Shown here: piece after piece, positions 1-64,000 of the stretch
How positions within the stretch are numbered: position 1 is the first letter of the stretch
Layout: each line of letters starts with the position of its first letter
From: Phormidesmis priestleyi ULC007
Lineage (GTDB): Bacteria; Cyanobacteriota; Cyanobacteriia; Leptolyngbyales; Leptolyngbyaceae
Reading direction: 5' to 3'
Assembly (NCBI RefSeq): GCF_001895925.1
Contig: NZ_MPPI01000012.1
Span: forward strand, 1-64,000
DNA: 64,000 nt
Translations under genes and position numbers: made by a program
Notes under the pieces: model-generated
Seen by the model: the letters and a program-made list of their open reading frames with translations, nothing else
Told to the model about the DNA's origin: nothing
The model's database searches: none

Positions 1-96
1 GATTTAGCCTATGCCGTGATGGATGGGGTAGATGCTAGAGCTAAAGCCCATGGACATACGGTTGAACGCTTTCGGTTCAGGGCAGAAGACACTTAA
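1..96 (+). CDS. C-terminal end of an unidentified protein (partial)
   Basis: An open frame enters at the left edge and closes with TAA at 94-96, giving 31 residues that begin DLAYAVMDGVDARAKA and end RFRAEDT. The tail is charged and lacks membrane character. The rest of the gene lies outside the window. I do not recognise the family; calling it coding is an inference from the open frame alone. Confidence 0.4.
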   Translation, partial: DLAYAVMDGVDARAKAHGHTVERFRFRAEDT

Positions 97-243
97 TACA
101 ACTTCATCCAACTCAACTTTTCTACGCCTACCTACTCAAATCAAGTATATTGTGATAATCTAAAGAAACAAATGGAATGACAAAGCAATCGAGACCTTAA
201 ACACGAAGGCGAACGGATCTGAGAGTCTCAATCCCTAGCTTAT

Positions 244-702
244 TCACCCCCTGAAAACCGTCTGGTCTTGGGGGTCCACTTCAACCAAGTCTTCTTTCTT
301 GACCAGATCAGCCGTAGAAGCCGCAATCAGTTCATTGATTTTGTTCAAGCAAGCATTTAAGCCAGCCGCAAACTCATATCGATTTAACGCTTGGTTGCCT
401 TTGTAAGTACGATCGGGATAACCCACAATGCAGCCATAGCGCTCTACCAAAGATTGCAACGCTTGAAATGCCCAATCGGTTGGCTGAACATCTGTGAGTT
501 GAGAAACTGAGGTTACTTGTTCGATTTCGTCAGCTTCTTCAACATCATTAGAATCTGGTTGACTGCGCGATCGGAGTTGGAAACCTTCATCCGCCTGGGG
601 CAAACTGGCAGACCGAGCATCAGAGCCTCCTAAAACGATGCTCAATATCCCCAGAGTAGCTAACCATAAAGTCCTCAAAACTTTAATTGTCATGATCTGC
701 AT
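244..702 (-). CDS. SLH-domain protein, N-terminal-only relative of the iron-uptake porin
   Basis: The protein has 152 aa. A hydrophobic N-terminal segment (about residues 5-30) resembles a signal peptide. An acidic linker follows, then one S-layer homology domain (about 62-130) carrying TDWAFQALQSLVERYGCIVG and the EFAAGLNACL motif. This block is nearly identical to the N-terminus of the full porin at 12557-14212, including the following TADLVKKEDL. After that point only about 12 unrelated residues remain, so the coiled coil and the OprB beta-barrel are absent. In the family the SLH domain anchors the outer-membrane porin to the cell wall; a stand-alone copy could bind wall polymer or be a decayed duplicate. 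ATG at 702 and ATG at 693 are both possible starts. Confidence 0.75.
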   Translation of the reverse strand: MQIMTIKVLRTLWLATLGILSIVLGGSDARSASLPQADEGFQLRSRSQPDSNDVEEADEIEQVTSVSQLTDVQPTDWAFQALQSLVERYGCIVGYPDRTYKGNQALNRYEFAAGLNACLNKINELIAASTADLVKKEDLVEVDPQDQTVFRG

Positions 703-970
703 CCACTGATGAAGTTACCTTAACCACAATTATTTACTTGCAGTAATATCAGTTGAGTGTGTTATGGAAGCGATCGTTCATCCACAACTGAAACTCTAAG
801 AAGTTCACTTGCTCGTCTCTGTTCAAAAAACTATAGTGTTTGCAATCGGTGCAATTAAAGAATGTGGCAACTCTAGCACCCTTGCCAATTGAAGTTGAAT
901 ATTATCTTGCGATCGCCAATACAATCTTGCTATATTTTGCAAAATTGTTTCGTGATTTGCTTACACTCAC

Positions 971-1375
971 TCACGCGATCGGAGTTTTCCGGCGTTCTTC
1001 AATGTCTTCTAACGTGCGGATAATCAGCCGCTTTGCCTGAAGCTGCCAGCCCAGTTTTTGGATGTTGAACGCGATCGCACCCCCGACGATCGTGGCAATA
1101 AAATCTAAAGGCTGAAATGATGAAATTCCAAACAGCAAACCTAAACCAGCGATTCCCCAAAACGGCAAAGCCGCGGTCTGACGCTGGGTTTCGACTAACT
1201 TGCGAATCGGGTCGGTGGGCATCTCTGCTAACAGCGTTTCTTTAACTTCCTGCTGGTCTTTGGCGTTGACTGATAAACCGATCTTCTGTCTCAGTTTTTC
1301 AATCTTGCGGGCATCAGTGCTGTATTGCGTTAACTCATCTTCTGCCATCAAAACTAGCCGTTCACACTGTCCCAT
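971..1375 (-). CDS. Small membrane protein of unknown function
   Basis: The protein has 134 aa. The N-terminal half is charged and helical (about 10-65). Two hydrophobic stretches follow, about 70-85 and 91-108, with a basic C-terminal tail. It looks like a two-span inner-membrane protein with cytoplasmic ends. GAGG lies 7 bases upstream of the ATG at 1375, which supports this start. No family is recognised. It stands alone, divergent from the aminotransferase at 1558. Confidence 0.65.
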   Translation of the reverse strand: MGQCERLVLMAEDELTQYSTDARKIEKLRQKIGLSVNAKDQQEVKETLLAEMPTDPIRKLVETQRQTAALPFWGIAGLGLLFGISSFQPLDFIATIVGGAIAFNIQKLGWQLQAKRLIIRTLEDIEERRKTPIA

Positions 1376-1505
1376 CGTTTGACCTCAATGCCATTTCCTC
1401 TATTGTTGATCGAAATTCGATTGATTTATAATTTTGCGATCCCCATCCCATTGTGGTCAACTAATTAATACCAATTTCAAAAACAATTGCGATCGTCTGT
1501 AAAAG

Positions 1506-1531
1506 GACACGGCAGTGCCATGTCCCTACTG
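1506..1531. repeat. Interspersed GGCAGTGCC palindromic repeat
   Basis: The segment GGACACGGCAGTGCCATGTCC is a near-palindrome located just upstream of the aminotransferase. Closely similar copies occur at 52111-52136 and 36074-36101, so it belongs to an interspersed intergenic repeat family. Confidence 0.6.
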
Positions 1532-1557
1532 TTGCATCAATCAAATTGGCATAACTT

Positions 1558-2733
1558 ATGATCAAACCATCACAACCAAATTGGGCGCAATATTGGTCGC
1601 TTGACCCTGCGATCGTGTTTCTCAATCACGGCTCGTTTGGCGCGTGTCCATTGCCAGTGTTGGCACTACAACAACACCTACGCCAGCGCATTGAGCGACA
1701 GCCGCTGCAATTTTTTGGGCGAGATTTAGAACAGTTGCTTGACCAGGCACGAATTGATCTCGCCGCGTTTGTGGGTGCAGATGCCGACGATCTGGCCTTT
1801 GTGCCCAATGCTACGACTGGAATCAACACGATTCTGCGTTCTCTCACGTTTGAGCCTGGAGACGAACTGCTGACCACCAATCAGGAGTATAACGCCTGTC
1901 GAAATGCGTTGGAGTTTGTGGCAGCGCGATCGGGCGCAAAAATTGTGGTGGCAGAAGTCCCTTACCCGATCGAGTCTGCTCAACAAGCGATCGAGCTAAT
2001 TCTGCAAGCCGTTTCTTCAAAAACTCGTCTGGCATTGCTGGATCACATTACCAGTCAAACGGGATTGGTGTTTCCGATCGCGGAGATCATTCACGCATTG
2101 ACCGCTCAAGGAGTCGATACGCTGATTGATGGTGCCCACGCACCTGGAATGGTCGCTCTGGATTTGACGGCGATCGCCCCCACTTACTACACAGGCAACT
2201 GTCATAAATGGCTCTGCGCCCCTAAAGGAGCCGCTTTTTTATATGTGCAACGCGACAAACAAGCTGAGATTCGTCCTTTAACCATCAGTCACGGAGCCAA
2301 TTCGCCACGCTGCGATCGGTCTCAATTTCGTTTAGAGTTTGACTGGACAGGAACCGATGATCCCACCGCTTATCTATGTGTCCCAGAAGCGATCCGATTT
2401 ATGGGGTCACTGTTGCCGGGTGGCTGGTCTGAGTTGATGGCTCAGAATCGAGCTAAGGCGATCGCTGCCAGAAAAATTCTTTGCGAAATCTTGGAGGTTG
2501 CGCCGCCTTGCCCCGATCAGATGATTGGCTCTTTAGCAACGGTGCCGCTATCCGATGGGTCGTATATTGAGTTGCAGGATGCGCTGTTAGAAAAGTTTGG
2601 GATTGAAGTTCCGATCGTGCCCTACCCATCTGCGCCTAACCGATTAGTTCGCATTTCTGCCCAGATTTACAACACATTGGATCAGTACGACAAGTTAGGG
2701 CAAGCGATCGTAGAACTATCGGCCCATCACTAG
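1558..2733 (+). CDS. Class V aminotransferase, isopenicillin-N epimerase-like
   Basis: This is a 391-aa fold-type I PLP enzyme. The N-terminus carries the family motif FLNHGSFGACP. DGAHAPG (about 192-198) holds the aspartate expected to bind the pyridine nitrogen of PLP, and GNCHKWLCAPKG (about 213-224) holds the Schiff-base lysine. The domain order and length match the isopenicillin-N epimerase/cysteine desulfurase-like branch. The substrate cannot be fixed; relatives include epimerases and cysteine lyases. The gene is a single transcription unit starting at ATG 1558. Confidence 0.85.
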   Translation: MIKPSQPNWAQYWSLDPAIVFLNHGSFGACPLPVLALQQHLRQRIERQPLQFFGRDLEQLLDQARIDLAAFVGADADDLAFVPNATTGINTILRSLTFEPGDELLTTNQEYNACRNALEFVAARSGAKIVVAEVPYPIESAQQAIELILQAVSSKTRLALLDHITSQTGLVFPIAEIIHALTAQGVDTLIDGAHAPGMVALDLTAIAPTYYTGNCHKWLCAPKGAAFLYVQRDKQAEIRPLTISHGANSPRCDRSQFRLEFDWTGTDDPTAYLCVPEAIRFMGSLLPGGWSELMAQNRAKAIAARKILCEILEVAPPCPDQMIGSLATVPLSDGSYIELQDALLEKFGIEVPIVPYPSAPNRLVRISAQIYNTLDQYDKLGQAIVELSAHH

Positions 2734-2801
2734 ACTTGAGTCATCCCAATTTGATTTAACGTGAGTTCGACGAGGTTTTTCGCTTCGTTCTCAGCGGCTT
2801 C

Positions 2802-2884
2802 TGCCCTCTAAATCCCCCAATTTGGGGGACTTCAAGCCAAAACTTCCGGTTCAAAGTCCCCCAATTTTGGGGGATTTAGGGGGC
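2802..2884. repeat. Long palindromic intergenic repeat (CCCCCAATTTTGGGGG type)
   Basis: Two inverted arms, 2802-2832 and 2853-2883, flank a 20-base loop. Each arm itself contains the near-palindrome TCCCCCAATTTGGGGGA. The whole unit can fold into a long hairpin. A degenerate copy is at 15266-15335 with the same flank order. No coding sequence is visible in 2734-2973; this element is its main content. Confidence 0.75.
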
Positions 2885-2973
2885 TTCCCGAATTCATCAT
2901 CGGAGTGAACCACTTCTATCGAATGCCCTCTCGCGATCGTTAGCACACATGCCCTCTCGCGATCGAAGATGCG

Positions 2974-3279
2974 ATGAAAGATTCCACGATCTCTATCAAA
3001 AGAATGTTGCCAGAGTTGGGCATCTTAAAGTTGGCAGACTCCCGACAGGTGATTTTTTTCGAGTGGGTGTCTGCTCATCCCTGCTACCTGGATACCTCCC
3101 TCATGCTTTCAAATCTTCTCAAATTCGATTTCCCGCTCTGGCAATATCTCAACCAACCTTTAGGAGAGCGGACTTACCCAGTAGTTCTCAACCCTCGTCG
3201 CTTTCGGTGTATTCATCGAGTAGAGCTTCTAGAACGATGTCTCGAAAAAAGTATCGAATCGAAAGGGCGACGTGACTAA
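2974..3279 (+). CDS. Possible small protein of unknown function
   Basis: A 101-residue open frame beginning MKDSTISIKRMLPELG. Its stop overlaps the stop of the convergent aldo/keto reductase by four bases (CTAA), as happens at three other convergent ends here. The composition looks protein-like (globular, mixed hydrophobic and basic), but I recognise no family. An overlapping alternative frame (2949-3275) is less convincing. Low confidence. Confidence 0.3.
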   Translation: MKDSTISIKRMLPELGILKLADSRQVIFFEWVSAHPCYLDTSLMLSNLLKFDFPLWQYLNQPLGERTYPVVLNPRRFRCIHRVELLERCLEKSIESKGRRD

Positions 3280-4220
3280 CGCTCATAGGAGTAAACATCG
3301 CCCGTTTGCTGAAACAACGTTGACGATCGCTCTGATAACTGTTGCACATCGCTCGATTCCAGACTCCAGGTAAATGCTTCAACATTGTGCTGAATCTGCT
3401 GACGATCGAGGGTCAACCCAGAAATCACGGCTTCTACGCCCTGCTGTTGGCTGACCCAGTTTAAGGCAACCTGAGCGATCGTCTTTTCATATTTTTGGGC
3501 AATTTGCGCCAGCGTTTCTAACAGATCCAACACAGCCGACCAGCCGCCGTGAGTCCGAATCATATTGCTGTAATAAAACGATCGAGCGTGGTCAGCAGCA
3601 TTTTGGGGCGCTTTCACCCCGCGAAACTTGTCAGATAGAAATCCCCCTGCTAGAGGGCCATAGGCGAGAAGTCTGATGTTGTGTTTGAGGCAGAGCGCTT
3701 GCATTGACGCTTCGACCCGACGATCGATCAAGCTGTATTGCACCTGATGAGTCGCGATCGGAGCCATTTGCAAAGCTTTTTCTAGCATCGGAGTATCAAA
3801 GTTTGTCACGCCCAGTTTGACGATTTTACCTTGCTCGACCCATTCATTGAGCAGTGCAAAGGTCGAAGAAAAATCAAGCTGAGGATTATGCCAGTGAACT
3901 TGAACGTAATCGAGGCGATCGCGCTGCAAAGTCCGTAACGAGTTTTCAATTTTGCTGCGAATCTGGTTAGGAGTCGGAATTCCACTAAAAAAGACCGCTT
4001 TCGTCAGCACGATCGTGTCGCGTCCTTTGAGCAACCGTCCTAAAACTTGTTCACTGCGCCCGTAGATGTCTGCGGTGTCAAAACCTTTGCTCCCCAACGT
4101 TAGATAGGTATCGATCGCCCGTTCTAGCTTGGCTTCTGGGATAGCTTTCCAACTCCGATCGTCGATCTGCCAGCAGCCGACCACCAGCGGCTTTAAACCA
4201 GAATCTAGTTGAGAATTCAT
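3276..4220 (-). CDS. Aldo/keto reductase
   Basis: This 314-aa NADPH-dependent TIM-barrel oxidoreductase shows the catalytic set: Asp and Tyr in FDTADIYGRSE, Lys in VLTKAVF and His in VQVHWHNP. The C-terminal part contains NWVSQQQGVEAVISG, the cofactor-binding end of the barrel. ATG at 4220 (MNSQLDSG) is chosen because the longer frame begins with GTG at 4253 and adds a segment the family does not need. The substrate is unknown. The gene is divergent from trpS. Confidence 0.85.
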   Translation of the reverse strand: MNSQLDSGLKPLVVGCWQIDDRSWKAIPEAKLERAIDTYLTLGSKGFDTADIYGRSEQVLGRLLKGRDTIVLTKAVFFSGIPTPNQIRSKIENSLRTLQRDRLDYVQVHWHNPQLDFSSTFALLNEWVEQGKIVKLGVTNFDTPMLEKALQMAPIATHQVQYSLIDRRVEASMQALCLKHNIRLLAYGPLAGGFLSDKFRGVKAPQNAADHARSFYYSNMIRTHGGWSAVLDLLETLAQIAQKYEKTIAQVALNWVSQQQGVEAVISGLTLDRQQIQHNVEAFTWSLESSDVQQLSERSSTLFQQTGDVYSYER

Positions 4221-4398
4221 AAGAGAAACATTAAAAGTAAGACCCTTAGTCACAAATACAGACTGAAGCTTTGAAAACTGGGTTAGGTTGCAGGTGATAA
4301 TAGGTGAACTGAAGACTGTTTCTTCAGCAGCACGACTCAGTTGTTACCTCTCTTAATGATATCGACAGGCGCTTTAACCTGTTTCACTCTTCAAACTT

Positions 4399-5409
4399 AT
4401 GACAAGGCAGCGAGTTCTTTCTGGCATTCAAACCACGGGCTATCTTCACCTCGGTAATTATCTAGGAGCCATTCGCAACTGGGTCGAAGGGCAAAGTCAA
4501 TATGATAACTACTTCTTCTTAGCAGACCTCCATGCCATTACGGTGCCCCACAACCCAGAAACGCTGGCGGCAGATACCTACACGATCGCAGCGCTCTATC
4601 TCGCTTGTGGCTTAGATTTACAATACACTACGATTTTTGTGCAGTCACACGTCCCGGCGCACACCGAGTTTGCCTGGTTGTTAAGCTGCATTACGCCGCT
4701 CAACTGGCTAGAAGACATGATCCAGTTTAAAGAGAAAGCGGTGAAACAGGGGCAAGACGTGGGAACGGGCTTACTGACTTACCCGGTGCTGATGGCTTCT
4801 GATATTTTGCTCTATGAGCCAGATAAAGTGCCCGTCGGCGAAGATCAAAAACAGCATTTAGAACTGACTCGCGATTTAGTCGATCGGTTTAATCACAAGT
4901 TTGCCACTCCTGAACAGCCAGTTCTCAAACGTCCCGCTCCGCTGATCCGATCGGAAGGCGCACGAGTGATGAGCCTCACCGACGGCACTCGCAAAATGTC
5001 AAAGTCTGACCCGTCTGAGTTGAGCCGGATCAATTTGCTAGACCCGCCAGAGGTGATTCAAAACAAGATTAAGCGCTGCAAAACTGACCCGATTCGAGGG
5101 CTAGTGTTTGGTGATCCTGAGCGTCCTGAGTGCAACAACCTGCTGACGCTGTATATGATTTTGTCTAACCAGACCAAAGAAGCCGTTGCCGCAGAATGTC
5201 GAGAGATGGGCTGGGGGCAGTTCAAACCATTGCTGACAGAAACGATGATTAGTGCCTTGCAGCCAATCCAAGAAAAATATAAAGCCATCATGGATGACCA
5301 GGGATATCTAGAATCGGTGCTGCGAAGCGGACGCGAAAAAGCATCTGCGATCGCCAACGAAACCCTAACCAAAGCGAAGAAAGCAATGGGATATACCTTG
5401 CCTCTTTAA
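4399..5409 (+). CDS. trpS: Tryptophanyl-tRNA synthetase
   Basis: The enzyme charges tRNA-Trp with tryptophan using ATP. It is a class I synthetase of 336 aa, the usual bacterial length. The HIGH-like signature is TGYLHLGNY (about 13-21) and the KMSKS loop is RKMSKSDPSE (about 198-207). LNWLEDMIQFKEK and GEDQKQHLELTRDLV are further family motifs. It starts at ATG 4399, 178 bases from the divergent reductase. Confidence 0.97.
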   Translation: MTRQRVLSGIQTTGYLHLGNYLGAIRNWVEGQSQYDNYFFLADLHAITVPHNPETLAADTYTIAALYLACGLDLQYTTIFVQSHVPAHTEFAWLLSCITPLNWLEDMIQFKEKAVKQGQDVGTGLLTYPVLMASDILLYEPDKVPVGEDQKQHLELTRDLVDRFNHKFATPEQPVLKRPAPLIRSEGARVMSLTDGTRKMSKSDPSELSRINLLDPPEVIQNKIKRCKTDPIRGLVFGDPERPECNNLLTLYMILSNQTKEAVAAECREMGWGQFKPLLTETMISALQPIQEKYKAIMDDQGYLESVLRSGREKASAIANETLTKAKKAMGYTLPL

Positions 5410-5710
5410 AAAAGAGAACGGTAGAAACTCCGGCGTTGCAAAATCAGAGGGGTCGAATGGCTGTAGGGGTAGCGCCCCCGTGCCTACCCCTGACGGAGGG
5501 CAACCACGTAGAGATTGCCCCTACTCAGATCATCCCTACGTTCAGGAATGCCAAAATTCAGACCATTTACCGATGAAGAATCCTGGATTACTCAGGATCT
5601 ATGAGGGTATGCGGTGCTGAACTTTAAGTTCCTGTAAATTGCTGGGATCAGCTTCAGATTTTGAACCAATCACCGATACCCTATAGCTAAAGCTCTAACC
5701 CCGATCGCCC
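5410..5710. repeat. Intergenic region with an inverted-end repeat (5463-5524)
   Basis: The 300-base gap between trpS and the metF-like gene has no credible gene. At 5463-5524 a unit begins GTAGGGG and ends CCCCTAC, with internal CGCCCCCGTGCC and GGAGGGCAACC blocks. It resembles the short intergenic repeats common in filamentous cyanobacteria. Nothing else is evident. Confidence 0.55.
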
Positions 5711-6640
5711 ATGTCTCACCCTTCACACCCGCTCCCATCGTTCCGCTCTGCTGCTCAGTCTGGCGAATTTTTGATCACGGCTGAAGTGGCTCCTCCTAAA
5801 GGCGGCAACCCTGCTCATATGCTGGAGATGGCGCAACTGCTCAAAGGGCGAGTCCATGCGGTGAATATCACAGACGGCAGTCGAGCCGTGATGCGGATGT
5901 GTTCGCTCGTGTCGTCAGCGCTGCTGCTGCAACAGGGCATCGAGCCGATTTGCCAAGTGGCGTGCCGCGATCGCAACAGCATCAGCTTACAAGCCGATCT
6001 GCTCGGTGCCCACGCACTAGGGATCTACAACATTTTGGCGTTGACGGGCGACCCCGTGAAGGCAGGCGATCATGTGGATGCAAAAGCCGTGTTTGAGCTA
6101 GAGTCAGTGCGCTTGCTGCAACTGATCGCCAAGCTCAATTTAGGCGCTGATTGGAAGGATCAGCCTCTAACTGATGGAGAAACCAGTCTATTTGTCGGCG
6201 CGGCAGTTGACCCGCAGTGTGGGAGTTGGTCAGGTTTACAGCGTCGGTTTGAGCGCAAGGTAGAGGCGGGGGCGCAATTTTTTCAGAGTCAGCTAATTTC
6301 GGACTTCGATCGCTTAGAAAAATTTATGGATCACCTCGGTTCACCTGCCGGAAAGCCCATCTTAGCGGGAATCTTTCTGCTCAAGTCTGCAAAAAATGCT
6401 CGATTTATTAATCGCTGTGTGCCAGGAGTTCAAATTCCAGAACACATTATCGATCGCTTAGAACGCGCCTCTGATCCTCTGCAAGAAGGCGTGATGATTG
6501 CCGCAGAACAGGTGCAAACCGCTCGCCAACTCTGTCAAGGCGTACACATGATGGCGGTGAAGCGAGAAGATCTGATTCCGCAAATTCTTGACCTGGCAGG
6601 AGTCGCACCGTTGAGTAAAGCAACTCCTGTTACGGCGTGA
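5711..6640 (+). CDS. metF: Methylenetetrahydrofolate reductase family protein
   Basis: The protein (309 aa) is an FAD-containing TIM barrel that reduces 5,10-methylene-THF to 5-methyl-THF for methionine synthesis. Family motifs are ITAEVAPPKGGN near the N-terminus, the active-site block VNITDGSRAVMRM, CQVACRDRN, ILALTGDP (about 115-122) and GAAVDP. The C-terminal part PILAGIFLLKSA matches the end of the barrel. Its length suits the bacterial single-domain form. It precedes the twin ATPase genes by 76 bases, which may be a coincidence of spacing. Confidence 0.85.
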   Translation: MSHPSHPLPSFRSAAQSGEFLITAEVAPPKGGNPAHMLEMAQLLKGRVHAVNITDGSRAVMRMCSLVSSALLLQQGIEPICQVACRDRNSISLQADLLGAHALGIYNILALTGDPVKAGDHVDAKAVFELESVRLLQLIAKLNLGADWKDQPLTDGETSLFVGAAVDPQCGSWSGLQRRFERKVEAGAQFFQSQLISDFDRLEKFMDHLGSPAGKPILAGIFLLKSAKNARFINRCVPGVQIPEHIIDRLERASDPLQEGVMIAAEQVQTARQLCQGVHMMAVKREDLIPQILDLAGVAPLSKATPVTA

Positions 6641-6716
6641 GTAGCTAATCTAAAGGGGTTCGGGCTACGATCGAAGGTATAAAGCACTGCCCTACTCCGA
6701 TCCAGGAGAACTGCCG

Positions 6717-8018
6717 ATGACTGAAAGCCCGATCACTCAAAATCCCTTTATTGTCGGTAGACCCGTTCCGCCAGATTGTTTTGCGGGGCGCACCTCTGCG
6801 ATCGAGACCGCGTTTGATCAGATTCTCAGTCGCAGCAATCTCGCCATCTGGGGCGGGCCTGGCATTGGCAAATCGTCGTTTTTAGAACTTCTAGCTTCCC
6901 CCAAAGCGTGGCAACTGAGAGGACATGATCCCTCTAGCGCAGTTATCGTTTTGCTGAGTTGTTTGAGCATTACTCCATTTAGTGCTGTCAACTTCTGGCG
7001 CGAGATCATGCTGCTTACCCAAGAGGCTTTAGAAAAAGAGCCAGTATTGCAGACAGAAGTTGGTAAGTTCTTGGAGCAGGGCAACACGACGAAGGACGGG
7101 CTACGATCGATGCTGCGATATCTAGGCAAGCAAAACAAATTTCTCGTGCTGCTGGTCGATGATTATGATGCGGCGCTGCGATCGCAAGCAGGCTATAGCG
7201 ATAGTGACATTGCTGTTTTCTTGAGCGATTGCCGAAACATTGCTTCTCACTCCAGAGAGCGGCAGTTTCTCTCGATGGTCGTCACTTCACTGCGACGGCT
7301 TAATGAACTTGGGCCTAAATTAAAACCCGATGGCTCTCCGTGGTATAACCACTATTTATTTCAGCCTCTCAAGCCTTTTGACGAGACAGAAGTGGCGGCG
7401 CTGCTAGGCTGTATGCCGATGACCCCAGCGCTCAGAGACGGCATTCGAGAGATTGCTGACGGCAACCCGGCTTTGCTGCAAAACGCCGGACATCTGCTCT
7501 ATCGTGAACTGCGGACGGGTCACATTCCCAACGCGGAGGCATTTGCAAAAGATTTTCAGCGCACCACCGTTCACTATTTTGAAGACATGTGGAATCTGGC
7601 TAGTGAGATCGAGCAAACGCTGATGATGCTGATTGCCCTCTGTGGGTTAAAAGGTCGCCTGCATAAAAAACACTATGATCTAGGTGACACCAATCTTGTC
7701 TTTAGCCAAAAAGAACGAGAATTGACCGATTTAGAAGAGCGAGGCGTGGTGATATCGCAAATGCAGGACAGCCAAAAGTCCTATGAGTTTGCCTCTTCAA
7801 TGATGGAATGGTGGGTGGTCAAGGAAATTGAAAACAGCACCGAAGAGACCCTTCACGATCGCCAAAAAGGCTTCCTCAATCTCATGAGTCACAAACAGGC
7901 AGAGAACGTTACAAAAGCAATTCGCTGGTTGTGGCAGCATAGAGAAGAGGTGCCATCTATCCTGGAATGGTTGGGAAAAGTGTCGGCAGCATTGCCGAAG
8001 GGATTGATCCAGGGTTAA
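6717..8018 (+). CDS. STAND-like P-loop ATPase, first gene of an operon
   Basis: The protein has 433 aa. Its N-terminal motif NPFIVGRPVPPDCFAGR is followed by Walker A GGPGIGKSS (about 46-54) and Walker B LVLLVDDYDAA (about 143-153). A winged-helix-like helical region follows around 280-345 (LTDLEERGVVIS). This order (NTPase, then helical sensor) matches AAA+/STAND ATPases used in signalling and conflict systems. No effector or WD40/TPR repeats are present in this partner. The next gene begins 26 bases downstream with a similar N-terminus, so the two probably form a unit. The biochemical role is unknown. Confidence 0.75.
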   Translation: MTESPITQNPFIVGRPVPPDCFAGRTSAIETAFDQILSRSNLAIWGGPGIGKSSFLELLASPKAWQLRGHDPSSAVIVLLSCLSITPFSAVNFWREIMLLTQEALEKEPVLQTEVGKFLEQGNTTKDGLRSMLRYLGKQNKFLVLLVDDYDAALRSQAGYSDSDIAVFLSDCRNIASHSRERQFLSMVVTSLRRLNELGPKLKPDGSPWYNHYLFQPLKPFDETEVAALLGCMPMTPALRDGIREIADGNPALLQNAGHLLYRELRTGHIPNAEAFAKDFQRTTVHYFEDMWNLASEIEQTLMMLIALCGLKGRLHKKHYDLGDTNLVFSQKERELTDLEERGVVISQMQDSQKSYEFASSMMEWWVVKEIENSTEETLHDRQKGFLNLMSHKQAENVTKAIRWLWQHREEVPSILEWLGKVSAALPKGLIQG

Positions 8019-8044
8019 TCTAGCCAAATAGCTAAAACTTATCT

Positions 8045-9967
8045 ATGCGTTTTCCGATCGCTCGGAGAAATCCTTACATTATCGGTCGCCCGATTACGGA
8101 GCCGAACTTATTTTTTGGACGCGAGAGTCTGTTTCGGTTCGTGGAAGACAGCCTCTACAAGGGTTCTCAAGTGATTTTGCTGCACGGTCAGCGCCGCATT
8201 GGGAAGTCATCGGTGCTGGCGCAGATTCCTAATTTCGTTGACTTGGAACAGTTTGCCTTTGTTCCGCTTTCACTAGAGGGCGACAGCCAAAAACCCCTCG
8301 GTGAAGTTTTGCACGAACTCGCGAGAGATTCGCTAGAGCACTTTAGTTTGATGGACGCGATCGCACTGCCCTCGATCGCAGAACTAGAAGCTGATCCCAG
8401 GACTTTTGTCGATCGTTTCCTTCTACAACTGCGCCAAGCCCTCAACGTTCAAAATCTAGTGCTGTTGCTCGACGAATTTGACGCGTTCTACAGCCTTAAA
8501 GTAGCAGCAGGACATCTGTTTCAATATCTCCAATCGGAGGTTTATCACCATCCTGATCTCTACATCATTCCAGTGGTGGGGCGGCAACTCAACGACTTGC
8601 CCGAACTAGTGAGCCTATTTCGTGAGGCACCCAATCAAGAAGTTGGGCTACTCGATCGCCGCAGTGCAGAACGGCTGATCACCAAACCTGCCGAGGGTTT
8701 GCTGGACTATAGCCAAGACGCGATCGACGCAATTTTAGAACTTTCAGCAGGTCATCCTTACTTTACGCAAGTGGTTTGTTTTGCCGTGTTTTCTCACGCC
8801 AGAGAAGAAAATCGCTGGCAGGTGACTCGCGCCGATGTTGACAGCATTGTCGAAAAAGCCCTCGAACTCGGTGAAGGCGGGTTAGCTTGGTTTTGGGATG
8901 GATTGCCGATTCCAGAACGAGTCGTTTTCGCAGCCGCCGCCGAAGTGCCTGAGACGAAACTGATCGCTGATCAGGCTGACGATGCCTCAATTTTAAGTTT
9001 CACCCAAGAAGAGCCACTAGCGCTGCTGCGCGATCTCGGAGTCAGTCTCACGCCGCCTCTACACGATGCTGTGTTTCATCTCTCTGACTGGAAGTTTCTG
9101 CAACCTGTGGGGTCAAATCGACCCACCGGAACCAGCATTCCGCCCAGAATTGCCACGTTTCGAGTGACGATCGAGTTAGTCAGGCGATGGTTGGTCAGAC
9201 GACACGCCCTCCAGCACGAAATTTGGGAACTAGAGCGGCTTGACCCCGAAATTGACCATCTCTATCAAGAAATCAAAAAAGCGCGTCCGTTTGGAGTCAC
9301 CCTGAGCATTATCAGTCGGCTCAGTCCCATTTTGGCGGCAAACCCCAACCACTTTGGGGCCCTGTTTGATCTCGCAGAGTGCGTGATGGAGATTCGCAAC
9401 TTTAGTCAAGCGGTGAAATATTACGATCGTGCCTACCGCGTTGATCCCGTGCGGGCAAAAGATGGGTTTCTCCAAGCCTTATGGGAATATGGCGAAGAAC
9501 TTGGAGATGAAGGACATTTAGAAGAAGCAAAAGCAGCATTAAAGCAAGCCTTGGAAATTGCTCCAGATAACCCAGAGATCTATGAGCTGCTGGAGAAGAT
9601 CTATAAAGAAGAGAAATATAGTGGCTACTTCAAGACAGTCTTTCCACCGAGTTTGAACCCTGTGAGCGATCGCGATTTCCCTTCAGAAGCCGTGTCAGAG
9701 ATTGTCTTAGAGAGCGATTTGACAAACTTGCAAAACAAGTTTAGCGACGTGTGGAAACTCGTCGAAGATAACGCGCCTTCTGAGGTGAAAGACCGAGCGC
9801 TAGAGCGATTAGAAGAACTCAAAGAAATCTTCACGACTCAAGAGCTAAATCTGACGACGATGGCTTATGTGCGGCAATGGTTCGAGAAGAATCTGCCTGC
9901 GCCACTCTACGAAGCTGTGAGCCGCTTTTTAGAAGAGATCATCTCGAAAGCCAGTAATGTGAATTAA
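8045..9967 (+). CDS. STAND-like ATPase with C-terminal TPR repeats, second gene of the operon
   Basis: The protein has 640 aa. The N-terminus [20 protein letters not shown] parallels the upstream gene. Walker A is GQRRIGKSS (about 48-56) and Walker [12 protein letters not shown] (about 138-148). [13 protein letters not shown] (about 235-247) is the HPY motif typical of this ATPase group. From about 440 to 525 there are TPR-like helical pairs ([21 protein letters not shown], then [20 protein letters not shown]). An acidic helical tail ends the protein. TPRs usually bind partner proteins, so this subunit may sense or recruit and the upstream one may assist. The stop overlaps the stop of convergent msrA by four bases. 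Confidence 0.78.
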
Positions 9968-10617
9968 CTGACTTCGACACTAGGAAAGCAAACCTTCGTG
10001 CCACCTAGCCCACAATATCCACCGAGATTTTTAGCAAGATACTGCTGGTGATAGGCTTCTGCGTAGTAAAACTCAGGCGCATCTATAATCTCAGTCGAAA
10101 TCTCTCCGTGCCCTTCTTGCTTTAGCGCTTGCTGATAGACATCGCGAGACGCTTCTGCGAGTCGGCGCTGCTCGTCAGAATAGACGTAGATGCCCGATCG
10201 ATACTGCGTTCCAACATCGTTACCTTGGCGCATCCCTTGCGTTGGGTTGTGGCTCTCCCAAAAGACTTTCAGCAGGTCTTCATAGCTGACCACGCTGGGG
10301 TCGAAGACGACTAGAACGACTTCGTTATGTCCAGTTCTCCCTGAGCAGACTTCTTGATAAGTAGGGTTTGGGGTAGCTCCGGCTGCGTATCCGACTGCGG
10401 TCGTGAAGACCCCGTTTTGCTGCCAAAACTTACGCTCTGCGCCCCAAAAACAGCCAAAGCCAAATAGAGCCGTCTGCATTCCGGCTGGGAATGGCGGCTG
10501 GAGTGGGTTGCCGTTGACATAGTGGCTTGAAGGCACTGGCATCTTTTCTGCCCGCCCTGGTAAGGCTTCTTCAGGGGTGGGCAAGCTCTGCTTTTTGCCA
10601 AATCCGAATAACACCAT
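9964..10617 (-). CDS. msrA: Peptide-methionine (S)-S-oxide reductase
   Basis: The enzyme reduces methionine-S-sulfoxide in oxidised proteins. It has 217 aa, with the catalytic signature [13 protein letters not shown] around residue 55; the cysteine in GCFWG is the nucleophile. [13 protein letters not shown] and [18 protein letters not shown] are further conserved blocks. The roughly 50-residue N-terminal extension is typical of cyanobacterial and plant MsrA. Glycine- and cysteine-containing YCGLGG lies near the C-terminus, where resolving cysteines occur in the family. Confidence 0.95.
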
Positions 10618-10819
10618 GCGTTTTAACTCTATTTTCGAGATGAATCTTTACACGTCCTTATATTAACGTATCTCTTTGCAGGCTCAAGTGTTGGGAACCG
10701 TCCGATCGTCCAACTTATTTTTATAAAGGGTTAGTCTCTAATCCTCCATACCGCGTATAACATTCTTTTTAGGGGTCGTCTGTCATCTCTATCACGGCAA
10801 TTTTCGTTTCTCTGAAATC

Positions 10820-12193
10820 ATGAAACCCTTTTCAATTTCTAGGGCGTTTTTTCAAATCAAATGGGGAACGGTGGGCGCGATCGGGCTGCTGTCAGGAGCG
10901 GTAGCGCTGCTGATCTGCGGGGCATGGCTGAGTGTAGAATTTATTCTCGATCCGCGATCGGTGATTTGGCTCAATCAATATCTGCCAGAAGGGTCAAAAA
11001 TTTTAGTCGTAGGGTCGGATGACCTGAGAACCCTAACAGAATTGCAGGCAGCCCTGAAGAAAACCGGACGCACGACTGGCGACCCGCTTTTATTAGAAAC
11101 CAATCTAAAAGCGGCTAAAAAATCTTCAGATCTGCTGTTGCCCGTGTTGACTCGCAGAGAATCCTGTGACCTTGATTGCGATCGCGTTACAGAGCTAAGA
11201 GTTTATCGTCCGATTCTTGAGAGTCATCGTCGGGGCAAACAAGACTATCTTCAGCTAATCAGTCAGCTTCCGATCACTGGGGTAGACGAGTCATTTGTGC
11301 TGGCACCGTTTGCAGAGGCGGGCGGCGACGATCAAGGCTCAACCCGTGCCCTGCCCCTGACCACACTGCAACGCTTTGAAGATAAAGCGCCATCCCAGGG
11401 CGTTTGGCTCAACCTGAGCGGGCAGCGATCGCAAGGAGACCACTCAGTTGCCTATGGAGAAATTGTTCACTACAACCCCGGTCAGACTCACTTGAGCATT
11501 TTGCTGCGCTGGACAAGCCCGATCGGAGAAGCTCCAGTCTGGCAAAAACGAGCGAAGGGCATGCTGTCTACGCTGGTCGTCAATCAATCGATCGGGCTAG
11601 AACCCCGTTTTGAAGCTTATCAGGTAAGAGCGCGCAAGTTTGTCCCCGATCCGCTACAGCTTCTCCCGGTTTCGCTCACCGAACCCGCGTTAGACAATGG
11701 TGCGTTTGTCGATGCTCTTTTTTTAGCGCGAAACGGCTTGTGGTCAACCGCTTTGGAGTTTTTGCGATCGGTTAAAAATCGCCGAGTAGGGTGGTCAGCC
11801 AATGCCCAAGCGCAAATGGATTTGGTAGAGCGCCACGCTCAAGTCACAAAATCGCAAGCCGAAAAACCTTGGGCAAATGTGAGTCAACAGGTTTTAGTCA
11901 ATCTCGTGGATGGACGATGGGCAAAAGCAACGCAAGTGCTGCAAGCGTCCCCGAACGATCGAGACGAGATCACTAGTCTTTTAAAGAGTGACTCAGGGCG
12001 GTTGTGGAAGCGAATCAGCGCCCTGCTGCGGGTGAATCCAACTCGGCAGGATGTGCAAACTTGGGGAGCGCTGATTCTGATGGCGCAGCAAGATAAACCG
12101 AGGGCGATCGCGTGGTTAAAGAAACAACCCCAAGAGTCTCCAGCAAGCCGCGCTCAAATCACCAAGTTATTAAACCAAATAGACGCACTTTAG
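10820..12193 (+). CDS. Membrane-anchored protein of unknown function
   Basis: The protein has 457 aa. A single hydrophobic span (about 17-42) near the N-terminus suggests an inner-membrane anchor with the bulk outside the cytoplasm. The central part is beta-rich and contains the dicysteine motif CDLDC. The C-terminal third is helical with an alanine/leucine repeat pattern (FLARNGLWSTALEFL; VDGRWAKATQVLQ) resembling degenerate TPR helices. I do not recognise a named family. It lies between msrA and the porin, on the porin strand but 363 bases away. Confidence 0.7.
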   Translation: MKPFSISRAFFQIKWGTVGAIGLLSGAVALLICGAWLSVEFILDPRSVIWLNQYLPEGSKILVVGSDDLRTLTELQAALKKTGRTTGDPLLLETNLKAAKKSSDLLLPVLTRRESCDLDCDRVTELRVYRPILESHRRGKQDYLQLISQLPITGVDESFVLAPFAEAGGDDQGSTRALPLTTLQRFEDKAPSQGVWLNLSGQRSQGDHSVAYGEIVHYNPGQTHLSILLRWTSPIGEAPVWQKRAKGMLSTLVVNQSIGLEPRFEAYQVRARKFVPDPLQLLPVSLTEPALDNGAFVDALFLARNGLWSTALEFLRSVKNRRVGWSANAQAQMDLVERHAQVTKSQAEKPWANVSQQVLVNLVDGRWAKATQVLQASPNDRDEITSLLKSDSGRLWKRISALLRVNPTRQDVQTWGALILMAQQDKPRAIAWLKKQPQESPASRAQITKLLNQIDAL

Positions 12194-12556
12194 ACACAAT
12201 TCTTAGCTACAAGCGCCTCAACACCCTTAAAAGAGAAGAAGCAATTCTGTGAAAAGCCTCTCAATAAGGCGTACTGATCAGCAGTAATAAAGCAAGATCT
12301 ATACTCGTTCTTGATCCCCTAGGGGGGGATATCAGAGGGTCTTGGTGAGCCAGTGGCTCTAAGCTTATTGAGAATTAATGGCAAAAAAGCTTGACAAGGT
12401 TCATCAAAACATAATAAGACGGTTAAGAGTTATCGTCCAAGCAAGCGAATAAGAACGATAATTATTATCATTTTGTAGATTTGATTGGCTTTCATTGAGT
12501 TGAGCAAATCCACTAACGCAACCCATTCATTCACCTGATGTGAGGCCACGACCCCT
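12194..12556 (+). other. Leader region of the iron porin, with short hairpins
   Basis: This gap holds no gene. It contains a hairpin ATCCCC/GGGGAT around 12316-12332, a short GAGCC/GGCTC hairpin at 12347-12359 and the Fur box listed separately. The stretch downstream of the Fur box is the likely 5' untranslated region of the porin. Confidence 0.45.
12457..12475 (+). promoter_or_regulatory. Fur box upstream of the iron-uptake porin
   Basis: GATAATTATTATCATTTTG matches the classical 19-base Fur consensus GATAATGATAATCATTATC at 15 positions. It lies 82 bases before the porin ATG. In cyanobacteria FurA represses iron-uptake genes when iron is plentiful, so this fits iron-regulated transcription of the porin. 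The SLH-only relative at 244-702 has no comparable box. Confidence 0.7.
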
Positions 12557-14212
12557 ATGACGAACCTTCTTTTCAAGACTTTCTGGCTAAACCCAGCGAT
12601 CGTGGCAGCCAGTCTAACCGTTTCATCGGTGGCAACTGCGGCTGACGTTCCAGCAGTGGTGTCTGCTAAGACTGAGCCGATGCAGCTTGCTCAAGCCGCC
12701 GAGACAACCTTAGAGTCTGAGGTCAGTGATTCGAGCGAGACTGCCTTATCTCAAGTCACCTCAGTTTCTCAACTGTCAGATGTGCGCCCGACTGACTGGG
12801 CATTTCAGGCGCTGCAATCTTTAGTTGAGCGCTATGGCTGCATTGTGGGATATCCCGACAAAACCTTTCGCGGCAATCGCGCTACGACTCGCTTTGAGTT
12901 TGCGGCAGGCTTAAATGCGTGTCTCGATCGCATCAATGAACTGATTGCTGCCGCCACGGCTGATTTAGTCAAGAAAGAAGACCTTGCAATTCTGCAAAGA
13001 CTCCAGGAAGAATTTGCTGTAGAACTGGCAACTTTGCGCGGTCGAGTTGATGCGCTAGAAGCGCGCACGGGAGCGTTAGAAAAGCAGCAATTTTCGACGA
13101 CCACCAAGCTCAGTGGAGAAGTGGTGATCGGCATTGCAGGGGTTGCAGCAGGCAGAACGATCAGTGGTCGAGAAGTCTCGAAGAATACGATCATCGGCGA
13201 TCGCGTTCGTCTCAACTTTGACACCAGCTTCACGGGCAATGACTTGCTGAGAACCCGTCTACAGGCTTTCAACCTAGCAGCGCTGCCTACGGATAGAGTA
13301 AATGGCGACTTACTGACACGGGAAGGAAACTTCCGGTTTGCAGCCGATGGTGATAACTCAGTCGCAATTGATGCCCTGCTCTATCAGTTTCCTTTAGGTA
13401 GCAAGACGACGGTCACGATCGAAGCAAATGCCGGAGCGATCGACGATTTCACCGACACGCTCAATCCCTATTTAGATGGGGACGGCGCAACAGGTGCCTT
13501 GACCCACTTTGGCACTCGCAACTCGATCTACTATCTGGTGAATGGGGCAGGTTTGGGTCTCAGACACTCGTTTAGCGATGCTTTGGAACTCAGCTTAGGC
13601 TATCTGGCCAACGATCCGGCTAACCCAGCTAATGGAGCGGGGTTGTTTAACGGGTCGTATGGCGCGATCGCCCAGTTGACCTTTAAGCCCAGCGAAGCCC
13701 TAGCATTAGGGTTAACCTACATTCATGCCTACAACAACGACTTTACTGCAAACGGCAGCGTCGGCAGTGACCTTGCCAACTTTCGCGAAAGCACAGGGGA
13801 AGCCTTCTCTACCGATGCCTACGGCATTGAAGCGTCCTTTCAGCTAAGTCCTAAGATTAATATCAACGGCTCTGTTGGCTATACCAACGCTCAGGCTGTA
13901 ACAGGTGGCAGAGGCAGTTTTGATATCTGGAACTGGCAAGTCGGTTTGGCGTTTCCCGACCTGGGCAAAAAAGGCAACCTGGCAGGCATTATCGTCGGTC
14001 AAGAACCTAAAGTCACAGGCAGTCGTGGTGCGTTAGGGCAAGCTTTTGGGCGCGATCGTGACACTTCTCTGCACGTCGAAGGCTTCTATCAATATCAGTT
14101 GACTGACAACATTGCCCTCACTCCTGGCATTGTTTGGCTGACGGCTCCCAATCATGACAACCGCAATAATGATGTGGTGATTGGCACCGTTCGTGCAACG
14201 TTCACGTTCTAG
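12557..14212 (+). CDS. Iron uptake porin (SLH + OprB family)
   Basis: The protein has 551 aa. A signal peptide (about 1-28) ends near VATAA. One SLH domain (about 75-140) binds wall-linked polymer. A short coiled coil (about 140-175, LQRLQEEFAVELATLRGRVDALE region) leads into an OprB-type beta-barrel (about 180-551) ending in aromatic ATFTF, the usual outer-membrane insertion signal. Characterised homologues transport inorganic iron across the cyanobacterial outer membrane. The upstream Fur box agrees. A strong terminator follows at 14224-14261. Confidence 0.92.
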   Translation: MTNLLFKTFWLNPAIVAASLTVSSVATAADVPAVVSAKTEPMQLAQAAETTLESEVSDSSETALSQVTSVSQLSDVRPTDWAFQALQSLVERYGCIVGYPDKTFRGNRATTRFEFAAGLNACLDRINELIAAATADLVKKEDLAILQRLQEEFAVELATLRGRVDALEARTGALEKQQFSTTTKLSGEVVIGIAGVAAGRTISGREVSKNTIIGDRVRLNFDTSFTGNDLLRTRLQAFNLAALPTDRVNGDLLTREGNFRFAADGDNSVAIDALLYQFPLGSKTTVTIEANAGAIDDFTDTLNPYLDGDGATGALTHFGTRNSIYYLVNGAGLGLRHSFSDALELSLGYLANDPANPANGAGLFNGSYGAIAQLTFKPSEALALGLTYIHAYNNDFTANGSVGSDLANFRESTGEAFSTDAYGIEASFQLSPKININGSVGYTNAQAVTGGRGSFDIWNWQVGLAFPDLGKKGNLAGIIVGQEPKVTGSRGALGQAFGRDRDTSLHVEGFYQYQLTDNIALTPGIVWLTAPNHDNRNNDVVIGTVRATFTF

Positions 14213-14223
14213 TCTGGACAAAC

Positions 14224-14261
14224 AAATAGTCACCGATGGGCTTATCCATGGGTGACTATTT
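14224..14261 (+). terminator. Terminator after the iron porin
   Basis: AAATAGTCACC and GGTGACTATTT form an 11-bp perfect stem with additional internal pairing (ATGG/CCAT). It sits 12 bases after the porin stop. The downstream run is A-rich on this strand and T-rich on the other, so it may also serve the minus-strand regulator. Confidence 0.75.
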
Positions 14262-14279
14262 AAAAATGAAAAGAGTGAC

Positions 14280-14931
14280 CTACGCCATGCTGTTTTCGAT
14301 CGCCCACCGTGCCAACTCAGTGCGATTGTGTAGCCCAGTTTTGCCCAGCATGTTGCTGACGTGACTCTCGATCGTGCGTTGACTGACATTTAACTCTTCA
14401 GCAATCTCTCGGTTTGCCATGCCCCGCGCCACAAATTGCACTACCCGCAGCTCAGTCGGCGTTAACTCAACGTCAAACGGCACCTGAATCTTGGGCGTGT
14501 TGTCTCCCCCTCTAGAGTCTTTGTGCTGAATCAGTCGCGAAGCTTGCTTGAGAGAAGACTCAACTTGAGCGACTAATTCTTCTGGCTCAAACGGCTTAAC
14601 CATATACACGTCTGCGCCAATGTTGAGTCCTTTCACGCGGTCTTGACTCTGCCCTTTTGCCGAGAGAAATAGCACCGGAATCCAACTGGTTTTGGGGTCT
14701 TGGCGGATGGCGCTCACCAGCGAGTAGCCGTCCATCTCTGGCATCATGACATCGCAGATAATCATAATCTGGCGTTTCTTGCTCTAAAACTTCTAGAGCC
14801 TCACGACCGTTTTCGGCAGTGATGACTTTATAGCCGCGAAACTCAAGGTAATCTTTGACTAGCAAAATCAAGTTAGGGTCATCATCAATCAACAGCAATC
14901 GTTTGTGATTTCCGGCGCTGGTTTCCTTCAT
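14280..14931 (-). pseudogene. NarL/LuxR-type response regulator broken by a one-base insertion
   Basis: Two overlapping frames encode one regulator. The first (from ATG 14931) covers LLLIDDDPNLILLVKDYLEF and ends its homology at EQETPD. The second, in the next frame, resumes with MIICDVMMPEMDGYSLV, which contains the phosphoacceptor aspartate, the receiver lysine in VKPFEP, and a LuxR-type HTH (about 150-210, LTPTELRVVQFVARGMANREIAEEL). Removing one of the two A's at 14766-14767 restores a single 216-aa frame. This is a single-base indel: a sequencing error, a recent pseudogene, or less likely a recoding site. The corrected protein resembles the Ycf29-like NarL regulators of cyanobacteria. 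It converges on the porin. Confidence 0.85.
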
Positions 14932-15265
14932 GCTGTGACACTCGCTCTGCCTGAATCGGGATTAACGGTTAGAAACTGAGTTCTATTAACTGACATATTT
15001 TACAAAACTAGCCGTCTAAGTTAACGGAAACTTTGTTAAGCCCTGTTTTTCTTGTGAGAAGCTTTGAAGCAGCCAGCGAAAAGTTGTTTATTTCTGGTCG
15101 TTGACTAAAGCGTAAATTAATTACCCTTTGTTTCTCGTGTCATTATATACGACTGCTCGGAAAATTTAACACTCTCTGGCTAATGAGCCGATCGCAATTT
15201 AGGAGACAGATGTTTTTTTGCCGCCTTAAGATCGGTGCAGCAATAAACCTGCACAAATCTGGAAA

Positions 15266-15335
15266 CGCCCCCTAAATCCTCCAATTCTGGGAGACTTTGA
15301 ACTCCAGTTCCTCCCGAATTGGGGGTTAGGGGGCG
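15266..15335. repeat. Second copy of the CCCCCTAAATCC palindromic repeat
   Basis: The unit starts CGCCCCCTAAATCCTCCAAT and ends ATTGGGGGTTAGGGGGCG, so the ends are inverted. It shares the order CCCCCTAAATCC, GGGAGACTTTGAA with the reverse complement of the element at 2802-2884, with several substitutions. Confidence 0.7.
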
Positions 15336-15450
15336 AGATCGCAGGGTGATTTACGTCGAGAATTTTATTCATGCAGGAGGTCTAATAAACCGAAAGGGGT
15401 TTAGAGAACTCGTCGCTACGCGACTAAACACAGCAGATTTGACTTTACCA

Positions 15451-15515
15451 AAACCTCGGAGGTTTAAGCCACTGTCGGTCACGATGCTTGATTCTTGGTT
15501 AAACCTCCGAGGTTT
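15451..15515. repeat. Pair of inverted 17-base palindromic repeats
   Basis: AAACCTCGGAGGTTTAA (15451-15467) and its exact reverse complement (15499-15515) are 31 bases apart. Each copy is itself a palindrome (AAACCTC, one base, GAGGTTT). The unit lies immediately after the stop of the minus-strand ferredoxin-like gene, so it may terminate that transcript. Confidence 0.75.
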
Positions 15516-15524
15516 GCGTGGGTC

Positions 15525-15929
15525 TTAAGTTGCATCAGACTTGACGGGAGTTGGCAGCGGATGGGTTAGGAATGCGTATTCCTGCACAATTTTGTTCTCA
15601 ATTAAGTGTTCTTGGATGATGCGATCGATAATTTCTGGGCTAGCGGCTCGATACCAAACTCCGTCAGGGTAGACCACCATAATCGGGCCCTGATCGCAAA
15701 CGCGCAAACAGTTAGCTTTAGTGCGAAAGATGCAGTCAGGACGCTCGATCGTCGGGGTGTCGAGTTTGAGTTCCTTTAAACGGTTTTTTAGATGGTTCCA
15801 AGCAACCAACCCTGCTTCTTTAGAACAGCATAAGGGTTTTGTTTGGTCGGCACAGATCAAGACGTGACGTTGGATTTGAGCGAGTCCTAAAGATTCAACA
15901 CATTTCGTTAAATCGGTTTGCGAGGTCAT
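15525..15929 (-). CDS. Thioredoxin-like [2Fe-2S] ferredoxin domain protein
   Basis: The 134-aa protein has the thioredoxin-fold ferredoxin pattern. A first cysteine group is in VLICADQTKPLCC (about 19-31) and a second in NCLRVCDQGPIMVVYPDGVWY (about 58-78). These four-cysteine positions ligate a [2Fe-2S] cluster in the family. The C-terminus is a short helix and tail. It is probably a soluble electron carrier or redox sensor of unknown partner. It lies downstream of creD on the same strand. Confidence 0.85.
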   Translation of the reverse strand: MTSQTDLTKCVESLGLAQIQRHVLICADQTKPLCCSKEAGLVAWNHLKNRLKELKLDTPTIERPDCIFRTKANCLRVCDQGPIMVVYPDGVWYRAASPEIIDRIIQEHLIENKIVQEYAFLTHPLPTPVKSDAT

Positions 15930-15959
15930 TGATTAGAAGATTTTATAGATTGACTGATC

Positions 15960-15988
15960 AAAAAAGGTAGGGAAATCTTTCCCTACCC
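15960..15988 (-). terminator. Intrinsic terminator after creD
   Basis: On the minus strand a perfect 10-bp stem (GGTAGGGAAA/TTTCCCTACC, 2-base loop) is followed by TTTTTT. It lies 33 bases beyond the creD stop and upstream of the ferredoxin-like gene, so the two are probably separate transcripts. Confidence 0.85.
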
Positions 15989-16020
15989 TTGAGCTTAACT
16001 TGACTGAACTGAGTTCTCAA

Positions 16021-17376
16021 TCAAAGTGTTTCTGGAGAAGGTGGCTCAGGTTGCGGTTCTACACGCTTGGGGCTGAGAGGCGGCTCTAGCGACTCCATGC
16101 GGCGGGTGAAATACATGATGATCGCCAGGAAGACAAATAGTCCGATCGAACCCATTAATAGCGAATAGTCTTGGTTTGCCAGCACCACATAGAGATAGCT
16201 GTAGAGTGCTGCCTGCATGACTCCGACGATCGCGCCCCGTTTTTTAGCTCGCAGCACTGATGTCGAATAGGCGGTAAGCAAGATAACTACTGCACCCGTA
16301 GCGGTTAGATAGCCGATTTTGAACCCCAGGTGTTCAGAAATTGCCAGTTGTAAGAGATAAAACATCGACATCGCCACCCCAACCAGCAGATATTGCAAGG
16401 GATGAACGCGCAGACGAGTTGCGGTTTCAAACAGCCAAAACACCGCAAACGTCAAAATCAAGAACAAATAATTGTATTTGATGCTGCGATCGCTCATGCG
16501 ATAGTTATCGACGGGCGAAATCAGATCGACTCCAAACAGAGATGCTTGAATCAGTTCGGGGTTAACGGGTGATTCATTGTTCCACTGTTGAGGATAGTTG
16601 CGACCGAGAGATGGAATATCCCATGTGGCATCAAAGCCTTTGGAAGTCACCGATCGCTGGTCGGGTAACCATACGCCCTGAAAGCTGGGATTTGTCCAGT
16701 CAGAGTTGAGGCTGACTTTGGTAACTTTGCCAAAGGGCGCAAAGGCGATTTTCTCGCTGCCGTTAACCGTGAGAGGAATTGCAAAATCAAAGCTTTCGCC
16801 CTTGATCTGGTCTTTTAGATTGGCGTGAATGCCTTGTTCGGGGCCGCCATATTTGCCTTGTCCGGCTGTAAACGGAATTGATTTTTGATTCCAGTCCAGG
16901 GTCGCTTGGGTTTGAATGGCGTGAGCATCCGAGATTTGCAAACTCAGTTCAGCGCGATCCCACAAAACATCTTCGGGACGCACTCCCCAACTTACGACAT
17001 CGGGACGGACAAACCGACCGCGAATATCTAGTTTTGTTTGATAGATTGGCACTTCAAAAATGCCTCGATAGCGCACTTCTGTTTTGAGCTTGCCGCTCAC
17101 CTGCAAATCATCGGGCAAAAAGGTGCCGTATTTGACTTCAGATTTTTCATCTTTGCCGACCTGCGATCGCCGAATATAAGGCACATAAAGCCGCGGCCCA
17201 AGGATAGTCTGCTCACGTCCCCAATTAGAGGTAATGCTGCTGATTGCTTCTTGACGCAAGTTTTGGCGATCGCTCACCAACCCTTGCAGCATCGCAGTCG
17301 GAATTTGCAGAACGAGAATCAGAAACGTGATTAAAAAAAGACGGGCGAGTTGAGAGTTTTTTAGCTGCTCGTACAT
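16021..17376 (-). CDS. creD: CreD-family inner membrane protein
   Basis: The protein has 451 aa. One N-terminal membrane span (about 10-30) precedes a large beta-rich periplasmic domain (about 40-290, with YGTFLPDDLQVSG and the AFAPFGK motif). About five C-terminal spans (about 300-430) follow, and a proline-rich cytoplasmic tail. This is the CreD architecture. In enterobacteria CreD affects envelope integrity and is controlled by CreBC; no creB/creC neighbours are here. An alternative name is cell envelope integrity protein CreD. Confidence 0.88.
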   Translation of the reverse strand: MYEQLKNSQLARLFLITFLILVLQIPTAMLQGLVSDRQNLRQEAISSITSNWGREQTILGPRLYVPYIRRSQVGKDEKSEVKYGTFLPDDLQVSGKLKTEVRYRGIFEVPIYQTKLDIRGRFVRPDVVSWGVRPEDVLWDRAELSLQISDAHAIQTQATLDWNQKSIPFTAGQGKYGGPEQGIHANLKDQIKGESFDFAIPLTVNGSEKIAFAPFGKVTKVSLNSDWTNPSFQGVWLPDQRSVTSKGFDATWDIPSLGRNYPQQWNNESPVNPELIQASLFGVDLISPVDNYRMSDRSIKYNYLFLILTFAVFWLFETATRLRVHPLQYLLVGVAMSMFYLLQLAISEHLGFKIGYLTATGAVVILLTAYSTSVLRAKKRGAIVGVMQAALYSYLYVVLANQDYSLLMGSIGLFVFLAIIMYFTRRMESLEPPLSPKRVEPQPEPPSPETL

Positions 17377-17495
17377 AGGTGACGATTAAGAAGGCTGAAT
17401 GCTTTGATTCATTTCTCAAGGCTTCATCCGTGCGCTCGAAAATTTCGGAGGAGAACATTTAAGAAACGTGAAGCAGATAGGAAGTAATCGCCAGA

Positions 17496-19205
17496 TTAGA
17501 ACAAGAAATAGCGTTGCGCCATTGGCAAGACCGTTGCAGGTTCACAGGTCAACAACTGTCCATCAGCACGAACTTCATAGGTCTCGGAGTCTACCTCGAT
17601 ATGTGGTAACGCATCATTGAGCTTCATATCGCGTTTGGTGAGATTGCGAATGCCTGAGACAGCAACAGCGGTTTTTTGTAAATTTAGCTGGTCGGGAATG
17701 CCCTTTTTGAGGGCCGTGTGAGAGAGAAAGGTGAGCGAAGTCGCCGCGATCGCACCTCCAAAACTGCCAAACATCGGCCGCATATGCACAGGCTGCGGCG
17801 TGGGAATGCTGGCGTTAGCATCGCCCATTTGTGACCAGGCAATCATGCCGCCTTTGATCACCATTTCAGGCTTAACGCCAAACATCGCAGGTCGCCATAG
17901 ACATAAGTCTGCCAGTTTACCGACTTCGATCGATCCGACGTGGTTAGCGATGCCGTGAGTGATCGCAGGATTGATCGTATATTTTGCGATGTAGCGTTTG
18001 GCTCTGTGATTGTCATTGCGTGACGAATCTTCTGCTAATGCACCGCGCTGAACTTTCATTTTGTGTCCGGTTTGCCAAGTGCGAATGATCACTTCACCAA
18101 TCCGACCCATGGCTTGCGAGTCAGATGACAACATACTAAACGCACCCAGATCATGCAGAATATCTTCGGCGGCGATCGTTTCTCGGCGAATTCGCGATTC
18201 GGCAAACGCCACATCTTCAGGAATGCTGGGATCGAGGTGATGACAGACCATCAGCATATCCAAATGCTCGTCTAGCGTATTTAGCGTGTAGGGGCGAGTC
18301 GGATTGGTGGAGGACGGCAACACGTTCGCTTCGCCGCAAACTTTGATGATGTCAGGGGCATGTCCGCCGCCTGCACCTTCAGTGTGATAGGTGTGAATGA
18401 CGCGATTTTTAAAGGCCGCGATCGTATCTTCAACAAACCCGGCTTCATTCAAGGTGTCGCTGTGAATGGCAACCTGCACGTCGTATTCGTCAGCCACGTT
18501 GAGACAGTTATTGATCGCGGCGGGAGTTGTTCCCCAATCTTCGTGCAGTTTTAGCCCGATCACACCCGCTTTCACCTGTTCTTCGAGGGCGGCAGGCTGC
18601 GAACTGTTGCCTTTGCCGAGGAATCCAATATTCATCGGGAACGCGTCGGCGGCTTGCAGCATTCGATAGATATTCCAGGGCCCGGGTGTGCAAGTGGTGG
18701 CATTGGTTCCGGCGGCAGGCCCGGTGCCTCCACCGATCATTGTGGTGATGCCAGAAGCGATCGCGACCTCGATTTGTTGCGGACAAATAAAGTGAATGTG
18801 TGTATCAATGCCGCCAGCCGTGAGGATCATGCCCTCTCCCGCGATCGCTTCGGTGCCGGGGCCAATAATGATCGTTACGTTGTCTTGAATGTAGGGATTT
18901 CCGGCTTTTCCGATCGCTGCAATCTTACCGTCTTTAATGCCAACATCGGCTTTGACAATGCCCCACCAGTCTAGAATTAACGCATTCGTAATCACCGCAT
19001 CAACTGCGCCATCTTCATTCGTAATCGGTGATTGTCCCATGCCATCCCGAATCACCTTACCGCCACCAAACTTAACTTCTTCGCCGTAGGTAGTGTAGTC
19101 TTGTTCGACTTCGATGATCAGTTCGGTGTCAGCGAGACGCACCCGATCTCCCACTGTTGGGCCAAATGTTTCAGCGTAGGCGCGGCGATTCATGCGGTAA
19201 CTCAT
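17496..19205 (-). CDS. ureC: Urease alpha subunit, solitary
   Basis: Urease hydrolyses urea to ammonia and carbamate. The 569-aa protein has the usual length and start ([20 protein letters not shown]). Nickel ligands are visible in [12 protein letters not shown], the carbamylated lysine in GLKLHEDWG (about residue 219), and active-site histidines in [15 protein letters not shown] and MVCHHLDP. No ureA, ureB or accessory gene is adjacent on either side, so the urease genes are dispersed, as in several cyanobacteria. The enzyme's expression is often under NtcA; no clear GTAN8TAC site is seen in the short upstream region. Confidence 0.97.
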
Positions 19206-19225
19206 GCAGTCTTCCTCACAGTGAA

Positions 19226-19447
19226 TTAGGGGCGAAAGATACGATCGACAGGCTGGCTGCGATCGCGACGATAAATATCAAAATCTTTGTCTAGCGTTGC
19301 AATAGCAGCAACATTCAAACGTTCAGAAATCACAATTAAAAACAAATCTGCAAAATCACCAGGTAAGTCAGCATATTAAGCATTCAGTTCAGCAATTCGT
19401 ATAAAGTCACTTGGAATTATAAGGTTCACACCTCGGCTGAATCTGTT
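19226..19447 (-). pseudogene. Remnant of a PIN-domain (VapC-like) toxin gene
   Basis: A minus-strand reading gives NRFSRGVNLIIPSDF, IRIAELNA, a TAA stop (19376-19378), then YADLPGDFADLFLIVISERL and [11 protein letters not shown] up to a genuine stop at 19226-19228. The order matches the C-terminal half of PIN ribonucleases: a DADL-like acidic segment and the final aspartate in DKDFD. The in-frame stop and the missing N-terminal half, with its first catalytic aspartate, show that the gene is dead. It lies directly upstream of ureC. Confidence 0.75.
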
Positions 19448-19471
19448 AAAAAGTCATTTTGCATCGTGAAA

Positions 19472-19546
19472 TAAGGTTTTCCACTGCATAGACCGGGTTT
19501 TACTGCTACACACTGTGCAGTTTTAACCAGCCAATTTCAAGTCACT
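19472..19546. repeat. Degenerate duplicate of the 5' end of the cold-shock/DUF1294 gene
   Basis: This segment resembles 20217-20297, which covers the start codon region and leader of the gene at 19599-20246. Shared blocks are TTTTCCACTGC, TAGAC(T/C)GGGTTT and a TTTTAAC...TTCAAGT stretch. It is a short partial duplication about 750 bases away on the other side of that gene. Confidence 0.55.
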
Positions 19547-19598
19547 GTCTTTCGTCTTCACGATCGCTCGTTCTCACTGTTTAGTTTGGGATGGATTA

Positions 19599-20246
19599 CT
19601 AGACCCATCTCGTTTTGCCCCAAACCAGCCAAACCAGCCAAGCGATGTGATGAACTGCGACGATCGTCCAAAACTTAGTTTGATAAGACGCTTTCTGACT
19701 TTTGTGGCGCAACATTCGCTGGGCTATAAACCCGCCTAACCATCCGCCTGCCAGTTCACACAGATGCAGCGTTTGTTCAGGAGTTCGCCACTGCCTTCGT
19801 TGGGCACGAGATTTATCTTTAGCGTATAGAGCATAAGTCACTAAACTCATGACAGAATAGAGAATCAGCGGAAGGGGATTGCGCGTTGTTAGAGTAAAAT
19901 GAGTAGCTCCAGACAAAGGCAAAATCGACAGCAACAATACCTCATATATGGGAAAGTTCGATCTGGGTACAGCACTGAGTTTAGCGTTGCCAATCAAAAA
20001 CCCCCAGGGAGAAGTTGATTTGTTTCTCGCTCCCAGAATAAAAGCGTTGCAAGCCCGAATTTTGCCATCTGAGTCAACTATGGGGTAGTAGTAAATCGTG
20101 TCGTTTTCCTGCGGGCGACGGGTCGCATCTTGAAGCTCAGACATATGTAGAAAAACGTCCTTGCTTCCATCAGCGGGCTGGATGAAACCAAATCCACGAT
20201 CGTCTTTCCATTGCGTAAGTTTTCCACTGCGTAGACTGGGTTTCAT
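19599..20246 (-). CDS. Cold-shock domain / DUF1294 membrane protein
   Basis: The 215-aa fusion has an N-terminal cold-shock domain (about 6-70) with RNP1-like RGFGFI and RNP2-like KDVFLHMSEL. The C-terminal DUF1294 domain (about 100-215) has three to four hydrophobic segments and the motif YAKDKSRAQRRQWRTPE, ending with an aromatic KFW...WLVW span. The fusion is known in bacteria but its role is not. The predicted topology puts a nucleic-acid-binding domain on the cytoplasmic face of a membrane anchor. Confidence 0.85.
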   Translation of the reverse strand: MKPSLRSGKLTQWKDDRGFGFIQPADGSKDVFLHMSELQDATRRPQENDTIYYYPIVDSDGKIRACNAFILGARNKSTSPWGFLIGNAKLSAVPRSNFPIYEVLLLSILPLSGATHFTLTTRNPLPLILYSVMSLVTYALYAKDKSRAQRRQWRTPEQTLHLCELAGGWLGGFIAQRMLRHKSQKASYQTKFWTIVAVHHIAWLVWLVWGKTRWV

Positions 20247-20326
20247 GAAAAAGCTTAATGATACGAACTTGGCAATTTTAACAAACCCACTTCAAGTACA
20301 GTCCTGACCGGAAGACAAAGTAACCC

Positions 20327-20587
20327 TTACAATTTCGCTTGGGCGACGCACTCTTCGACGGGTCTGATTTGATGCCAATCAATGGTCGCAACCCATATTT
20401 TTTCTACTTCAGAGTACTGCACTGCTCCGTCAACTTCTAACTCTTCACTATAAAGCGTCAATAACCGACCATTCTGTAACTCGATTCGATGACGGGATAG
20501 ATCTTCGATCGTGCCAATACAATTTAGACGTAATCGCCCTTGGGCATCCGCATTATGGAAGTCTGCAAAAATTCTGGGACGGTTCAT
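20327..20587 (-). CDS. Conserved cyanobacterial small protein of unknown function
   Basis: An 86-aa protein starting MNRPRIFADFHNADAQGRLR, a block I recognise from many cyanobacterial hypothetical proteins. The rest is beta-rich with acidic patches (LYSEELEVDG) and a WVATIDW motif near the end. It begins 14 bases after the end of the frameshifted gene at 20602-20977, so the two form an operon. The pair looks like a toxin-antitoxin-sized module, but no function is known to me. Confidence 0.7.
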   Translation of the reverse strand: MNRPRIFADFHNADAQGRLRLNCIGTIEDLSRHRIELQNGRLLTLYSEELEVDGAVQYSEVEKIWVATIDWHQIRPVEECVAQAKL

Positions 20588-20601
20588 AAAGCTGCTCCAA
20601 A

Positions 20602-20977
20602 TTAAACCTGCTGTGATGGACTCGGAACTGTTGGGATTAAGAGGTTGCTAATTTCCTTTGGAGTTAAGCCTGTCAAAGTGGCATGATTTGGGCTTCTTCC
20701 AGAGGTTCGGATGACATCTCCACCTAGTTTGCGAACTTCACTAACCCTTTTAACACCTACCTGCCCGTGTGGAATGGTCGCTGCTAATTCTGCTAGTGAC
20801 GATCCTAACTTCACATTCGACTGAAATCCCAGTCACACCACTGGGATGAGTTCCAGTTGCCCGTTGAATATCTTCTGGACGATTGCGCCCGCCTCGAACC
20901 ACGATCGCATCGTCTGGAATAATCTGCACAAACTTTACTCTGAGTCTTGGAATCCTGCTCTCATCGATACTGATCAA
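20602..20977 (-). pseudogene. Frameshifted conserved small gene
   Basis: Two overlapping frames carry one protein of about 124 aa. The first (TTG start 20977, preceded by AGGGG) includes DDAIVVRGGRNRPEDIQRATGTHP up to GVTGISVE near 20820. The second resumes with NVKLGSSLAELAATIPHGQV and continues through GGDVIRTSGRSPNHATLTGL. The total length (376 bases) is one base more than a multiple of three. The second half could be started from GTG 20814, but the split falls inside a continuous conserved sequence. The family is a cyanobacterial protein of unknown role that commonly precedes the type of gene found at 20327. Confidence 0.7.
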
Positions 20978-20980
20978 AAG

Positions 20981-21010
20981 AACCCCTGAATGATCAATAG
21001 CTCAGGGGTT
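20981..21010 (-). terminator. Intrinsic terminator after the DUF4079 gene
   Basis: On the minus strand AACCCCTGA and TCAGGGGTT form a 9-bp stem with a 12-base loop, followed by CTTTTGATC. It sits 33 bases after the stop of the gene at 21043-21558. Its 3' side also carries the start region of the downstream small gene. Confidence 0.65.
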
Positions 21011-21042
21011 GAACATTGCGGAATTAGAACTCCGATCGCGTC

Positions 21043-21558
21043 CTACAGTTTGCTAATAATTCGCTGCACGATTTGTACACCCGTCAGCGCTTGCCAGCTA
21101 AACAGACCCACAATCACCACATTCAAAGTAATGTGCGTATAGCGTGCCCAGTCTTGCCCTTTTTGCATAAACGGCGATAGAGAAGCCGACACCGCGATCA
21201 ACGCCGTCATACTCAACCCTGCCAACAAGTGCGACCCAACAAACAGCTTGCCATTGTTGATGTAAGTGATGACCATTCCAGCGATCGAACCTACCACCAT
21301 CAGCGCCAACACTACCGACCCGATCTGATAGTGCTTTACATTGAACTTTCCTTTGATCAGCTCTTTTTTGAGATCGCCTTCTGCGGCGCGAGTCCGACGA
21401 ATTTGAACGCCTAGATATAAGGCGTAAAGGGTCAACGCAAACAGCACCCACATCAAAACAGGGTGCAAAAACTGACTGTAGACTTTAACCGACTCTGGAA
21501 TCTTGTCCAAGGGCATCGAGAGTTCTCCGTGTGCGAGGAATGTTGTAAAACTTAGCAT
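21043..21558 (-). CDS. DUF4079 membrane protein
   Basis: The 171-aa protein has four hydrophobic spans (about 30-50, 78-100, 107-128, 143-162). HP in the first span (FLHPVLMW), a histidine at NVKHYQIGSVVL, GSHLLAGLSM and YTHITLNVV give one histidine per span region, a pattern seen in haem-binding four-helix membrane proteins. DUF4079 is mostly cyanobacterial and plant. It lies 7 bases downstream of purH, so it is probably cotranscribed with it. Confidence 0.85.
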   Translation of the reverse strand: MLSFTTFLAHGELSMPLDKIPESVKVYSQFLHPVLMWVLFALTLYALYLGVQIRRTRAAEGDLKKELIKGKFNVKHYQIGSVVLALMVVGSIAGMVITYINNGKLFVGSHLLAGLSMTALIAVSASLSPFMQKGQDWARYTHITLNVVIVGLFSWQALTGVQIVQRIISKL

Positions 21559-21565
21559 AATTGGT

Positions 21566-23119
21566 TTAATGCAAAAAGTGCCGAATTCCGGTGAACACCA
21601 TGACGATGCCTAGCTCATTGGCTGCGTCGATCGAGTCTTGATCTCGCAGACTTCCTCCGGGCTGCACGATCGCCGCAATTCCGGCTGCTGCCGCCGTTCG
21701 CACTGAGTCATCAAACGGGAAAAATCCATCGCTGGCAAGAACGGCTCCGGTTGATTTTTCACCTGCTTGCTCTAAGGCGATTTTGACCGATCCGACTCGA
21801 TTCATCTGACCTGCGCCGACTCCGATCGTGGTGCGATTTTGGGTGATGACGATCGCGTTGGATTTGACGTGCTTACAGATCTTCCAGGCAAACAACAACT
21901 CGGCAAGCTGGGCTGGAGTCGGTTTTTTCTCGGTTGGCATCTGCCACTGAGTCGGGTCAGCCATAATATCGTCAGAGGCTTGAGCTAGAAATCCTCCGGC
22001 GATCGGTTTCACGGTTCCTTTGGCTCCACTTTGCAAATCCGGCAGCAACAACACCCGCAGTTTAGATTTAGCTTGCAGAATTTGTTGGGCTTCAGCGTCA
22101 CATCCTGGAGCGACAACGCACTCTAGAAAGGTCTTGGTCATTGCGGTGGCGGTTGGGACATCGATCGCCCGATTGAGTGCCACAATTCCCCCAAATGCTG
22201 AAGTAGAGTCTGCGTTAAACGCTTTCTCATATGCTTCTGACAACGATGATCCCATCGCCGATCCACATGGGTTTGTATGTTTAACGATCGTTGCGGCTGG
22301 ATCATTGTCTAAAGTAGCGAATTCAGCGATGATCTGTCGGGCGGCTTCTAGGTCAACTAAGTTGTTGTAGCTCAGTTCTTTGCCCTGAAGTTTGGGTGCA
22401 GATGCCCAACCTGTGGGAGTGGCTCCGGTTTGATACCAGGCAGCAGGTTGATGCGGATTTTCTCCATAGCGCAAGGCTTGAATTTGGTGCCCTGTTAAAG
22501 TCAAGTTAGTGGGAAGTCCAGCACTTTCTGAAGGTTGCTGTGCCTCTAAATAGGTTGAAATGGCACGATCGTAACTAGCAGTGTGCTGAAACGCCTGCAA
22601 CGCGCAACTCTGACGAAACGAGAGCGAAGCGTCTCCGTTGTGTCTCAATTCTTGAAGATAAGCGTCATATTGAGTCGGATTGCACAGCACCGTTAGATGG
22701 GCAAAATTCTTAGCCGATGCCCTGAGCATTGCGGGGCCGCCGATATCGATGTTCTCGATCGCGTCTGCTAAAGTCACATCGGATTTAGCGATCGTTTGCT
22801 CAAAGGGGTAGAGATTGACGACAACGAGGTCGATCGGGCGAATTTGCTGCGCCTCTAAGTCTGCCAAATGTTCGGGCAGATCGCGCCGCGCCAAGATTCC
22901 GCCGTGAATGCGTGGGTGCAGTGTTTTCACTCGTCCGCCTAAGATTTCGGGCGCTCCGGTGTAATCAGAAACTTTTGTGACAGGCAATCCAGCTTGTTTT
23001 AATGCGTTTGCAGTGCCACCACTACTGATGATGTCGAACCCGAATTCTTCGACCAGGCTTCGCGCTAAATCAATCAGTCCTGTTTTGTCAGATACACTCA
23101 GCAGTGCTAGACGTGCCAT
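21566..23119 (-). CDS. purH: Bifunctional AICAR transformylase / IMP cyclohydrolase
   Basis: The enzyme catalyses the last two steps of IMP synthesis. The 517-aa protein has the N-terminal cyclohydrolase domain (MGS-like, about 1-195, with ISSGGTANAL and GRVKTLHPRIHGGIL) and the C-terminal transformylase domain (about 200-517). There, KHTNPCGSA (catalytic Lys-His) and SDGFFPFDDSV are diagnostic. The length is normal. Confidence 0.97.
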   Translation of the reverse strand: MARLALLSVSDKTGLIDLARSLVEEFGFDIISSGGTANALKQAGLPVTKVSDYTGAPEILGGRVKTLHPRIHGGILARRDLPEHLADLEAQQIRPIDLVVVNLYPFEQTIAKSDVTLADAIENIDIGGPAMLRASAKNFAHLTVLCNPTQYDAYLQELRHNGDASLSFRQSCALQAFQHTASYDRAISTYLEAQQPSESAGLPTNLTLTGHQIQALRYGENPHQPAAWYQTGATPTGWASAPKLQGKELSYNNLVDLEAARQIIAEFATLDNDPAATIVKHTNPCGSAMGSSLSEAYEKAFNADSTSAFGGIVALNRAIDVPTATAMTKTFLECVVAPGCDAEAQQILQAKSKLRVLLLPDLQSGAKGTVKPIAGGFLAQASDDIMADPTQWQMPTEKKPTPAQLAELLFAWKICKHVKSNAIVITQNRTTIGVGAGQMNRVGSVKIALEQAGEKSTGAVLASDGFFPFDDSVRTAAAAGIAAIVQPGGSLRDQDSIDAANELGIVMVFTGIRHFLH

Positions 23120-23218
23120 GAATTCAAAGTCCTCAGTCGTTAAATCGCATCTTTTAGGATAAAGGAAGTGCTGGGAGAATGGGCGATCAGACGGTTGAAA
23201 GCTGGCGCTTTATCAAAT

Positions 23219-23449
23219 CTAGTGAGCAGCGATTATTGCGTTGACATGGGTGAAGATACGATCGAGTTCTGCAATCGCGTCGAGTTCTGCAATTTCTTCG
23301 GGGGTGAGTTGGTCGGCTTTCTTTTTGTCGAGAAGGTTTTCCATGCGAAGTTGTAGAAATTCGCTGAACTTGAACAAATTCCAGCGATCGACTTTCTCAA
23401 TGCGAATTTCATGCAGCAGCGACGATGGCTTGCCAAGCGTTGTAGTCAT
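23219..23449 (-). CDS. Small conserved protein of unknown function
   Basis: A 76-aa protein with the motif RMENLLDKKKADQLTPEEIAELDAIAELDRIFTHVNA, quoted here in two parts of one block (about 34-71). It is helical and acidic, and I recall close cyanobacterial relatives of unknown role. It resembles the small partner proteins of toxin-antitoxin modules, but no toxin gene is beside it. Confidence 0.6.
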   Translation of the reverse strand: MTTTLGKPSSLLHEIRIEKVDRWNLFKFSEFLQLRMENLLDKKKADQLTPEEIAELDAIAELDRIFTHVNAIIAAH

Positions 23450-23550
23450 TTTAGTTCGGCCAAGTAAAACCTGTAATTGCCTGATTGCAGCTTGATGGGA
23501 TTATAGCTTTTTGGCTATTGTATCGATCGCGAACAATCGGCTCAACGTAT

Positions 23551-23580
23551 AAAAAAGCCGCTCTGATGAGGAGCGGCTTA
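23551..23580 (-). terminator. Intrinsic terminator, minus strand
   Basis: AAGCCGCTC and GAGCGGCTT form a 9-bp stem with a 7-base loop, followed by a TTTTTT run when read on the minus strand. It is oriented to end transcripts from the aldo/keto reductase at 23792-24775, about 210 bases past its stop and beyond the short repeats. Confidence 0.8.
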
Positions 23581-23581
23581 C

Positions 23582-23730
23582 GTTTCTAACTAATTCGACC
23601 GTGAAGAATCAGTACAACTGGAGTGCTTGAAGAAGCTCGGACTGCCAACTTCAAGTTTCCAACTAATCCGATCGTGAAGGATCGGCACAGACTTGTTTCC
23701 AACTAATCCGATCGCGAACGATCGGGCAAT
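23582..23730. repeat. Three CRISPR-like degenerate direct repeats
   Basis: Units begin at 23582, 23655 and 23695 with GTTTC(T/C)AACTAAT(T/C)CGA. The second and third differ at only two of their first 31 bases and contain the short hairpin CCGATC/GATCGG; the first has about five differences. The first-to-second spacing is 73 bases (as for a repeat plus spacer); the second-to-third is only 40. It is either a decayed CRISPR remnant or a short intergenic tandem repeat. No cas gene is nearby. Confidence 0.45.
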
Positions 23731-23791
23731 TTTAAAAAGGGTCACGCTCCCAAGTCACAGTAATGTTTAGCTTACAAAAGCTTCTTCGATC

Positions 23792-24775
23792 CTAACGATT
23801 GACGCTGCTCATGTCTGTGTAGCGATCGCCCACCGCAATTCCTAGCGGTAGCGCTTTTCCAATTTGGTCTAGCTCGGCTTGAGTTAAAGTCACTGTGGTG
23901 GCTGCAATATTCTCCTCTAAATAAGTGCGGCGTTTAGTGCCAGGAATGGGCACAATGTCTTCTCCCTGCGCCAAAACCCACGCCAGAGCCAACTGTCCAG
24001 CTTTGACACCTTTATCGGCTGCCATTTGTTCAACTTGCTGCACCAACTCTAGATTGTGCTGCATATTCTCAGCTTGAAAGCGGGGATAGCGTTCAGCCCG
24101 AAAATCGCCCTCAGATAAATCATCTAGGCTCTTGATCTTGCCCGTGAGAAACCCCCGACCCAGAGGGCTGTAGGGGACAAAACCAATGCCTAACTCGCGG
24201 CAGGTAGGCAAAATCTCGGCTTCTGGCTCTCGACTCCAGAGTGAATATTCTGTCTGAAGTGCAGAAATAGGATGCACGGCTTGAGCACGACGAATCGTGG
24301 CGATCGCGGCTTCTGAAAGACCCAGATAGCGCACCTTTCCGGCTTGCACCAACTCCGCCATCGCGCCGACAGTTTCCTCGATCGGAGTGTTGGGATCAAC
24401 TCGATGCTGATAATACAAATCAATCACGTCCACGCCCAAGCGCTTGAGGCTGGCATCACAGGCAGAGCGGACATAATCGGGCTTGCCACTTATCCCCAAA
24501 AAGCTGCCGTCGCTGCCGCGCACATTGCCAAATTTAGTCGCGATCACCACCCGATCGCGATGGTCTTTGATGGCTTTACCCACTAACTCTTCGTTGTGAC
24601 CCACGCCATACATATCGGCAGTATCTAGCAAAGTGACTCCTAGCTCTAAGGCTCGATGAATGGTGGCGATCGCTTCTGATTCATCAGCAGTGCCATAGAA
24701 CTCAGACATGCCCATACAGCCTAATCCTAGCTCTGAGACGACTAATCCTTGATTACCTAGTTTGCGCTGTTTCAT
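23792..24775 (-). CDS. Aldo/keto reductase
   Basis: This 327-aa TIM-barrel oxidoreductase shows the catalytic tetrad Asp/Tyr in [14 protein letters not shown], Lys in VVIATKFGN and His in YYQHRVDP. C-terminal [15 protein letters not shown] is the NADPH-binding motif of this branch. The start is set at ATG 24775 because AGGA lies 9 bases upstream; the longer frame adds 14 residues without support. The substrate is unknown. It is not closely similar to the paralogue at 3276-4220. Confidence 0.9.
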
Positions 24776-24864
24776 TGGTTTTTCCTGGTTTGGCGAATGA
24801 TTGCAAGACGATTTCATCCCTACGAATTAGAACATAGGTTAGAAACACTCCGCTTACAATCTAT

Positions 24865-25401
24865 CTAAACGGAGGGTTTTGGAATGCGATCGTAAGGGGG
24901 TTCACAGATCGAGTTGTAAGCCAGGGTGATGTTGTCTGAACCCAACAGATAATCTATGTAGGTGGCAACAACACCATCACCGAGGCAGCCGCGATAATCT
25001 GCAAATCCTTCGTGCCCGCCAGGATATTGGAGATCTTTCCAAATCGGAGGTTCATAACCAAAAATATAGTTGAAGAATTGCTTGGTGTTGTAGTTAAAGT
25101 AGCCATTGTTCGCCGTATTTGGGATTAACCAAATAGTTTGCACTCGGTTGTCAACAAAGGTCATACCAAACTTGCCTTGCTTAGGAAAAGTCGGAAACAC
25201 CCGTCGCACCCCAGATGGGGAGTAGGTATAGAGTTTAGTGTTGGGTTTGTCTTTCAGAGTTTCGATCGTCCATGGACGACCAAAGTGTCGTTGGATCGTG
25301 GCTGGAGTTTGGTTAAGAACGTAACGTCCCGCAAGGGCAGGAGTGGGAAAAAGACCGCTCAAAAACAGGATTGCTAAACCGAGTAGAATAAATTTCTTCA
25401 T
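24865..25401 (-). CDS. Secreted protein of unknown function
   Basis: From ATG 25401 the 178-aa protein begins with a clear signal peptide (MKKFILLGLAILFLSG, cleavage near PALA-GRY). The mature part is rich in aromatic residues and contains one potential disulfide pair, RGCLG and SICEPP. The motif YVLNQTPATIQRHFGRPW resembles a small lipoprotein-like fold in some OmlA-type proteins, but the match is weak. I cannot name the family. Confidence 0.65.
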   Translation of the reverse strand: MKKFILLGLAILFLSGLFPTPALAGRYVLNQTPATIQRHFGRPWTIETLKDKPNTKLYTYSPSGVRRVFPTFPKQGKFGMTFVDNRVQTIWLIPNTANNGYFNYNTKQFFNYIFGYEPPIWKDLQYPGGHEGFADYRGCLGDGVVATYIDYLLGSDNITLAYNSICEPPYDRIPKPSV

Positions 25402-25575
25402 TTGAGTTAGATAACACAGGTACATCTTCATCTACCGCATGAGCCACGAACATTTCGCCCAAATGACATTGATGCTTTATGCAATGGGTCGAAACCTGCG
25501 AAGCCCAGACAGAAGCGTAATCTTGGCGATCGCGCTATAGTATTTCCTAGCATTCTCACCATGCCGGAGGCTTCT

Positions 25576-25797
25576 ATGACTTCCCAGCAACTAGAAGAAC
25601 GTTCTCAACAACTCGAAGCGAGAGTTATTGCCCTAGAAGCAGAGATCGTGCAGATCAAGCAACTTCTTTCGCATGAAAAGCAGACTGAATCGCCTTGGTG
25701 GGAAAAAGTTGTTGGCTCGTTTGTCGATCGCCCCGACTTTGATGAAATGAAACGCTTAGAGCGCATTCTAAATAAAAGCTTAAAGCCATGCAGGTAG
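25576..25797 (+). CDS. Coiled-coil small protein, probable antitoxin-like, possibly truncated
   Basis: A strong Shine-Dalgarno (GGAGG, 7 bases upstream) selects ATG 25576. The 73-aa product has an N-terminal coiled coil (QQLEERSQQLEARVIALEAE) and the conserved cyanobacterial tail motif SPWWEKVVGSFVDRPDFDEM. In relatives known to me this small gene directly precedes a PIN-domain toxin; here no PIN gene follows. The usual LGREYR-like ending has become RLERILNKSLKPCR, suggesting erosion. Confidence 0.6.
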   Translation: MTSQQLEERSQQLEARVIALEAEIVQIKQLLSHEKQTESPWWEKVVGSFVDRPDFDEMKRLERILNKSLKPCR

Positions 25798-25852
25798 AAA
25801 AGCAGGATGAATCAAGATTGAAAAGTCACCTTGATCCTTGTTGTAGTTGTAA

Positions 25853-25957
25853 GCGATCGCTCTCATCAAAAACTGGGTTACAGGCTATTTGCCTTTCTAC
25901 GGAATTTGGGCCGCGATCGTGCTATTTGCTTTTCCGTTCCTCTTCTCGTTTAAGTAA
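25853..25957 (+). pseudogene. Possible remnant of a small membrane protein
   Basis: One frame reads IKNWVTGYLPFYGIWAAIVL and FAFPFLFSFK before TAA, a convincing transmembrane segment. No start codon and no ribosome binding site are in frame, and a stop lies immediately upstream. It could be a decayed gene end or chance hydrophobicity. Confidence 0.25.
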
Positions 25958-26030
25958 ACCGAGGAAATTAGAGAGCCGCCTAAAGGTGCAGCCAAGAACT
26001 TTGATCACACAATTGACGACTCCCAACTCC

Positions 26031-26402
26031 CTACAGTTGAATCGTGACTTTGTTGTGCAATTCCTCCAGGTAGATCAGTGAACTGTTGCCTAGAACAATG
26101 TTGAATTTCACGAGGGAACGTTCCACTTGATATCCCGGCAACACTCGCGCGATTTGATATTCTGTCGTCAAGTCACTGGTGCCATCCCACTTGAACGATG
26201 CTAGTTGATTGGATGCGATCGCACTCAGTTGTGAAACGAAGTCCTCAATAGAATCGCTCACATCAGGAAGAATGCCAGACGACAGAAAGATTAAACGCTC
26301 TTGCAAATCTAAAGTAACTGTGACTCGATAACGTTTCATCGTCGAGAGATCTAACTCAACGGTGAACGAAATCGAGCCAGGAAAGATATTCCTGACTCCC
26401 AT
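26031..26402 (-). CDS. Protein of unknown function
   Basis: A 123-aa protein with beta-strand-like alternation (MKRYRVTVTLDLQERLIFLSS) and no membrane segment or recognisable motif. It starts at ATG 26402. It has no close neighbour on its strand. It may be an accessory gene belonging to the same variable stretch as 25576-28154. Confidence 0.5.
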   Translation of the reverse strand: MGVRNIFPGSISFTVELDLSTMKRYRVTVTLDLQERLIFLSSGILPDVSDSIEDFVSQLSAIASNQLASFKWDGTSDLTTEYQIARVLPGYQVERSLVKFNIVLGNSSLIYLEELHNKVTIQL

Positions 26403-27011
26403 GTTGTTATATCCTCTCTGTTAAGTCAAAGAGGATGAGAATGCTGATGTCTCAAGCATTCTGCATGGATATAAAACACCTGCTGGATCTTGATTCCATC
26501 CTTTCAAGATCCCATAGCAAAGCTGACGGTGTACAATCATGAACGCCTCCTGAGTTAATTACGCTAACTAGGGATGGAAGTCCTCGGAGTCTGATTTGCG
26601 AGATCAGACTTCGGGGCACGACTCCATCACTGCGATGTATTCTACAAGAGTTTTTTGGTTTTTGGAATGCTGAATTTTTGAGGGGGTGCGATCAAATGGC
26701 AGTTTTGCGCCGTTGTAGTGCAAATCTGTCAGCTTAATCCTCCAAACGGGGTTTTAGAGTGTGAGTGTGTCAGCTTAGTTTTCTGGGATCGTGCAATAGG
26801 TCACAGGATAAACTCGGTTTAATTAGATTGTCAGGTGGCTTAGGCTACCTGTTAGAGCATTGTTTGATGCCTACCTGTAAAATGGTCAACATCGATCAGA
26901 GAAGGTGATCGCGTTACGCCTAAAGGGAACAATGAGATGCGTGTCCTGAATAACTTATGCGAGTTATATTGGACTGAATAGCACCTCATTTCTACGGATT
27001 ACTGTGTAACC
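26403..27011. other. Long non-coding leader with structured elements
   Basis: About 610 bases without a convincing gene precede the AAA ATPase. Its composition is unlike the GATCG-rich neighbours. It contains the strong hairpin at 26573-26628, listed separately, and a shorter hairpin CAGGTGGC/GCTACCTG at 26832-26851. T-rich runs follow the first hairpin (around 26651-26660). Confidence 0.5.
26573..26628. ncRNA. Candidate structured RNA hairpin
   Basis: A 56-base imperfect palindrome: GATGG/CCATC outer stem, AGTC/GACT, an asymmetric internal loop, then a 10-bp stem GGAGTCTGAT/ATCAGACTTC closed by TTGCGAG. TTTTTT follows about 24 bases later on the plus strand. It could be a small RNA, a leader element of the AAA gene or the end of a mobile element. 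The RNA assignment is an inference from folding only. Confidence 0.35.
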
Positions 27012-28154
27012 ATGTCATTGATTACTCCCGTGTTTAGTGTTTGTGAATTAGGTAATTCCTATCTGTGGGCTGCATGGAACACTCCTCAAGACGCTAATGC
27101 TTTCCTTGAGAAATCTGAAAAGATAGCTGTATTGGATTGTTTCTTTTATGCTGAAGCTCCATCAAGGGATGTTGCAATTCAGAATGCTCATAAAATTTTA
27201 GGTTCTTTTGCAAAACAGGTCAGTAATGAGTTGGCAGAAGAAGTCGCTAAGGCGTTATATGGCAAGCTATACAACGACATCGTTAAAAATAATACGAGTA
27301 GCGGCAACTCTTCTGCACACTCAGAGCAACTCGATCCTTCTGACCTACTTCAATCACTAATTGGCTTAAGCACAGTAAAGTCAACTGTTCAGGAGTTAGT
27401 GAACATGGCAAAAGTAGCGCAGATGCAAGCTCAGGCAGGGTTAAAGGCTCCCTCGATCACAAGGCATGTGGTATTTACGGGCAATCCTGGCACAGGCAAA
27501 ACCACAGTAGCTCGGATTGTGGGTGAGATCTACAATAACCTCGGTGTTCTGTCGAAAGGACATTTCATTGAGGTTGATCGAACGGATCTCGTTGCAGAAT
27601 ATTTGGGTCAAACAGCACCCAAAACAGCACAAGTCGTTGAATCTGCTCTAGGGGGGGTGCTTTTCATTGATGAAGCTTACTCCCTGGTTCCAGAGGGACG
27701 CGGTGATATATTTGGGCAAGAAGCAATCAATACGCTCTTGAAAATGATGGAAGACCACCGAGAGGATTTAGTGGTTATTGCCGCCGGGTACAAAGAAGAG
27801 ATGGTGCGGTTCATTAACTCTAATCCTGGTCTAAAATCTAGATTTGCAAGGTCAATTCATTTTGAAGATTATTCTTCTGCTGAGTTAGCTGAAATCTTTA
27901 AGGTTACGTGTGAAAGGCACGGTTATTTATTCTCAGACAAGACGCTGAAAGCAGTACGTCAACTGGTCAACAAATTTGAGGATCGAATCGGAGAACTGGG
28001 AAATGGTAGATTTGTTAGGAATATTTTTGATCGTTGTATTGCCAACCAATGCAATCGCCTAGCAACAACAGCCAAGCCCTCTAAGGAAGATCTGAAGACA
28101 TTTTTACCTATCGATATTCCTTCCCCTGAGCAATTAGCAGAGTGCCTTGTCTGA
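27012..28154 (+). CDS. CbbX/SpoVK-type AAA ATPase with an unknown N-terminal domain
   Basis: The protein has 380 aa. Residues 1-100 form an unrecognised domain (NSYLWAAWNTPQDANAF, then a helical region). The AAA module follows: GLSTVKSTVQELVNMAK, Walker A GNPGTGKTT (about 157-165), Walker B VLFIDEAYS (about 217-225), arginine-finger region NPGLKSRFARSI and sensor-2 GNGRFVRNIFD. This is the CbbX/EccA/SpoVK family, hexameric remodelling ATPases. CbbX proper reactivates Rubisco but lacks this N-terminal domain and sits with rbcLS, neither of which applies here. The gene is AT-richer than its neighbours, has no GCGATCGC, and may be acquired. Confidence 0.8.
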   Translation: MSLITPVFSVCELGNSYLWAAWNTPQDANAFLEKSEKIAVLDCFFYAEAPSRDVAIQNAHKILGSFAKQVSNELAEEVAKALYGKLYNDIVKNNTSSGNSSAHSEQLDPSDLLQSLIGLSTVKSTVQELVNMAKVAQMQAQAGLKAPSITRHVVFTGNPGTGKTTVARIVGEIYNNLGVLSKGHFIEVDRTDLVAEYLGQTAPKTAQVVESALGGVLFIDEAYSLVPEGRGDIFGQEAINTLLKMMEDHREDLVVIAAGYKEEMVRFINSNPGLKSRFARSIHFEDYSSAELAEIFKVTCERHGYLFSDKTLKAVRQLVNKFEDRIGELGNGRFVRNIFDRCIANQCNRLATTAKPSKEDLKTFLPIDIPSPEQLAECLV

Positions 28155-28303
28155 TATTAGCAATGTAGTAGTCACCATCTAATGTCATTGGAGCGGACGG
28201 TCGGAAGTCTTTTCGTCTATCGTCTAAACCTTCGTGCCACTGCTCAACTGCATCGTCAGGTCAATAAGAACGAGAAGGGGAAATGATGAACGCCACAAGT
28301 CTC

Positions 28304-31300
28304 TTAGCTCAAACCAGTTAGTAGCTGATTACGAGCTTCTGCTAGGGCATCGGGTAGCTTACTCGCATCGCGTCCGCCTGCTTGAGCGAGGTTGGGACGA
28401 CCACCACCGCCACCACCACAGAGTTTAGCGATCGCCCCCACAACTTTCCCAGCCTGCAATCCTCTTTTCACAACCGCAGGGCTAAACGCCGCCGCCAAAC
28501 TAACTTTGCCTTCTTCAGGCACAGAGCCTAACACCACCGCTCCTTCACCCAGCTTTTGCAGCAGTTGTTCTGTCACTGTTTTGAGCGATTCGGGATCGAC
28601 GGATGCGAGTGAGGCGACCAAGATTTTGAAGTTGCCGATCGATTCGGCTTGGGTCAGCAGTTGATCGGCTTTTGCAAAGGCGAGTTGCCCTTTGAGCGCG
28701 TCGAGTTGCTTTTGAGTTGTTTTGAGTTCGGCTTGCAATGAGGCGATGCGATCGGGAATCTCTTCAGGCTTGACTTTGAAGCGATCGCTCAACTCGCGCA
28801 CAACAGTATCTCGAACATTCAGGTACTCTAGAACAGCAGTTCCGGCGATCGCTTCAATGCGACGAATGCCTGCTGCAACACCTGACTCGGAGACGATTTT
28901 GAAGATACCGATTTCTGTGGTGTTGCTGACGTGAGTTCCGCCACAAAGCTCCATTGAGACACCGGGAACATCCAAAACTCTCACAGTCTCAGAGTATTTT
29001 TCGCCAAACATCGCGATCGCGCCTCTTTCCTTTGCTTCGGTCAGACCCATGACGTGAGTATTAGCGATATGAGCTTCTGCAATCCAGGTGTTGACCTGTT
29101 CCTCGATTTGTTGAACTTCGGCAGCCGTGATGGTGCGAGGACAGTTGAAATCGAAGCGGAGCCGATCGAATGCCACGAGCGATCCGGCTTGAGAAATGCT
29201 GTCATCGACAATCTTCTTTAGAGCCGCTTGCAGTAAATGAGTCGCGGTGTGATGTGCCTGAACTCGACGACGATACGCCAGATCGATCTGAGCCGTTACC
29301 GTGTCTCCGACGTGCAGAGTGCCCCGCTCAATGCGCCCAAAATGCACCGAGAACGCAGATTCTTTTTTCACGTCTTCAATTCGCACCAGGATGGAATCAC
29401 CGGAGAGATAGCCCCGATCGCCCACCTGTCCGCCCGACTCTGCATAAAAAGGAGTCTGATTGAGAATGACTTGAACTTGAGTTCCAGCGTCTGCCGATTC
29501 GACAGATTCACCCTCGACGAGCAAGACTTCAACGGTTGCCTGACTCGATGGCTGCGTGTAGCCCAAAAATTCGGTTGCGTGAATGCGTTCTGCTAACTCA
29601 TCCAACGTGCCTTGAACGGTGAGATCGATCGTTTTGTGAGCCGCTTTTGCGCGATCGCGCTGGGCTTTCATCTCGGTTTCAAAGCCTTCTGTATCCACGT
29701 TAAACCCTTTCTCTGCCAACTCTTGTCTGAGTTCCATCGGAAAGCCATGAGTGTCAAAAGACTCATAGCACCCGACGAGCTTTTTCATCTGATCTGGCGA
29801 AAAAATACTGCTGTCAAAGTACACGTAGTCGTCAGCAATCTCTTGCGTGAGTTCCAATGGAAAACCATATGTGTCGTACAGAACAAAAGCATCTCGACCA
29901 GAGAGTGGTAATAAAGCTCGTGCTACCCCATAACGGTTTTTATCCAGAAGTACTTCCCGCTTAGCCCATACTTTTTTCTCTAATGAAGTTGCTTGTTCAG
30001 AAAGATTTTGATTGTGCCCAGATTGCTGAAGGAACAGTTGCTGTTTCTGCTTTAGATCGGCAAGCGATTCCTTCAGGATTTGTTGAGGTATTTCTACTAA
30101 GCCCTCTAGCTCACGAAGTACTAACTCACGTTGAGGTTCTTCTGAAGCTTTTTCCCAGCGCTCCATTGCTCTTACAACTTTCGTAACCTGACGTTCTTTA
30201 TTTTGCAAAACTTCATTCAGCAGTTTTTCGCCTCGCTCCAACGTCTCACGGAATCGAGATTCTTCTTTTTGCAGTTCGTTTTTGATCGTGTCTGCTTTTT
30301 GCCGCACTTTAGGATAAGCCGATTCAGACAGCCCGATCGCCGTTTCCGCAACCTGAGTCGTAAAGTCTTGGTTAATGCCCATCAATCGACCATGACGCAC
30401 AACACGACGAATTAGACGACGCAGCACATAGCCTCGACCTTCGTTATTGGCAGTAATGCCGTCTGCAATCATATGCACGACTGCCCGAACGTGATCGCCA
30501 ATGACTTTAAGCGAAGTTTTGGTCGCATCGTCCTGTATGGCGTAATCAATCCTGGCGATCGCGGCAGCCGTTTGGACGATCGGGAAAATCAAATCTGTCT
30601 CGTAGTTATTGGGCACTTTTTGCAGAATTTGTGCCATCCGCTCTAAGCCTAAGCCCGTGTCGATATTCTGGTTTTGCAATGGGGTGAGATTGCCATCAAC
30701 ATCGCGGTTATATTGCATGAACACCAGGTTATAAAACTCGATAAACCGGGTGTCATCTTCTAAATCGATGTCGTCGCCTTTTTCAGGATGGAAGTCGTAA
30801 TAGATCTCAGAACACGGCCCACACGGCCCCGTCGGTCCCGAAACCCAAAAGTTATCTTTCTCACCCATACGCTGAATTCGATGAGCAGGAATGCCGATTT
30901 CGTCGCGCCACATCGCAAACGCTTCGTCGTCTTCCTCAAAGACGCTGACGACTAACCGTTCTGGCGGCAAATTATAGATTTTGGTCGAAAGTTCCCATGC
31001 CCACGCGATCGCTTGAGATTTGAAATAATCGCCAAAGCTGAAGTTGCCCAGCATCTCAAAAAATGTGTGATGTCGTGCCGTGCGTCCCACATTCTCGATA
31101 TCGTTGGTGCGAATGCACTTCTGAGAGGTGGTGGCACGCGCAAACTCCGCCTGACGCTGCCCCAAAAAGATCGGCTTAAATGGCAGCATTCCGGCGATCG
31201 TCAGCAAAACGGTCGGATCTTCGGGCACCAAAGAGGCACTGGGCAAAATTTTGTGCCCTCTTTCTGCATAAAAATCGAGAAACTGTTGCCGAATCTGAGC

Positions 31301-31321
31301 GCCGTTAGGGGGAGTAGACAT
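28304..31321 (-). CDS. alaS: Alanyl-tRNA synthetase with a large internal insertion
   Basis: The enzyme charges tRNA-Ala. At 1005 aa it is roughly 120 residues longer than the usual 870-880. The catalytic domain (about 1-260, with [21 protein letters not shown] and [12 protein letters not shown]), editing domain zinc motifs ([25 protein letters not shown]) and the C-terminal glycine-rich domain are intact. The extra material is between GEKLL (364-368) and EGFETEM (545-551): a charged coiled coil (about 373-470), then the conserved [15 protein letters not shown] (482-496) followed by an imperfect duplicate [15 protein letters not shown] (522-536). The frame is unbroken. The gene is likely functional because it is essential and no other copy is visible. 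Confidence 0.95.
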
Positions 31322-31357
31322 GGGAATCTGTAGTGTTAACGAACCTGTAGGTCTATT

Positions 31358-31921
31358 CTATTCCAGCAACCAGCCGAACAGTTCGCCTACAGTTAACCGA
31401 AAATCTTTGGCAAATTCTGGCACAGGCAGCACTTGCTCGAATTGATTGAAAATTTGCGATCGCTGATTAAAGGGATACCCAATCACCGACTGCTCATCTG
31501 GATCAACCAACCAACCCATCTGACAGCCGTGATCGAGGCAATGCAGAATGTTGTTAGTCACCTTAGTTTGCCGTTGATCGGGTGAAAGAATCTCGATTGT
31601 CCAATCAGGTGCAGCATTAAAAGCGTTGGCAACGCCTCCATTTTCCTTACGCGGAATTCTGTCATAAGTAAACACAGCAATATCAGGAACGATCGCTCTT
31701 CCACCGAAACTGCATCTGAGTTCAGGAAAAGCACGAGCAACTTTTTGAAGCTTGACAACTCCATCAATTGCGTTGGTCAGGTCTCTCTGAAGGGTGCTGT
31801 GTTCTCCTTTTGGCATGGGTTTTTGGATGATTTGACCGTCAATGTATTCGCTGGCTGGCTTAGTTTCTGGTAGGTTTAAAAATTCTTCTAGCGTGATGGT
31901 TTTTTGAGGAGCTTGTACCAT
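31358..31921 (-). CDS. Uma2-family (DUF820) putative endonuclease
   Basis: The 187-aa protein has the Uma2 fold of the PD-(D/E)XK superfamily. The start ITLEEFLNLPETKPASEYIDG is typical, with the catalytic set in VPDIAVFTYDRIP and WTIEILSPDQ. It is the shorter of two adjacent paralogues; the gap between them is 29 bases and both read the same way. These genes are very common in filamentous cyanobacteria and their role is unknown. Confidence 0.88.
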   Translation of the reverse strand: MVQAPQKTITLEEFLNLPETKPASEYIDGQIIQKPMPKGEHSTLQRDLTNAIDGVVKLQKVARAFPELRCSFGGRAIVPDIAVFTYDRIPRKENGGVANAFNAAPDWTIEILSPDQRQTKVTNNILHCLDHGCQMGWLVDPDEQSVIGYPFNQRSQIFNQFEQVLPVPEFAKDFRLTVGELFGWLLE

Positions 31922-31950
31922 GATTCACCTCGTAGGTTCCGTAGTATTAA

Positions 31951-32523
31951 TTAACGGTTCTCTAACTGTAGCCAACTGAATAAATTTTCTACTGTAAGCT
32001 TCAGTCCACTCGCGATCTCTGGAACCGAAAGCACTTGTTCAGGTTCGTCAAAAGCCTGCGATCGCCCATCAGAAGGATATACAATCACCACTTTCTCATC
32101 AGGATCGAGCAGCCAACCCATTAAACAGCCGTGATCAAGACAGTGCAAAATGTTCTTCGTCACTTTGGTTTGATTCTGATCGGGTGAAAGAATCTCGATC
32201 GTCCAATCAGGTGCAGCATTAAAAACGTTGGCAATTTCTCCATTTGCATCGACTGGAATCCGATCCCAGGCAAAAACTGTGATGTCGGGAACAATCGATC
32301 GTCCTCCAAAGGTGCAACGCAATTCTGGAAAAGCCAGTGCAATTCGCCGTTCTTCAACTAAGTCGTTGATTTTAGTGACGAATTTCCCTTGAAGTTTGCT
32401 GTGTTTTCCTTGGGGCATAGGTTTTTGGATGATTTGACCGTCAATGTATTCGCCAGCAGGTTTGGTTTCTGGCAGTTTCAGAAATTCTTCCAGCGTGATG
32501 GTTTTTTGAGGAGTTTGTACCAT
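31951..32523 (-). CDS. Uma2-family (DUF820) putative endonuclease
   Basis: The 190-aa paralogue of the downstream gene shares the TITLEEFLKLPETKPAGEYIDG start, GRSIVPDITVFAWDRIP and WTIEILSPDQNQTK. The acidic residues expected for a PD-(D/E)XK nuclease are present in both copies. The pair probably arose by tandem duplication and may be cotranscribed. Confidence 0.88.
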   Translation of the reverse strand: MVQTPQKTITLEEFLKLPETKPAGEYIDGQIIQKPMPQGKHSKLQGKFVTKINDLVEERRIALAFPELRCTFGGRSIVPDITVFAWDRIPVDANGEIANVFNAAPDWTIEILSPDQNQTKVTKNILHCLDHGCLMGWLLDPDEKVVIVYPSDGRSQAFDEPEQVLSVPEIASGLKLTVENLFSWLQLENR

Positions 32524-32534
32524 GTGTCTGTCTC

Positions 32535-32873
32535 CTAATGCCTATCTTTATTATCAGGCTGCCAAAGAGAACGATCGGCGTTTGGCGGCACTAACACCCA
32601 TAAGCTTTTCGGCACTACCTGAAAATTCATGGGACTCACGCCCAGATAATCGCCATCGACCTGCACAGGCAAAACCTTTCGTCCCAAAATTTGCACCTGT
32701 CGCGCCCGATAATAGTTCACTTCGGGATCGCGATCGTAGTGCCGCAAAAAAATCGACAACAGCCGCAGCGGTGCCATCAACATATTGTCGCCCTTGATCA
32801 CGCACACATCCAATAAGCCATCGTTGAGAACTGCATGGGCCGTTAGCGGCTGAGGCGGAAGCGAACTGCCCAT
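32535..32873 (-). pseudogene. C-terminal fragment of a diacylglycerol/lipid kinase (YegS/DagK type)
   Basis: The 112 residues match only the C-terminal beta-sandwich of YegS-like lipid kinases: LNDGLLDVCVIKG, then ARQVQILGRKVLPVQVDGD and VVPKSLWVLVP. The N-terminal catalytic domain (GGDGTxxEV motif), about two thirds of the normal 300 aa, is absent and cannot be found in any frame upstream, where the protease gene occupies the space. ATG 32873 lies 21 bases after the protease stop. It is a truncated gene left inside an operon. Confidence 0.75.
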
Positions 32874-32894
32874 AAGTAAGAGAACCTTGAGAAG

Positions 32895-33581
32895 TCAGTT
32901 CACAGTCAGGTGTTCTTGAAGGAGTTGACGACATTCTGCGATCGGTTTACGCGCCTCCATTGCCGTAACGAGCGCATCATAGGCATCCTGATTTTGTTGC
33001 AGCAAATTCTTTGCCTGAAGCGATGCCCACCGCTCTTTTTGCTGAATCTCAGAATTGGGTAAACGCAGTTGTGCTAAAGTCATGCGAAGTTTTTGCAAAT
33101 CATCTCCGCCCCCTTCGACCGAATCGTATGCCAGCGTTTCAGCAACGCCGCCCGCCATCCAAACTGTGCAGTAGCGATCGACCAACTGCACCGAGAGTTT
33201 GCCTGCCTGCAACTGAGTGTCTAATTCCTGGGTGTCAAACTGTACCCCTCCTAGCCCTGGCTGCCCTTGTCGAAACGCTTCCCAAGCGCTGAGGGTGTAG
33301 CCAGTCACCGGAATGCCTAACTGCTGCGCGACGAGAAAGTGACCCGCCTCGTGTCTTGCCACCCGCGCCCGGTGAGCCGGAGAAAAGCTCGCCAACCAAT
33401 CGAGCGCGATCGTGCCGCCTCTTCCCTGCCAGGTAAACGAATCTAGCGTCACGATGCCCAAAATCGTGAAGGTCGCGATCGCCGGAACTGCCGGGGACAG
33501 ATGAATTAAGGGGCCCAGAATGGTCGTCACCGTCATCGCAAAGATCGAGAGGGCGATGAGATTGAGCGCGCTCGGGTTCAT
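32895..33581 (-). CDS. Membrane HEAGH metalloprotease-like protein (FtsH peptidase-like, no ATPase)
   Basis: The 228-aa protein has two N-terminal hydrophobic spans (about 5-25 and 28-48), then the zinc motif HEAGHFLVA (about 97-105). AGGVAETLAYDSVEGGGDD carries the glutamate/aspartate region that supplies the third ligand in M41 peptidases. The AAA module of FtsH is absent. Such ATPase-free forms are found in cyanobacteria and plastids. Its start overlaps the stop of the VanY-like gene by ATGA, indicating translational coupling. Confidence 0.8.
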   Translation of the reverse strand: MNPSALNLIALSIFAMTVTTILGPLIHLSPAVPAIATFTILGIVTLDSFTWQGRGGTIALDWLASFSPAHRARVARHEAGHFLVAQQLGIPVTGYTLSAWEAFRQGQPGLGGVQFDTQELDTQLQAGKLSVQLVDRYCTVWMAGGVAETLAYDSVEGGGDDLQKLRMTLAQLRLPNSEIQQKERWASLQAKNLLQQNQDAYDALVTAMEARKPIAECRQLLQEHLTVN

Positions 33582-34354
33582 GGCTTTCTCGCCTTATAAA
33601 ACGTCTCTAAACTTTGGCGATCGCCCACAAATCGCCAGTGCCACGGCTCATAGGTCACGCCTTGGGGATTATTTTTGGGAAACGACAGTTCAAAATTAAA
33701 GCGCACCGCATTTTGTTTAAGCCATTTAAACGCAGCCGTTTGATCAAAGGAAGGGCTGAGATTGGTTGCAGGCACGTTGCCATCTCCAACATCGATCGCG
33801 TAGCCCGTGTGATGCTCACTATAGCCGGGAGGAGCGCTGACCTCAGCCCGCTGATTAGGCGTTTGCGATCGCTCGGCTTTGACTTCAAAAAACACATGCT
33901 GCTGATCACTGAGCGATCGAAACGCCGAAAGTGGAGCCAGAATAATTCCTTCAGCTTGTGCCGCGCCTGACATTTGTCTAAAAGCTTCTGCGGCAGATTT
34001 GCGAAGTTTGATGCCCCCATCCCCATTGATCGGTTGCAGTTCGGCTTGTGGCGCTTCTGCGTAGGCAAAATGTCTTAGTAACGTGTCAGGAGAAGGACTT
34101 GCACTTGGAGATGCCGCGATCGAGCCAGTCGGCAGAGAAGGACTCGCAGCCGTGATTACACTCGACTGCCGAGCGTTGTAGGCAAACCAACCGCCCGCAC
34201 CGAGCGCGACGATCGCTGCCAAACCCACCATTAGCCCAACTTGATTAAAACGGGGCTGCGGCTTGGGTTCTACTGTCTCCCGCAAAGCTTCGGGGATGTC
34301 GTCTGTAGAGGCAGCCTGATGATTTGGAGGTTTCCCAGGTAGACCATTATTCAA
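33578..34354 (-). CDS. D-alanyl-D-alanine carboxypeptidase, VanY-like (M15B)
   Basis: The 258-aa protein has one N-terminal anchor span (about 40-60), a serine/proline linker and a C-terminal M15B peptidase domain. The zinc-binding motifs are SEHHTGYAIDVGDG (His, Asp) and EPWHWRFVGD (catalytic and zinc residues). It should trim peptidoglycan stem peptides on the outer face of the inner membrane. The frame begins with TTG at 34354; no ATG lies before the membrane span, so the start is uncertain. Confidence 0.85.
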   Translation of the reverse strand: MNNGLPGKPPNHQAASTDDIPEALRETVEPKPQPRFNQVGLMVGLAAIVALGAGGWFAYNARQSSVITAASPSLPTGSIAASPSASPSPDTLLRHFAYAEAPQAELQPINGDGGIKLRKSAAEAFRQMSGAAQAEGIILAPLSAFRSLSDQQHVFFEVKAERSQTPNQRAEVSAPPGYSEHHTGYAIDVGDGNVPATNLSPSFDQTAAFKWLKQNAVRFNFELSFPKNNPQGVTYEPWHWRFVGDRQSLETFYKARKP

Positions 34355-34525
34355 GGGGATGTTTCTTCCTGCACGTTTTAGGTTGCAACCAGCTTAGAGC
34401 GTCGAGAAACGCTACCCTGGCAGAGGAGTGGCGGCTAGACAACGCCGATCGTTAAAGCTCAACGGTCATCTGAAGTCAAAGCTTTATCTAGGCTACCCCT
34501 AAAGATACCGATTCTCTGTCCAGGA

Positions 34526-35467
34526 ATGCAAATTCATTCCAAATTTATGCCCAATCTTGTTACTCAACTGTTTAATCTCTACTTGCCACTGGTGTGGTGG
34601 ACGCTTTTGGGTTGGCTGTTTGGGCACTATTTACCCAAAACTGCCCCCACTTATTTAGGTCATTTCTTATTTTGGGTCGGAGTCCCGGTTAGCATTTTGG
34701 CGTTTTTGCGGGGGGCTGACCTATCAGGACAGGTTTGGATCGCTCCGATCGTCGCTTGGGTAGCAATTTTATTAGGCGCAGGATTGGCTTGGCTGTGGAG
34801 CCTCTATCAACCCACTTGGGACAGACCTACTCAAGGAAGCTTTTTACTGGCTTCAATGGTGGGCAACACAGGCTATTTGGGCTTCCCGGTCGCATTGGCG
34901 TTGGGCGGACAACAGCTTTTTGCCTGGGCACTTTTTTATGACATGCTGGGCACCACTTGGGGCGCTTATGGCTTAGGAGTCGTTTTAGCCAGTCGATTAG
35001 GACTGGGCACCCAGAGCCGATCGCAGTTGACCCTCGCACTTCTCAAAAATCCAGCCCTTTGGGGCTTTGCACTGGGGCTTGCCGCACGAGACGTTCCCCT
35101 CCCTAGCGTTCTAGAAACTGGTTTGCATCAGGCTGGCTGGAGCGCGATCGTGCTTGCCCTGATTTTAATTGGTATGCGCCTCAGTCAGTTGCCGTCGCTA
35201 TCTCGGCTCAATTCTGCCAGTGTCAGTTTAGGGATCAAAATGATCGTGGTGCCTCTGACCGTGAGTTTGAGCTTACCTTTTTTGCCGATTAGCGAAGCAG
35301 AAAAGCACACGATCGTGCTGCAAATGGCCATGCCTCCCGCCTTTGCAACATTGGTTCTAGCAGAAACCTATGGGTTAGACAAAAATCTCGCGGTCACGTC
35401 TCTCGCGGTTGGCTCGATCGGACTACTCCTCATACTCCCGGTTTGGCTCTGGCTGTTTAGCCTTTAA
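34526..35467 (+). CDS. AEC-family membrane transporter
   Basis: The 313-aa protein has about ten hydrophobic spans in two sets of five. It matches the auxin efflux carrier (AEC/MdcF) family, secondary carriers for organic acids or similar solutes. Family motifs are LGWLFGHYLP near the start, VGNTGYLGFPVALALGG (about 111-127) and QMAMPPAFATLVLAETYGL (about 271-289). ATG 34547 (MPNLV) is an alternative start. The stop overlaps the convergent gene's stop by four bases. Confidence 0.85.
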   Translation: MQIHSKFMPNLVTQLFNLYLPLVWWTLLGWLFGHYLPKTAPTYLGHFLFWVGVPVSILAFLRGADLSGQVWIAPIVAWVAILLGAGLAWLWSLYQPTWDRPTQGSFLLASMVGNTGYLGFPVALALGGQQLFAWALFYDMLGTTWGAYGLGVVLASRLGLGTQSRSQLTLALLKNPALWGFALGLAARDVPLPSVLETGLHQAGWSAIVLALILIGMRLSQLPSLSRLNSASVSLGIKMIVVPLTVSLSLPFLPISEAEKHTIVLQMAMPPAFATLVLAETYGLDKNLAVTSLAVGSIGLLLILPVWLWLFSL

Positions 35468-35838
35468 CCTGCCCAGCTCACCCCATCATCCGCAGGCAAT
35501 GACGGCAGAGGCTTGCGCTCGTTTGGAAGCACAGAAGACGATTTTGCGGCGATGCTGGGAGGAGTCGGCTTGACGATCGCGGCGCTCACCAGATCAGGGC
35601 TGAGAGACTTTTGCTGAGATGCTCTTGCAGCGCGCTGTTCGGGGTCAACAATTTTTTTGATTAAATAATCTAAAGTCTGTTGCTTAATCCAGCCTCGTGC
35701 CACAAGCACTTCACCAAAGCGCATATCATCCATGATCTTTTGATCATTCAGCGCGACATCGATCTGGGCCTGAGTGATTAGCCCTGCCTCAATCAGATAG
35801 CAGCCAAGACGCTTCACTGGTTCGTTTCTATCTCTCAT
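35464..35838 (-). CDS. MshEN/GspE-N-like domain protein, candidate c-di-GMP binder
   Basis: The 124-aa protein has an N-terminal domain (about 8-68) with RLGCYLIEAGLITQAQIDVAL and a second half FGEVLVARGWIKQQTLDYL. These duplicated motifs (RLGxxLxxxGLI, then GEVLxxRGW) match the MshEN fold, which binds cyclic di-GMP in type IV pilus and secretion ATPases. No ATPase is attached. A low-complexity serine/proline tail ends in DDGVSWAG. It may be a free-standing receptor or adaptor. Confidence 0.65.
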   Translation of the reverse strand: MRDRNEPVKRLGCYLIEAGLITQAQIDVALNDQKIMDDMRFGEVLVARGWIKQQTLDYLIKKIVDPEQRAARASQQKSLSPDLVSAAIVKPTPPSIAAKSSSVLPNERKPLPSLPADDGVSWAG

Positions 35839-36159
35839 CTTTACCCAAAGAGAAATCTTGCTTGTAGTGACATCAACATAGCCTCTATCAGAGAATAGTT
35901 GAAGTGATTTTGCTCACGTTGTAGACGGACGATCGCTCTAGTCAGTACTACTGAGAACATCTGCCCTAGCTTTACGTCAAGTTCGTTAAGCTATTTTGAC
36001 TCATAGAGTTGCTGTAAAGTTCCCACCTTTATACTTAAAAGCTGTGAATTAAATTAGGACGCAGATTTACATACGGGCATGGCACGGCAGCGCCCATTCG
36101 ACATTGAAAATAACCGACATTACTTAATTTACGATCTTAAATTACGATCTTAAATATAG
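35839..36159. other. Intergenic region with two small repeats
   Basis: The gap holds a copy of the GGCACGGCAGCGCC repeat (36074-36101) and a perfect 13-base tandem repeat TTACGATCTTAAA (36129-36154) ending five bases before the murB stop codon. No gene is seen. Confidence 0.5.
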
Positions 36160-37194
36160 TCAGGCAGACTGAAACTCGCCCATCATTTTCACTTCTGTCT
36201 CTAGCAAAAGCGACCAGCGCTGATGCACCTGCTGCTGCACAAACCGAATCAGTTGAAAAATGTCACTCGCCGTCGCACCCCCGCAGTTGAGAATAAAATT
36301 TGCATGACGCTGTGCGACCTGAGCGCCCCCAATTTGATGCCCCTTTAACCCTGTCTGCTCAATTAGCCAACCCGCTTTATAAGCGCCAGGGTTGCGAAAC
36401 ACGCTGCCACAACTGGGCATGTTATAAGGCTGAGTTGTTAGTCTTTGGTGCTTGTGGTGACTCGTCACGCCTAAAACCTCAGCAGGGTTAGCACCAGGTC
36501 TGAGTTGAAACGTTGCCTGAGTCACGAGCCGTCGCAAAGCAGTTTTCTCTTCAGAGTATCCGCCTTGCAAGGCAGACGTGCGATAGCGATAATTTAGCGC
36601 TTGAGGGGTGAGAATCTCAAACTGTCCATTGGGAAGCAAGATCTGCGCTTCGACCAAAATATCTGCGATCGAGTCTCCATGAGCACCTGCGTTCATGACG
36701 ACAGCTCCGCCGACCGTGCCCGGAATGCCCACCGCCCACTCAAAGCCTTGCCAGCCGAGATCAGCTAGCTGCCATGCCAGACGAGGCAATGGCTTACCCG
36801 CTCCGACTGTTACCTGTCCGGTAGCTTGATCAAAGTGGCTGTGGCGTAGATGACGAGTTGAGATCACGAGACCGGGAAGCCCACGATCGCTAATCAACAA
36901 GTTTGACCCTGCGCCCAGCATCGTGGTTGCCAACCCCTGAAGCTCTGCCCACTCAAGGCTGGCTTGCAGTTCTTCAAGATGACGCGGCGCAATGTACCAC
37001 TCTGCCGGGCCACCGACCCGGAAGGACGTAAGCGTCGCTAAAGGAACATTTGCTTTTAGCAAGCTGTCAGTGCCAGGAAGGGGAATGGTCTGAATGTCGC
37101 TGGTTTTCGCGAGTGCTCTAGAGAGGGTGCTGCGAGTTGAGAAGTCTGATTGGTGAGCAGCGCGAGAAGTTCGGGGATCGCTTGAAAGAGTCAT
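36160..37194 (-). CDS. murB: UDP-N-acetylmuramate dehydrogenase
   Basis: The enzyme reduces UDP-GlcNAc-enolpyruvate to UDP-MurNAc. The 344-aa protein has an N-terminal extension of about 50 residues, then the FAD-binding [13 protein letters not shown] and [16 protein letters not shown], the catalytic region [22 protein letters not shown] and the active-site serine in [11 protein letters not shown]. The position next to murC is the usual cyanobacterial order. Confidence 0.96.
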
Positions 37195-37282
37195 AGTAAT
37201 TTTAGGTGTGTGAATGCTCCAACTGGAGACCCCGATGGATCTCGTGCCTAGGATCTAAAGATAAGAAGGTTGTGCCATAACC

Positions 37283-38818
37283 TTAAGAGCGGTGGCACCG
37301 TTCCAAAGACGAGTCTTGTTCGACACCCTGCTGATATGACATCACTTCTGGGATGATTTGATTCAAATTTCCTGCACCCAAGAAAAGAGTCAAGTCTCCA
37401 GGAGCCAGCGTTTCCCCTAAAAAATGGCTGATCGATCGCAGCGAAGGCTGATAGTGAACGTTGGGGTGATGCTTGGCAATCAGATCTGCCATCTGCTGAC
37501 CATTAATCTGCCCTAAATCGGGTTCTCCAGCACTATAGATATCGCTGACAATGACGACATCTGCTTCGGCAAACGATCCGGCAAACTCTGTCAAAAACGT
37601 GAGGACACGACTGTAGCGATGCGGCTGGAAAACCGCCACAACTCGACGTTTAGACGCAGTTAACCTGGCGTGAATTTGGGCAGATGAAAGGGTGGCTCGA
37701 ATCTCACTGGGATGGTGGGCATAGTCATCCACAAACAGAATGTCGTTGACAGCACCCCGATGCTCAAACCGCCGACGAGCACCTTCAAAATTGACGATCG
37801 CGGCGGCAATCACCGAAAACTCTAACCCCAAGAGCCGACCGACCGCGACGGCTGCCAAAGCGTTACTGAGATTATGCTCACCCAGAAGTTTAATCTTTAA
37901 CTGTCCTAACGGCTGCCCGCGCTCGTAGATTTGGGCAGTCGTGCCCTCTGCATGATAGAGAATCTGAACGGCAGTATAGTCAGCTTCAGATTCAGCGCGA
38001 AGGCTATAGCTAATGCTGGGCTTGAGGCGATCGCGCACCGTCTCGCAGTCAATGCTGCCGATCACCGTGTGACAATGACTCGAAAACGTTTGAAACGTCT
38101 CGACCACTTGCTCTAAGCTGCTGTAGTGGTCGGTGTGATCGAGTTCAATATTGGTGATGATGCCAATGTGGGGAGAAAACTTAACCAGCGAGCCGTCTGA
38201 CTCATCGGCTTCTGCAACGAGATAGCGACCTTGCCCTTGCCGGGCGTTGCCTTTCCAGGCGTGAACTTCACCACCGACAATAATGGTGGGGTCAAGCCCT
38301 GCCATCAACAGCATATAGCTGATTAAGCTGCTCGTCGTAGTTTTGCCATGAGTTCCGGCAACGGCGATGCTCTGATAATCGGCAATCAGGGCTGCCAAAA
38401 TATCTGAGCGGTGAAAGATTGGACACCCTAGCTCGATCGCCGCTCGATATTCAGGGTTGGCGGCGTTAATTGCGGTAGAGCAGACAACCTGCGGCAAAAC
38501 CAGAGTCGATTTGCAGTCTGATAATCGACTTTTTACAGATGGCGCAGGAGTCGCACCCTTCACAGAAGCAAAACTGATGGCACCCGCAGGAGTCAAATCA
38601 ACTTGAGACTTAAAGAACTCAAGATTAGACGCATCTTGACGATCAAAAATATGGGCACCTAATTCTTCGAGGCGCTCCGTAATATGGCTTAAGCGAACAT
38701 CAGAACCGGAAACAGGCAGCTTACGCTTGGTTAAAACATAAGCGAGGGCTGACATTCCAATCCCACCAATTCCAATAAAATGAAATGGTCTGCCGCTGAA
38801 ATCAACGGAATTCAGCAT
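37283..38818 (-). CDS. murC: UDP-N-acetylmuramate-L-alanine ligase
   Basis: The enzyme adds L-alanine to UDP-MurNAc with ATP. The 511-aa protein has the nucleotide-binding N-terminus FIGIGGIGMSALA, the ATP-binding GTHGKTTTSSL (about 155-165), the central DHTDHY motif and C-terminal DDYAHHPSEIRATL. A short extra loop (about 80-100, GATPAPSVKSRLSD) lies in the N-terminal domain. murB follows 88 bases downstream on the same strand. Confidence 0.97.
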   Translation of the reverse strand: MLNSVDFSGRPFHFIGIGGIGMSALAYVLTKRKLPVSGSDVRLSHITERLEELGAHIFDRQDASNLEFFKSQVDLTPAGAISFASVKGATPAPSVKSRLSDCKSTLVLPQVVCSTAINAANPEYRAAIELGCPIFHRSDILAALIADYQSIAVAGTHGKTTTSSLISYMLLMAGLDPTIIVGGEVHAWKGNARQGQGRYLVAEADESDGSLVKFSPHIGIITNIELDHTDHYSSLEQVVETFQTFSSHCHTVIGSIDCETVRDRLKPSISYSLRAESEADYTAVQILYHAEGTTAQIYERGQPLGQLKIKLLGEHNLSNALAAVAVGRLLGLEFSVIAAAIVNFEGARRRFEHRGAVNDILFVDDYAHHPSEIRATLSSAQIHARLTASKRRVVAVFQPHRYSRVLTFLTEFAGSFAEADVVIVSDIYSAGEPDLGQINGQQMADLIAKHHPNVHYQPSLRSISHFLGETLAPGDLTLFLGAGNLNQIIPEVMSYQQGVEQDSSLERCHRS

Positions 38819-39500
38819 CTTAGCTCCTTACACACCACACCAATAACACGCGCTATCATATCAAGGATTGCTTTTTCACGGTATAGCTAAATGAGAATTT
38901 CTTTCTCTTTGAATTCAAAACCGCGAAATTGCCTTTTTGATTAACTGAACCAGAAATTCAATTTTCCCAACTCCTTTAGCTGATAAACATCAGCAGCGAC
39001 ATTGACCCGATAACTACACCCCGAAGTCAGTGAATTCCTGATAAAAATTCATCAGGTTCTAAGAGGTTTTTAGAGTTGAAATGAGTCGTCATTCAAAATA
39101 GCCTAAATTATTCAAATCAGCACACTTATAAAAAAAATAATGCTGTAGTCTTGCTGATTGCGGAGGACACCCTAAGCCAACCGACGCTTGATCGAGTGAT
39201 CTGGTCAGAAGCGATCGCAGATGACCTGGCTGGCGATCGTTGGTCATCTCGCTTTTTCTGTCACAGATATTGAATCGAGCCGCTCAGGATACTCCTAATC
39301 TGGTTTCCAAAGGGGTGAGAGCATACATCTCGTCTCACCGTTTCTACGAATAGTCAAGCATTTTCTCAATTTCTGACCCTATGATCCCCGACTCCTGATC
39401 CCTCTTTTCCAGCCCTTGTTTTCCTCTAATAATTTCTTTACCTTTTACGATATGATGTGTCTCATCAATAGGTATTTATCTACAGAGGGCAACCGCAGTC
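38819..39500. other. Long leader region of gap2 with terminator-like hairpins
   Basis: The 680-base gap between murC and gap2 has no gene. It contains CCTGAT/ATCAGG (39037-39056), a strong stem GATGACC/GGTCATC with extra GCGA/TCGC pairing followed by TTTTT (39215-39257), and GGTGAGA/TCTCACC (39314-39340). The order suggests an upstream transcript with its own terminator, or attenuation in the gap2 leader. Confidence 0.5.
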
Positions 39501-40511
39501 ATGAGAGTAGCGATTAACGGCTTTGGACGCATCGGGCGAAACTTCATGCGTTGCTGGGCGGGCAGGGAGAACAGTCAGATAGAAGTAGTCGCCATTAACG
39601 ATACCTCTGACCCCAAAACAAACGCTCATTTGCTGACTTATGACACGATGTTGGGCAAGTTCAATGCCGATGTCAGCGCCGATGAAAACACCATCACCGT
39701 CAACGGTCATGTGATTAAGTGTACGAGCGATCGCAACCCAGAAAACTTGCCTTGGAAAGATTGGGGAATCGATTTAATCATCGAATCTACTGGCGTGTTC
39801 ATCAGCAAAGAAGGTGCATCTAAGCACATCAATGCTGGCGCGAAAAAAGTTTTGATCACCGCTCCTGGTAAAGGCGACGATGGCACTTTTGTGGTCGGCG
39901 TAAACCATCAAGATTATGACCATCACAAGCACAACATTATTAGTAATGCAAGCTGCACCACTAACTGTCTTGCCCCCGTTGCCAAAGTCATTCACGAAAA
40001 TTTTGGCATCATCAAAGGCACAATGACCACGACTCACAGCTACACAGGCGACCAACGCTTGCTAGATGCGAGTCACCGCGATCCGCGTCGGGCACGGGCT
40101 GCCGCAATGAACATTGTTCCCACGTCTACGGGCGCGGCAAAAGCTGTGGCTCTGGTGCTACCTGAATTGGCAGGCAAGCTGAACGGCATTGCAATGCGGG
40201 TTCCAACTCCGAATGTGTCGGTGGTTGATTTGGTCGTTCAGGTTGAGAAAGCGACGATCGCCGAGCAGGTCAATGAAGTGCTGAGAGCCGCCGCAGAAGG
40301 CCCAATGAAAGGAATTCTCAAGTATTGCGATCTGCCGTTAGTGTCGAGTGACCATGCCGGGACAGATGAGTCTTCGATCATTGACGCAGCGCTCACGATG
40401 GTGATGGGCGGTGACATGGTGAAGGTGATCGCCTGGTATGACAACGAGTGGGGCTATAGCCAACGGGTAGTTGACTTGGCTGAAATTGTGGCTCAAAAAT
40501 GGGTTGCTTAA
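39501..40511 (+). CDS. gap2: Glyceraldehyde-3-phosphate dehydrogenase, Calvin-cycle (gap2) type
   Basis: The 336-aa enzyme has the Rossmann motif [15 protein letters not shown], the active-site cysteine in [13 protein letters not shown] (about 152) and the C-terminal [24 protein letters not shown] blocks. The sequence [14 protein letters not shown] (about 33-46) is the form found in the plastid/cyanobacterial NADP(H)-using branch, working in carbon fixation. I call gap2 by this similarity; gap1 would be glycolytic. Confidence 0.93.
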
Positions 40512-40536
40512 GATCGGTTAGACATTAGCTTGAACG

Positions 40537-40566
40537 CCCTCAATTTCCGTTGGAGTTGGGGGTTTT
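40537..40566 (+). terminator. Probable terminator after gap2
   Basis: CCCTCAA and TTGGGGG pair with one G-T wobble across a 16-base loop, followed by TTTTC. It is 26 bases past the gap2 stop codon. Confidence 0.5.
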
Positions 40567-40599
40567 CTATATCGTTGAGTTAGCAGACGAGAAATTGCC

Positions 40600-40980
40600 T
40601 CAGGCGGTTCTTTTGCAATCATTGGAACCCTTCCTGGTATTGCAATCGGGGCAGAGTAAGCGCAGATTCTTCACACAGGTCGCTAATTCTGGAAACTTAG
40701 AGAGGGGCTGAACGTGATCAATGTGAGAGCCTTTAACTTGAATCACAAAGCTACAACTAGCACAGCAGCCGCGTTGACGCTTGTGTTGCTTCTCTTTCCA
40801 CATTTTTCCGTCTTCTGTTGCTTTCCAACGCTCAAACTTTGCGCGAGGTGAATAGTACTGCCTGATTTCTTGTACATCTTTCTCAAAATCTTTGGTTCGT
40901 TGATCTAGCTTATTTTTGAGCAATATTAAGCTACGTGCTAAGTCTGAGAAGTCGGGGAATGAATGAGGAGGTGTACTCAT
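40600..40980 (-). CDS. HNH endonuclease domain protein (third gene of a cassette)
   Basis: The 126-aa protein has an N-terminal helical region and a C-terminal HNH domain. CCASCSFVIQVKGSHIDHVQPLS holds the first CxxC and the H-D-H triad (about 75-95). LLCPDCNTRKG (about 109-119) holds the second CxxC and the N...K end, so the metal-binding and catalytic residues are complete. The start overlaps the stop of the upstream gene by ATGA. The cassette of three genes lies alone in an accessory stretch, divergent from small DUF genes. A nuclease with two unknown partners suggests a defence or selfish module; this is an inference. Confidence 0.8.
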   Translation of the reverse strand: MSTPPHSFPDFSDLARSLILLKNKLDQRTKDFEKDVQEIRQYYSPRAKFERWKATEDGKMWKEKQHKRQRGCCASCSFVIQVKGSHIDHVQPLSKFPELATCVKNLRLLCPDCNTRKGSNDCKRTA

Positions 40981-41387
40981 GTTGTCTCAGGTTTGGTATG
41001 AGATTTTACTTTGATTTCGGCATCTATCTTCAGAGCAGCTAACGAGGAATTCGTTTTTGAAATTGTGGTCATCAGTTCTCGCGTCATTCGACTGAGTTCG
41101 GGATCAGTCGAAGTACCAAAAGCAACAGGAACAACATTTCCGATCAAATCTAGCAAGATATCTAAAGCTGTCTTGAGAGTCTCGCGAGTTGTAGCCTTGA
41201 TTCTCGATCGCTGCATATACTGCCGCAGCGAACCTATAACTTCAGCAGCAGAATATAAGTAGGTAGAGCCTTGCTGCGTAGAAGGTTTCAATACCTTCGT
41301 GATGGCAGCTGCATGGTAGAGCGATAACCCAAGTCCGCGAAGCTGTTTTCGCGTTACGGTCTTGAGTTCTGAAGAAGGTTTTGGCAT
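40977..41387 (-). CDS. Unknown protein of the HNH cassette (second gene)
   Basis: From ATG 41387 the protein has 136 aa (MPKPSSELKTVTRKQLRGLG). A region RKQLRGLGLSLYHAAAITK resembles a short helix-turn-helix or DNA-binding helix pair. The rest is helical (ALDILLDLIGNVVP). It is translationally coupled to the HNH gene (ATGA). The frame extends upstream to TTG 41405, but the ATG is preferred. No family is recognised. Confidence 0.65.
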   Translation of the reverse strand: MPKPSSELKTVTRKQLRGLGLSLYHAAAITKVLKPSTQQGSTYLYSAAEVIGSLRQYMQRSRIKATTRETLKTALDILLDLIGNVVPVAFGTSTDPELSRMTRELMTTISKTNSSLAALKIDAEIKVKSHTKPETT

Positions 41388-41411
41388 CGTGAGTTTAACA
41401 GGCAAATAGAT

Positions 41412-41843
41412 TTACATGGTTTTTGATGAATCGTCTTCGTCTTGCAAATATTCGTTGTATGAAGTTAACAAAGCCTCAATCCAAGCATCTCTCAATCCAA
41501 TTTTTTGAGCGATTTTGTAAACACGACTGATAATTCCAACAAACTGACTACGTTGGAGATTCAGATCTTCCTCATATTGTTCAACTTTTTTAGCGTGGGT
41601 AATTTTTATTTTTTCGATTTCATTCGTCTTTTTAGTAACTTGAGCTTTCTGAGCAGCTTGCTTACGTTGTCGCTCAGATAGTACTTCACCTGCATAGTCA
41701 GCTAAAGTCAAAGCTAGGGTAAATTCGTCGTCATCCGCGACTAAATCGAGGTTGACTCCAATCGATTCATAAGCTCGTTTAGCATCTTCCCGTGTCCAGC
41801 CAAGCTTCACCGCAAAATCAATCGCCCGTTTTTTAGAAACCAT
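41412..41843 (-). CDS. Unknown coiled-coil protein of the HNH cassette (first gene)
   Basis: The 143-aa protein starts MVSKKRAIDFAVKLGWTRED, a helical region. A lysine-rich coiled coil follows (about 58-95, RQRKQAAQKAQVTKKTNEIE). The C-terminal part is helical and acidic (LQDEDDSSKTM). It lies 24 bases before the next gene. It is probably the first gene of the transcript. No family is recognised. Confidence 0.65.
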   Translation of the reverse strand: MVSKKRAIDFAVKLGWTREDAKRAYESIGVNLDLVADDDEFTLALTLADYAGEVLSERQRKQAAQKAQVTKKTNEIEKIKITHAKKVEQYEEDLNLQRSQFVGIISRVYKIAQKIGLRDAWIEALLTSYNEYLQDEDDSSKTM

Positions 41844-42024
41844 GAGACACTGCCTATTTCAAAGCCTGTTACCACTCAAATATACTGTCAACAGGGTATG
41901 ACACCAGGATTCCCAAAGCCAATGAAGTTGAATCAATAAATTATCTGTTTCTAAGCCGATCAAACGAACTACTGCCGTATCGATTTGAAAGAGATCGTTC
42001 CATAGAATCTAAATGCGTTAGAAA

Positions 42025-42591
42025 TTGCACTCAAGCTTCGCTGCGGTAGAAGAGCAAACGATCGCGCTAGTCTTTCAATTACACAATGAGCCGATCGCTG
42101 CCAGCAAGTGTATCTCTGATTTGCAAACCAAAATTAAACAGAATACTCTCTCGGTTGTCGCTACTTGCCAATCTCAAGCCGAATTGGACTTCATCTTTCC
42201 CGAAATCACTCGCATTCATCACCAAGATTTGCAGGTTTTAGAAGTGTGGCAAACTCAAATTGATGTAATCCAAGCCCTTTCACCTAGCGAATTACAGCAG
42301 CTTCCTGATCTGAGCCTTGAAGAGTTTGACGCGATCGAGCCTGAGATTTTACAAATCCCTCCAGAAGTGGCACTGTATGAAACGCTGCGATCTCAAACTG
42401 ATTTTCGGGGATTGCGGGATCAATTACGCTTCATGATCAAGCCTGAGTCACGGCAAGAATATGAGGTGGAGATCGGTCATCTAGCTCCTAAAGCGGGTTA
42501 CCCGGCACTTGTGCCGTCGAACTGGCAAGAGGCTTCAGATTTAACCGTTGCTAATCTCTACTGGTATTTCAAAAATCTTAAAAGTGCCTAA
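42025..42591 (+). CDS. Protein of unknown function with a doubtful start
   Basis: A 188-aa frame (LFQLHNEPIAASKCI is not present as such; the seen start is HSSFAAVEEQTIALVFQLHN). The only upstream ATG, at 42013, is followed two codons later by TAG (42019-42021) in the same frame, so translation must begin at TTG 42025 or the gene is damaged. The C-terminus APKAGYPALVPSNWQEAS looks globular and conserved-like. A terminator-like hairpin and T-run follow the stop. No family is recognised. Confidence 0.5.
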   Translation: MHSSFAAVEEQTIALVFQLHNEPIAASKCISDLQTKIKQNTLSVVATCQSQAELDFIFPEITRIHHQDLQVLEVWQTQIDVIQALSPSELQQLPDLSLEEFDAIEPEILQIPPEVALYETLRSQTDFRGLRDQLRFMIKPESRQEYEVEIGHLAPKAGYPALVPSNWQEASDLTVANLYWYFKNLKSA

Positions 42592-42616
42592 CTCGATCGG
42601 AGTTGAGGGCTTTTTT
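42587..42616 (+). terminator. Probable terminator
   Basis: AACTC/GAGTT with a GATCG loop, extended by GCC/GGC pairing, is followed by TTTTTT. It overlaps the end of the preceding gene at 42025-42591. Confidence 0.55.
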
Positions 42617-42628
42617 GTAGGTTGAATT

Positions 42629-42844
42629 ATGTTAGCTTCGAGAAGCAAGGTTGAGGGGTTGATTAGTATTCCTACATCAGAGCAGAAAACGCAGTGCTAC
42701 TTGTTGTGCTGCCGATTCACCAAATTCTACCTGCCTGTGAATATAGTCCGATTTGATGAACGTACAGGGAACATATTCTTTCTAGCCGGTGAAGAGAACG
42801 ATATCGAAATCTACCCCAACGGCAAATGGAGGTACATCAGATGA
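42629..42844 (+). CDS. DUF6888-like small protein
   Basis: A 71-aa protein with CYLLCCRFTKFYLPVNIVRF and the end motif EIYPNGKWRYI. I recognise this pattern as the cyanobacterial DUF6888 family, of unknown function. Its stop overlaps the start of the next gene (ATGA at 42841-42844), which is the usual partner order in this family pair. No RBS is strong; the ATG at 42629 is the first. Confidence 0.7.
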   Translation: MLASRSKVEGLISIPTSEQKTQCYLLCCRFTKFYLPVNIVRFDERTGNIFFLAGEENDIEIYPNGKWRYIR

Positions 42845-43065
42845 GCCAGCCAAACTTTCAAGCGATGAGTCAGAAAGATTTACGTGATTATGTTCTCGCT
42901 CATCGAGACGATCAAGATGCATTCTACGCTTATGTAGACAGGCTTCATGCTGAGGGTAATTGGGTTGAGATGCCTGCCCTTCAGTCAGAGCAAGATCTAG
43001 AGAATTATCCTGAGTTCACAGAGCATATTCGTAAGAGTTCTGAAAGACGAAACAATCCAGCTTAA
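42841..43065 (+). CDS. DUF6887-like small protein
   Basis: From ATG 42841 the 74-aa protein begins MSQPNFQAMSQKDLRDYVLA and contains DDQDAFYAYVDRLHAEGNW. This is the typical DUF6887 pattern. It is translationally coupled to the DUF6888-like gene. The pair recurs in cyanobacteria and may be toxin-antitoxin-like, but I know of no experiment. Confidence 0.75.
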   Translation: MSQPNFQAMSQKDLRDYVLAHRDDQDAFYAYVDRLHAEGNWVEMPALQSEQDLENYPEFTEHIRKSSERRNNPA

Positions 43066-43079
43066 AAGCTTCTTTAAAG

Positions 43080-43289
43080 ATGAAATTTGACTTCACCAAG
43101 ATGACGAAAGTTGAGCTACGGGCTTACGTTGTTGCACATCCTAATGATCAGGCAGCCTTTTATGCGTTTGTTGATCGCTTCACATCCGATGCATCTCCGG
43201 CAATGTCCACCCCGATCGCATCTCAGGCAGATGTTGAGGCGATCGCAAAGCTAGTTGAACAAAAAGTAGAACAAACGAAGATGAGCTAG
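43080..43289 (+). CDS. Second DUF6887-like small protein
   Basis: A 69-aa paralogue of the upstream gene: KMTKVELRAYVVAHPNDQAA and FYAFVDRF correspond to the same motif, but the EGNW part is missing and the C-terminus differs (VEAIAKLVEQKVEQT). It lies 14 bases downstream in the same operon. Its stop overlaps the stop of convergent thiL. Confidence 0.65.
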   Translation: MKFDFTKMTKVELRAYVVAHPNDQAAFYAFVDRFTSDASPAMSTPIASQADVEAIAKLVEQKVEQTKMS

Positions 43290-44281
43290 TCGCTACTAAA
43301 GTGCTGGAAGCCTTGCTCTAGGGTCAAAATCTCATCGGGTGTTTCTTGAGTGAAATCGATGACGCGAATATCGGAATCAGACGTAATGGTGCCGACGATC
43401 GCCGCTGCTCCTCCCAATCGCTCCACTAACTTTTGAGCCGCTGACCTCTGCAAACACAGAACTAACTCAAAATCTTCTCCACCGTAAAGCGCCCACTTCA
43501 TCGCCTTTTCTGAAGAAGCCCATCGTTTCAAAGCGGGATGAATCGGGATTTTTTGACGATCGAGCCGCGCCCCAACTCCACTCGCTCGACAAATTTGCAC
43601 GATCGCGTCTGCCAGTCCATCGCTGCTATCCATTCCAGAAATCCGTGTTTCAGGAAGACTCGGAAGGATATCTAATCGAGGGTTAGGATATTGATGCGCC
43701 TGGATTAATGAGATGCGATCGTCCTGACTCAATTCCTGACCCAATTCAGGATGCAGCAAGAGTTCTAATCCTGCGCGGGAAGAACCGTGAAAACCCGTGA
43801 CTAAGATTGCGTCTCCGGGTTGGGCGGTGGCACGGCGAATCACTCTCGTAGGATCGACTTGTCCAAAGGCGGTGATGGCAACGGTGATTACGGGCGATCG
43901 ACAAAGATCACCTCCCACAATTACGGTTCCATACTTCTGCAAACAGCCCGTAATGCCGCGATACAAATCTTCCACCCAACTCACTAAAACTTCACCTGGC
44001 AGTCCCAACCCAACAGTGATTCCTAACGGTGAAGCCCCCATTGCGGCGAGATCGGAGAGATTTGCCGCCGCCGATCGCCACCCAACTGATTCAGGTGGGG
44101 TAGTCTGATTGCTGAAGTGAACGCGATCGACCAACACATCGGAGGTGACAACGAGCAGCATTCCGGATTCGGTAGGCAACACAGCCGCATCGTCACCTAC
44201 TACAGTTGACGGACAAAAGGACTGCACTCGCTTTAGCAGTCCCTGTTCTCCAAGGTTTTGAACCGTCAGAGAATCGCTCAT
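43286..44281 (-). CDS. thiL: Thiamine-monophosphate kinase
   Basis: The enzyme phosphorylates thiamine phosphate to thiamine diphosphate. The 331-aa PurM-like protein shows DDAAVL near the N-terminus, VTSDVLVDRVHF, WRSAAANLSDLAAMGASPLG and VGGDLCRSP, with the C-terminal GMDSSDGLADA and YGGEDFELVL motifs. These bind Mg-ATP and substrate. The length is normal. It sits next to the cyclophilin gene on the same strand, stop to start with no gap. Confidence 0.95.
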   Translation of the reverse strand: MSDSLTVQNLGEQGLLKRVQSFCPSTVVGDDAAVLPTESGMLLVVTSDVLVDRVHFSNQTTPPESVGWRSAAANLSDLAAMGASPLGITVGLGLPGEVLVSWVEDLYRGITGCLQKYGTVIVGGDLCRSPVITVAITAFGQVDPTRVIRRATAQPGDAILVTGFHGSSRAGLELLLHPELGQELSQDDRISLIQAHQYPNPRLDILPSLPETRISGMDSSDGLADAIVQICRASGVGARLDRQKIPIHPALKRWASSEKAMKWALYGGEDFELVLCLQRSAAQKLVERLGGAAAIVGTITSDSDIRVIDFTQETPDEILTLEQGFQHFSSD

Positions 44282-45406
44282 CTAAGCGGCTTTGGGTTCA
44301 ACTAGGTTGTCTAAGCCATCTACAACTTTCATGGACTCGATCGTGTCTCCGGCTTTCAATTTTTCCAGCACTTCTCGCCCTTCTGTCACAAATCCAAAGA
44401 TCGCATAGCGACCGTCGAGTAAGTTTAAGCCTGCGGGGGTAAGTTCTGGCTCAAATAAGAAGAAGAAAAACTGAGAAGAACCGCCGTTGGGGTCTTCACC
44501 CGGACGAGCCATCGCCAAAGCGCCATACGCTGAGAAGGGTAGAACAGGCTGATCTAAATAGCGTCCTGCATCTTCTAAGGTGATGCCATAAAGTGGCTCC
44601 TTGTCGCCTTTCACCAAAATCTCTAGGGGAACAGAACGATATTTTTTAGTTGCGGGATCGATAAAGCCAACCTCAGATCCTGGCGGGTCGCCGATTTGCA
44701 GCACATAAGAATCTTCGGCTCTCGTAAATTTCAAGCCATCGTAAAAGCCACGCTGCACGAGATCCACAAAATTTCCAGCCGTGACTGGGGCGCTATAGCC
44801 ATCGAGAACGATCGTCAAATCACCGTGATCTGTTTTGGCGACAACGGTAGCACGTCCCTTAAGTTGAGGCAGATTGCTATATGCTTCGGGCACCTCATAA
44901 GGAAACTTTTGCACCATCAATTCTTCGAGACGTGAAACTAGAGTTAGCAAATCCGAACGCTGCGATCGTGTCTGCTCTTTATCTTTCGCTTCTGCACTGG
45001 TTTGAAGTTGCTCAACGCCCGTCTTTAATTTTTCAATAATTGCCTCTGCTTGAGGTTTTTTGTCATCAGGAATGGATGCCAATAGTTGAGCGGGACGATC
45101 GTTCAAAATGCTATACGCCTGTTTGATATCGCTAACCACAGATCCCCAACGACGATTGGCCCGCAGTTGGGTGGTGATATCTTCTAGGCTAGATTGCAGC
45201 TTGCGAACCTCAGAATTATCGATCGGCAATGAGTAGCGAAGCAGCGCTTCTGGGTTGACGATCGGATTTCCAGGCGGCAATGCCTGAGCCGGGAGACTCC
45301 ATCCCCACAGGCTTAGACAAACCATCGCGATCGCCATCCCTTTGAGCAAGCCACCTTTCAGCCAACCCAGACCTTGAGTGAGTGTCAAACGATTCCAAAA
45401 AGACAT
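44282..45406 (-). CDS. TLP40/CYP38-type lumenal cyclophilin (peptidyl-prolyl isomerase)
   Basis: From ATG 45406 the protein has 374 aa; a longer upstream frame is not supported, and GGGAAAGAG lies just before this ATG. A signal or thylakoid-transfer segment (about 18-42, ending PAQA-LPPG) leads to a helical domain (about 60-165, typical of TLP40) and the C-terminal cyclophilin domain (about 190-365) with LTIVLDGYSAPVTAGNFVDLV and GSSQFFFFLFEPELTPAGLN. Plant CYP38/TLP40 supports photosystem II assembly. It lies upstream of thiL. Confidence 0.88.
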   Translation of the reverse strand: MSFWNRLTLTQGLGWLKGGLLKGMAIAMVCLSLWGWSLPAQALPPGNPIVNPEALLRYSLPIDNSEVRKLQSSLEDITTQLRANRRWGSVVSDIKQAYSILNDRPAQLLASIPDDKKPQAEAIIEKLKTGVEQLQTSAEAKDKEQTRSQRSDLLTLVSRLEELMVQKFPYEVPEAYSNLPQLKGRATVVAKTDHGDLTIVLDGYSAPVTAGNFVDLVQRGFYDGLKFTRAEDSYVLQIGDPPGSEVGFIDPATKKYRSVPLEILVKGDKEPLYGITLEDAGRYLDQPVLPFSAYGALAMARPGEDPNGGSSQFFFFLFEPELTPAGLNLLDGRYAIFGFVTEGREVLEKLKAGDTIESMKVVDGLDNLVEPKAA

Positions 45407-45569
45407 AATCTCTTTCCCCGCGTGCTTTAAAACCCCTTTTCGATTGTGCCATGTTAGGGGTCGGTGCTTTGTGGTGAATCGTGACGAACAACCCCAATCA
45501 AAAGCGATTAAAAACGATCGCTGGGCGGTAAAATAAAGTGCCGAACATTCTCCCCCACTGTCATCACTC

Positions 45570-46130
45570 ATGATTTCTAGTAATGATTTTCGACCTGGCG
45601 TAAGTATTGAGTTAGACGGAGCCGTCTGGCGAGTGATCAGCTTTTTGCACGTAAAGCCAGGCAAAGGATCGGCATTCGTCAGAACTGAGCTAAAGAATGT
45701 CCGCACCGGGAAAACATTAGAACGAACCTTTCGTGCAGGGGAGTCGGTGCCGCAAGCCAATCTTGAAAAAAGCACGATGCAGCATACCTATAAAGACGGC
45801 GATCAATATGTCTTTATGGATATGGAAACCTTTGAAGAAGGGCAACTCAGCGTGTCTCAAATCGGTGAGCGCGTCAAATATCTCAAAGAAGGCATGGAAG
45901 TCAACGTGATCAAATGGGGCGAACAAGTCTTAGAGGTTGAACTGCCTAACACGGTCGTGCTCGAAGTTACGCAAGCCGATCCGGGCGTTAAAGGCGATAC
46001 GGCAACAGGCAGCACTAAACCCGCGATCGTCGAAACGGGCGCTCAAGTCATGGTGCCTCTCTTCATCACGGTCGGAGAAAAGATTAAAGTCGATACCCGC
46101 GATGATTCTTACCTGGGTCGAGAAAATTAA
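45570..46130 (+). CDS. efp: Elongation factor P
   Basis: EF-P relieves ribosome stalling at proline runs. The 186-aa three-domain protein starts [17 protein letters not shown] and has the [11 protein letters not shown] loop (about 30-40) that presents the modified lysine. The C-terminal domain contains [19 protein letters not shown]. No YjeA/EpmA or rhamnosyl-modification gene is adjacent. accB follows 100 bases downstream. Confidence 0.97.
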
Positions 46131-46230
46131 CAGGTGGCTTGTGGCGCTTGGTTAGTCGCGGAGACTGAAGACTACTAACTGCCGACTACTCACTCATCAC
46201 CCATGCCTACATAAATGGAGCAATCACACT

Positions 46231-46746
46231 GTGCCACTGGACTTAAGCGAACTTCGCGAACTGCTCACGGCTCTCAATCAAACTGATATTGCGGAGTTGA
46301 TCTTAAAAAGTGAAGATTTTGAGTTGACCGTTCGTCGAGGGTCGCGATCGGGTTCAGGACAAGCCGATCTGATCGGGTCGAGAGAGACGCTGACCGTCAC
46401 CCCGATCGTCACGCCTCTCCCCACACCAGATCTGTCGAGAGGCACGGCTGACACTCCCAATGGCGCTCCTTCTAGCCAATCGGCTCCACCCCCTAGTAAC
46501 GATCGCTTAGTCGAAATTCTTTCCCCGATGGTGGGCACATTCTACCGCTCTCCAGCACCCGACGAGGCACCGTTCGTCAATGTCGGCGATCGCATTCGCT
46601 CTGGGCAAACGGTGTGCATTATCGAAGCAATGAAGCTGTTGAATGAGATAGATGCTGAAGTCTCTGGAGAAATCGTTGAGATTCTGGTGCAAAACTTGCA
46701 GCCTGTAGAATATGGGCAACCTCTAATGCGGGTTAACCCTGTGTAA
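46231..46746 (+). CDS. accB: Biotin carboxyl carrier protein of acetyl-CoA carboxylase
   Basis: The 171-aa subunit carries the biotin moved between carboxylase and transferase during malonyl-CoA synthesis. The N-terminal dimerisation part ([19 protein letters not shown]), a proline-rich linker and the C-terminal biotinyl domain (about 90-170) with [10 protein letters not shown] are present; the lysine in AMKL (about 135) is the biotin site. The start is GTG at 46231 with GGAG upstream. Confidence 0.95.
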
Positions 46747-46818
46747 TTTCCTATCTTTGATCGCTCCCCATGAGCGGTAAAGTTAATATAAATCGCTGAT
46801 AGTTTGGGAGCAGCAAAT

Positions 46819-47814
46819 ATGCTGACATTTATTCTTGCTTTAGGGGTCGGCTTAGGCAGTTTTGCCCTTTACCTAGCTGCGTTCTTTTATCCAGAACTTC
46901 ATCGTAAAGGAGATCTGGTGTGGAGTGGAGTGGGCTTATTTTACGCCCTTGTGCTGTGGGTTTGTGCAGAACGAATTACGGGTGGCGTTTTGCTGGGGCA
47001 AATGGCGAGTGTCTCGCTGATTGGCTGGCTCGGTTGGCAAACTCTGGTGGCTCGATCGGCGCAAACTCCCGCAGAGCAGCGATCGACGACTGGAGATCTA
47101 TCCACCGATCTGCAAGCCGGGCTAAACCGAGTGCTTTCGCCTGAAAACACCGCTAAGGTTAAGCAGCAATTTACAAATTTGCGCGATCGGGCACAGTCGC
47201 TGATCAACAAAACCCCTCAACCGCAGAATTCTGCCGAGACTCAAACCCCTCAAGTCTATGAGCCTCTGAAGCCAGAAGATTTTGGCACTCCCCCGACAAC
47301 CGTAGACGCGACGACATCCTCTGCAACACCCGCTCCACAGGTTCCGTCTTCCACACCTGTGGCACCTCAACCTGCATCCTCGCCCCAACAAAACCCATTA
47401 GCTGCTCTCACTGAGGCTGCTAAATCGGTGCTTGCCAGCTTTAACAAGCCCAAGAAAAATACGGCGACCTACGTGAGAAAGGATTTTCGTGACGCAACGC
47501 CTTCTGTGCAAGAAGATGCCGATGATTTTGAGGAAGACGACCAGACCGCTACATCTGAAGCGCCTCCCCAGCCTCCTGTTTTGAGTGATGAAAATGCCAC
47601 TTCTGATTCGACCATTCCTTCTGATGAGATCATGTTAGAAGAGATGGAGTTTGAAGCGAAGCGAGCAGCAGAAACCGCGCAGTCAGAAGCAGAAGGGCTT
47701 CAGCCGATTCCTCCTAAACCGCCCACGCCTGATTTAGTCGAAGCGGCGATCGCCGATGCCGAAGAAAAGCACCTCCCTGCCGACCCGCCTGAAACCGCTC
47801 AATCTGACGAGTAG
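46819..47814 (+). CDS. ycf66: Ycf66 family membrane protein
   Basis: From ATG 46819 (GGGAG 8 bases upstream) the protein has 331 aa. Two to three hydrophobic spans (about 3-22, 35-50, 60-78) match Ycf66, a cyanobacterial/plastid protein of unknown function. The remainder is a long acidic, proline/serine-rich tail (about 100-331) that is predicted disordered. An internal TTG start 15 bases earlier is not preferred. Confidence 0.85.
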   Translation: MLTFILALGVGLGSFALYLAAFFYPELHRKGDLVWSGVGLFYALVLWVCAERITGGVLLGQMASVSLIGWLGWQTLVARSAQTPAEQRSTTGDLSTDLQAGLNRVLSPENTAKVKQQFTNLRDRAQSLINKTPQPQNSAETQTPQVYEPLKPEDFGTPPTTVDATTSSATPAPQVPSSTPVAPQPASSPQQNPLAALTEAAKSVLASFNKPKKNTATYVRKDFRDATPSVQEDADDFEEDDQTATSEAPPQPPVLSDENATSDSTIPSDEIMLEEMEFEAKRAAETAQSEAEGLQPIPPKPPTPDLVEAAIADAEEKHLPADPPETAQSDE

Positions 47815-47831
47815 ACTTAAAAAGAAGGCAA

Positions 47832-47859
47832 TAAAAAAGGCTTGGAAAATTCCAAGCCT
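47832..47859 (-). terminator. Intrinsic terminator after the PEP-CTERM gene
   Basis: On the minus strand AGGCTTGGA/TCCAAGCCT forms a 9-bp stem with a 4-base loop and is followed by TTTTTTATTG. It lies 30 bases after the stop of the gene at 47889-48665. Confidence 0.85.
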
Positions 47860-47888
47860 CATCCTCTCTCATTGATTGTTAAGCGAGT

Positions 47889-48665
47889 TTAACTGACCTT
47901 ATTGAGCCGACTTTTGCGCTTGCGAAGCGACGCTGCTCCTAGCGTGCCGACTGCCAGCAGACCCAACATTGATGCAGGCTCTGGTACAGACTTGATGCCA
48001 ATGGTGTCTGCAACTGACCCTTTGGTTCGGAAAATGGTATACAAACTGTTATCTGCCTTTCTGCCAGTGCCATTGGTCGTAGTGTTTAGAAACTCAGCAG
48101 TCTTTGTCACTTCTGAAATTTGTCCCCACGGCGCTGTGGTGCCGTCATTGAGACCTCGGCTCTTAGAAGATAGCCAATTTGCGTTTTGAATTTCCCAGTT
48201 CAGTTCAGAGTTGGAGGGAGTATTTCCAAAGTCCCCTGGATTGGCTGCTTTTTGAGTGATCACATACTCCCAAGCGTCAGGTTTTGACAGCAGCTCATAG
48301 CCTTTGTCTCCACCCCCAAGATTGAATTGACCAACCCAAGATTCATCTACACTCTGATCGTCCCATACGACCACATAGAGATACTCTTGCTTGCTCATCT
48401 TAAAGTCCCAAGATTCTGCATGAGACCAGTTGTATCCACCTGTGCTACCGTTTGGGCCTTTTTCGTTTCTACCCACAAAGTTCAAAACGCTACCATTTTT
48501 GTCTCCGTGAAACAAACCGTAGTGATTATCGGCAGTGAGGGTGGCTTTGACCGAAAGATCAGCAGCAGACGAAAGGGCAGCCGCAGAGGCTTGACTAACC
48601 GAAAGAGTGGCGATGCCGACTGACGCGATGGCTCCGGCAAGTAAACATTTCATTGAGGTCAACAT
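47889..48665 (-). CDS. PEP-CTERM sorting-domain exported protein
   Basis: The 258-aa protein has a signal peptide (about 6-28, ending ASAAA), a beta-rich mature domain with a GGYNWSHAESWDFKMSKQEY block, and the C-terminal PEP-CTERM signal: VPEPASMLGLLAVGTLGAAS followed by RKRKSRLNK. That signal is recognised by exosortase and linked to extracellular or biofilm matrix export. The start could also be ATG 48653. No exosortase gene is in the window. Confidence 0.85.
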   Translation of the reverse strand: MLTSMKCLLAGAIASVGIATLSVSQASAAALSSAADLSVKATLTADNHYGLFHGDKNGSVLNFVGRNEKGPNGSTGGYNWSHAESWDFKMSKQEYLYVVVWDDQSVDESWVGQFNLGGGDKGYELLSKPDAWEYVITQKAANPGDFGNTPSNSELNWEIQNANWLSSKSRGLNDGTTAPWGQISEVTKTAEFLNTTTNGTGRKADNSLYTIFRTKGSVADTIGIKSVPEPASMLGLLAVGTLGAASLRKRKSRLNKVS

Positions 48666-49193
48666 AGACTAGCTTCTCTAAGCTTGTGTTTCACTGCCAT
48701 GTTGCCATTGAGAGAGCAAGCTGTATAAATTCTTACCAAGAATTTACCCGTAACCTCATGCGATCGACCTCTGGCTAAACTTGGCGAAAAGACCTGCGTA
48801 TAAAAAACTCTAAAAGAGTCTTTTCATCAGGGCAGGTCAAGTATATACACGACTTAATCACTGACCTCATCGCTGGAAAATGTTCCAAAATTGGCTGCCT
48901 ATTGATGAAGGTACTGGGCAATCGTTCTGGAACAGTGCTCAAAAATAATCCCCTTGTGTAAAAGCGCTGACTCATTCAAGGCATACCCATCCGTATAGTC
49001 ATAAAATTGCAGCGCTTTTTGAACTAGCTTGAGAAAGACCTGGGATTTTGAAAAGGGGTGATCGAGCGATCGGTCAGCAATTTATTCTCCACGCTAGACT
49101 TGAAGCTAGTGAAGTTCTCACTGATAATGACTCAATGCAGAGTGGGCGATGTTGCCTCTTTGCTAATTTTCTATATTCTGACACTTGTGTATC
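48666..49193. other. Intergenic region upstream of ileS
   Basis: About 530 bases with no convincing gene. A stem GACCTGC/GCAGGTC (48791-48838) encloses a smaller ACTCT/AGAGT hairpin. I see no T-box features. The promoter of ileS is presumably within 49000-49190. Confidence 0.45.
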
Positions 49194-52079
49194 ATGGCGC
49201 TAACAGATCCCGGAGCTTATAAAGACACCGTTCATTTGCCTAAAACCGATTTTGATATGCGGGCAAACGCAGTCAAGCGGGAACCCGAATTGCAGAAATT
49301 TTGGGCAGAACAGCAAATTTACGAGCAACTGTCACAGAACAACCCTGGTGATCTGTTCATTTTGCATGACGGGCCTCCTTATGCAAACGGCGCATTGCAC
49401 ATTGGTCATGCGCTCAACAAAATTCTCAAAGACACGATCAATAAATATCAACTGTTGCAAGGGCGAAAGGTGCGCTTTGTGGCAGGTTGGGATTGTCATG
49501 GGTTGCCGATCGAGCTTAAAGTCTTGCAAACCCTCAAACCCGAAGAACGCAGGCAGTTGACACCCTTATCGCTGCGGCACAAAGCCAAAGACTATGCTCT
49601 CAAAGCCGTAGAAGAGCAACTTCAAAGCTTTAAGCGCTACGGGGTTTGGGGCGATTGGAAGCATCCTTATCTGACGTTAACGCCAGACTATGAAGCGGCT
49701 CAAATCGGTGTGTTTGGGCAAATGGTGTTAAAAGGCTATATCTATCGGGGTTTAAAGCCTGTTCACTGGAGTCCGAGTTCTAAAACGGCACTCGCAGAAG
49801 CCGAGTTGGAATATCCCGAAGGTCACACCTCGCGGAGTGTTTATGCTGCTTTTGAAGTCAGGAATTTGTCAAAAGAGTTGCAGATGCCCCTCGACCCATT
49901 TTTAGGCGAGTTGGGCGTTGCCATCTGGACAACAACTCCTTGGACGATCCCGGCAAATTTGGCGGTGAGCGTCAATCCAGACTTGGTTTACTCTGTGGTA
50001 GAAGTCGGGGCAGATTTTCCTTCTAAGTTTAAGTATCTGATTGTCGCGAAAGACTTGATCGATCGCCTCTCCGAGACTTTGGGAACAACTCTGACCGAGA
50101 AAGCCACGATGATGGGTCGGTTGCTGGAACACTGCACTTATCGGCATCCGTTGTGCGATCGTCAAAGCGAAATTGTGATCGGCGGTGATTACGTCACTAC
50201 TGATTCAGGTACGGGGTTAGTCCACACGGCTCCGGGTCACGGTCAAGAAGACTATCAGGTCGGACTGCGCTATGGGCTACCGCTGCTTTCACCCGTGGAT
50301 GATAACGGCAACTTTACCGAAGAAGCCGGACAGTTTGCGGGGCTAAACGTGTTAGGAGATGGCAACGGTGCTGTAATTCAAGCATTAGCCGACGCTGGAT
50401 CATTGCTCAAAGAAGAACCTTATGTTCACAAATATCCTTACGATTGGCGAACCAAAAAGCCGACGATCTTTAGAGCGACTGAGCAGTGGTTTGCGTCGGT
50501 TGAAGGGTTTCGAGACGAGGCACTAGCGGCGATCGCCCAAGTCACCTGGATTCCTGCACAGGGCGAAAACCGGATCACGTCGATGGTAACAGAGCGATCG
50601 GACTGGTGCATTTCTCGTCAGCGCAGTTGGGGCGTACCGATCCCGGTGTTTTATGACGAAGAAACGGGCGAACCGTTGCTAAATGAAGAGACGATCGCTT
50701 ATGTGCAAGCGATCGTGGCAGAAAAAGGCTCTGATGCCTGGTGGGAAATGTCTGTAGAAGAACTTCTGCCAGAACACTATCATGGGCGCACCTATCGCAA
50801 GGGCACCGACACGATGGATGTTTGGTTTGACTCTGGTTCTTCGTGGGCAGCCGTTCTCAAGCAGCGAGAGGATCTCCGATATCCTGCCGATCTGTATCTA
50901 GAAGGATCGGATCAACATCGTGGCTGGTTCCAGTCCAGTTTGTTGACGAGTGTGGCGGTGAATGGTCATGCGCCTTACAAAACTGTTTTGACGCATGGTT
51001 TTACGCTGGATGAGCAGGGACGTAAGCAAAGTAAATCGCTTGGAAATGTCGTCGATCCGATGGTCGTGATCGAAGGTGGCAAAAACCAGAAAGAAGAGCC
51101 GCCTTACGGAGCCGATATTCTGCGGCTGTGGGTTTCGTCGGTGGATTACACAAACGATGTGCCGATCGGAAAAACCATCCTCAAGCAAATGTCCGATGTG
51201 TATCGCAAGATTCGCAACACCGCCCGGTTTTTGTTAGGTAACCTGCACGACTTTGATCCGGCTAAAAATGCGGTTGCTTATGAGCAATTGCCAGAACTCG
51301 ATCGCTATATGCTGCATCGAATGACTGAAGTCTTCAACGACGTTCAAGATGCGTTTGAGAGTTTTCAGTTTTTCCGCTTCTTCCAAACCGTGCAAAACTT
51401 CTGTGCGGTTGATTTGTCTAACTTCTATCTGGATGTTGCGAAAGATCGGCTGTATATCAGTGGCACCGATGATCTGCGTCGTCGGAGTTGTCAAACCGTG
51501 TTGGCGATCGCCGTTGAAAATTTGGCACGGGCGATCGCACCTGTTTTATGTCACATGGCAGAAGACATCTGGCAAGCCATCCCTTACCCAACGCCTTATA
51601 AATCAGTGTTTCAAGCGGGTTGGGTGAAGCTAGAACCTGAGTGGAACGCACCCGAACTGGCAGAGAAATGGGAGATTTTGCGCCAGGTGAGAGCAGAGGT
51701 GAATAAAGTTCTAGAAAAAGCCCGTGCCGAAAAGGAAATCGGCTCTTCGCTAGAAGCCAAAGTTTTGCTGTATGTGCCGGATGCTCAATTGCGACAAACT
51801 CTGATGGCTCTCAATCCTGCTGACGGTTTGAGTGGCGATGGGGTGGATGAGTTGCGCTATCTATTTTTAACGTCGCAAGTTGAGTTGTTAGACTCACTCG
51901 ATCGCCTATCAGGACTCAACTACACCAGTTCATCAGAAATGCTGAGTGTCGGAGTCACCCATGCTGACGGCAAGAAGTGCGATCGCTGTTGGAATTACTC
52001 AATTCACGTTGGCGAATTTAAGGAGCATCCGCTACTCTGTGAGCGCTGCACTTCGATCGTCAGTCACTTAGGATCGTGA
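49194..52079 (+). CDS. ileS: Isoleucyl-tRNA synthetase
   Basis: The enzyme charges tRNA-Ile. From ATG 49194 it has 961 aa. HIGH is in PPYANGALHIGHALNK (about 62-77) and the KMSKS loop appears as GRKQSKSLGNVVDP (about 609-622; KQSKS variant, common in IleRS). The CP1 editing domain has TTPWTIPANLAVS. A C-terminal zinc ribbon (CDRCWNYS...CERCTSI) is complete. TTG 49185 is an alternative start, but MALTDPGAYKDT fits the family. Confidence 0.97.
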   Translation: MALTDPGAYKDTVHLPKTDFDMRANAVKREPELQKFWAEQQIYEQLSQNNPGDLFILHDGPPYANGALHIGHALNKILKDTINKYQLLQGRKVRFVAGWDCHGLPIELKVLQTLKPEERRQLTPLSLRHKAKDYALKAVEEQLQSFKRYGVWGDWKHPYLTLTPDYEAAQIGVFGQMVLKGYIYRGLKPVHWSPSSKTALAEAELEYPEGHTSRSVYAAFEVRNLSKELQMPLDPFLGELGVAIWTTTPWTIPANLAVSVNPDLVYSVVEVGADFPSKFKYLIVAKDLIDRLSETLGTTLTEKATMMGRLLEHCTYRHPLCDRQSEIVIGGDYVTTDSGTGLVHTAPGHGQEDYQVGLRYGLPLLSPVDDNGNFTEEAGQFAGLNVLGDGNGAVIQALADAGSLLKEEPYVHKYPYDWRTKKPTIFRATEQWFASVEGFRDEALAAIAQVTWIPAQGENRITSMVTERSDWCISRQRSWGVPIPVFYDEETGEPLLNEETIAYVQAIVAEKGSDAWWEMSVEELLPEHYHGRTYRKGTDTMDVWFDSGSSWAAVLKQREDLRYPADLYLEGSDQHRGWFQSSLLTSVAVNGHAPYKTVLTHGFTLDEQGRKQSKSLGNVVDPMVVIEGGKNQKEEPPYGADILRLWVSSVDYTNDVPIGKTILKQMSDVYRKIRNTARFLLGNLHDFDPAKNAVAYEQLPELDRYMLHRMTEVFNDVQDAFESFQFFRFFQTVQNFCAVDLSNFYLDVAKDRLYISGTDDLRRRSCQTVLAIAVENLARAIAPVLCHMAEDIWQAIPYPTPYKSVFQAGWVKLEPEWNAPELAEKWEILRQVRAEVNKVLEKARAEKEIGSSLEAKVLLYVPDAQLRQTLMALNPADGLSGDGVDELRYLFLTSQVELLDSLDRLSGLNYTSSSEMLSVGVTHADGKKCDRCWNYSIHVGEFKEHPLLCERCTSIVSHLGS

Positions 52080-52110
52080 ATTGAATCGTGTCTGTTACTT
52101 ATAGAGCTAA

Positions 52111-52136
52111 TGGGCACGGCAGTGCCATGCCCGTAC
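52111..52136. repeat. Interspersed GGCAGTGCC repeat, third copy
   Basis: GGGCACGGCAGTGCCATGCCC, a near-perfect palindrome, lies 32 bases after ileS. It is the least degenerate of the three copies in the window. Confidence 0.65.
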
Positions 52137-52156
52137 GTGGATTTGTAGATTTTATG

Positions 52157-52192
52157 CAAAAAGGGACGTATTTGAAGTACGTCCCTTTTTTG
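52157..52192. terminator. Bidirectional terminator between ileS and the SH3b gene
   Basis: AAAAGGGACGTA and TACGTCCCTTTT form a 12-bp perfect stem with a 7-base loop. T-runs are present on both strands, so it can end ileS (plus) and the SH3b protein (minus). Confidence 0.9.
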
Positions 52193-52219
52193 GTTTTGTC
52201 AGTCTAAGCGATCGGCGAT

Positions 52220-53248
52220 TTAACGAATAAAACTAGACGAAACCCAACCACCGTTTGTTCGATACCAGCCGTTTGAGGAGCTATAGATAGGAACGCTTGC
52301 GCCATAGCCAACGCTGCCCACAACGCCATAGCCAGTGCCCGGGCCACTGCGAATAAACAAGCCACTACCCGCAGTGACTGTGCCATAACCACTTCCACTG
52401 TTGCCGCCACCACTGCCACCACTGCCACCTGCGCTCGTGAAGGATGACGCGATCCAACCGCCGTTGACGCGATACCAGCCCCCCGAAGAGCCATAGGTGT
52501 TGACGCGTGTGCCATAGCCTAAACCCCCAACAATGCCATAGCCCGTGCTCGGACCACTGCGGATATTGACTCCACTTGAAGCCGTAATCGTCACAGCTCC
52601 AGTAGAGGAACCGCCACCAGGATTACTGCCACCACTGCCGCCACTACCACCCGCGCTCGTGAGAGACGACGCGATCCAACCGCCGTTGACGCGATACCAG
52701 CCACCCGAAGAGCCATAGGTGTTGACGCGTGTGCCATAGCCTAAACCCCCAACAATGCTATAGCCCGTGCTCGGACCACTGCGGATATTGACTCCACTTG
52801 CAGCCGTAATCGTCACAGCTCCAGTAGAGGAACCGCCACCATTGTTGCCGCCGCCACCACCGCCGCTATAAGCAGAACCCGATAGCCCTAACACAGAAGC
52901 GGTCTGCGGCCCAACCACGCCGTCTACAGAAATTTTTTCATAGCCTTGGAGCAGAGAGACAATATAGGCGGTTCTTTGCCCATAAACTCCATCGACTGCG
53001 ATGTCATAACCACGATTGCGAAGGGCGCTCTGAACGGCAGTCACCGCCGAACCTGTGCTGCCAGTTCCGACTGCTGCCATCGCATTGTGAGCACCTGCCA
53101 AGATTGAAACCGCGATCGCCAGACTAGCAACGCCGATCCAAGCAGAATTAGGAATGCTCAAGCCGAGTTCTTTGAGCGATCGAAGTTTTAGTTCTGGATT
53201 AGGGTTTTCAAAGTCAACCGCTAAATGAAGATAAGCTAAATTTTCCAT
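52220..53248 (-). CDS. Peptidoglycan-binding and triple SH3b-domain exported protein
   Basis: The 342-aa protein has an N-terminal cytoplasmic lead, one membrane/signal segment (about 36-58, SAWIGVASLAIAVSILAG), a PG_binding_1 domain (about 65-122, VQSALRNRGYDIAVDGVYG) and three SH3b domains separated by glycine/serine linkers. Each SH3b has SGxxIRSGPxTGYxxVG and GWYRxNGGWxxSS. The first two are nearly identical at the DNA level (52433-52618 and 52655-52840), pointing to recent duplication. It likely binds the cell wall. A minus-strand terminator follows at 52157-52192. Confidence 0.88.
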   Translation of the reverse strand: MENLAYLHLAVDFENPNPELKLRSLKELGLSIPNSAWIGVASLAIAVSILAGAHNAMAAVGTGSTGSAVTAVQSALRNRGYDIAVDGVYGQRTAYIVSLLQGYEKISVDGVVGPQTASVLGLSGSAYSGGGGGGNNGGGSSTGAVTITAASGVNIRSGPSTGYSIVGGLGYGTRVNTYGSSGGWYRVNGGWIASSLTSAGGSGGSGGSNPGGGSSTGAVTITASSGVNIRSGPSTGYGIVGGLGYGTRVNTYGSSGGWYRVNGGWIASSFTSAGGSGGSGGGNSGSGYGTVTAGSGLFIRSGPGTGYGVVGSVGYGASVPIYSSSNGWYRTNGGWVSSSFIR

Positions 53249-53503
53249 TAGGTTCTCCCTGTAAGTAGTGTAGATTTGCTAAGGAGTGCGGAGTATCGAT
53301 AAGAATTTTGAACTGTAAAACTCTTGATGTAAATCAAGGTGAGCCAGCAGTGAGAGAGGGACGCACTGAGGGTTTCAGTAATTTCTCATATGCTTACACT
53401 TAGTATATTCGCGCTTTTCCTTCTGACAGTAAAGTAAAATCAGCAATTTCACGCAGTCAGAGAAAGGACTCAGTGAGTGAGCCTGTTATATCCGCCATTT
53501 AGC

Positions 53504-53854
53504 TTAGGCTAAAGCTGTGAGCAGGTCTTCTGATGGAGTGAACCCGACCGCGATCGCCACATCATCGCAGACAAAAAGAGGGCGCTTAAGCAGCATGGCA
53601 TCCTGAGTAAACGCCTCAACCCACTGAGCATCTGTCCAGGTTTTCTTCTCATCTCCCAAAGAGCGGTAAGAGTGCCCAGAGGTGTTTCGCATCGGCTTAC
53701 TTCCGAGTGTGCTTACCCAGGCATCAATCATTGATTGAGTCGGTGGATGGTCTTTGGTGTTGATGAATTCGTAGTCAATGCCGTTAGCTTTAAGCCATTG
53801 AAACGCTTTTTTGCAGGTGCCACAGGTCGGGATTCCATACACTTGAATTGCCAT
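53504..53854 (-). CDS. ArsC/Spx-family protein
   Basis: The 116-aa thioredoxin-fold protein has the CGTC motif (C11 and C14) in YGIPTCGTCKKAFQWL, the form seen in Spx/MgsR and arsenate reductase-like ArsC. It includes the lysine-rich FINTKDHPPT loop and MLLKRPLFV (the conserved R-P of the family). Members reduce arsenate or act as thiol-redox regulators; the sequence does not tell which. It stands alone, 85 bases from a convergent-free lipoprotein gene. Confidence 0.8.
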   Translation of the reverse strand: MAIQVYGIPTCGTCKKAFQWLKANGIDYEFINTKDHPPTQSMIDAWVSTLGSKPMRNTSGHSYRSLGDEKKTWTDAQWVEAFTQDAMLLKRPLFVCDDVAIAVGFTPSEDLLTALA

Positions 53855-53938
53855 AACATTTCAATAAATAGTAGAGACGAGTGTCTCATAGTTCAGACGC
53901 TCGATAAACTACAACCGATGTTGAACTCGATCGCATCG

Positions 53939-54784
53939 CTAACCCAATTGCCGACAGGTGCCCCGACCCCATTGTCCATCAATGCTGAACGACATTTCAC
54001 TGAAAGGCTTTTGATAGTGAGGCGCAAATCCGACAACGACCACATCGGCATTTTTTGCTGCCCCTCGATAAATCGTTTGTCCCTGGTTGTTCCTGCCACT
54101 AAACGCAACCCTGCCTTGAGAGATTAAACGATCGCTGCCCTTTTGCCGCAGCTCAAAAGTTGTGAAGCCGCTCTCTTGGGTGTAAATGACGGTGAAATAC
54201 AGATTGCGATCGTTGATGTCGCCCCTACAGGTTAGCCGAAAGCCAGCTCCTGGACGGTTTTCTTTAGACGGTTCAGGTTTGCTGGCAGTGATCACGGTTC
54301 CGATCGCGGGTTCTTGAAATAATTTCTGCCCGTTTTGCAGCACGATCAGTTTTCCGCCTGACTGAGTTTCTACCACATAAGTAGTGTTGCCGTCGATCGC
54401 ACGATAGCCCCGCTGGGTCGAAGTAGCCGTTACCTGCACCCTGCTATTTGGCTTGCCTTTTTGCCGCCCTAGATAGAAGATTCGTCCCTGAGTGCCCTTT
54501 TGACAGACGTTGACTAAGTAGTTTGCGGTCTCGAAGGCGACCAGGCGGCGGTTTTCTGGACTCAGCGTAGTGCAGACTCTTAAATCTGCTTCGGTTGCAG
54601 TGGGTGAAGTTGTAACCGCAGGGCGAACAGGTTTTTGAGGCGTGACGATCGGCGATTTCTGCACCGTTGGAGCAGGTCGACTAGACGAACCGGGAAATGC
54701 GATCGGGGTTTGATAGCGTCCACTACAGGCTTGCAGCGCCAGGGTTGTCAAAAAGATAGCGCCAGAGAGATGCAAGGTACGCAT
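53939..54784 (-). CDS. Lipoprotein of unknown function
   Basis: The 281-aa protein has a lipoprotein signal with lipobox LQAC (cysteine about residue 20), a proline/threonine-rich linker (about 30-70) and a globular domain (about 70-280). It has two cysteine pairs (DLRVCTTLS/NVCQKGT and FRLTCRGD/GRGTCRQL). The motif GYRAIDGNTTYVVETQSGGK suggests a beta-rich fold. No family is named. The next gene upstream (54812-55243) also encodes an exported protein, 28 bases away, so they may share an operon. Confidence 0.75.
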   Translation of the reverse strand: MRTLHLSGAIFLTTLALQACSGRYQTPIAFPGSSSRPAPTVQKSPIVTPQKPVRPAVTTSPTATEADLRVCTTLSPENRRLVAFETANYLVNVCQKGTQGRIFYLGRQKGKPNSRVQVTATSTQRGYRAIDGNTTYVVETQSGGKLIVLQNGQKLFQEPAIGTVITASKPEPSKENRPGAGFRLTCRGDINDRNLYFTVIYTQESGFTTFELRQKGSDRLISQGRVAFSGRNNQGQTIYRGAAKNADVVVVGFAPHYQKPFSEMSFSIDGQWGRGTCRQLG

Positions 54785-54811
54785 GATCTATTGTGGGTGT
54801 AACTTTGAGTG

Positions 54812-55243
54812 TCAGTAAGCGAAGATTGCGCCTTTCTTATCAATTTCAAAAGCCCGATCGCCCTGAGTGGTTGCTGGTTGAATCCGAATTTTCACCCGGT
54901 TTTCTTTTGCGTCAACCGCAATGTCATATCGCACATAGACGCGATCGCGCACCGGATTGATTGCTAGATAGACGGGAAGCGGCACATTGCTGACTTCATC
55001 GGTCTTGCCAGCCGCAATTTTTCTGCCCTTTGTGTGTCCGACTAGCGTATATTCAACGACTTGGCTCGATTCATTAACAAACTGCACCCGCACTGGCTTT
55101 TTAGGATTTACATGACCCAGAGGCTGCCAATCGGCGCGAAACGGGCTAGCGGTTTGGGCTGTCGTCCAGACTGGAGCCGCAACACTCGCGCTGACCAATA
55201 GTCCGATCGTCAACAGCGCGTTGCTGCAAATGTTCCGTATCAT
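54812..55243 (-). CDS. Exported protein of unknown function
   Basis: From ATG 55243 the protein has 143 aa with a signal peptide (MIRNICSNALLTIGLLVSAS, cleavage near APVW). The mature part is beta-rich and charged (RVQFVNESSQVVEYTLVGHTKG). It contains no cysteine other than in the signal peptide. It lies just before the lipoprotein gene on the same strand and may be coexpressed. Confidence 0.7.
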   Translation of the reverse strand: MIRNICSNALLTIGLLVSASVAAPVWTTAQTASPFRADWQPLGHVNPKKPVRVQFVNESSQVVEYTLVGHTKGRKIAAGKTDEVSNVPLPVYLAINPVRDRVYVRYDIAVDAKENRVKIRIQPATTQGDRAFEIDKKGAIFAY

Positions 55244-55375
55244 AGATTTTTCTTTAGTTAAGTTAGTAAATTTATCGAGATTCCACAGGACAGGAGCTTG
55301 ATCGCTGCAAAACACTCACAAAAATTACATCACATTTCCGTGATCTTAGGGAATCTCTTTAGAATTTGGGAATTT

Positions 55376-55394
55376 GCCCCCGTGAGAAGGGGGC
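55376..55394 (-). terminator. Probable terminator after the aquaporin
   Basis: GCCCCC/GGGGGC form a 6-bp GC stem with a 7-base loop, 16 bases past the aquaporin stop on the minus strand. There is no clear T-run, so the assignment is moderate. Confidence 0.4.
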
Positions 55395-55409
55395 ACGATC
55401 GTAGAAAAT

Positions 55410-56129
55410 CTAAATAATTTCTCTCGCCCGCTCTTCTGCCACCGTTGTTTCGCTAAACAGAGCAGAATAAACAACTCCTGCAATCACAGCACCCAAAATC
55501 GGTGCAACCCAGAATAGCCAAACCTGTCCGAGCAGTTCGCCGCCCACAATCAGCGCAGGGCCGAGACTCCGAGCCGGGTTGACTGAGGTGTTGGTGACCG
55601 GAATGCTGATCAGGTGAATCAGCGTTAAAGCGAAACCAATGCCGATCGGAGCAATGCCTTGAGGGGCACGAACATCAGTCGCACCCAAAATAATCATCAA
55701 GAAGAAGAACGTCAGCACGACTTCAATCACCAGACAAGCCAGTAAGGAGTAACCACCGGGAGAGTGCGCCCCAAACCCGTTGGTCGCTAGTGGGTTTGAG
55801 CCAGATAGCGTGAAGCCTGGTTTACCGCTGGCGATCAGATAAAGCAGACCCGCGGCAGCAATTCCTCCTAGCACTTGCGCCACGATATAGCCCAGCAAGT
55901 CTGCGCCACCTCGAAATCGCTTGGCGACAAACAGACCAAATGAGACAGCAGGGTTAAGGTGAGCGCCAGAAATGTGCCCAAGCCCAATTCCTAGCGGAAA
56001 GAGTGTTGTTTCACCAATCTTTGCGGCATCAGCAGTGTAAGCAGCCGCTAAAACAGCGCTACCACATCCGCCAAAAACGAGCCAGAATGTGCCGAAAAAC
56101 TCTGCAATGCAGCGTGTCATCAGTGACAT
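55410..56129 (-). CDS. aqpZ: Aquaporin Z family water channel
   Basis: From ATG 56129 ([18 protein letters not shown] 11 bases upstream) the protein has 239 aa with six spans. The two NPA motifs are [11 protein letters not shown] (about 56-66) and [14 protein letters not shown] (about 180-193), the arginine after the second being part of the selectivity filter. The sequence resembles AqpZ-type water channels. A GTG at 56141 could add four residues. Confidence 0.92.
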
Positions 56130-56597
56130 TTTTTTATCCACTCCGTGATTTCAAGTGTGCGATTTGCCTTGTTAAAAGAAACATCAAACGATCGCTTTAT
56201 AAATCGCGTTATAAATTGTTTGAAGCGATCGTCAAAATCTGCCAACGGGCAAAAATTGCAGAAGCAAATGTCTTTAAACTAGGCGGATGTTTCTATATGC
56301 AGAACAGGAATCTAGATACCCTCTTTTAATTCAGGCCAACAGAAGAAAATTAGAGTTTTCCTACGGTTGGATGTAAAAAGGGATAGTGTCGTGATTACGT
56401 ACTAGATTTTAAGTAGAGGAAGTTAATTCTACATCAGCCATCATCCTGAGCTTAGGCAAGGCTTACGCCCCTGAGTCTAGATTTGCCCTGAGCCAAATTG
56501 CTGAAAAAATAGAGTTAATAGGATGTAGTGTGAGGTGCTGTCAGACTTAAGTCAGCTAAATGACTGAAAAAAAGAGGTTTTGTGGTGAGATGCCCGT
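56130..56597. other. Intergenic region with an inverted repeat
   Basis: About 470 bases upstream of the aquaporin. ACGATCGCTT (56188-56197) and its reverse complement AAGCGATCGT (56223-56232) flank TATAAATCGCGTTATAAATT. This may be a regulatory hairpin or an operator-like arrangement for the aquaporin promoter. No gene is supported. Confidence 0.45.
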
Positions 56598-57923
56598 CTA
56601 CTCATCGATCGCCAAGGCAGTCGTTTTGTTAGCGATCGGCAAAGAAACCGTGATCAGGGTGCCCTGACCTGCCGCGTTGGCAATTTTTACCGCTCCGCCG
56701 TGTAATTCTGCAATCCATTTCACAACCGCTAACCCCAACCCCGCACCAGGGTTACCCGGAATCGAACTCGCATTGCTGGCACGATAAAATCGCTCAAACA
56801 CTCTCTCACGATCCGCCACAGGAATGCCAATTCCTTGATCTTGAACGCAAAACACAATTCCATTTTGCTGATCGCACAACTCTATCTGCACCGTTCCCCC
56901 ATCGGGCGAATATCGCAAGGCATTGGCGATCAGTTGCGTCACCATCTGTTTGAGCAACGCCGTATCGGCATAAATGACGATCGATTGCTCCTTGTGCTTT
57001 GTAAACACCAGACGATGAAGGCTATCGGGCGAAAGATGCCATTCCGCTACTAGTGTTTGACAAAACTCGGTCAGCTTCAGAGGTTGAGGATTAAATGGCA
57101 AAGAGCGAGCTTCTGCTTGCGCCAAGAAAAGCGTATTCTCTAGCATTTGCTGAAGGCGGCTGACACTCTCAGTAATGCGCTGAAAGTGACGATTGTTCAG
57201 CAAATTTTCTGGAGAGCCACCTTCTTTATGGGGCGATCGTGCCAACAATTCTGCTGAGAGGGTAATCACAGACAAAGGCGCGTAGAATTCACGAGAAATC
57301 CGACTCATTAGCTCTGATTGGAGATCATTTGGGTGTTGCGCTTGAGCCAGAGCAGTTTGTAGGTGAGTTTGCAGATTGAGAAGTTGTTCGTTGCGATCGA
57401 TGAGTTCTGATGTGCGTGTCTGCACTTTGATTTCTAGCTCTCGGTTCAACCTTTTTAGAACCGTTTCGGCAGCGCGACGATCGGTGAGTTCTTGCTGAAG
57501 CTGCACGTTTTGCGCTTGAAGCTGCTGTTGCAACTGACTGAGTTTCAACTGAGTCTCGATTCGTACTAACACTTCGGCAGGTTCAAAAGGCTTGGTGATG
57601 TAGTCAGATCCCCCAAAGCGAAACGCCATCACTTTATCGAGCGCTTCATCATTGGCGCTGAGAAAAATAATCGGGATATCGCGAGTGCGATCGCTAGATT
57701 TAAGAAAGCTGCACGCCTGATAGCCACTCAACGATGGCATCACAATGTCAAGCAAAATCAGATCGGGAGGATTCAAAATTGCCGCTTGCAGTGCCAACAT
57801 TCCATCAGTCACTTTGCGAACTTTGTGCCCCTGTTGCGTCAACAACCCTGACAGCGATCGCAAATTGTCTATGTCATCTACGAGTAGGATATCGCCAACA
57901 GGTTTTTCAGGTTCGCTAGTCAT
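56598..57923 (-). CDS. Hybrid receiver/histidine-kinase protein lacking the H-box histidine
   Basis: The 441-aa protein has an N-terminal receiver domain (about 10-125) with the DD pair, phosphoacceptor aspartate in DLILLDIVMPSLSG and TKPFEP lysine. A coiled coil (about 127-190) leads to a dimerisation/phosphotransfer segment where the histidine should be: SREFYAPLSVITL has arginine at residue 211 (codon CGT at 57291-57293) instead of histidine. The ATPase domain is intact: N-box LIANALRYSPDGG, G1 DQGIGIP, F-box ERVFERFYR and G2 GAGLGLAVVKWIAE. It may bind ATP without transferring phosphate to itself. No neighbour offers a partner kinase. Confidence 0.9.
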   Translation of the reverse strand: MTSEPEKPVGDILLVDDIDNLRSLSGLLTQQGHKVRKVTDGMLALQAAILNPPDLILLDIVMPSLSGYQACSFLKSSDRTRDIPIIFLSANDEALDKVMAFRFGGSDYITKPFEPAEVLVRIETQLKLSQLQQQLQAQNVQLQQELTDRRAAETVLKRLNRELEIKVQTRTSELIDRNEQLLNLQTHLQTALAQAQHPNDLQSELMSRISREFYAPLSVITLSAELLARSPHKEGGSPENLLNNRHFQRITESVSRLQQMLENTLFLAQAEARSLPFNPQPLKLTEFCQTLVAEWHLSPDSLHRLVFTKHKEQSIVIYADTALLKQMVTQLIANALRYSPDGGTVQIELCDQQNGIVFCVQDQGIGIPVADRERVFERFYRASNASSIPGNPGAGLGLAVVKWIAELHGGAVKIANAAGQGTLITVSLPIANKTTALAIDE

Positions 57924-58057
57924 GAGCTTGGAAAACTAGTAAAAAAAGTCACCTGCTGAGGGTCAGGCTTAAAGCAGAGTATAGCCACTAAACCCTTTTC
58001 TGAGAGGTTTACAGAGTGACTAGTCTTTTTCATCACCTTTGAGATAGATTGTCAAGC

Positions 58058-58705
58058 TTATAGTACGCCTTTAGAGCTAGGAATCGTATGGGCACGACGC
58101 GGATCGATCTCGGCTGCCATGCGGAGCGATCGCGCAAACGCTTTAAACGTCGCCTCGATAATGTGATGGGAGTTAATGCCGTCTAGCTGACGAATGTGCA
58201 GCGTCATCTGAGAGTGATTGACGATCGCCACAAAAAATTCTCGCACCAGTTGCGTATCATACGTTCCCACTCGCTGAGTCGGAATCTCTAACCCATAACT
58301 CAAGTGGGGGCGACCCGAAAAATCAAGCGCAATTTGAACGAGGGCTTCATCGAGCGGCGCAACAAAATGACCAAACCGCACGATGCCTTTGCGATCGCCC
58401 AGTGCTTTGGCAAACGCCATTCCCAGCGTAATTCCGACATCTTCGTTGGTGTGGTGATCATCAATCTCGATATCGCCTATTGCTTGCACCTCTAAATCAA
58501 TCAGCCCGTGTGATGAAATCTGGTGCAGCATATGATCGAGAAAAGGAATTCCCGTTTTGGCAACGCACTGACCTGTGCCATCTAAGTTGAGGCTGATATG
58601 CACATCGGTTTCACCTGTTTTGCGGCTGACCGAGGCAGTCCGATTCCCTTCAGGAATGTAGGAAGGCGCAACTTGAAGACGATCGCTGGTCTGCATAGGA
58701 GTCAT
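58058..58705 (-). CDS. hisB: Imidazoleglycerol-phosphate dehydratase
   Basis: The enzyme dehydrates imidazole glycerol phosphate in histidine synthesis. The 215-aa protein carries the manganese-binding motifs [17 protein letters not shown] and [14 protein letters not shown], with a second copy region [21 protein letters not shown] and [17 protein letters not shown]. The length is that of the monofunctional bacterial form. fabI is next upstream on the same strand. Confidence 0.96.
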
Positions 58706-58735
58706 TTTGAAGATTATTTTCCATTATCTCTGCAA

Positions 58736-58782
58736 TCCAAAAAATCCAGCAGCATTTTATTTTAGTCAACACTGCTGGATTT
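58736..58782 (-). terminator. Intrinsic terminator after fabI
   Basis: On the minus strand AAATCCAGCAG/CTGCTGGATTT form an 11-bp stem with a 19-base loop, followed by TTTTTTGG. It lies about 22 bases after the fabI stop codon and before hisB. Confidence 0.8.
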
Positions 58783-58803
58783 GCTGGTGGGGCGATCGCG
58801 TCC

Positions 58804-59610
58804 CTACTCTGCCGCGCTTTTTGATCCCGTCATCCCCATGATTTCGTATCCAGCATCAACGTAGATCGTTTGTCCCGTAATGCCGCTAGACAAATCACTA
58901 CACAAAAACGCTGCCGTATTGCCGACTTCTGTTTGAGTCACCGTCCGACCCAGAGGAGCCACCGCTTCAACGTGGTGAATCATATCTAAAATTCCGCCCA
59001 CCGCCGACGAAGCCAACGTCCGAATCGGGCCGGCTGAGATCGCGTTAACTCGAATATTTTGTGCCCCCATCTCAGAGGCGAGATATCGCACATTCATTTC
59101 TAATGCCGCTTTTGCAATCCCCATGACATTGTAATTGGGGATCACTTTCACACCGCCAAAATAGGTCATCGTGACAATGCTGCCGCCGTTGGTCATCAAA
59201 GGTTTTGCAACGCCAGCCAGCTTGATTAACGAATAAGCACTGATGTCAAGAGCCGTGGTGAACCCAGCGCGACTCGTTTTGCTAAAGTCGCCAGACAGAT
59301 CGTCTTTACTGGCAAAGGCTAGACAGTGAATGAGAATATCTAGCTGATTCCATTGGTCGCGCACCGTGTCAAACGTCGCCTGAATCTGGTCATCGTCCTG
59401 AACATTTAACGGCAAAAATAAGCTGGGCTGCAATGGCTCTACGAGTTCGGCAACCTTTTTCTCCATCCTTCCCCGTTCATCGGGCAGGTAGGTGATGCCA
59501 AGATTTGCGCCCGCTTTGTGGAGTTGTTGAGCAATGCCCCACGCGATCGACTTGTTATTGGCAATTCCAGTCACCAGAGCGTTTTTTCCAGTCAGGTTCA
59601 ACATAGACAT
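58804..59610 (-). CDS. fabI: Enoyl-[acyl-carrier-protein] reductase (NADH)
   Basis: FabI reduces enoyl-ACP in the last step of fatty-acid elongation. The 268-aa short-chain dehydrogenase fold has NAD-binding VTGIANNKSIAWGIAQQL, IHCLAFASKDDLSGDF and the catalytic Y-x6-K in YNVMGIAKAALE (about 157-163). VNAISAGPIRTLASS closes the substrate pocket. The length is typical. Confidence 0.97.
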   Translation of the reverse strand: MSMLNLTGKNALVTGIANNKSIAWGIAQQLHKAGANLGITYLPDERGRMEKKVAELVEPLQPSLFLPLNVQDDDQIQATFDTVRDQWNQLDILIHCLAFASKDDLSGDFSKTSRAGFTTALDISAYSLIKLAGVAKPLMTNGGSIVTMTYFGGVKVIPNYNVMGIAKAALEMNVRYLASEMGAQNIRVNAISAGPIRTLASSAVGGILDMIHHVEAVAPLGRTVTQTEVGNTAAFLCSDLSSGITGQTIYVDAGYEIMGMTGSKSAAE

Positions 59611-59918
59611 TCATTTCAATAGCATCTACAAGACTACAGTGCGACGGGTAACGGTTGAAGTGCAAATCGCTTTACTTAGCGCTAGGATGTGGGCAAATCT
59701 TAATTGAGTTATTGAAAAACTTGAAGTAATAACAGAGTCCCTACCCGGTTTTCAGAAAACTTCCGGCTGCTAGAAGAAATAAGGTAGTATTAGGCACAAA
59801 AAGTACCGCGAGAGTGAGTTTAAGTGTTCTAAAGTCATCAATCTCTCACAGAAAAGTCTTAGATTAAGGCTCCGTCGATGACAGGGAGAAAATTGGAGTA
59901 GGAGTTACGACAAAGGAA
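59611..59918. other. Divergent promoter region of fabI and ntcA
   Basis: About 308 bases separate the two divergent genes. I looked for the NtcA signature GTA-N8-TAC and did not find a clear copy. The region is A/T-rich near 59700-59800 with GTAGTATTAG and other tracts. No gene is seen. Confidence 0.4.
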
Positions 59919-60590
59919 ATGGTAGTGACCAAAGAGCGACCCTTAGCAACGATGTTTCGTCAGATTGGTGGAGGAGCCTTCCCGCCAGTCGTAGAGACGT
60001 TTGAGCGCGGCAAGACGATTTTCTTTCCAGGCGACCCGGCAGAGCGGGTTTATTTCTTATTAAAAGGGGCAGTGAAGCTCTCTAGAGTTTATGAAGCAGG
60101 TGAAGAAATCACCGTTGCCCTACTGCGCGAGAATAGTGTCTTTGGCGTGTTATCGCTGATTACGGGGCAGCGTTCCGATCGCTTCTATCACGCGGTTGCG
60201 TTTACCCCGGCTGAGTTGTTGTCGGTGCCGATCGAGCAAGTCGAAAAAGCGCTCAAAGACAACCCCGAATTGTCAATGCTGATGCTGCGGGGTTTGTCGT
60301 CTCGAATTCTGCAAACTGAGATGATGATCGAAACTCTGGCCCATCGAGATATGGGTTCTCGCCTAGTTAGCTTCTTGCTGATTCTCTGCCGCGATTTTGG
60401 GGTTCCTGGTCAAGATGGGATCACGATCGATCTGAAGCTCTCACACCAGGCCATTGCTGAAGCGATCGGCTCAACTCGCGTCACAGTGACTCGGCTGTTA
60501 GGCGATTTACGTCAAGACAAAATGATCTCAATTCACAAGAAAAAAATCACGGTGCATAACCCAGTCACCTTGAGTCAGCAGTTCACTTAG
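59919..60590 (+). CDS. ntcA: Global nitrogen regulator NtcA
   Basis: The 223-aa CRP-family activator senses 2-oxoglutarate and controls nitrogen genes. The beta-barrel effector domain (about 20-110, with [20 protein letters not shown] and the 2-OG region [20 protein letters not shown]) is followed by the dimer helix ([18 protein letters not shown]) and the [24 protein letters not shown] (about 175-195). The C-terminus [17 protein letters not shown] matches the family. Identity to known NtcA is very high. Confidence 0.98.
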
Positions 60591-60627
60591 TGATCAGGTA
60601 ATTCCTGTAACTAATTGATCCTTGTTT

Positions 60628-60671
60628 CTGTAAATACGATATTCTGTAAAAGCACTAAATCGTAAATACAG
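60628..60671 (+). promoter_or_regulatory. Probable operator of the ribbon-helix-helix gene
   Basis: CTGTAAATACGAT (60628-60640) and ATCGTAAATACAG (60659-60671) form an interrupted palindrome ending three bases before the ATG at 60675. CTGTAA recurs at 60605, 60628 and 60644 as direct repeats. Ribbon-helix-helix proteins of the ParG/Arc class bind such repeats in their own promoters. Confidence 0.55.
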
Positions 60672-60674
60672 AAC

Positions 60675-61112
60675 ATGGTTAATAAGAAAACTAAAACTGT
60701 CTCAAAATCTAATGGAACGTCAGCACCCACCAATCTGAATGAGTGGGCTGGTGGAAAAAGTGCTGAAGAAAGCCCTGCTCCTGAGGCCTCGGTGTCTGTC
60801 GCAGAAACTGTTGCAGCAGCAGTAAAACCTGTTGCCGAAAAAGCAGCTCACGTTGCTAAAAAGATCACAAAAACAAAAGCTGTCGCACCGATCGAAGGGG
60901 TGCCTGACGAAAAAGCAGTCGAAATCACCTCCAAAAAGTCCGCTAAAGATACTAAAGATCAGTCTTCTGAGAAATCAGTGAAAATGAAACGGCTGACTTT
61001 AGATATCTCTAAGCCGTTGCACAAAGCTATCAAAGCTAAAGCGGTCGAAGAAGGCATTCCGATGGTTGATATGCTGCGATCGCTGCTAGAAAAATATTAT
61101 GGCAAAAACTAG
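60675..61112 (+). CDS. Ribbon-helix-helix DNA-binding protein with a low-complexity N-terminus
   Basis: The 145-aa protein has a long alanine/lysine/proline-rich, disordered N-terminal part (1-100). Its C-terminus KRLTLDISKPLHKAIKAKAV and GIPMVDMLRSLLEKYY (about 105-145) is a ribbon-helix-helix fold of the ParG/CopG class. An upstream inverted repeat suggests autoregulation. The partner (ParA or toxin) is not in the window, so a partition, regulatory or antitoxin role is open. It follows ntcA by 84 bases. Confidence 0.75.
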   Translation: MVNKKTKTVSKSNGTSAPTNLNEWAGGKSAEESPAPEASVSVAETVAAAVKPVAEKAAHVAKKITKTKAVAPIEGVPDEKAVEITSKKSAKDTKDQSSEKSVKMKRLTLDISKPLHKAIKAKAVEEGIPMVDMLRSLLEKYYGKN

Positions 61113-61122
61113 AAGGCGGTGA

Positions 61123-61899
61123 TTAGGTGCTGACGATGCCTGACCACTGAGCTTTCTTTAATTTTTCACGTCGGTATGAAAAGAAATTCAGAGAGTCTTG
61201 ATAGGTGCAGTGAGGCGCGATCGCGATCTGTTCTTCGCCAAGTCCCAATCGCTCTAGTTGCAGAGCATTAACTCGTCGCACATCTAATCGCACTCGCCCC
61301 GATGTCGAGTCAGACAGCACTGGAGAATTGGGCATTTCTAGTAATCGTTCTACGTTCGCGTCTAAAGAACTTTCTAAATCGAGGTTGATGACAGTCGCTC
61401 CGACCTCGACTGCCACATGAGTAGAAACCTGATAGACTTCCCCTGCGATCGCTGGGCCCATCGCTACCCGCAAATCTTGAATTTGGCTCCCTTGCTGGCA
61501 GAGACGCGCGATCGTGCCGGGCACAATCTTTTGAGCCGTTCCCCGCCATCCCGCATGGACAGCAGCCACTTGACCTGTCTTGACATCCGCAATCAGCACT
61601 GGGGTACAGTCAGCGCTGCAAACCCACATCGCTTGACTGGCTTGCTCCGAAATTACTCCATCGGCATCGGGTAGATTCTCATTCGTTAACGGAGTTGGCA
61701 TTTCTGACGGTGCCAACACGACGTTGCCATGCACTTGTTTAGCGCGATATGCCTGAGCAAATGGATACAACGCCTCCGTGATCTCAAAGGGCGATCGCGG
61801 TGCAAACTGTTGCGTAAAAAAGCCGTGTTTCCAGGGCGCTAGCAGACTAGACGTTAAATAGGGTAGATGATTCCAAGTTTGCCAGTGCCAAGTGTGCAT
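61123..61899 (-). CDS. pgeF: PgeF/YlmD-family peptidoglycan editing (laccase-domain) protein
   Basis: The 258-aa protein has the copper/zinc histidines of the family: KQVHGNVVLAP, CSADCTPVLIAD and AVHAGWRGT, with GPAIAGEVYQVS in the C-terminal half. In E. coli PgeF corrects L-Ser misincorporation in peptidoglycan precursors; earlier names are polyphenol oxidase and YfiH. It fits with the other cell-wall genes in the window. Confidence 0.93.
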   Translation of the reverse strand: MHTWHWQTWNHLPYLTSSLLAPWKHGFFTQQFAPRSPFEITEALYPFAQAYRAKQVHGNVVLAPSEMPTPLTNENLPDADGVISEQASQAMWVCSADCTPVLIADVKTGQVAAVHAGWRGTAQKIVPGTIARLCQQGSQIQDLRVAMGPAIAGEVYQVSTHVAVEVGATVINLDLESSLDANVERLLEMPNSPVLSDSTSGRVRLDVRRVNALQLERLGLGEEQIAIAPHCTYQDSLNFFSYRREKLKKAQWSGIVST

Positions 61900-62215
61900 G
61901 ACTAATCGAGACTGCGGGGTGATAGGGTCACGTTCACTTTAGCAATCGATCGTTGTTTTTAGCCTTCTAGAAGCGCGTTAGCTTCGCTCCACGTAGTATT
62001 TGCCGCTTTGCGAGAAAGTCCGGGTGCGCTCAGAAGAACCTTGAAGAATATCTCTGGAGTAGACTGCGTGTTAAGTTTCGACAAAGGTAATGGTTGAAAT
62101 ATTATGATCTAAGCGATCGTTCTCGCAGGGCAGGTAAACTGGAACCTGGCAACGAGCATTCTCGACAAGTGTCACATTACACCAGCGCAGCAAGCAATTC
62201 GTGAGGAGATTGATC
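61900..62215. other. Intergenic region before the M23 peptidase
   Basis: About 315 bases between the divergent pgeF and M23 genes. No gene or strong hairpin was recognised; the promoters of both genes must lie here. Confidence 0.4.
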
Positions 62216-63340
62216 ATGACTCAGCAACCCAACGTGACCCGCCAGAAAACTTTTTGGGGGCAACGTTTTTTAATCAGGCGGTTGAGTTACTTGAGCGGAG
62301 TTGGCATTTTGGGCAGTGGGGCAGCGATCGCTCAAGCTCCGTCTAATGTGCCCCCGGTGATCATTTCGGCTCCGTCAAGCTCTCAGTCTGCGTCGCCAGC
62401 AAGTGCCCTATCAAACGAGAGATTGTCATCTACGACCCTCGGTGCTGCTGCCCTAGCCCTGCCCGAACGTTCAGCCCCTGCCGATCAAGTGCAAATCGAC
62501 GTGCAGCCTACCCAAACTTCTCCTGCTGTGACCCCGCCTTCAGAATCGTATGAGGCACCTAGCACGATCGTGATTACAAATCGCTCGTCGGGCTGTGAGA
62601 TCACGCTCAATCAAGGACAGGCGATCGCAGATGGATCATGTGGCAGTCAACGCCCAGTTGCAAGCGCATCGGTTCGGAGGAACATCGGAGCGATCGGGGG
62701 CGAGGTCGAGTCTGTGCAAGTGAGCGCGACTCCAACTATTAGAAGTTTCTCTAGCAGCCCAGAGGCGAGTGTAACGACTGCCGCCGCACCTGCCTACAGC
62801 TTTGTGAAAGACTACTATAACCGCACAATTCGCCCCTTAGGTCGCCCAGGGAATGGAAATCTACGGCTGATGTTCCCGCTCTCGATCCCGGTTGAGATCA
62901 CGTCAATTTTTGGCTGGCGAATTCACCCAATCAGTGGCGATGCTCGCTTTCACGCTGGCACAGATTTGGGCGCGCCGATGGGGACTCCCGTTTTAGCAGC
63001 GCTGGCAGGTCGAGTGGTTTTAGCAGACTTTTTTGGCGGCTATGGGTTAGCGATCGCCCTCGAACACGACAACGGCAAGCAGCAAACGCTTTATGGGCAC
63101 CTCTCAGAGATCTTTGTCAAACCGGGCGAAGCCGTCAAACAAGGCACCGTGATCGCACGGAGCGGCAGCACTGGCAACTCTACGGGGCCTCACCTGCACT
63201 TTGAGTTTAGACAACTGACGACCGAAGGCTGGGTCGCTCAAGATCCAGGGGTGCAGCTAGAGTCTGCGCTGGCTCAGTTGGTGAAGTCGCTCCAAACGGC
63301 TCAAAAGGCACCCGTTCAACCAAGCAACGGCAAATCTTAG
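62216..63340 (+). CDS. M23-family (LytM) peptidoglycan endopeptidase
   Basis: From ATG 62216 (AGGAG 8 bases upstream; the longer frame starts with GTG 62201) the protein has 374 aa. A signal peptide (about 20-44) precedes a serine/proline linker (about 45-190) and a C-terminal M23 domain (about 225-340). The zinc ligands are RFHAGTDLGAP (H, D) and HLHFEFR, with GHLSEI supplying the third histidine. It should cleave peptide cross-links and act in cell-wall turnover or division. Confidence 0.92.
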   Translation: MTQQPNVTRQKTFWGQRFLIRRLSYLSGVGILGSGAAIAQAPSNVPPVIISAPSSSQSASPASALSNERLSSTTLGAAALALPERSAPADQVQIDVQPTQTSPAVTPPSESYEAPSTIVITNRSSGCEITLNQGQAIADGSCGSQRPVASASVRRNIGAIGGEVESVQVSATPTIRSFSSSPEASVTTAAAPAYSFVKDYYNRTIRPLGRPGNGNLRLMFPLSIPVEITSIFGWRIHPISGDARFHAGTDLGAPMGTPVLAALAGRVVLADFFGGYGLAIALEHDNGKQQTLYGHLSEIFVKPGEAVKQGTVIARSGSTGNSTGPHLHFEFRQLTTEGWVAQDPGVQLESALAQLVKSLQTAQKAPVQPSNGKS

Positions 63341-63387
63341 AGCAGACTTGGCGATCGCGCATTCACCAAACAACTTTCTATCCTGAA

Positions 63388-63672
63388 ATGAAAACTATCG
63401 AAACGATCGCGCATGTTGCTCCAGATGGAAAGCTGACGCTCCAGCTACCTGCTGACATTCCCCCAGGCGATCACAAAATTGTCCTTGTGATTGACGAAGT
63501 GCCGATGTCTCAAACTGAATCCTCAAAAGAAAGGAGTAATGCTTGGAATGTTCTCAAGAAATATGCAGGAACCGTGAAGGATCTGCCGGAAGATTGGGCG
63601 ATCGAGCATGATCATTATCTCTATGGCATACCCAGGCGCAACTCTCAAGAACCTTCAATGCAGCATTTTTAA
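63388..63672 (+). CDS. Orphan antitoxin-like protein (DUF2281/VapB-type)
   Basis: The 94-aa protein begins MKTIETIAHVAPDGKLTLQL, a common start of cyanobacterial antitoxins that pair with PIN toxins. A C-terminal stretch (LKKYAGTVKDLPEDWAIEHD) is the usual toxin-binding part. No toxin gene follows: ribE converges five bases after the stop. It may act in trans, be a relic, or regulate another partner. Confidence 0.6.
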   Translation: MKTIETIAHVAPDGKLTLQLPADIPPGDHKIVLVIDEVPMSQTESSKERSNAWNVLKKYAGTVKDLPEDWAIEHDHYLYGIPRRNSQEPSMQHF

Positions 63673-63677
63673 TGAAT

Positions 63678-64000
63678 TTACAGATAGCCATGTTCCGCTA
63701 AAAAATCGGGACTGAGGACAGCAGGAGAACCGATCGCGATTTCCCCATGACTGGCAGAACCCGATCGTAGAAACTTCTCAACATACTTACCCAAAATATC
63801 GCCCTCTAAATTCACCCAACTGCCTGGGCTGAGGTGACAAAGGTTGGTTTCCTCATAGGTGTGCGGGATCACTGCGACCGTGAACCAAGATCCAGCCGGA
63901 TCACAGTTAGCAACGGTCAAACTAATGCCGTTAATCGCCACACTTCCTTTGGGGAGAATGTAGCGGGCAACTCGCTGACTCGCGGTCGTAAACGTCATTT
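63678..64000 (-). CDS. ribE: Riboflavin synthase, C-terminal part (cut by the window edge)
   Basis: The frame continues beyond the right edge. Visible residues contain the second barrel of riboflavin synthase alpha: LPKGSVAINGISLTVANCD and VAVIPHTYEETNLCHLSPG, then VNLEGDILGKYVEKFLRS. The enzyme forms riboflavin from two lumazine molecules. In the visible part an ATG (63998) occurs inside the domain and is not the start. Confidence 0.9.
   Translation of the reverse strand, partial: MTFTTASQRVARYILPKGSVAINGISLTVANCDPAGSWFTVAVIPHTYEETNLCHLSPGSWVNLEGDILGKYVEKFLRSGSASHGEIAIGSPAVLSPDFLAEHGYL

Follow-up and report, generated by a model that had tools for sequence, protein, structure and literature searches.

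Among described systems, Septu and retron I-A (Ec78-type) come closest to the gene cassette reported here, because in both a small separate HNH effector (PtuB / TIGR02646) is accompanied by partner proteins. The cassette has an effector of this kind, but it contains neither the PtuA ATPase nor a reverse transcriptase, and its HNH protein has an N-terminus in common with a partner protein (B or C, below). Type II toxin-antitoxin operons are a further point of comparison. In such antitoxin-toxin pairs, the antitoxin gene typically precedes and overlaps the toxin gene, and the antitoxin typically combines a DNA-binding N-terminus with a partner-binding C-terminus. The cassette resembles these operons in its overlapping, antitoxin-then-toxin-like order and in a partner whose N-terminus is predicted to be DNA-binding-like and which also has a C-terminal helix. 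It differs from them by a near-constant front gene with exchangeable halves, by a nuclease of the HNH fold and in that no conserved operator repeat was found. Finally, the Pfam family DUF3173 (PF11372) is matched weakly by two members of the B family (best E 4.8e-4), which hints at a similar helix-turn-helix N-terminus; however, there is no shared context or full-length similarity, and the B protein studied here is itself unmatched.

Gene content of the cassette

We studied a 64,000-nucleotide stretch of the Phormidesmis priestleyi ULC007 genome (hereafter the window; contig NZ_MPPI01000012.1, positions 1 to 64,000). As the first-pass annotation of this sequence had stated, three closely spaced minus-strand ORFs (A, B and HNH) run from position 41843 to 40600. 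The trio is an undescribed, conserved and horizontally moving gene set of Cyanobacteria and some of their viruses, and no description of it was found in the literature searched, mostly papers available without subscription. Gene A (41412 to 41843, minus strand) encodes 143 amino acids and comprises an N-terminal two-helix module carrying WTxxDAxRA, a conserved RQxxQxAQKxxVT motif, a long helix and a type I C-terminal module, which reads DPWIExLL in the family and DAWIEALL in the window copy. Gene B (40977 to 41387, minus strand) encodes 136 amino acids from the ATG at 41387, a likelier start than the TTG at 41405 with which the ORF (40977 to 41405) opens. The HNH gene (40600 to 40980, minus strand; 126 amino acids) begins with a helix common with B and continues into a zinc-binding HNH domain. 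Direct reading of the letters (ACAACATGAGTAC) bore out the reported ATGA overlap between the TGA stop of B and the ATG start of HNH. All three genes are under purifying selection between the window and the 80%-identical copy in G024, a genome of another genus of the same family (NG86 dN/dS of 0.16 for A, 0.18 for B and 0.18 for HNH).

The nuclease is complete, as had been claimed. It falls in the HNH superfamily by its match to Pfam PF01844 (E 1.3e-9, 38.5 bits against a cut-off of 21.4), and its CxxC, ..IDH.., N and CxxCN elements are all intact (C73, C76, D88-H89, N105, C110, C113 and N114). Among 24 HNH homologues, H89, N105, N114, C73, C76 and C113 are invariant, and D88 and C110 are nearly so. 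Of 68 family copies, 63 carry the full motif and another three depart from it only by longer CxxC spacing; the gene is thus intact in nearly all copies, and the decayed relic that the first-pass annotation had kept in view does not describe it. A group I intron, intein or IS relic was rejected because the three ORFs are intact and subject to purifying selection, and the block common with G024 showed no terminal repeats.

In PADLOC, the best match of the HNH domain is PtuB (E 4.3e-10), and in NCBIfam it is TIGR02646 (E 4.5e-7, 30 bits against a cut-off of 52.15). The PtuB equivalog NF041761 gave 23.7 bits against a cut-off of 150, and solved PtuB chains also match the domain. Judged from these matches, the cassette HNH is only a distant relative of PtuB and of the retron HNH proteins. 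We rejected assignment to a known defence system because PADLOC and NCBIfam match the HNH domain only, below the NCBIfam cut-offs. No PtuA ATPase was found: neither A nor B gave an ATPase match in Pfam, PADLOC or NCBIfam, and no ATPase gene lies within the cassette at the family loci. A search for known RNA families near the cassette (Rfam, 39000 to 45500) returned no match. Generic viral HNH relatives (80 loci) were without A, B or C partners, except for a single phage trio. An HNH gene on a Methylobacterium plasmid sits near a DNA methyltransferase and a helicase, with no A- or B-like gene among the annotated names there.

The profile searches proposed in the first-pass annotation, which had described two unrecognised partners and no fitting system name, agree with that description for the partners and link the nuclease only distantly to PtuB and TIGR02646. 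Neither A nor B had an above-threshold match in Pfam, PADLOC, NCBIfam or PHROGs, nor did C, an alternative middle protein, in the libraries searched. The first protein had been called coiled-coil and the second helical, in line with a low-confidence structure model of A that is mostly one long helix and with a helical B. A UBA match in one member (E 0.018) is a weak suggestion that the A N-terminus may be UBA-like. In an AF2 model of B, built from an alignment of only three sequences, residues 10-82 form a winged-helix-like domain (pLDDT about 90 over 11-80) and residues 96-130 a long helix. A Foldseek search with this model against the PDB gave nothing below E 1, with MerR-type CarA, CarH and GlnR among the top, non-significant matches. 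From its modelled fold, B is probably a DNA-binding partner of the HNH nuclease.

Flanks of the cassette and its origin

In G030, the other genome of the genus that we compared, the DNA on both sides of the cassette is 88-90% identical to the window. Alignment of the two genomes showed that the interval 40565 to 42051 (no strand assigned) is absent from G030, which carries in its place 2.6 kb with a MazEF-like pair, a 340-aa ORF and the beginning of a 427-aa gene. This gene is whole in G030, and the window keeps only its last 188 amino acids as a truncated plus-strand ORF (42025 to 42591), a 3' remnant; alignment suggests that the arrival of the cassette probably broke the gene. In G024, the trio is found at 80% DNA identity in a different place with unrelated flanks. 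The block homologous between the two copies (40635 to 42011, minus strand, lower limit approximate) starts about 170 bp upstream of A, includes the three genes and ends near the HNH end. By inspection, this block has no terminal repeats or transposon-like ends.

The accessory origin proposed in the first-pass annotation has its real evidence in the lower G+C content of the cassette (42.6% against 48.9%) and in the replacement relative to the sister genome. The other argument offered for it, the lack of GCGATCGC, is weak evidence (0 sites against 1.5 expected), and HIP1 depletion as a sign of foreign origin was set aside, the sites being too few to judge. Of the two housekeeping flanks that had been named, gap2 adjoins the cassette, but thiL (43286 to 44281) is set apart by four small ORFs. 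Three small plus-strand genes lie between the cassette and thiL (42629 to 43289), one of DUF6888 and two tandem copies of DUF6887. The MazEF-like pair of G030 (L200, 5453-6161) is downstream of gap2, where the window has the HNH cassette, and this site may be a hotspot for accessory genes.

Two types of cassette and the exchangeable halves of gene A

A profile search with A gave 24 positive genomes among 390 Cyanophyceae; in one of them the match is weak and falls within a 986-aa ORF. Among the 23 loci inspected after this search, the middle gene is B in fourteen and an unrelated gene, C, in nine. We call A-B-HNH, the form in the window, type I and A-C-HNH type II. The B profile was positive in 26 of 390 genomes (30 loci inspected) and the C profile in 63 of 291, weak partial matches included (47 loci inspected). 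The first-pass annotation had allowed that the partners might occur mostly apart from the nuclease gene. Instead, HNH adjoins A at 23/23 loci, C at 46/47 and B at 23/30; six of the other B loci are solitary and one is broken. At most C loci, the first gene is A2, a different and longer coiled-coil protein, and some B loci also have other first genes, including a third type in L097, L098 and L100. These differing first genes at B and C loci indicate that the system consists of a variable first gene and two linked genes. Orphan B-like genes without an adjoining HNH or A occur at L093, L095, L101, L102, L105 and L106, and they could be captured regulators or antitoxin relics.

The three genes occur in the same order across the class Cyanophyceae. 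Conservation across unrelated hosts, as the first-pass annotation had expected, is found within this class and, in the scope of our searches, only there. Strong C matches are present in roughly one in six sampled Cyanophyceae genomes, and the B form is additional to these. Full-length matches to the A2 profile are confined to Cyanophyceae within the phylum sample, and one pattern-based scan for B in chromosomes of other phyla returned only the G024 copy. Searching with tblastn for A and B gave nothing in phage records and Gloeothece only among plasmids, and none of A, B and C had a match in 50,697 phage records.

Profile comparisons of A were made half by half. Type I and type II A proteins are clearly homologous over their N-terminal parts (E 4.5e-37), as are type II A and A2 over their C-terminal parts (E 1e-35). 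The A2 N-terminus is unrelated to A, and the type I C-terminus is unrelated to that of type II and A2, all other combinations giving E 0.1 or worse. Thus only the C-terminus tracks whether the middle gene is B or C; by these profile comparisons, A is a chimera of a partner-matched C-terminal half and an N-terminal half exchanged across types. Judging by percentage identities, the A protein of L055 is a clear natural hybrid, with an N-terminus 55-74% identical to type II and 40-53% to type I, a type I C-terminus and B as partner. Within type II, the N-terminal type changes about four times on the C+HNH tree (bootstrap 4-5), although the AU test does not reject a single clade (p 0.44), so that repeated N-terminal exchange there is likely, though not proven. 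The pairwise distance sets of A, B and HNH correlate with one another across 13 type I loci (r 0.56-0.57, Mantel p ≤0.0015), a correlation that could partly come from shared host ancestry.

The middle gene and the nuclease have a helix in common. Profile comparisons pair the C-terminal helix of B (residues 96-130) with the helix at the N-terminus of the type I nuclease (E 7e-5, score 32.8). By the same method, the N-terminus of the type II nuclease matches the C-terminal part of C (LEELFLEADRIGNKYLT; E 1.4e-6, score 44.4). The crossed pairs match weakly, at corresponding positions (E 0.14 and 0.0096, scores 14.8 and 21.6), and column-shuffled controls (60 per pair) reached at most 18.3 overall and 18.0 for B with the type I HNH. 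The two matches point to a docking element, by which partner and nuclease would either pair mutually or bind one surface, presumably on A. Phage portal-like proteins of two viral contigs (L075:4285-7434 and L076:3838-6807) also contain, as a fusion, the C-terminal domain of C, with its GNKY motif and, in L075, IDRQFP after it; a third viral contig has the motif in a small protein (L077:2744-3109). In the portal-like proteins, this domain could be a docking tag, a trigger or a decoy.

Genomic settings and candidate functions

Chromosomal copies of the cassette are often alone beside ordinary genes (gap2 in the window, folC in G030), and plasmid copies are found in Gloeothece and Acaryochloris. 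In a viral contig of 39.7 kb, all three genes stand behind an XRE-type repressor gene, and IMG/VR has only one viral contig with A. One cassette, in G162, adjoins terminase, portal and capsid genes, and those in L062 and L060 come after phage-type repressors. Frequent proximity to defence islands, another expectation of the first-pass annotation, was not seen in a scan of cassette loci only: around 18 type I and 22 type II loci, most genes are ordinary chromosomal ones and no consistent defence island appears, the few scattered others being restriction-modification genes, methyltransferases, a DpdF-like protein, integrases, ParAB, toxin-antitoxin and phage genes.

We tentatively favor, at somewhat short of an even chance, a mobile three-protein nuclease module, in which an HNH effector complex would serve in conflict or defence and A would be a modular sensor-adaptor. 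A conflict function, anti-phage defence for instance, would suit the modularity of A, the intact catalytic motif and the mobility, and the cassette may be a new immune or selfish module; the many type II copies that sit alone among housekeeping genes count against this reading. The anti-phage or selfish module of the first-pass annotation stands as a conserved, horizontally moving unit, but defence is so far unsupported, as the neighbours are not consistently defence genes. We infer from sequence comparisons that A, B or C and HNH form a complex, and by extension trigger recognition, DNA cleavage and a benefit in defence or element competition. A and its relatives would act as coiled-coil adaptors: the C-terminal half would hold the B/HNH or C/HNH pair, and the N-terminal half would recognize a variable trigger, for example a component of a phage or a competing element. 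The matching helix would let B (or C) and HNH sit on one scaffold or pair with each other, restraining the nuclease, and the winged helix of B would bring the nuclease to DNA. On triggering, the HNH domain would be released or directed to cut DNA, either the invader's or the cell's own.

The main rival is a three-component toxin-antitoxin or addiction module, with HNH as toxin, B as DNA-binding antitoxin and A as chaperone or second regulator, which would persist by addiction and not by protecting the cell. The order of B then HNH, the ATGA overlap and the layout of B, with its predicted DNA-binding-like N-terminus and partner-like C-terminus, all suit it, as do the copies adjoining ParAB, the MazEF-like pair in the replaced G030 DNA and the six B loci without HNH, as orphan antitoxins would be. 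However, we looked for a conserved operator-like inverted repeat upstream of A and found none, the C protein of type II has no recognized DNA-binding domain, and almost every copy has an extra front gene, evolving by half exchange, that simple pairs do not need. We consider this reading unlikely. Still less probable is a phage-born accessory set (moron) that works for the phage, for instance in packaging, in processing its genome or in keeping out other phages, with chromosomal copies as relics or domesticated genes. Although the trio behind a repressor in the viral contig, the cassettes beside structural genes (G162) or after phage-type repressors (L062, L060) and the portal fusions of the C domain would accord with it, the single viral contig with A in IMG/VR and the 50,697 phage records free of A, B and C would not; chromosomal copies mostly stand alone and intact with no phage genes, and the window trio evolves under purifying selection.

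A self-mobile element seems very unlikely to us; in this reading, the nuclease would be a homing-type endonuclease, free-standing and equipped with its own DNA-binding partner, and would propagate by cutting an empty site. An HNH nuclease with a winged-helix-like partner, a patchy distribution, different flanks for 80%-identical copies and the local replacement of DNA in the window could all be read in this way. Against it, insertion sites vary widely, no intron, intein or conserved target site was found at loci whose flanks differ, the window copy replaced unrelated DNA, the block common with G024 is without transposon-like ends on inspection, and a homing nuclease has no need of two partners with partner-matched modules.

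A further reading, improbable in our estimate, would be an undescribed class of cyanobacterial immunity in which a two-part adaptor, with an exchangeable sensor half and an effector-matched half, controls HNH through the helix common to the nuclease and its DNA-binding partner; the copy of this domain in some cyanophage portal proteins would then be either the trigger or a decoy. If the proposed working is true, the cassette is a widespread, previously unnamed nuclease system in a phylum with little-characterized phage defence. Since the recognition half of the natural hybrid comes from one type and its effector half from another, it would offer a simple testable case of sensor swapping, and the common helix gives direct predictions on assembly.

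Some loci have unusual surroundings. In L072 (G019, 3942-13275), B-HNH lies within type I restriction-modification genes (HsdM), and a zinc-ribbon coiled-coil protein replaces A. In L068, L069 and L070, from three genomes of one family, the type II cassette comes directly after genes for a ParA-like protein, which has a restriction-type domain at its N-terminus, and for a ParB-like partner.
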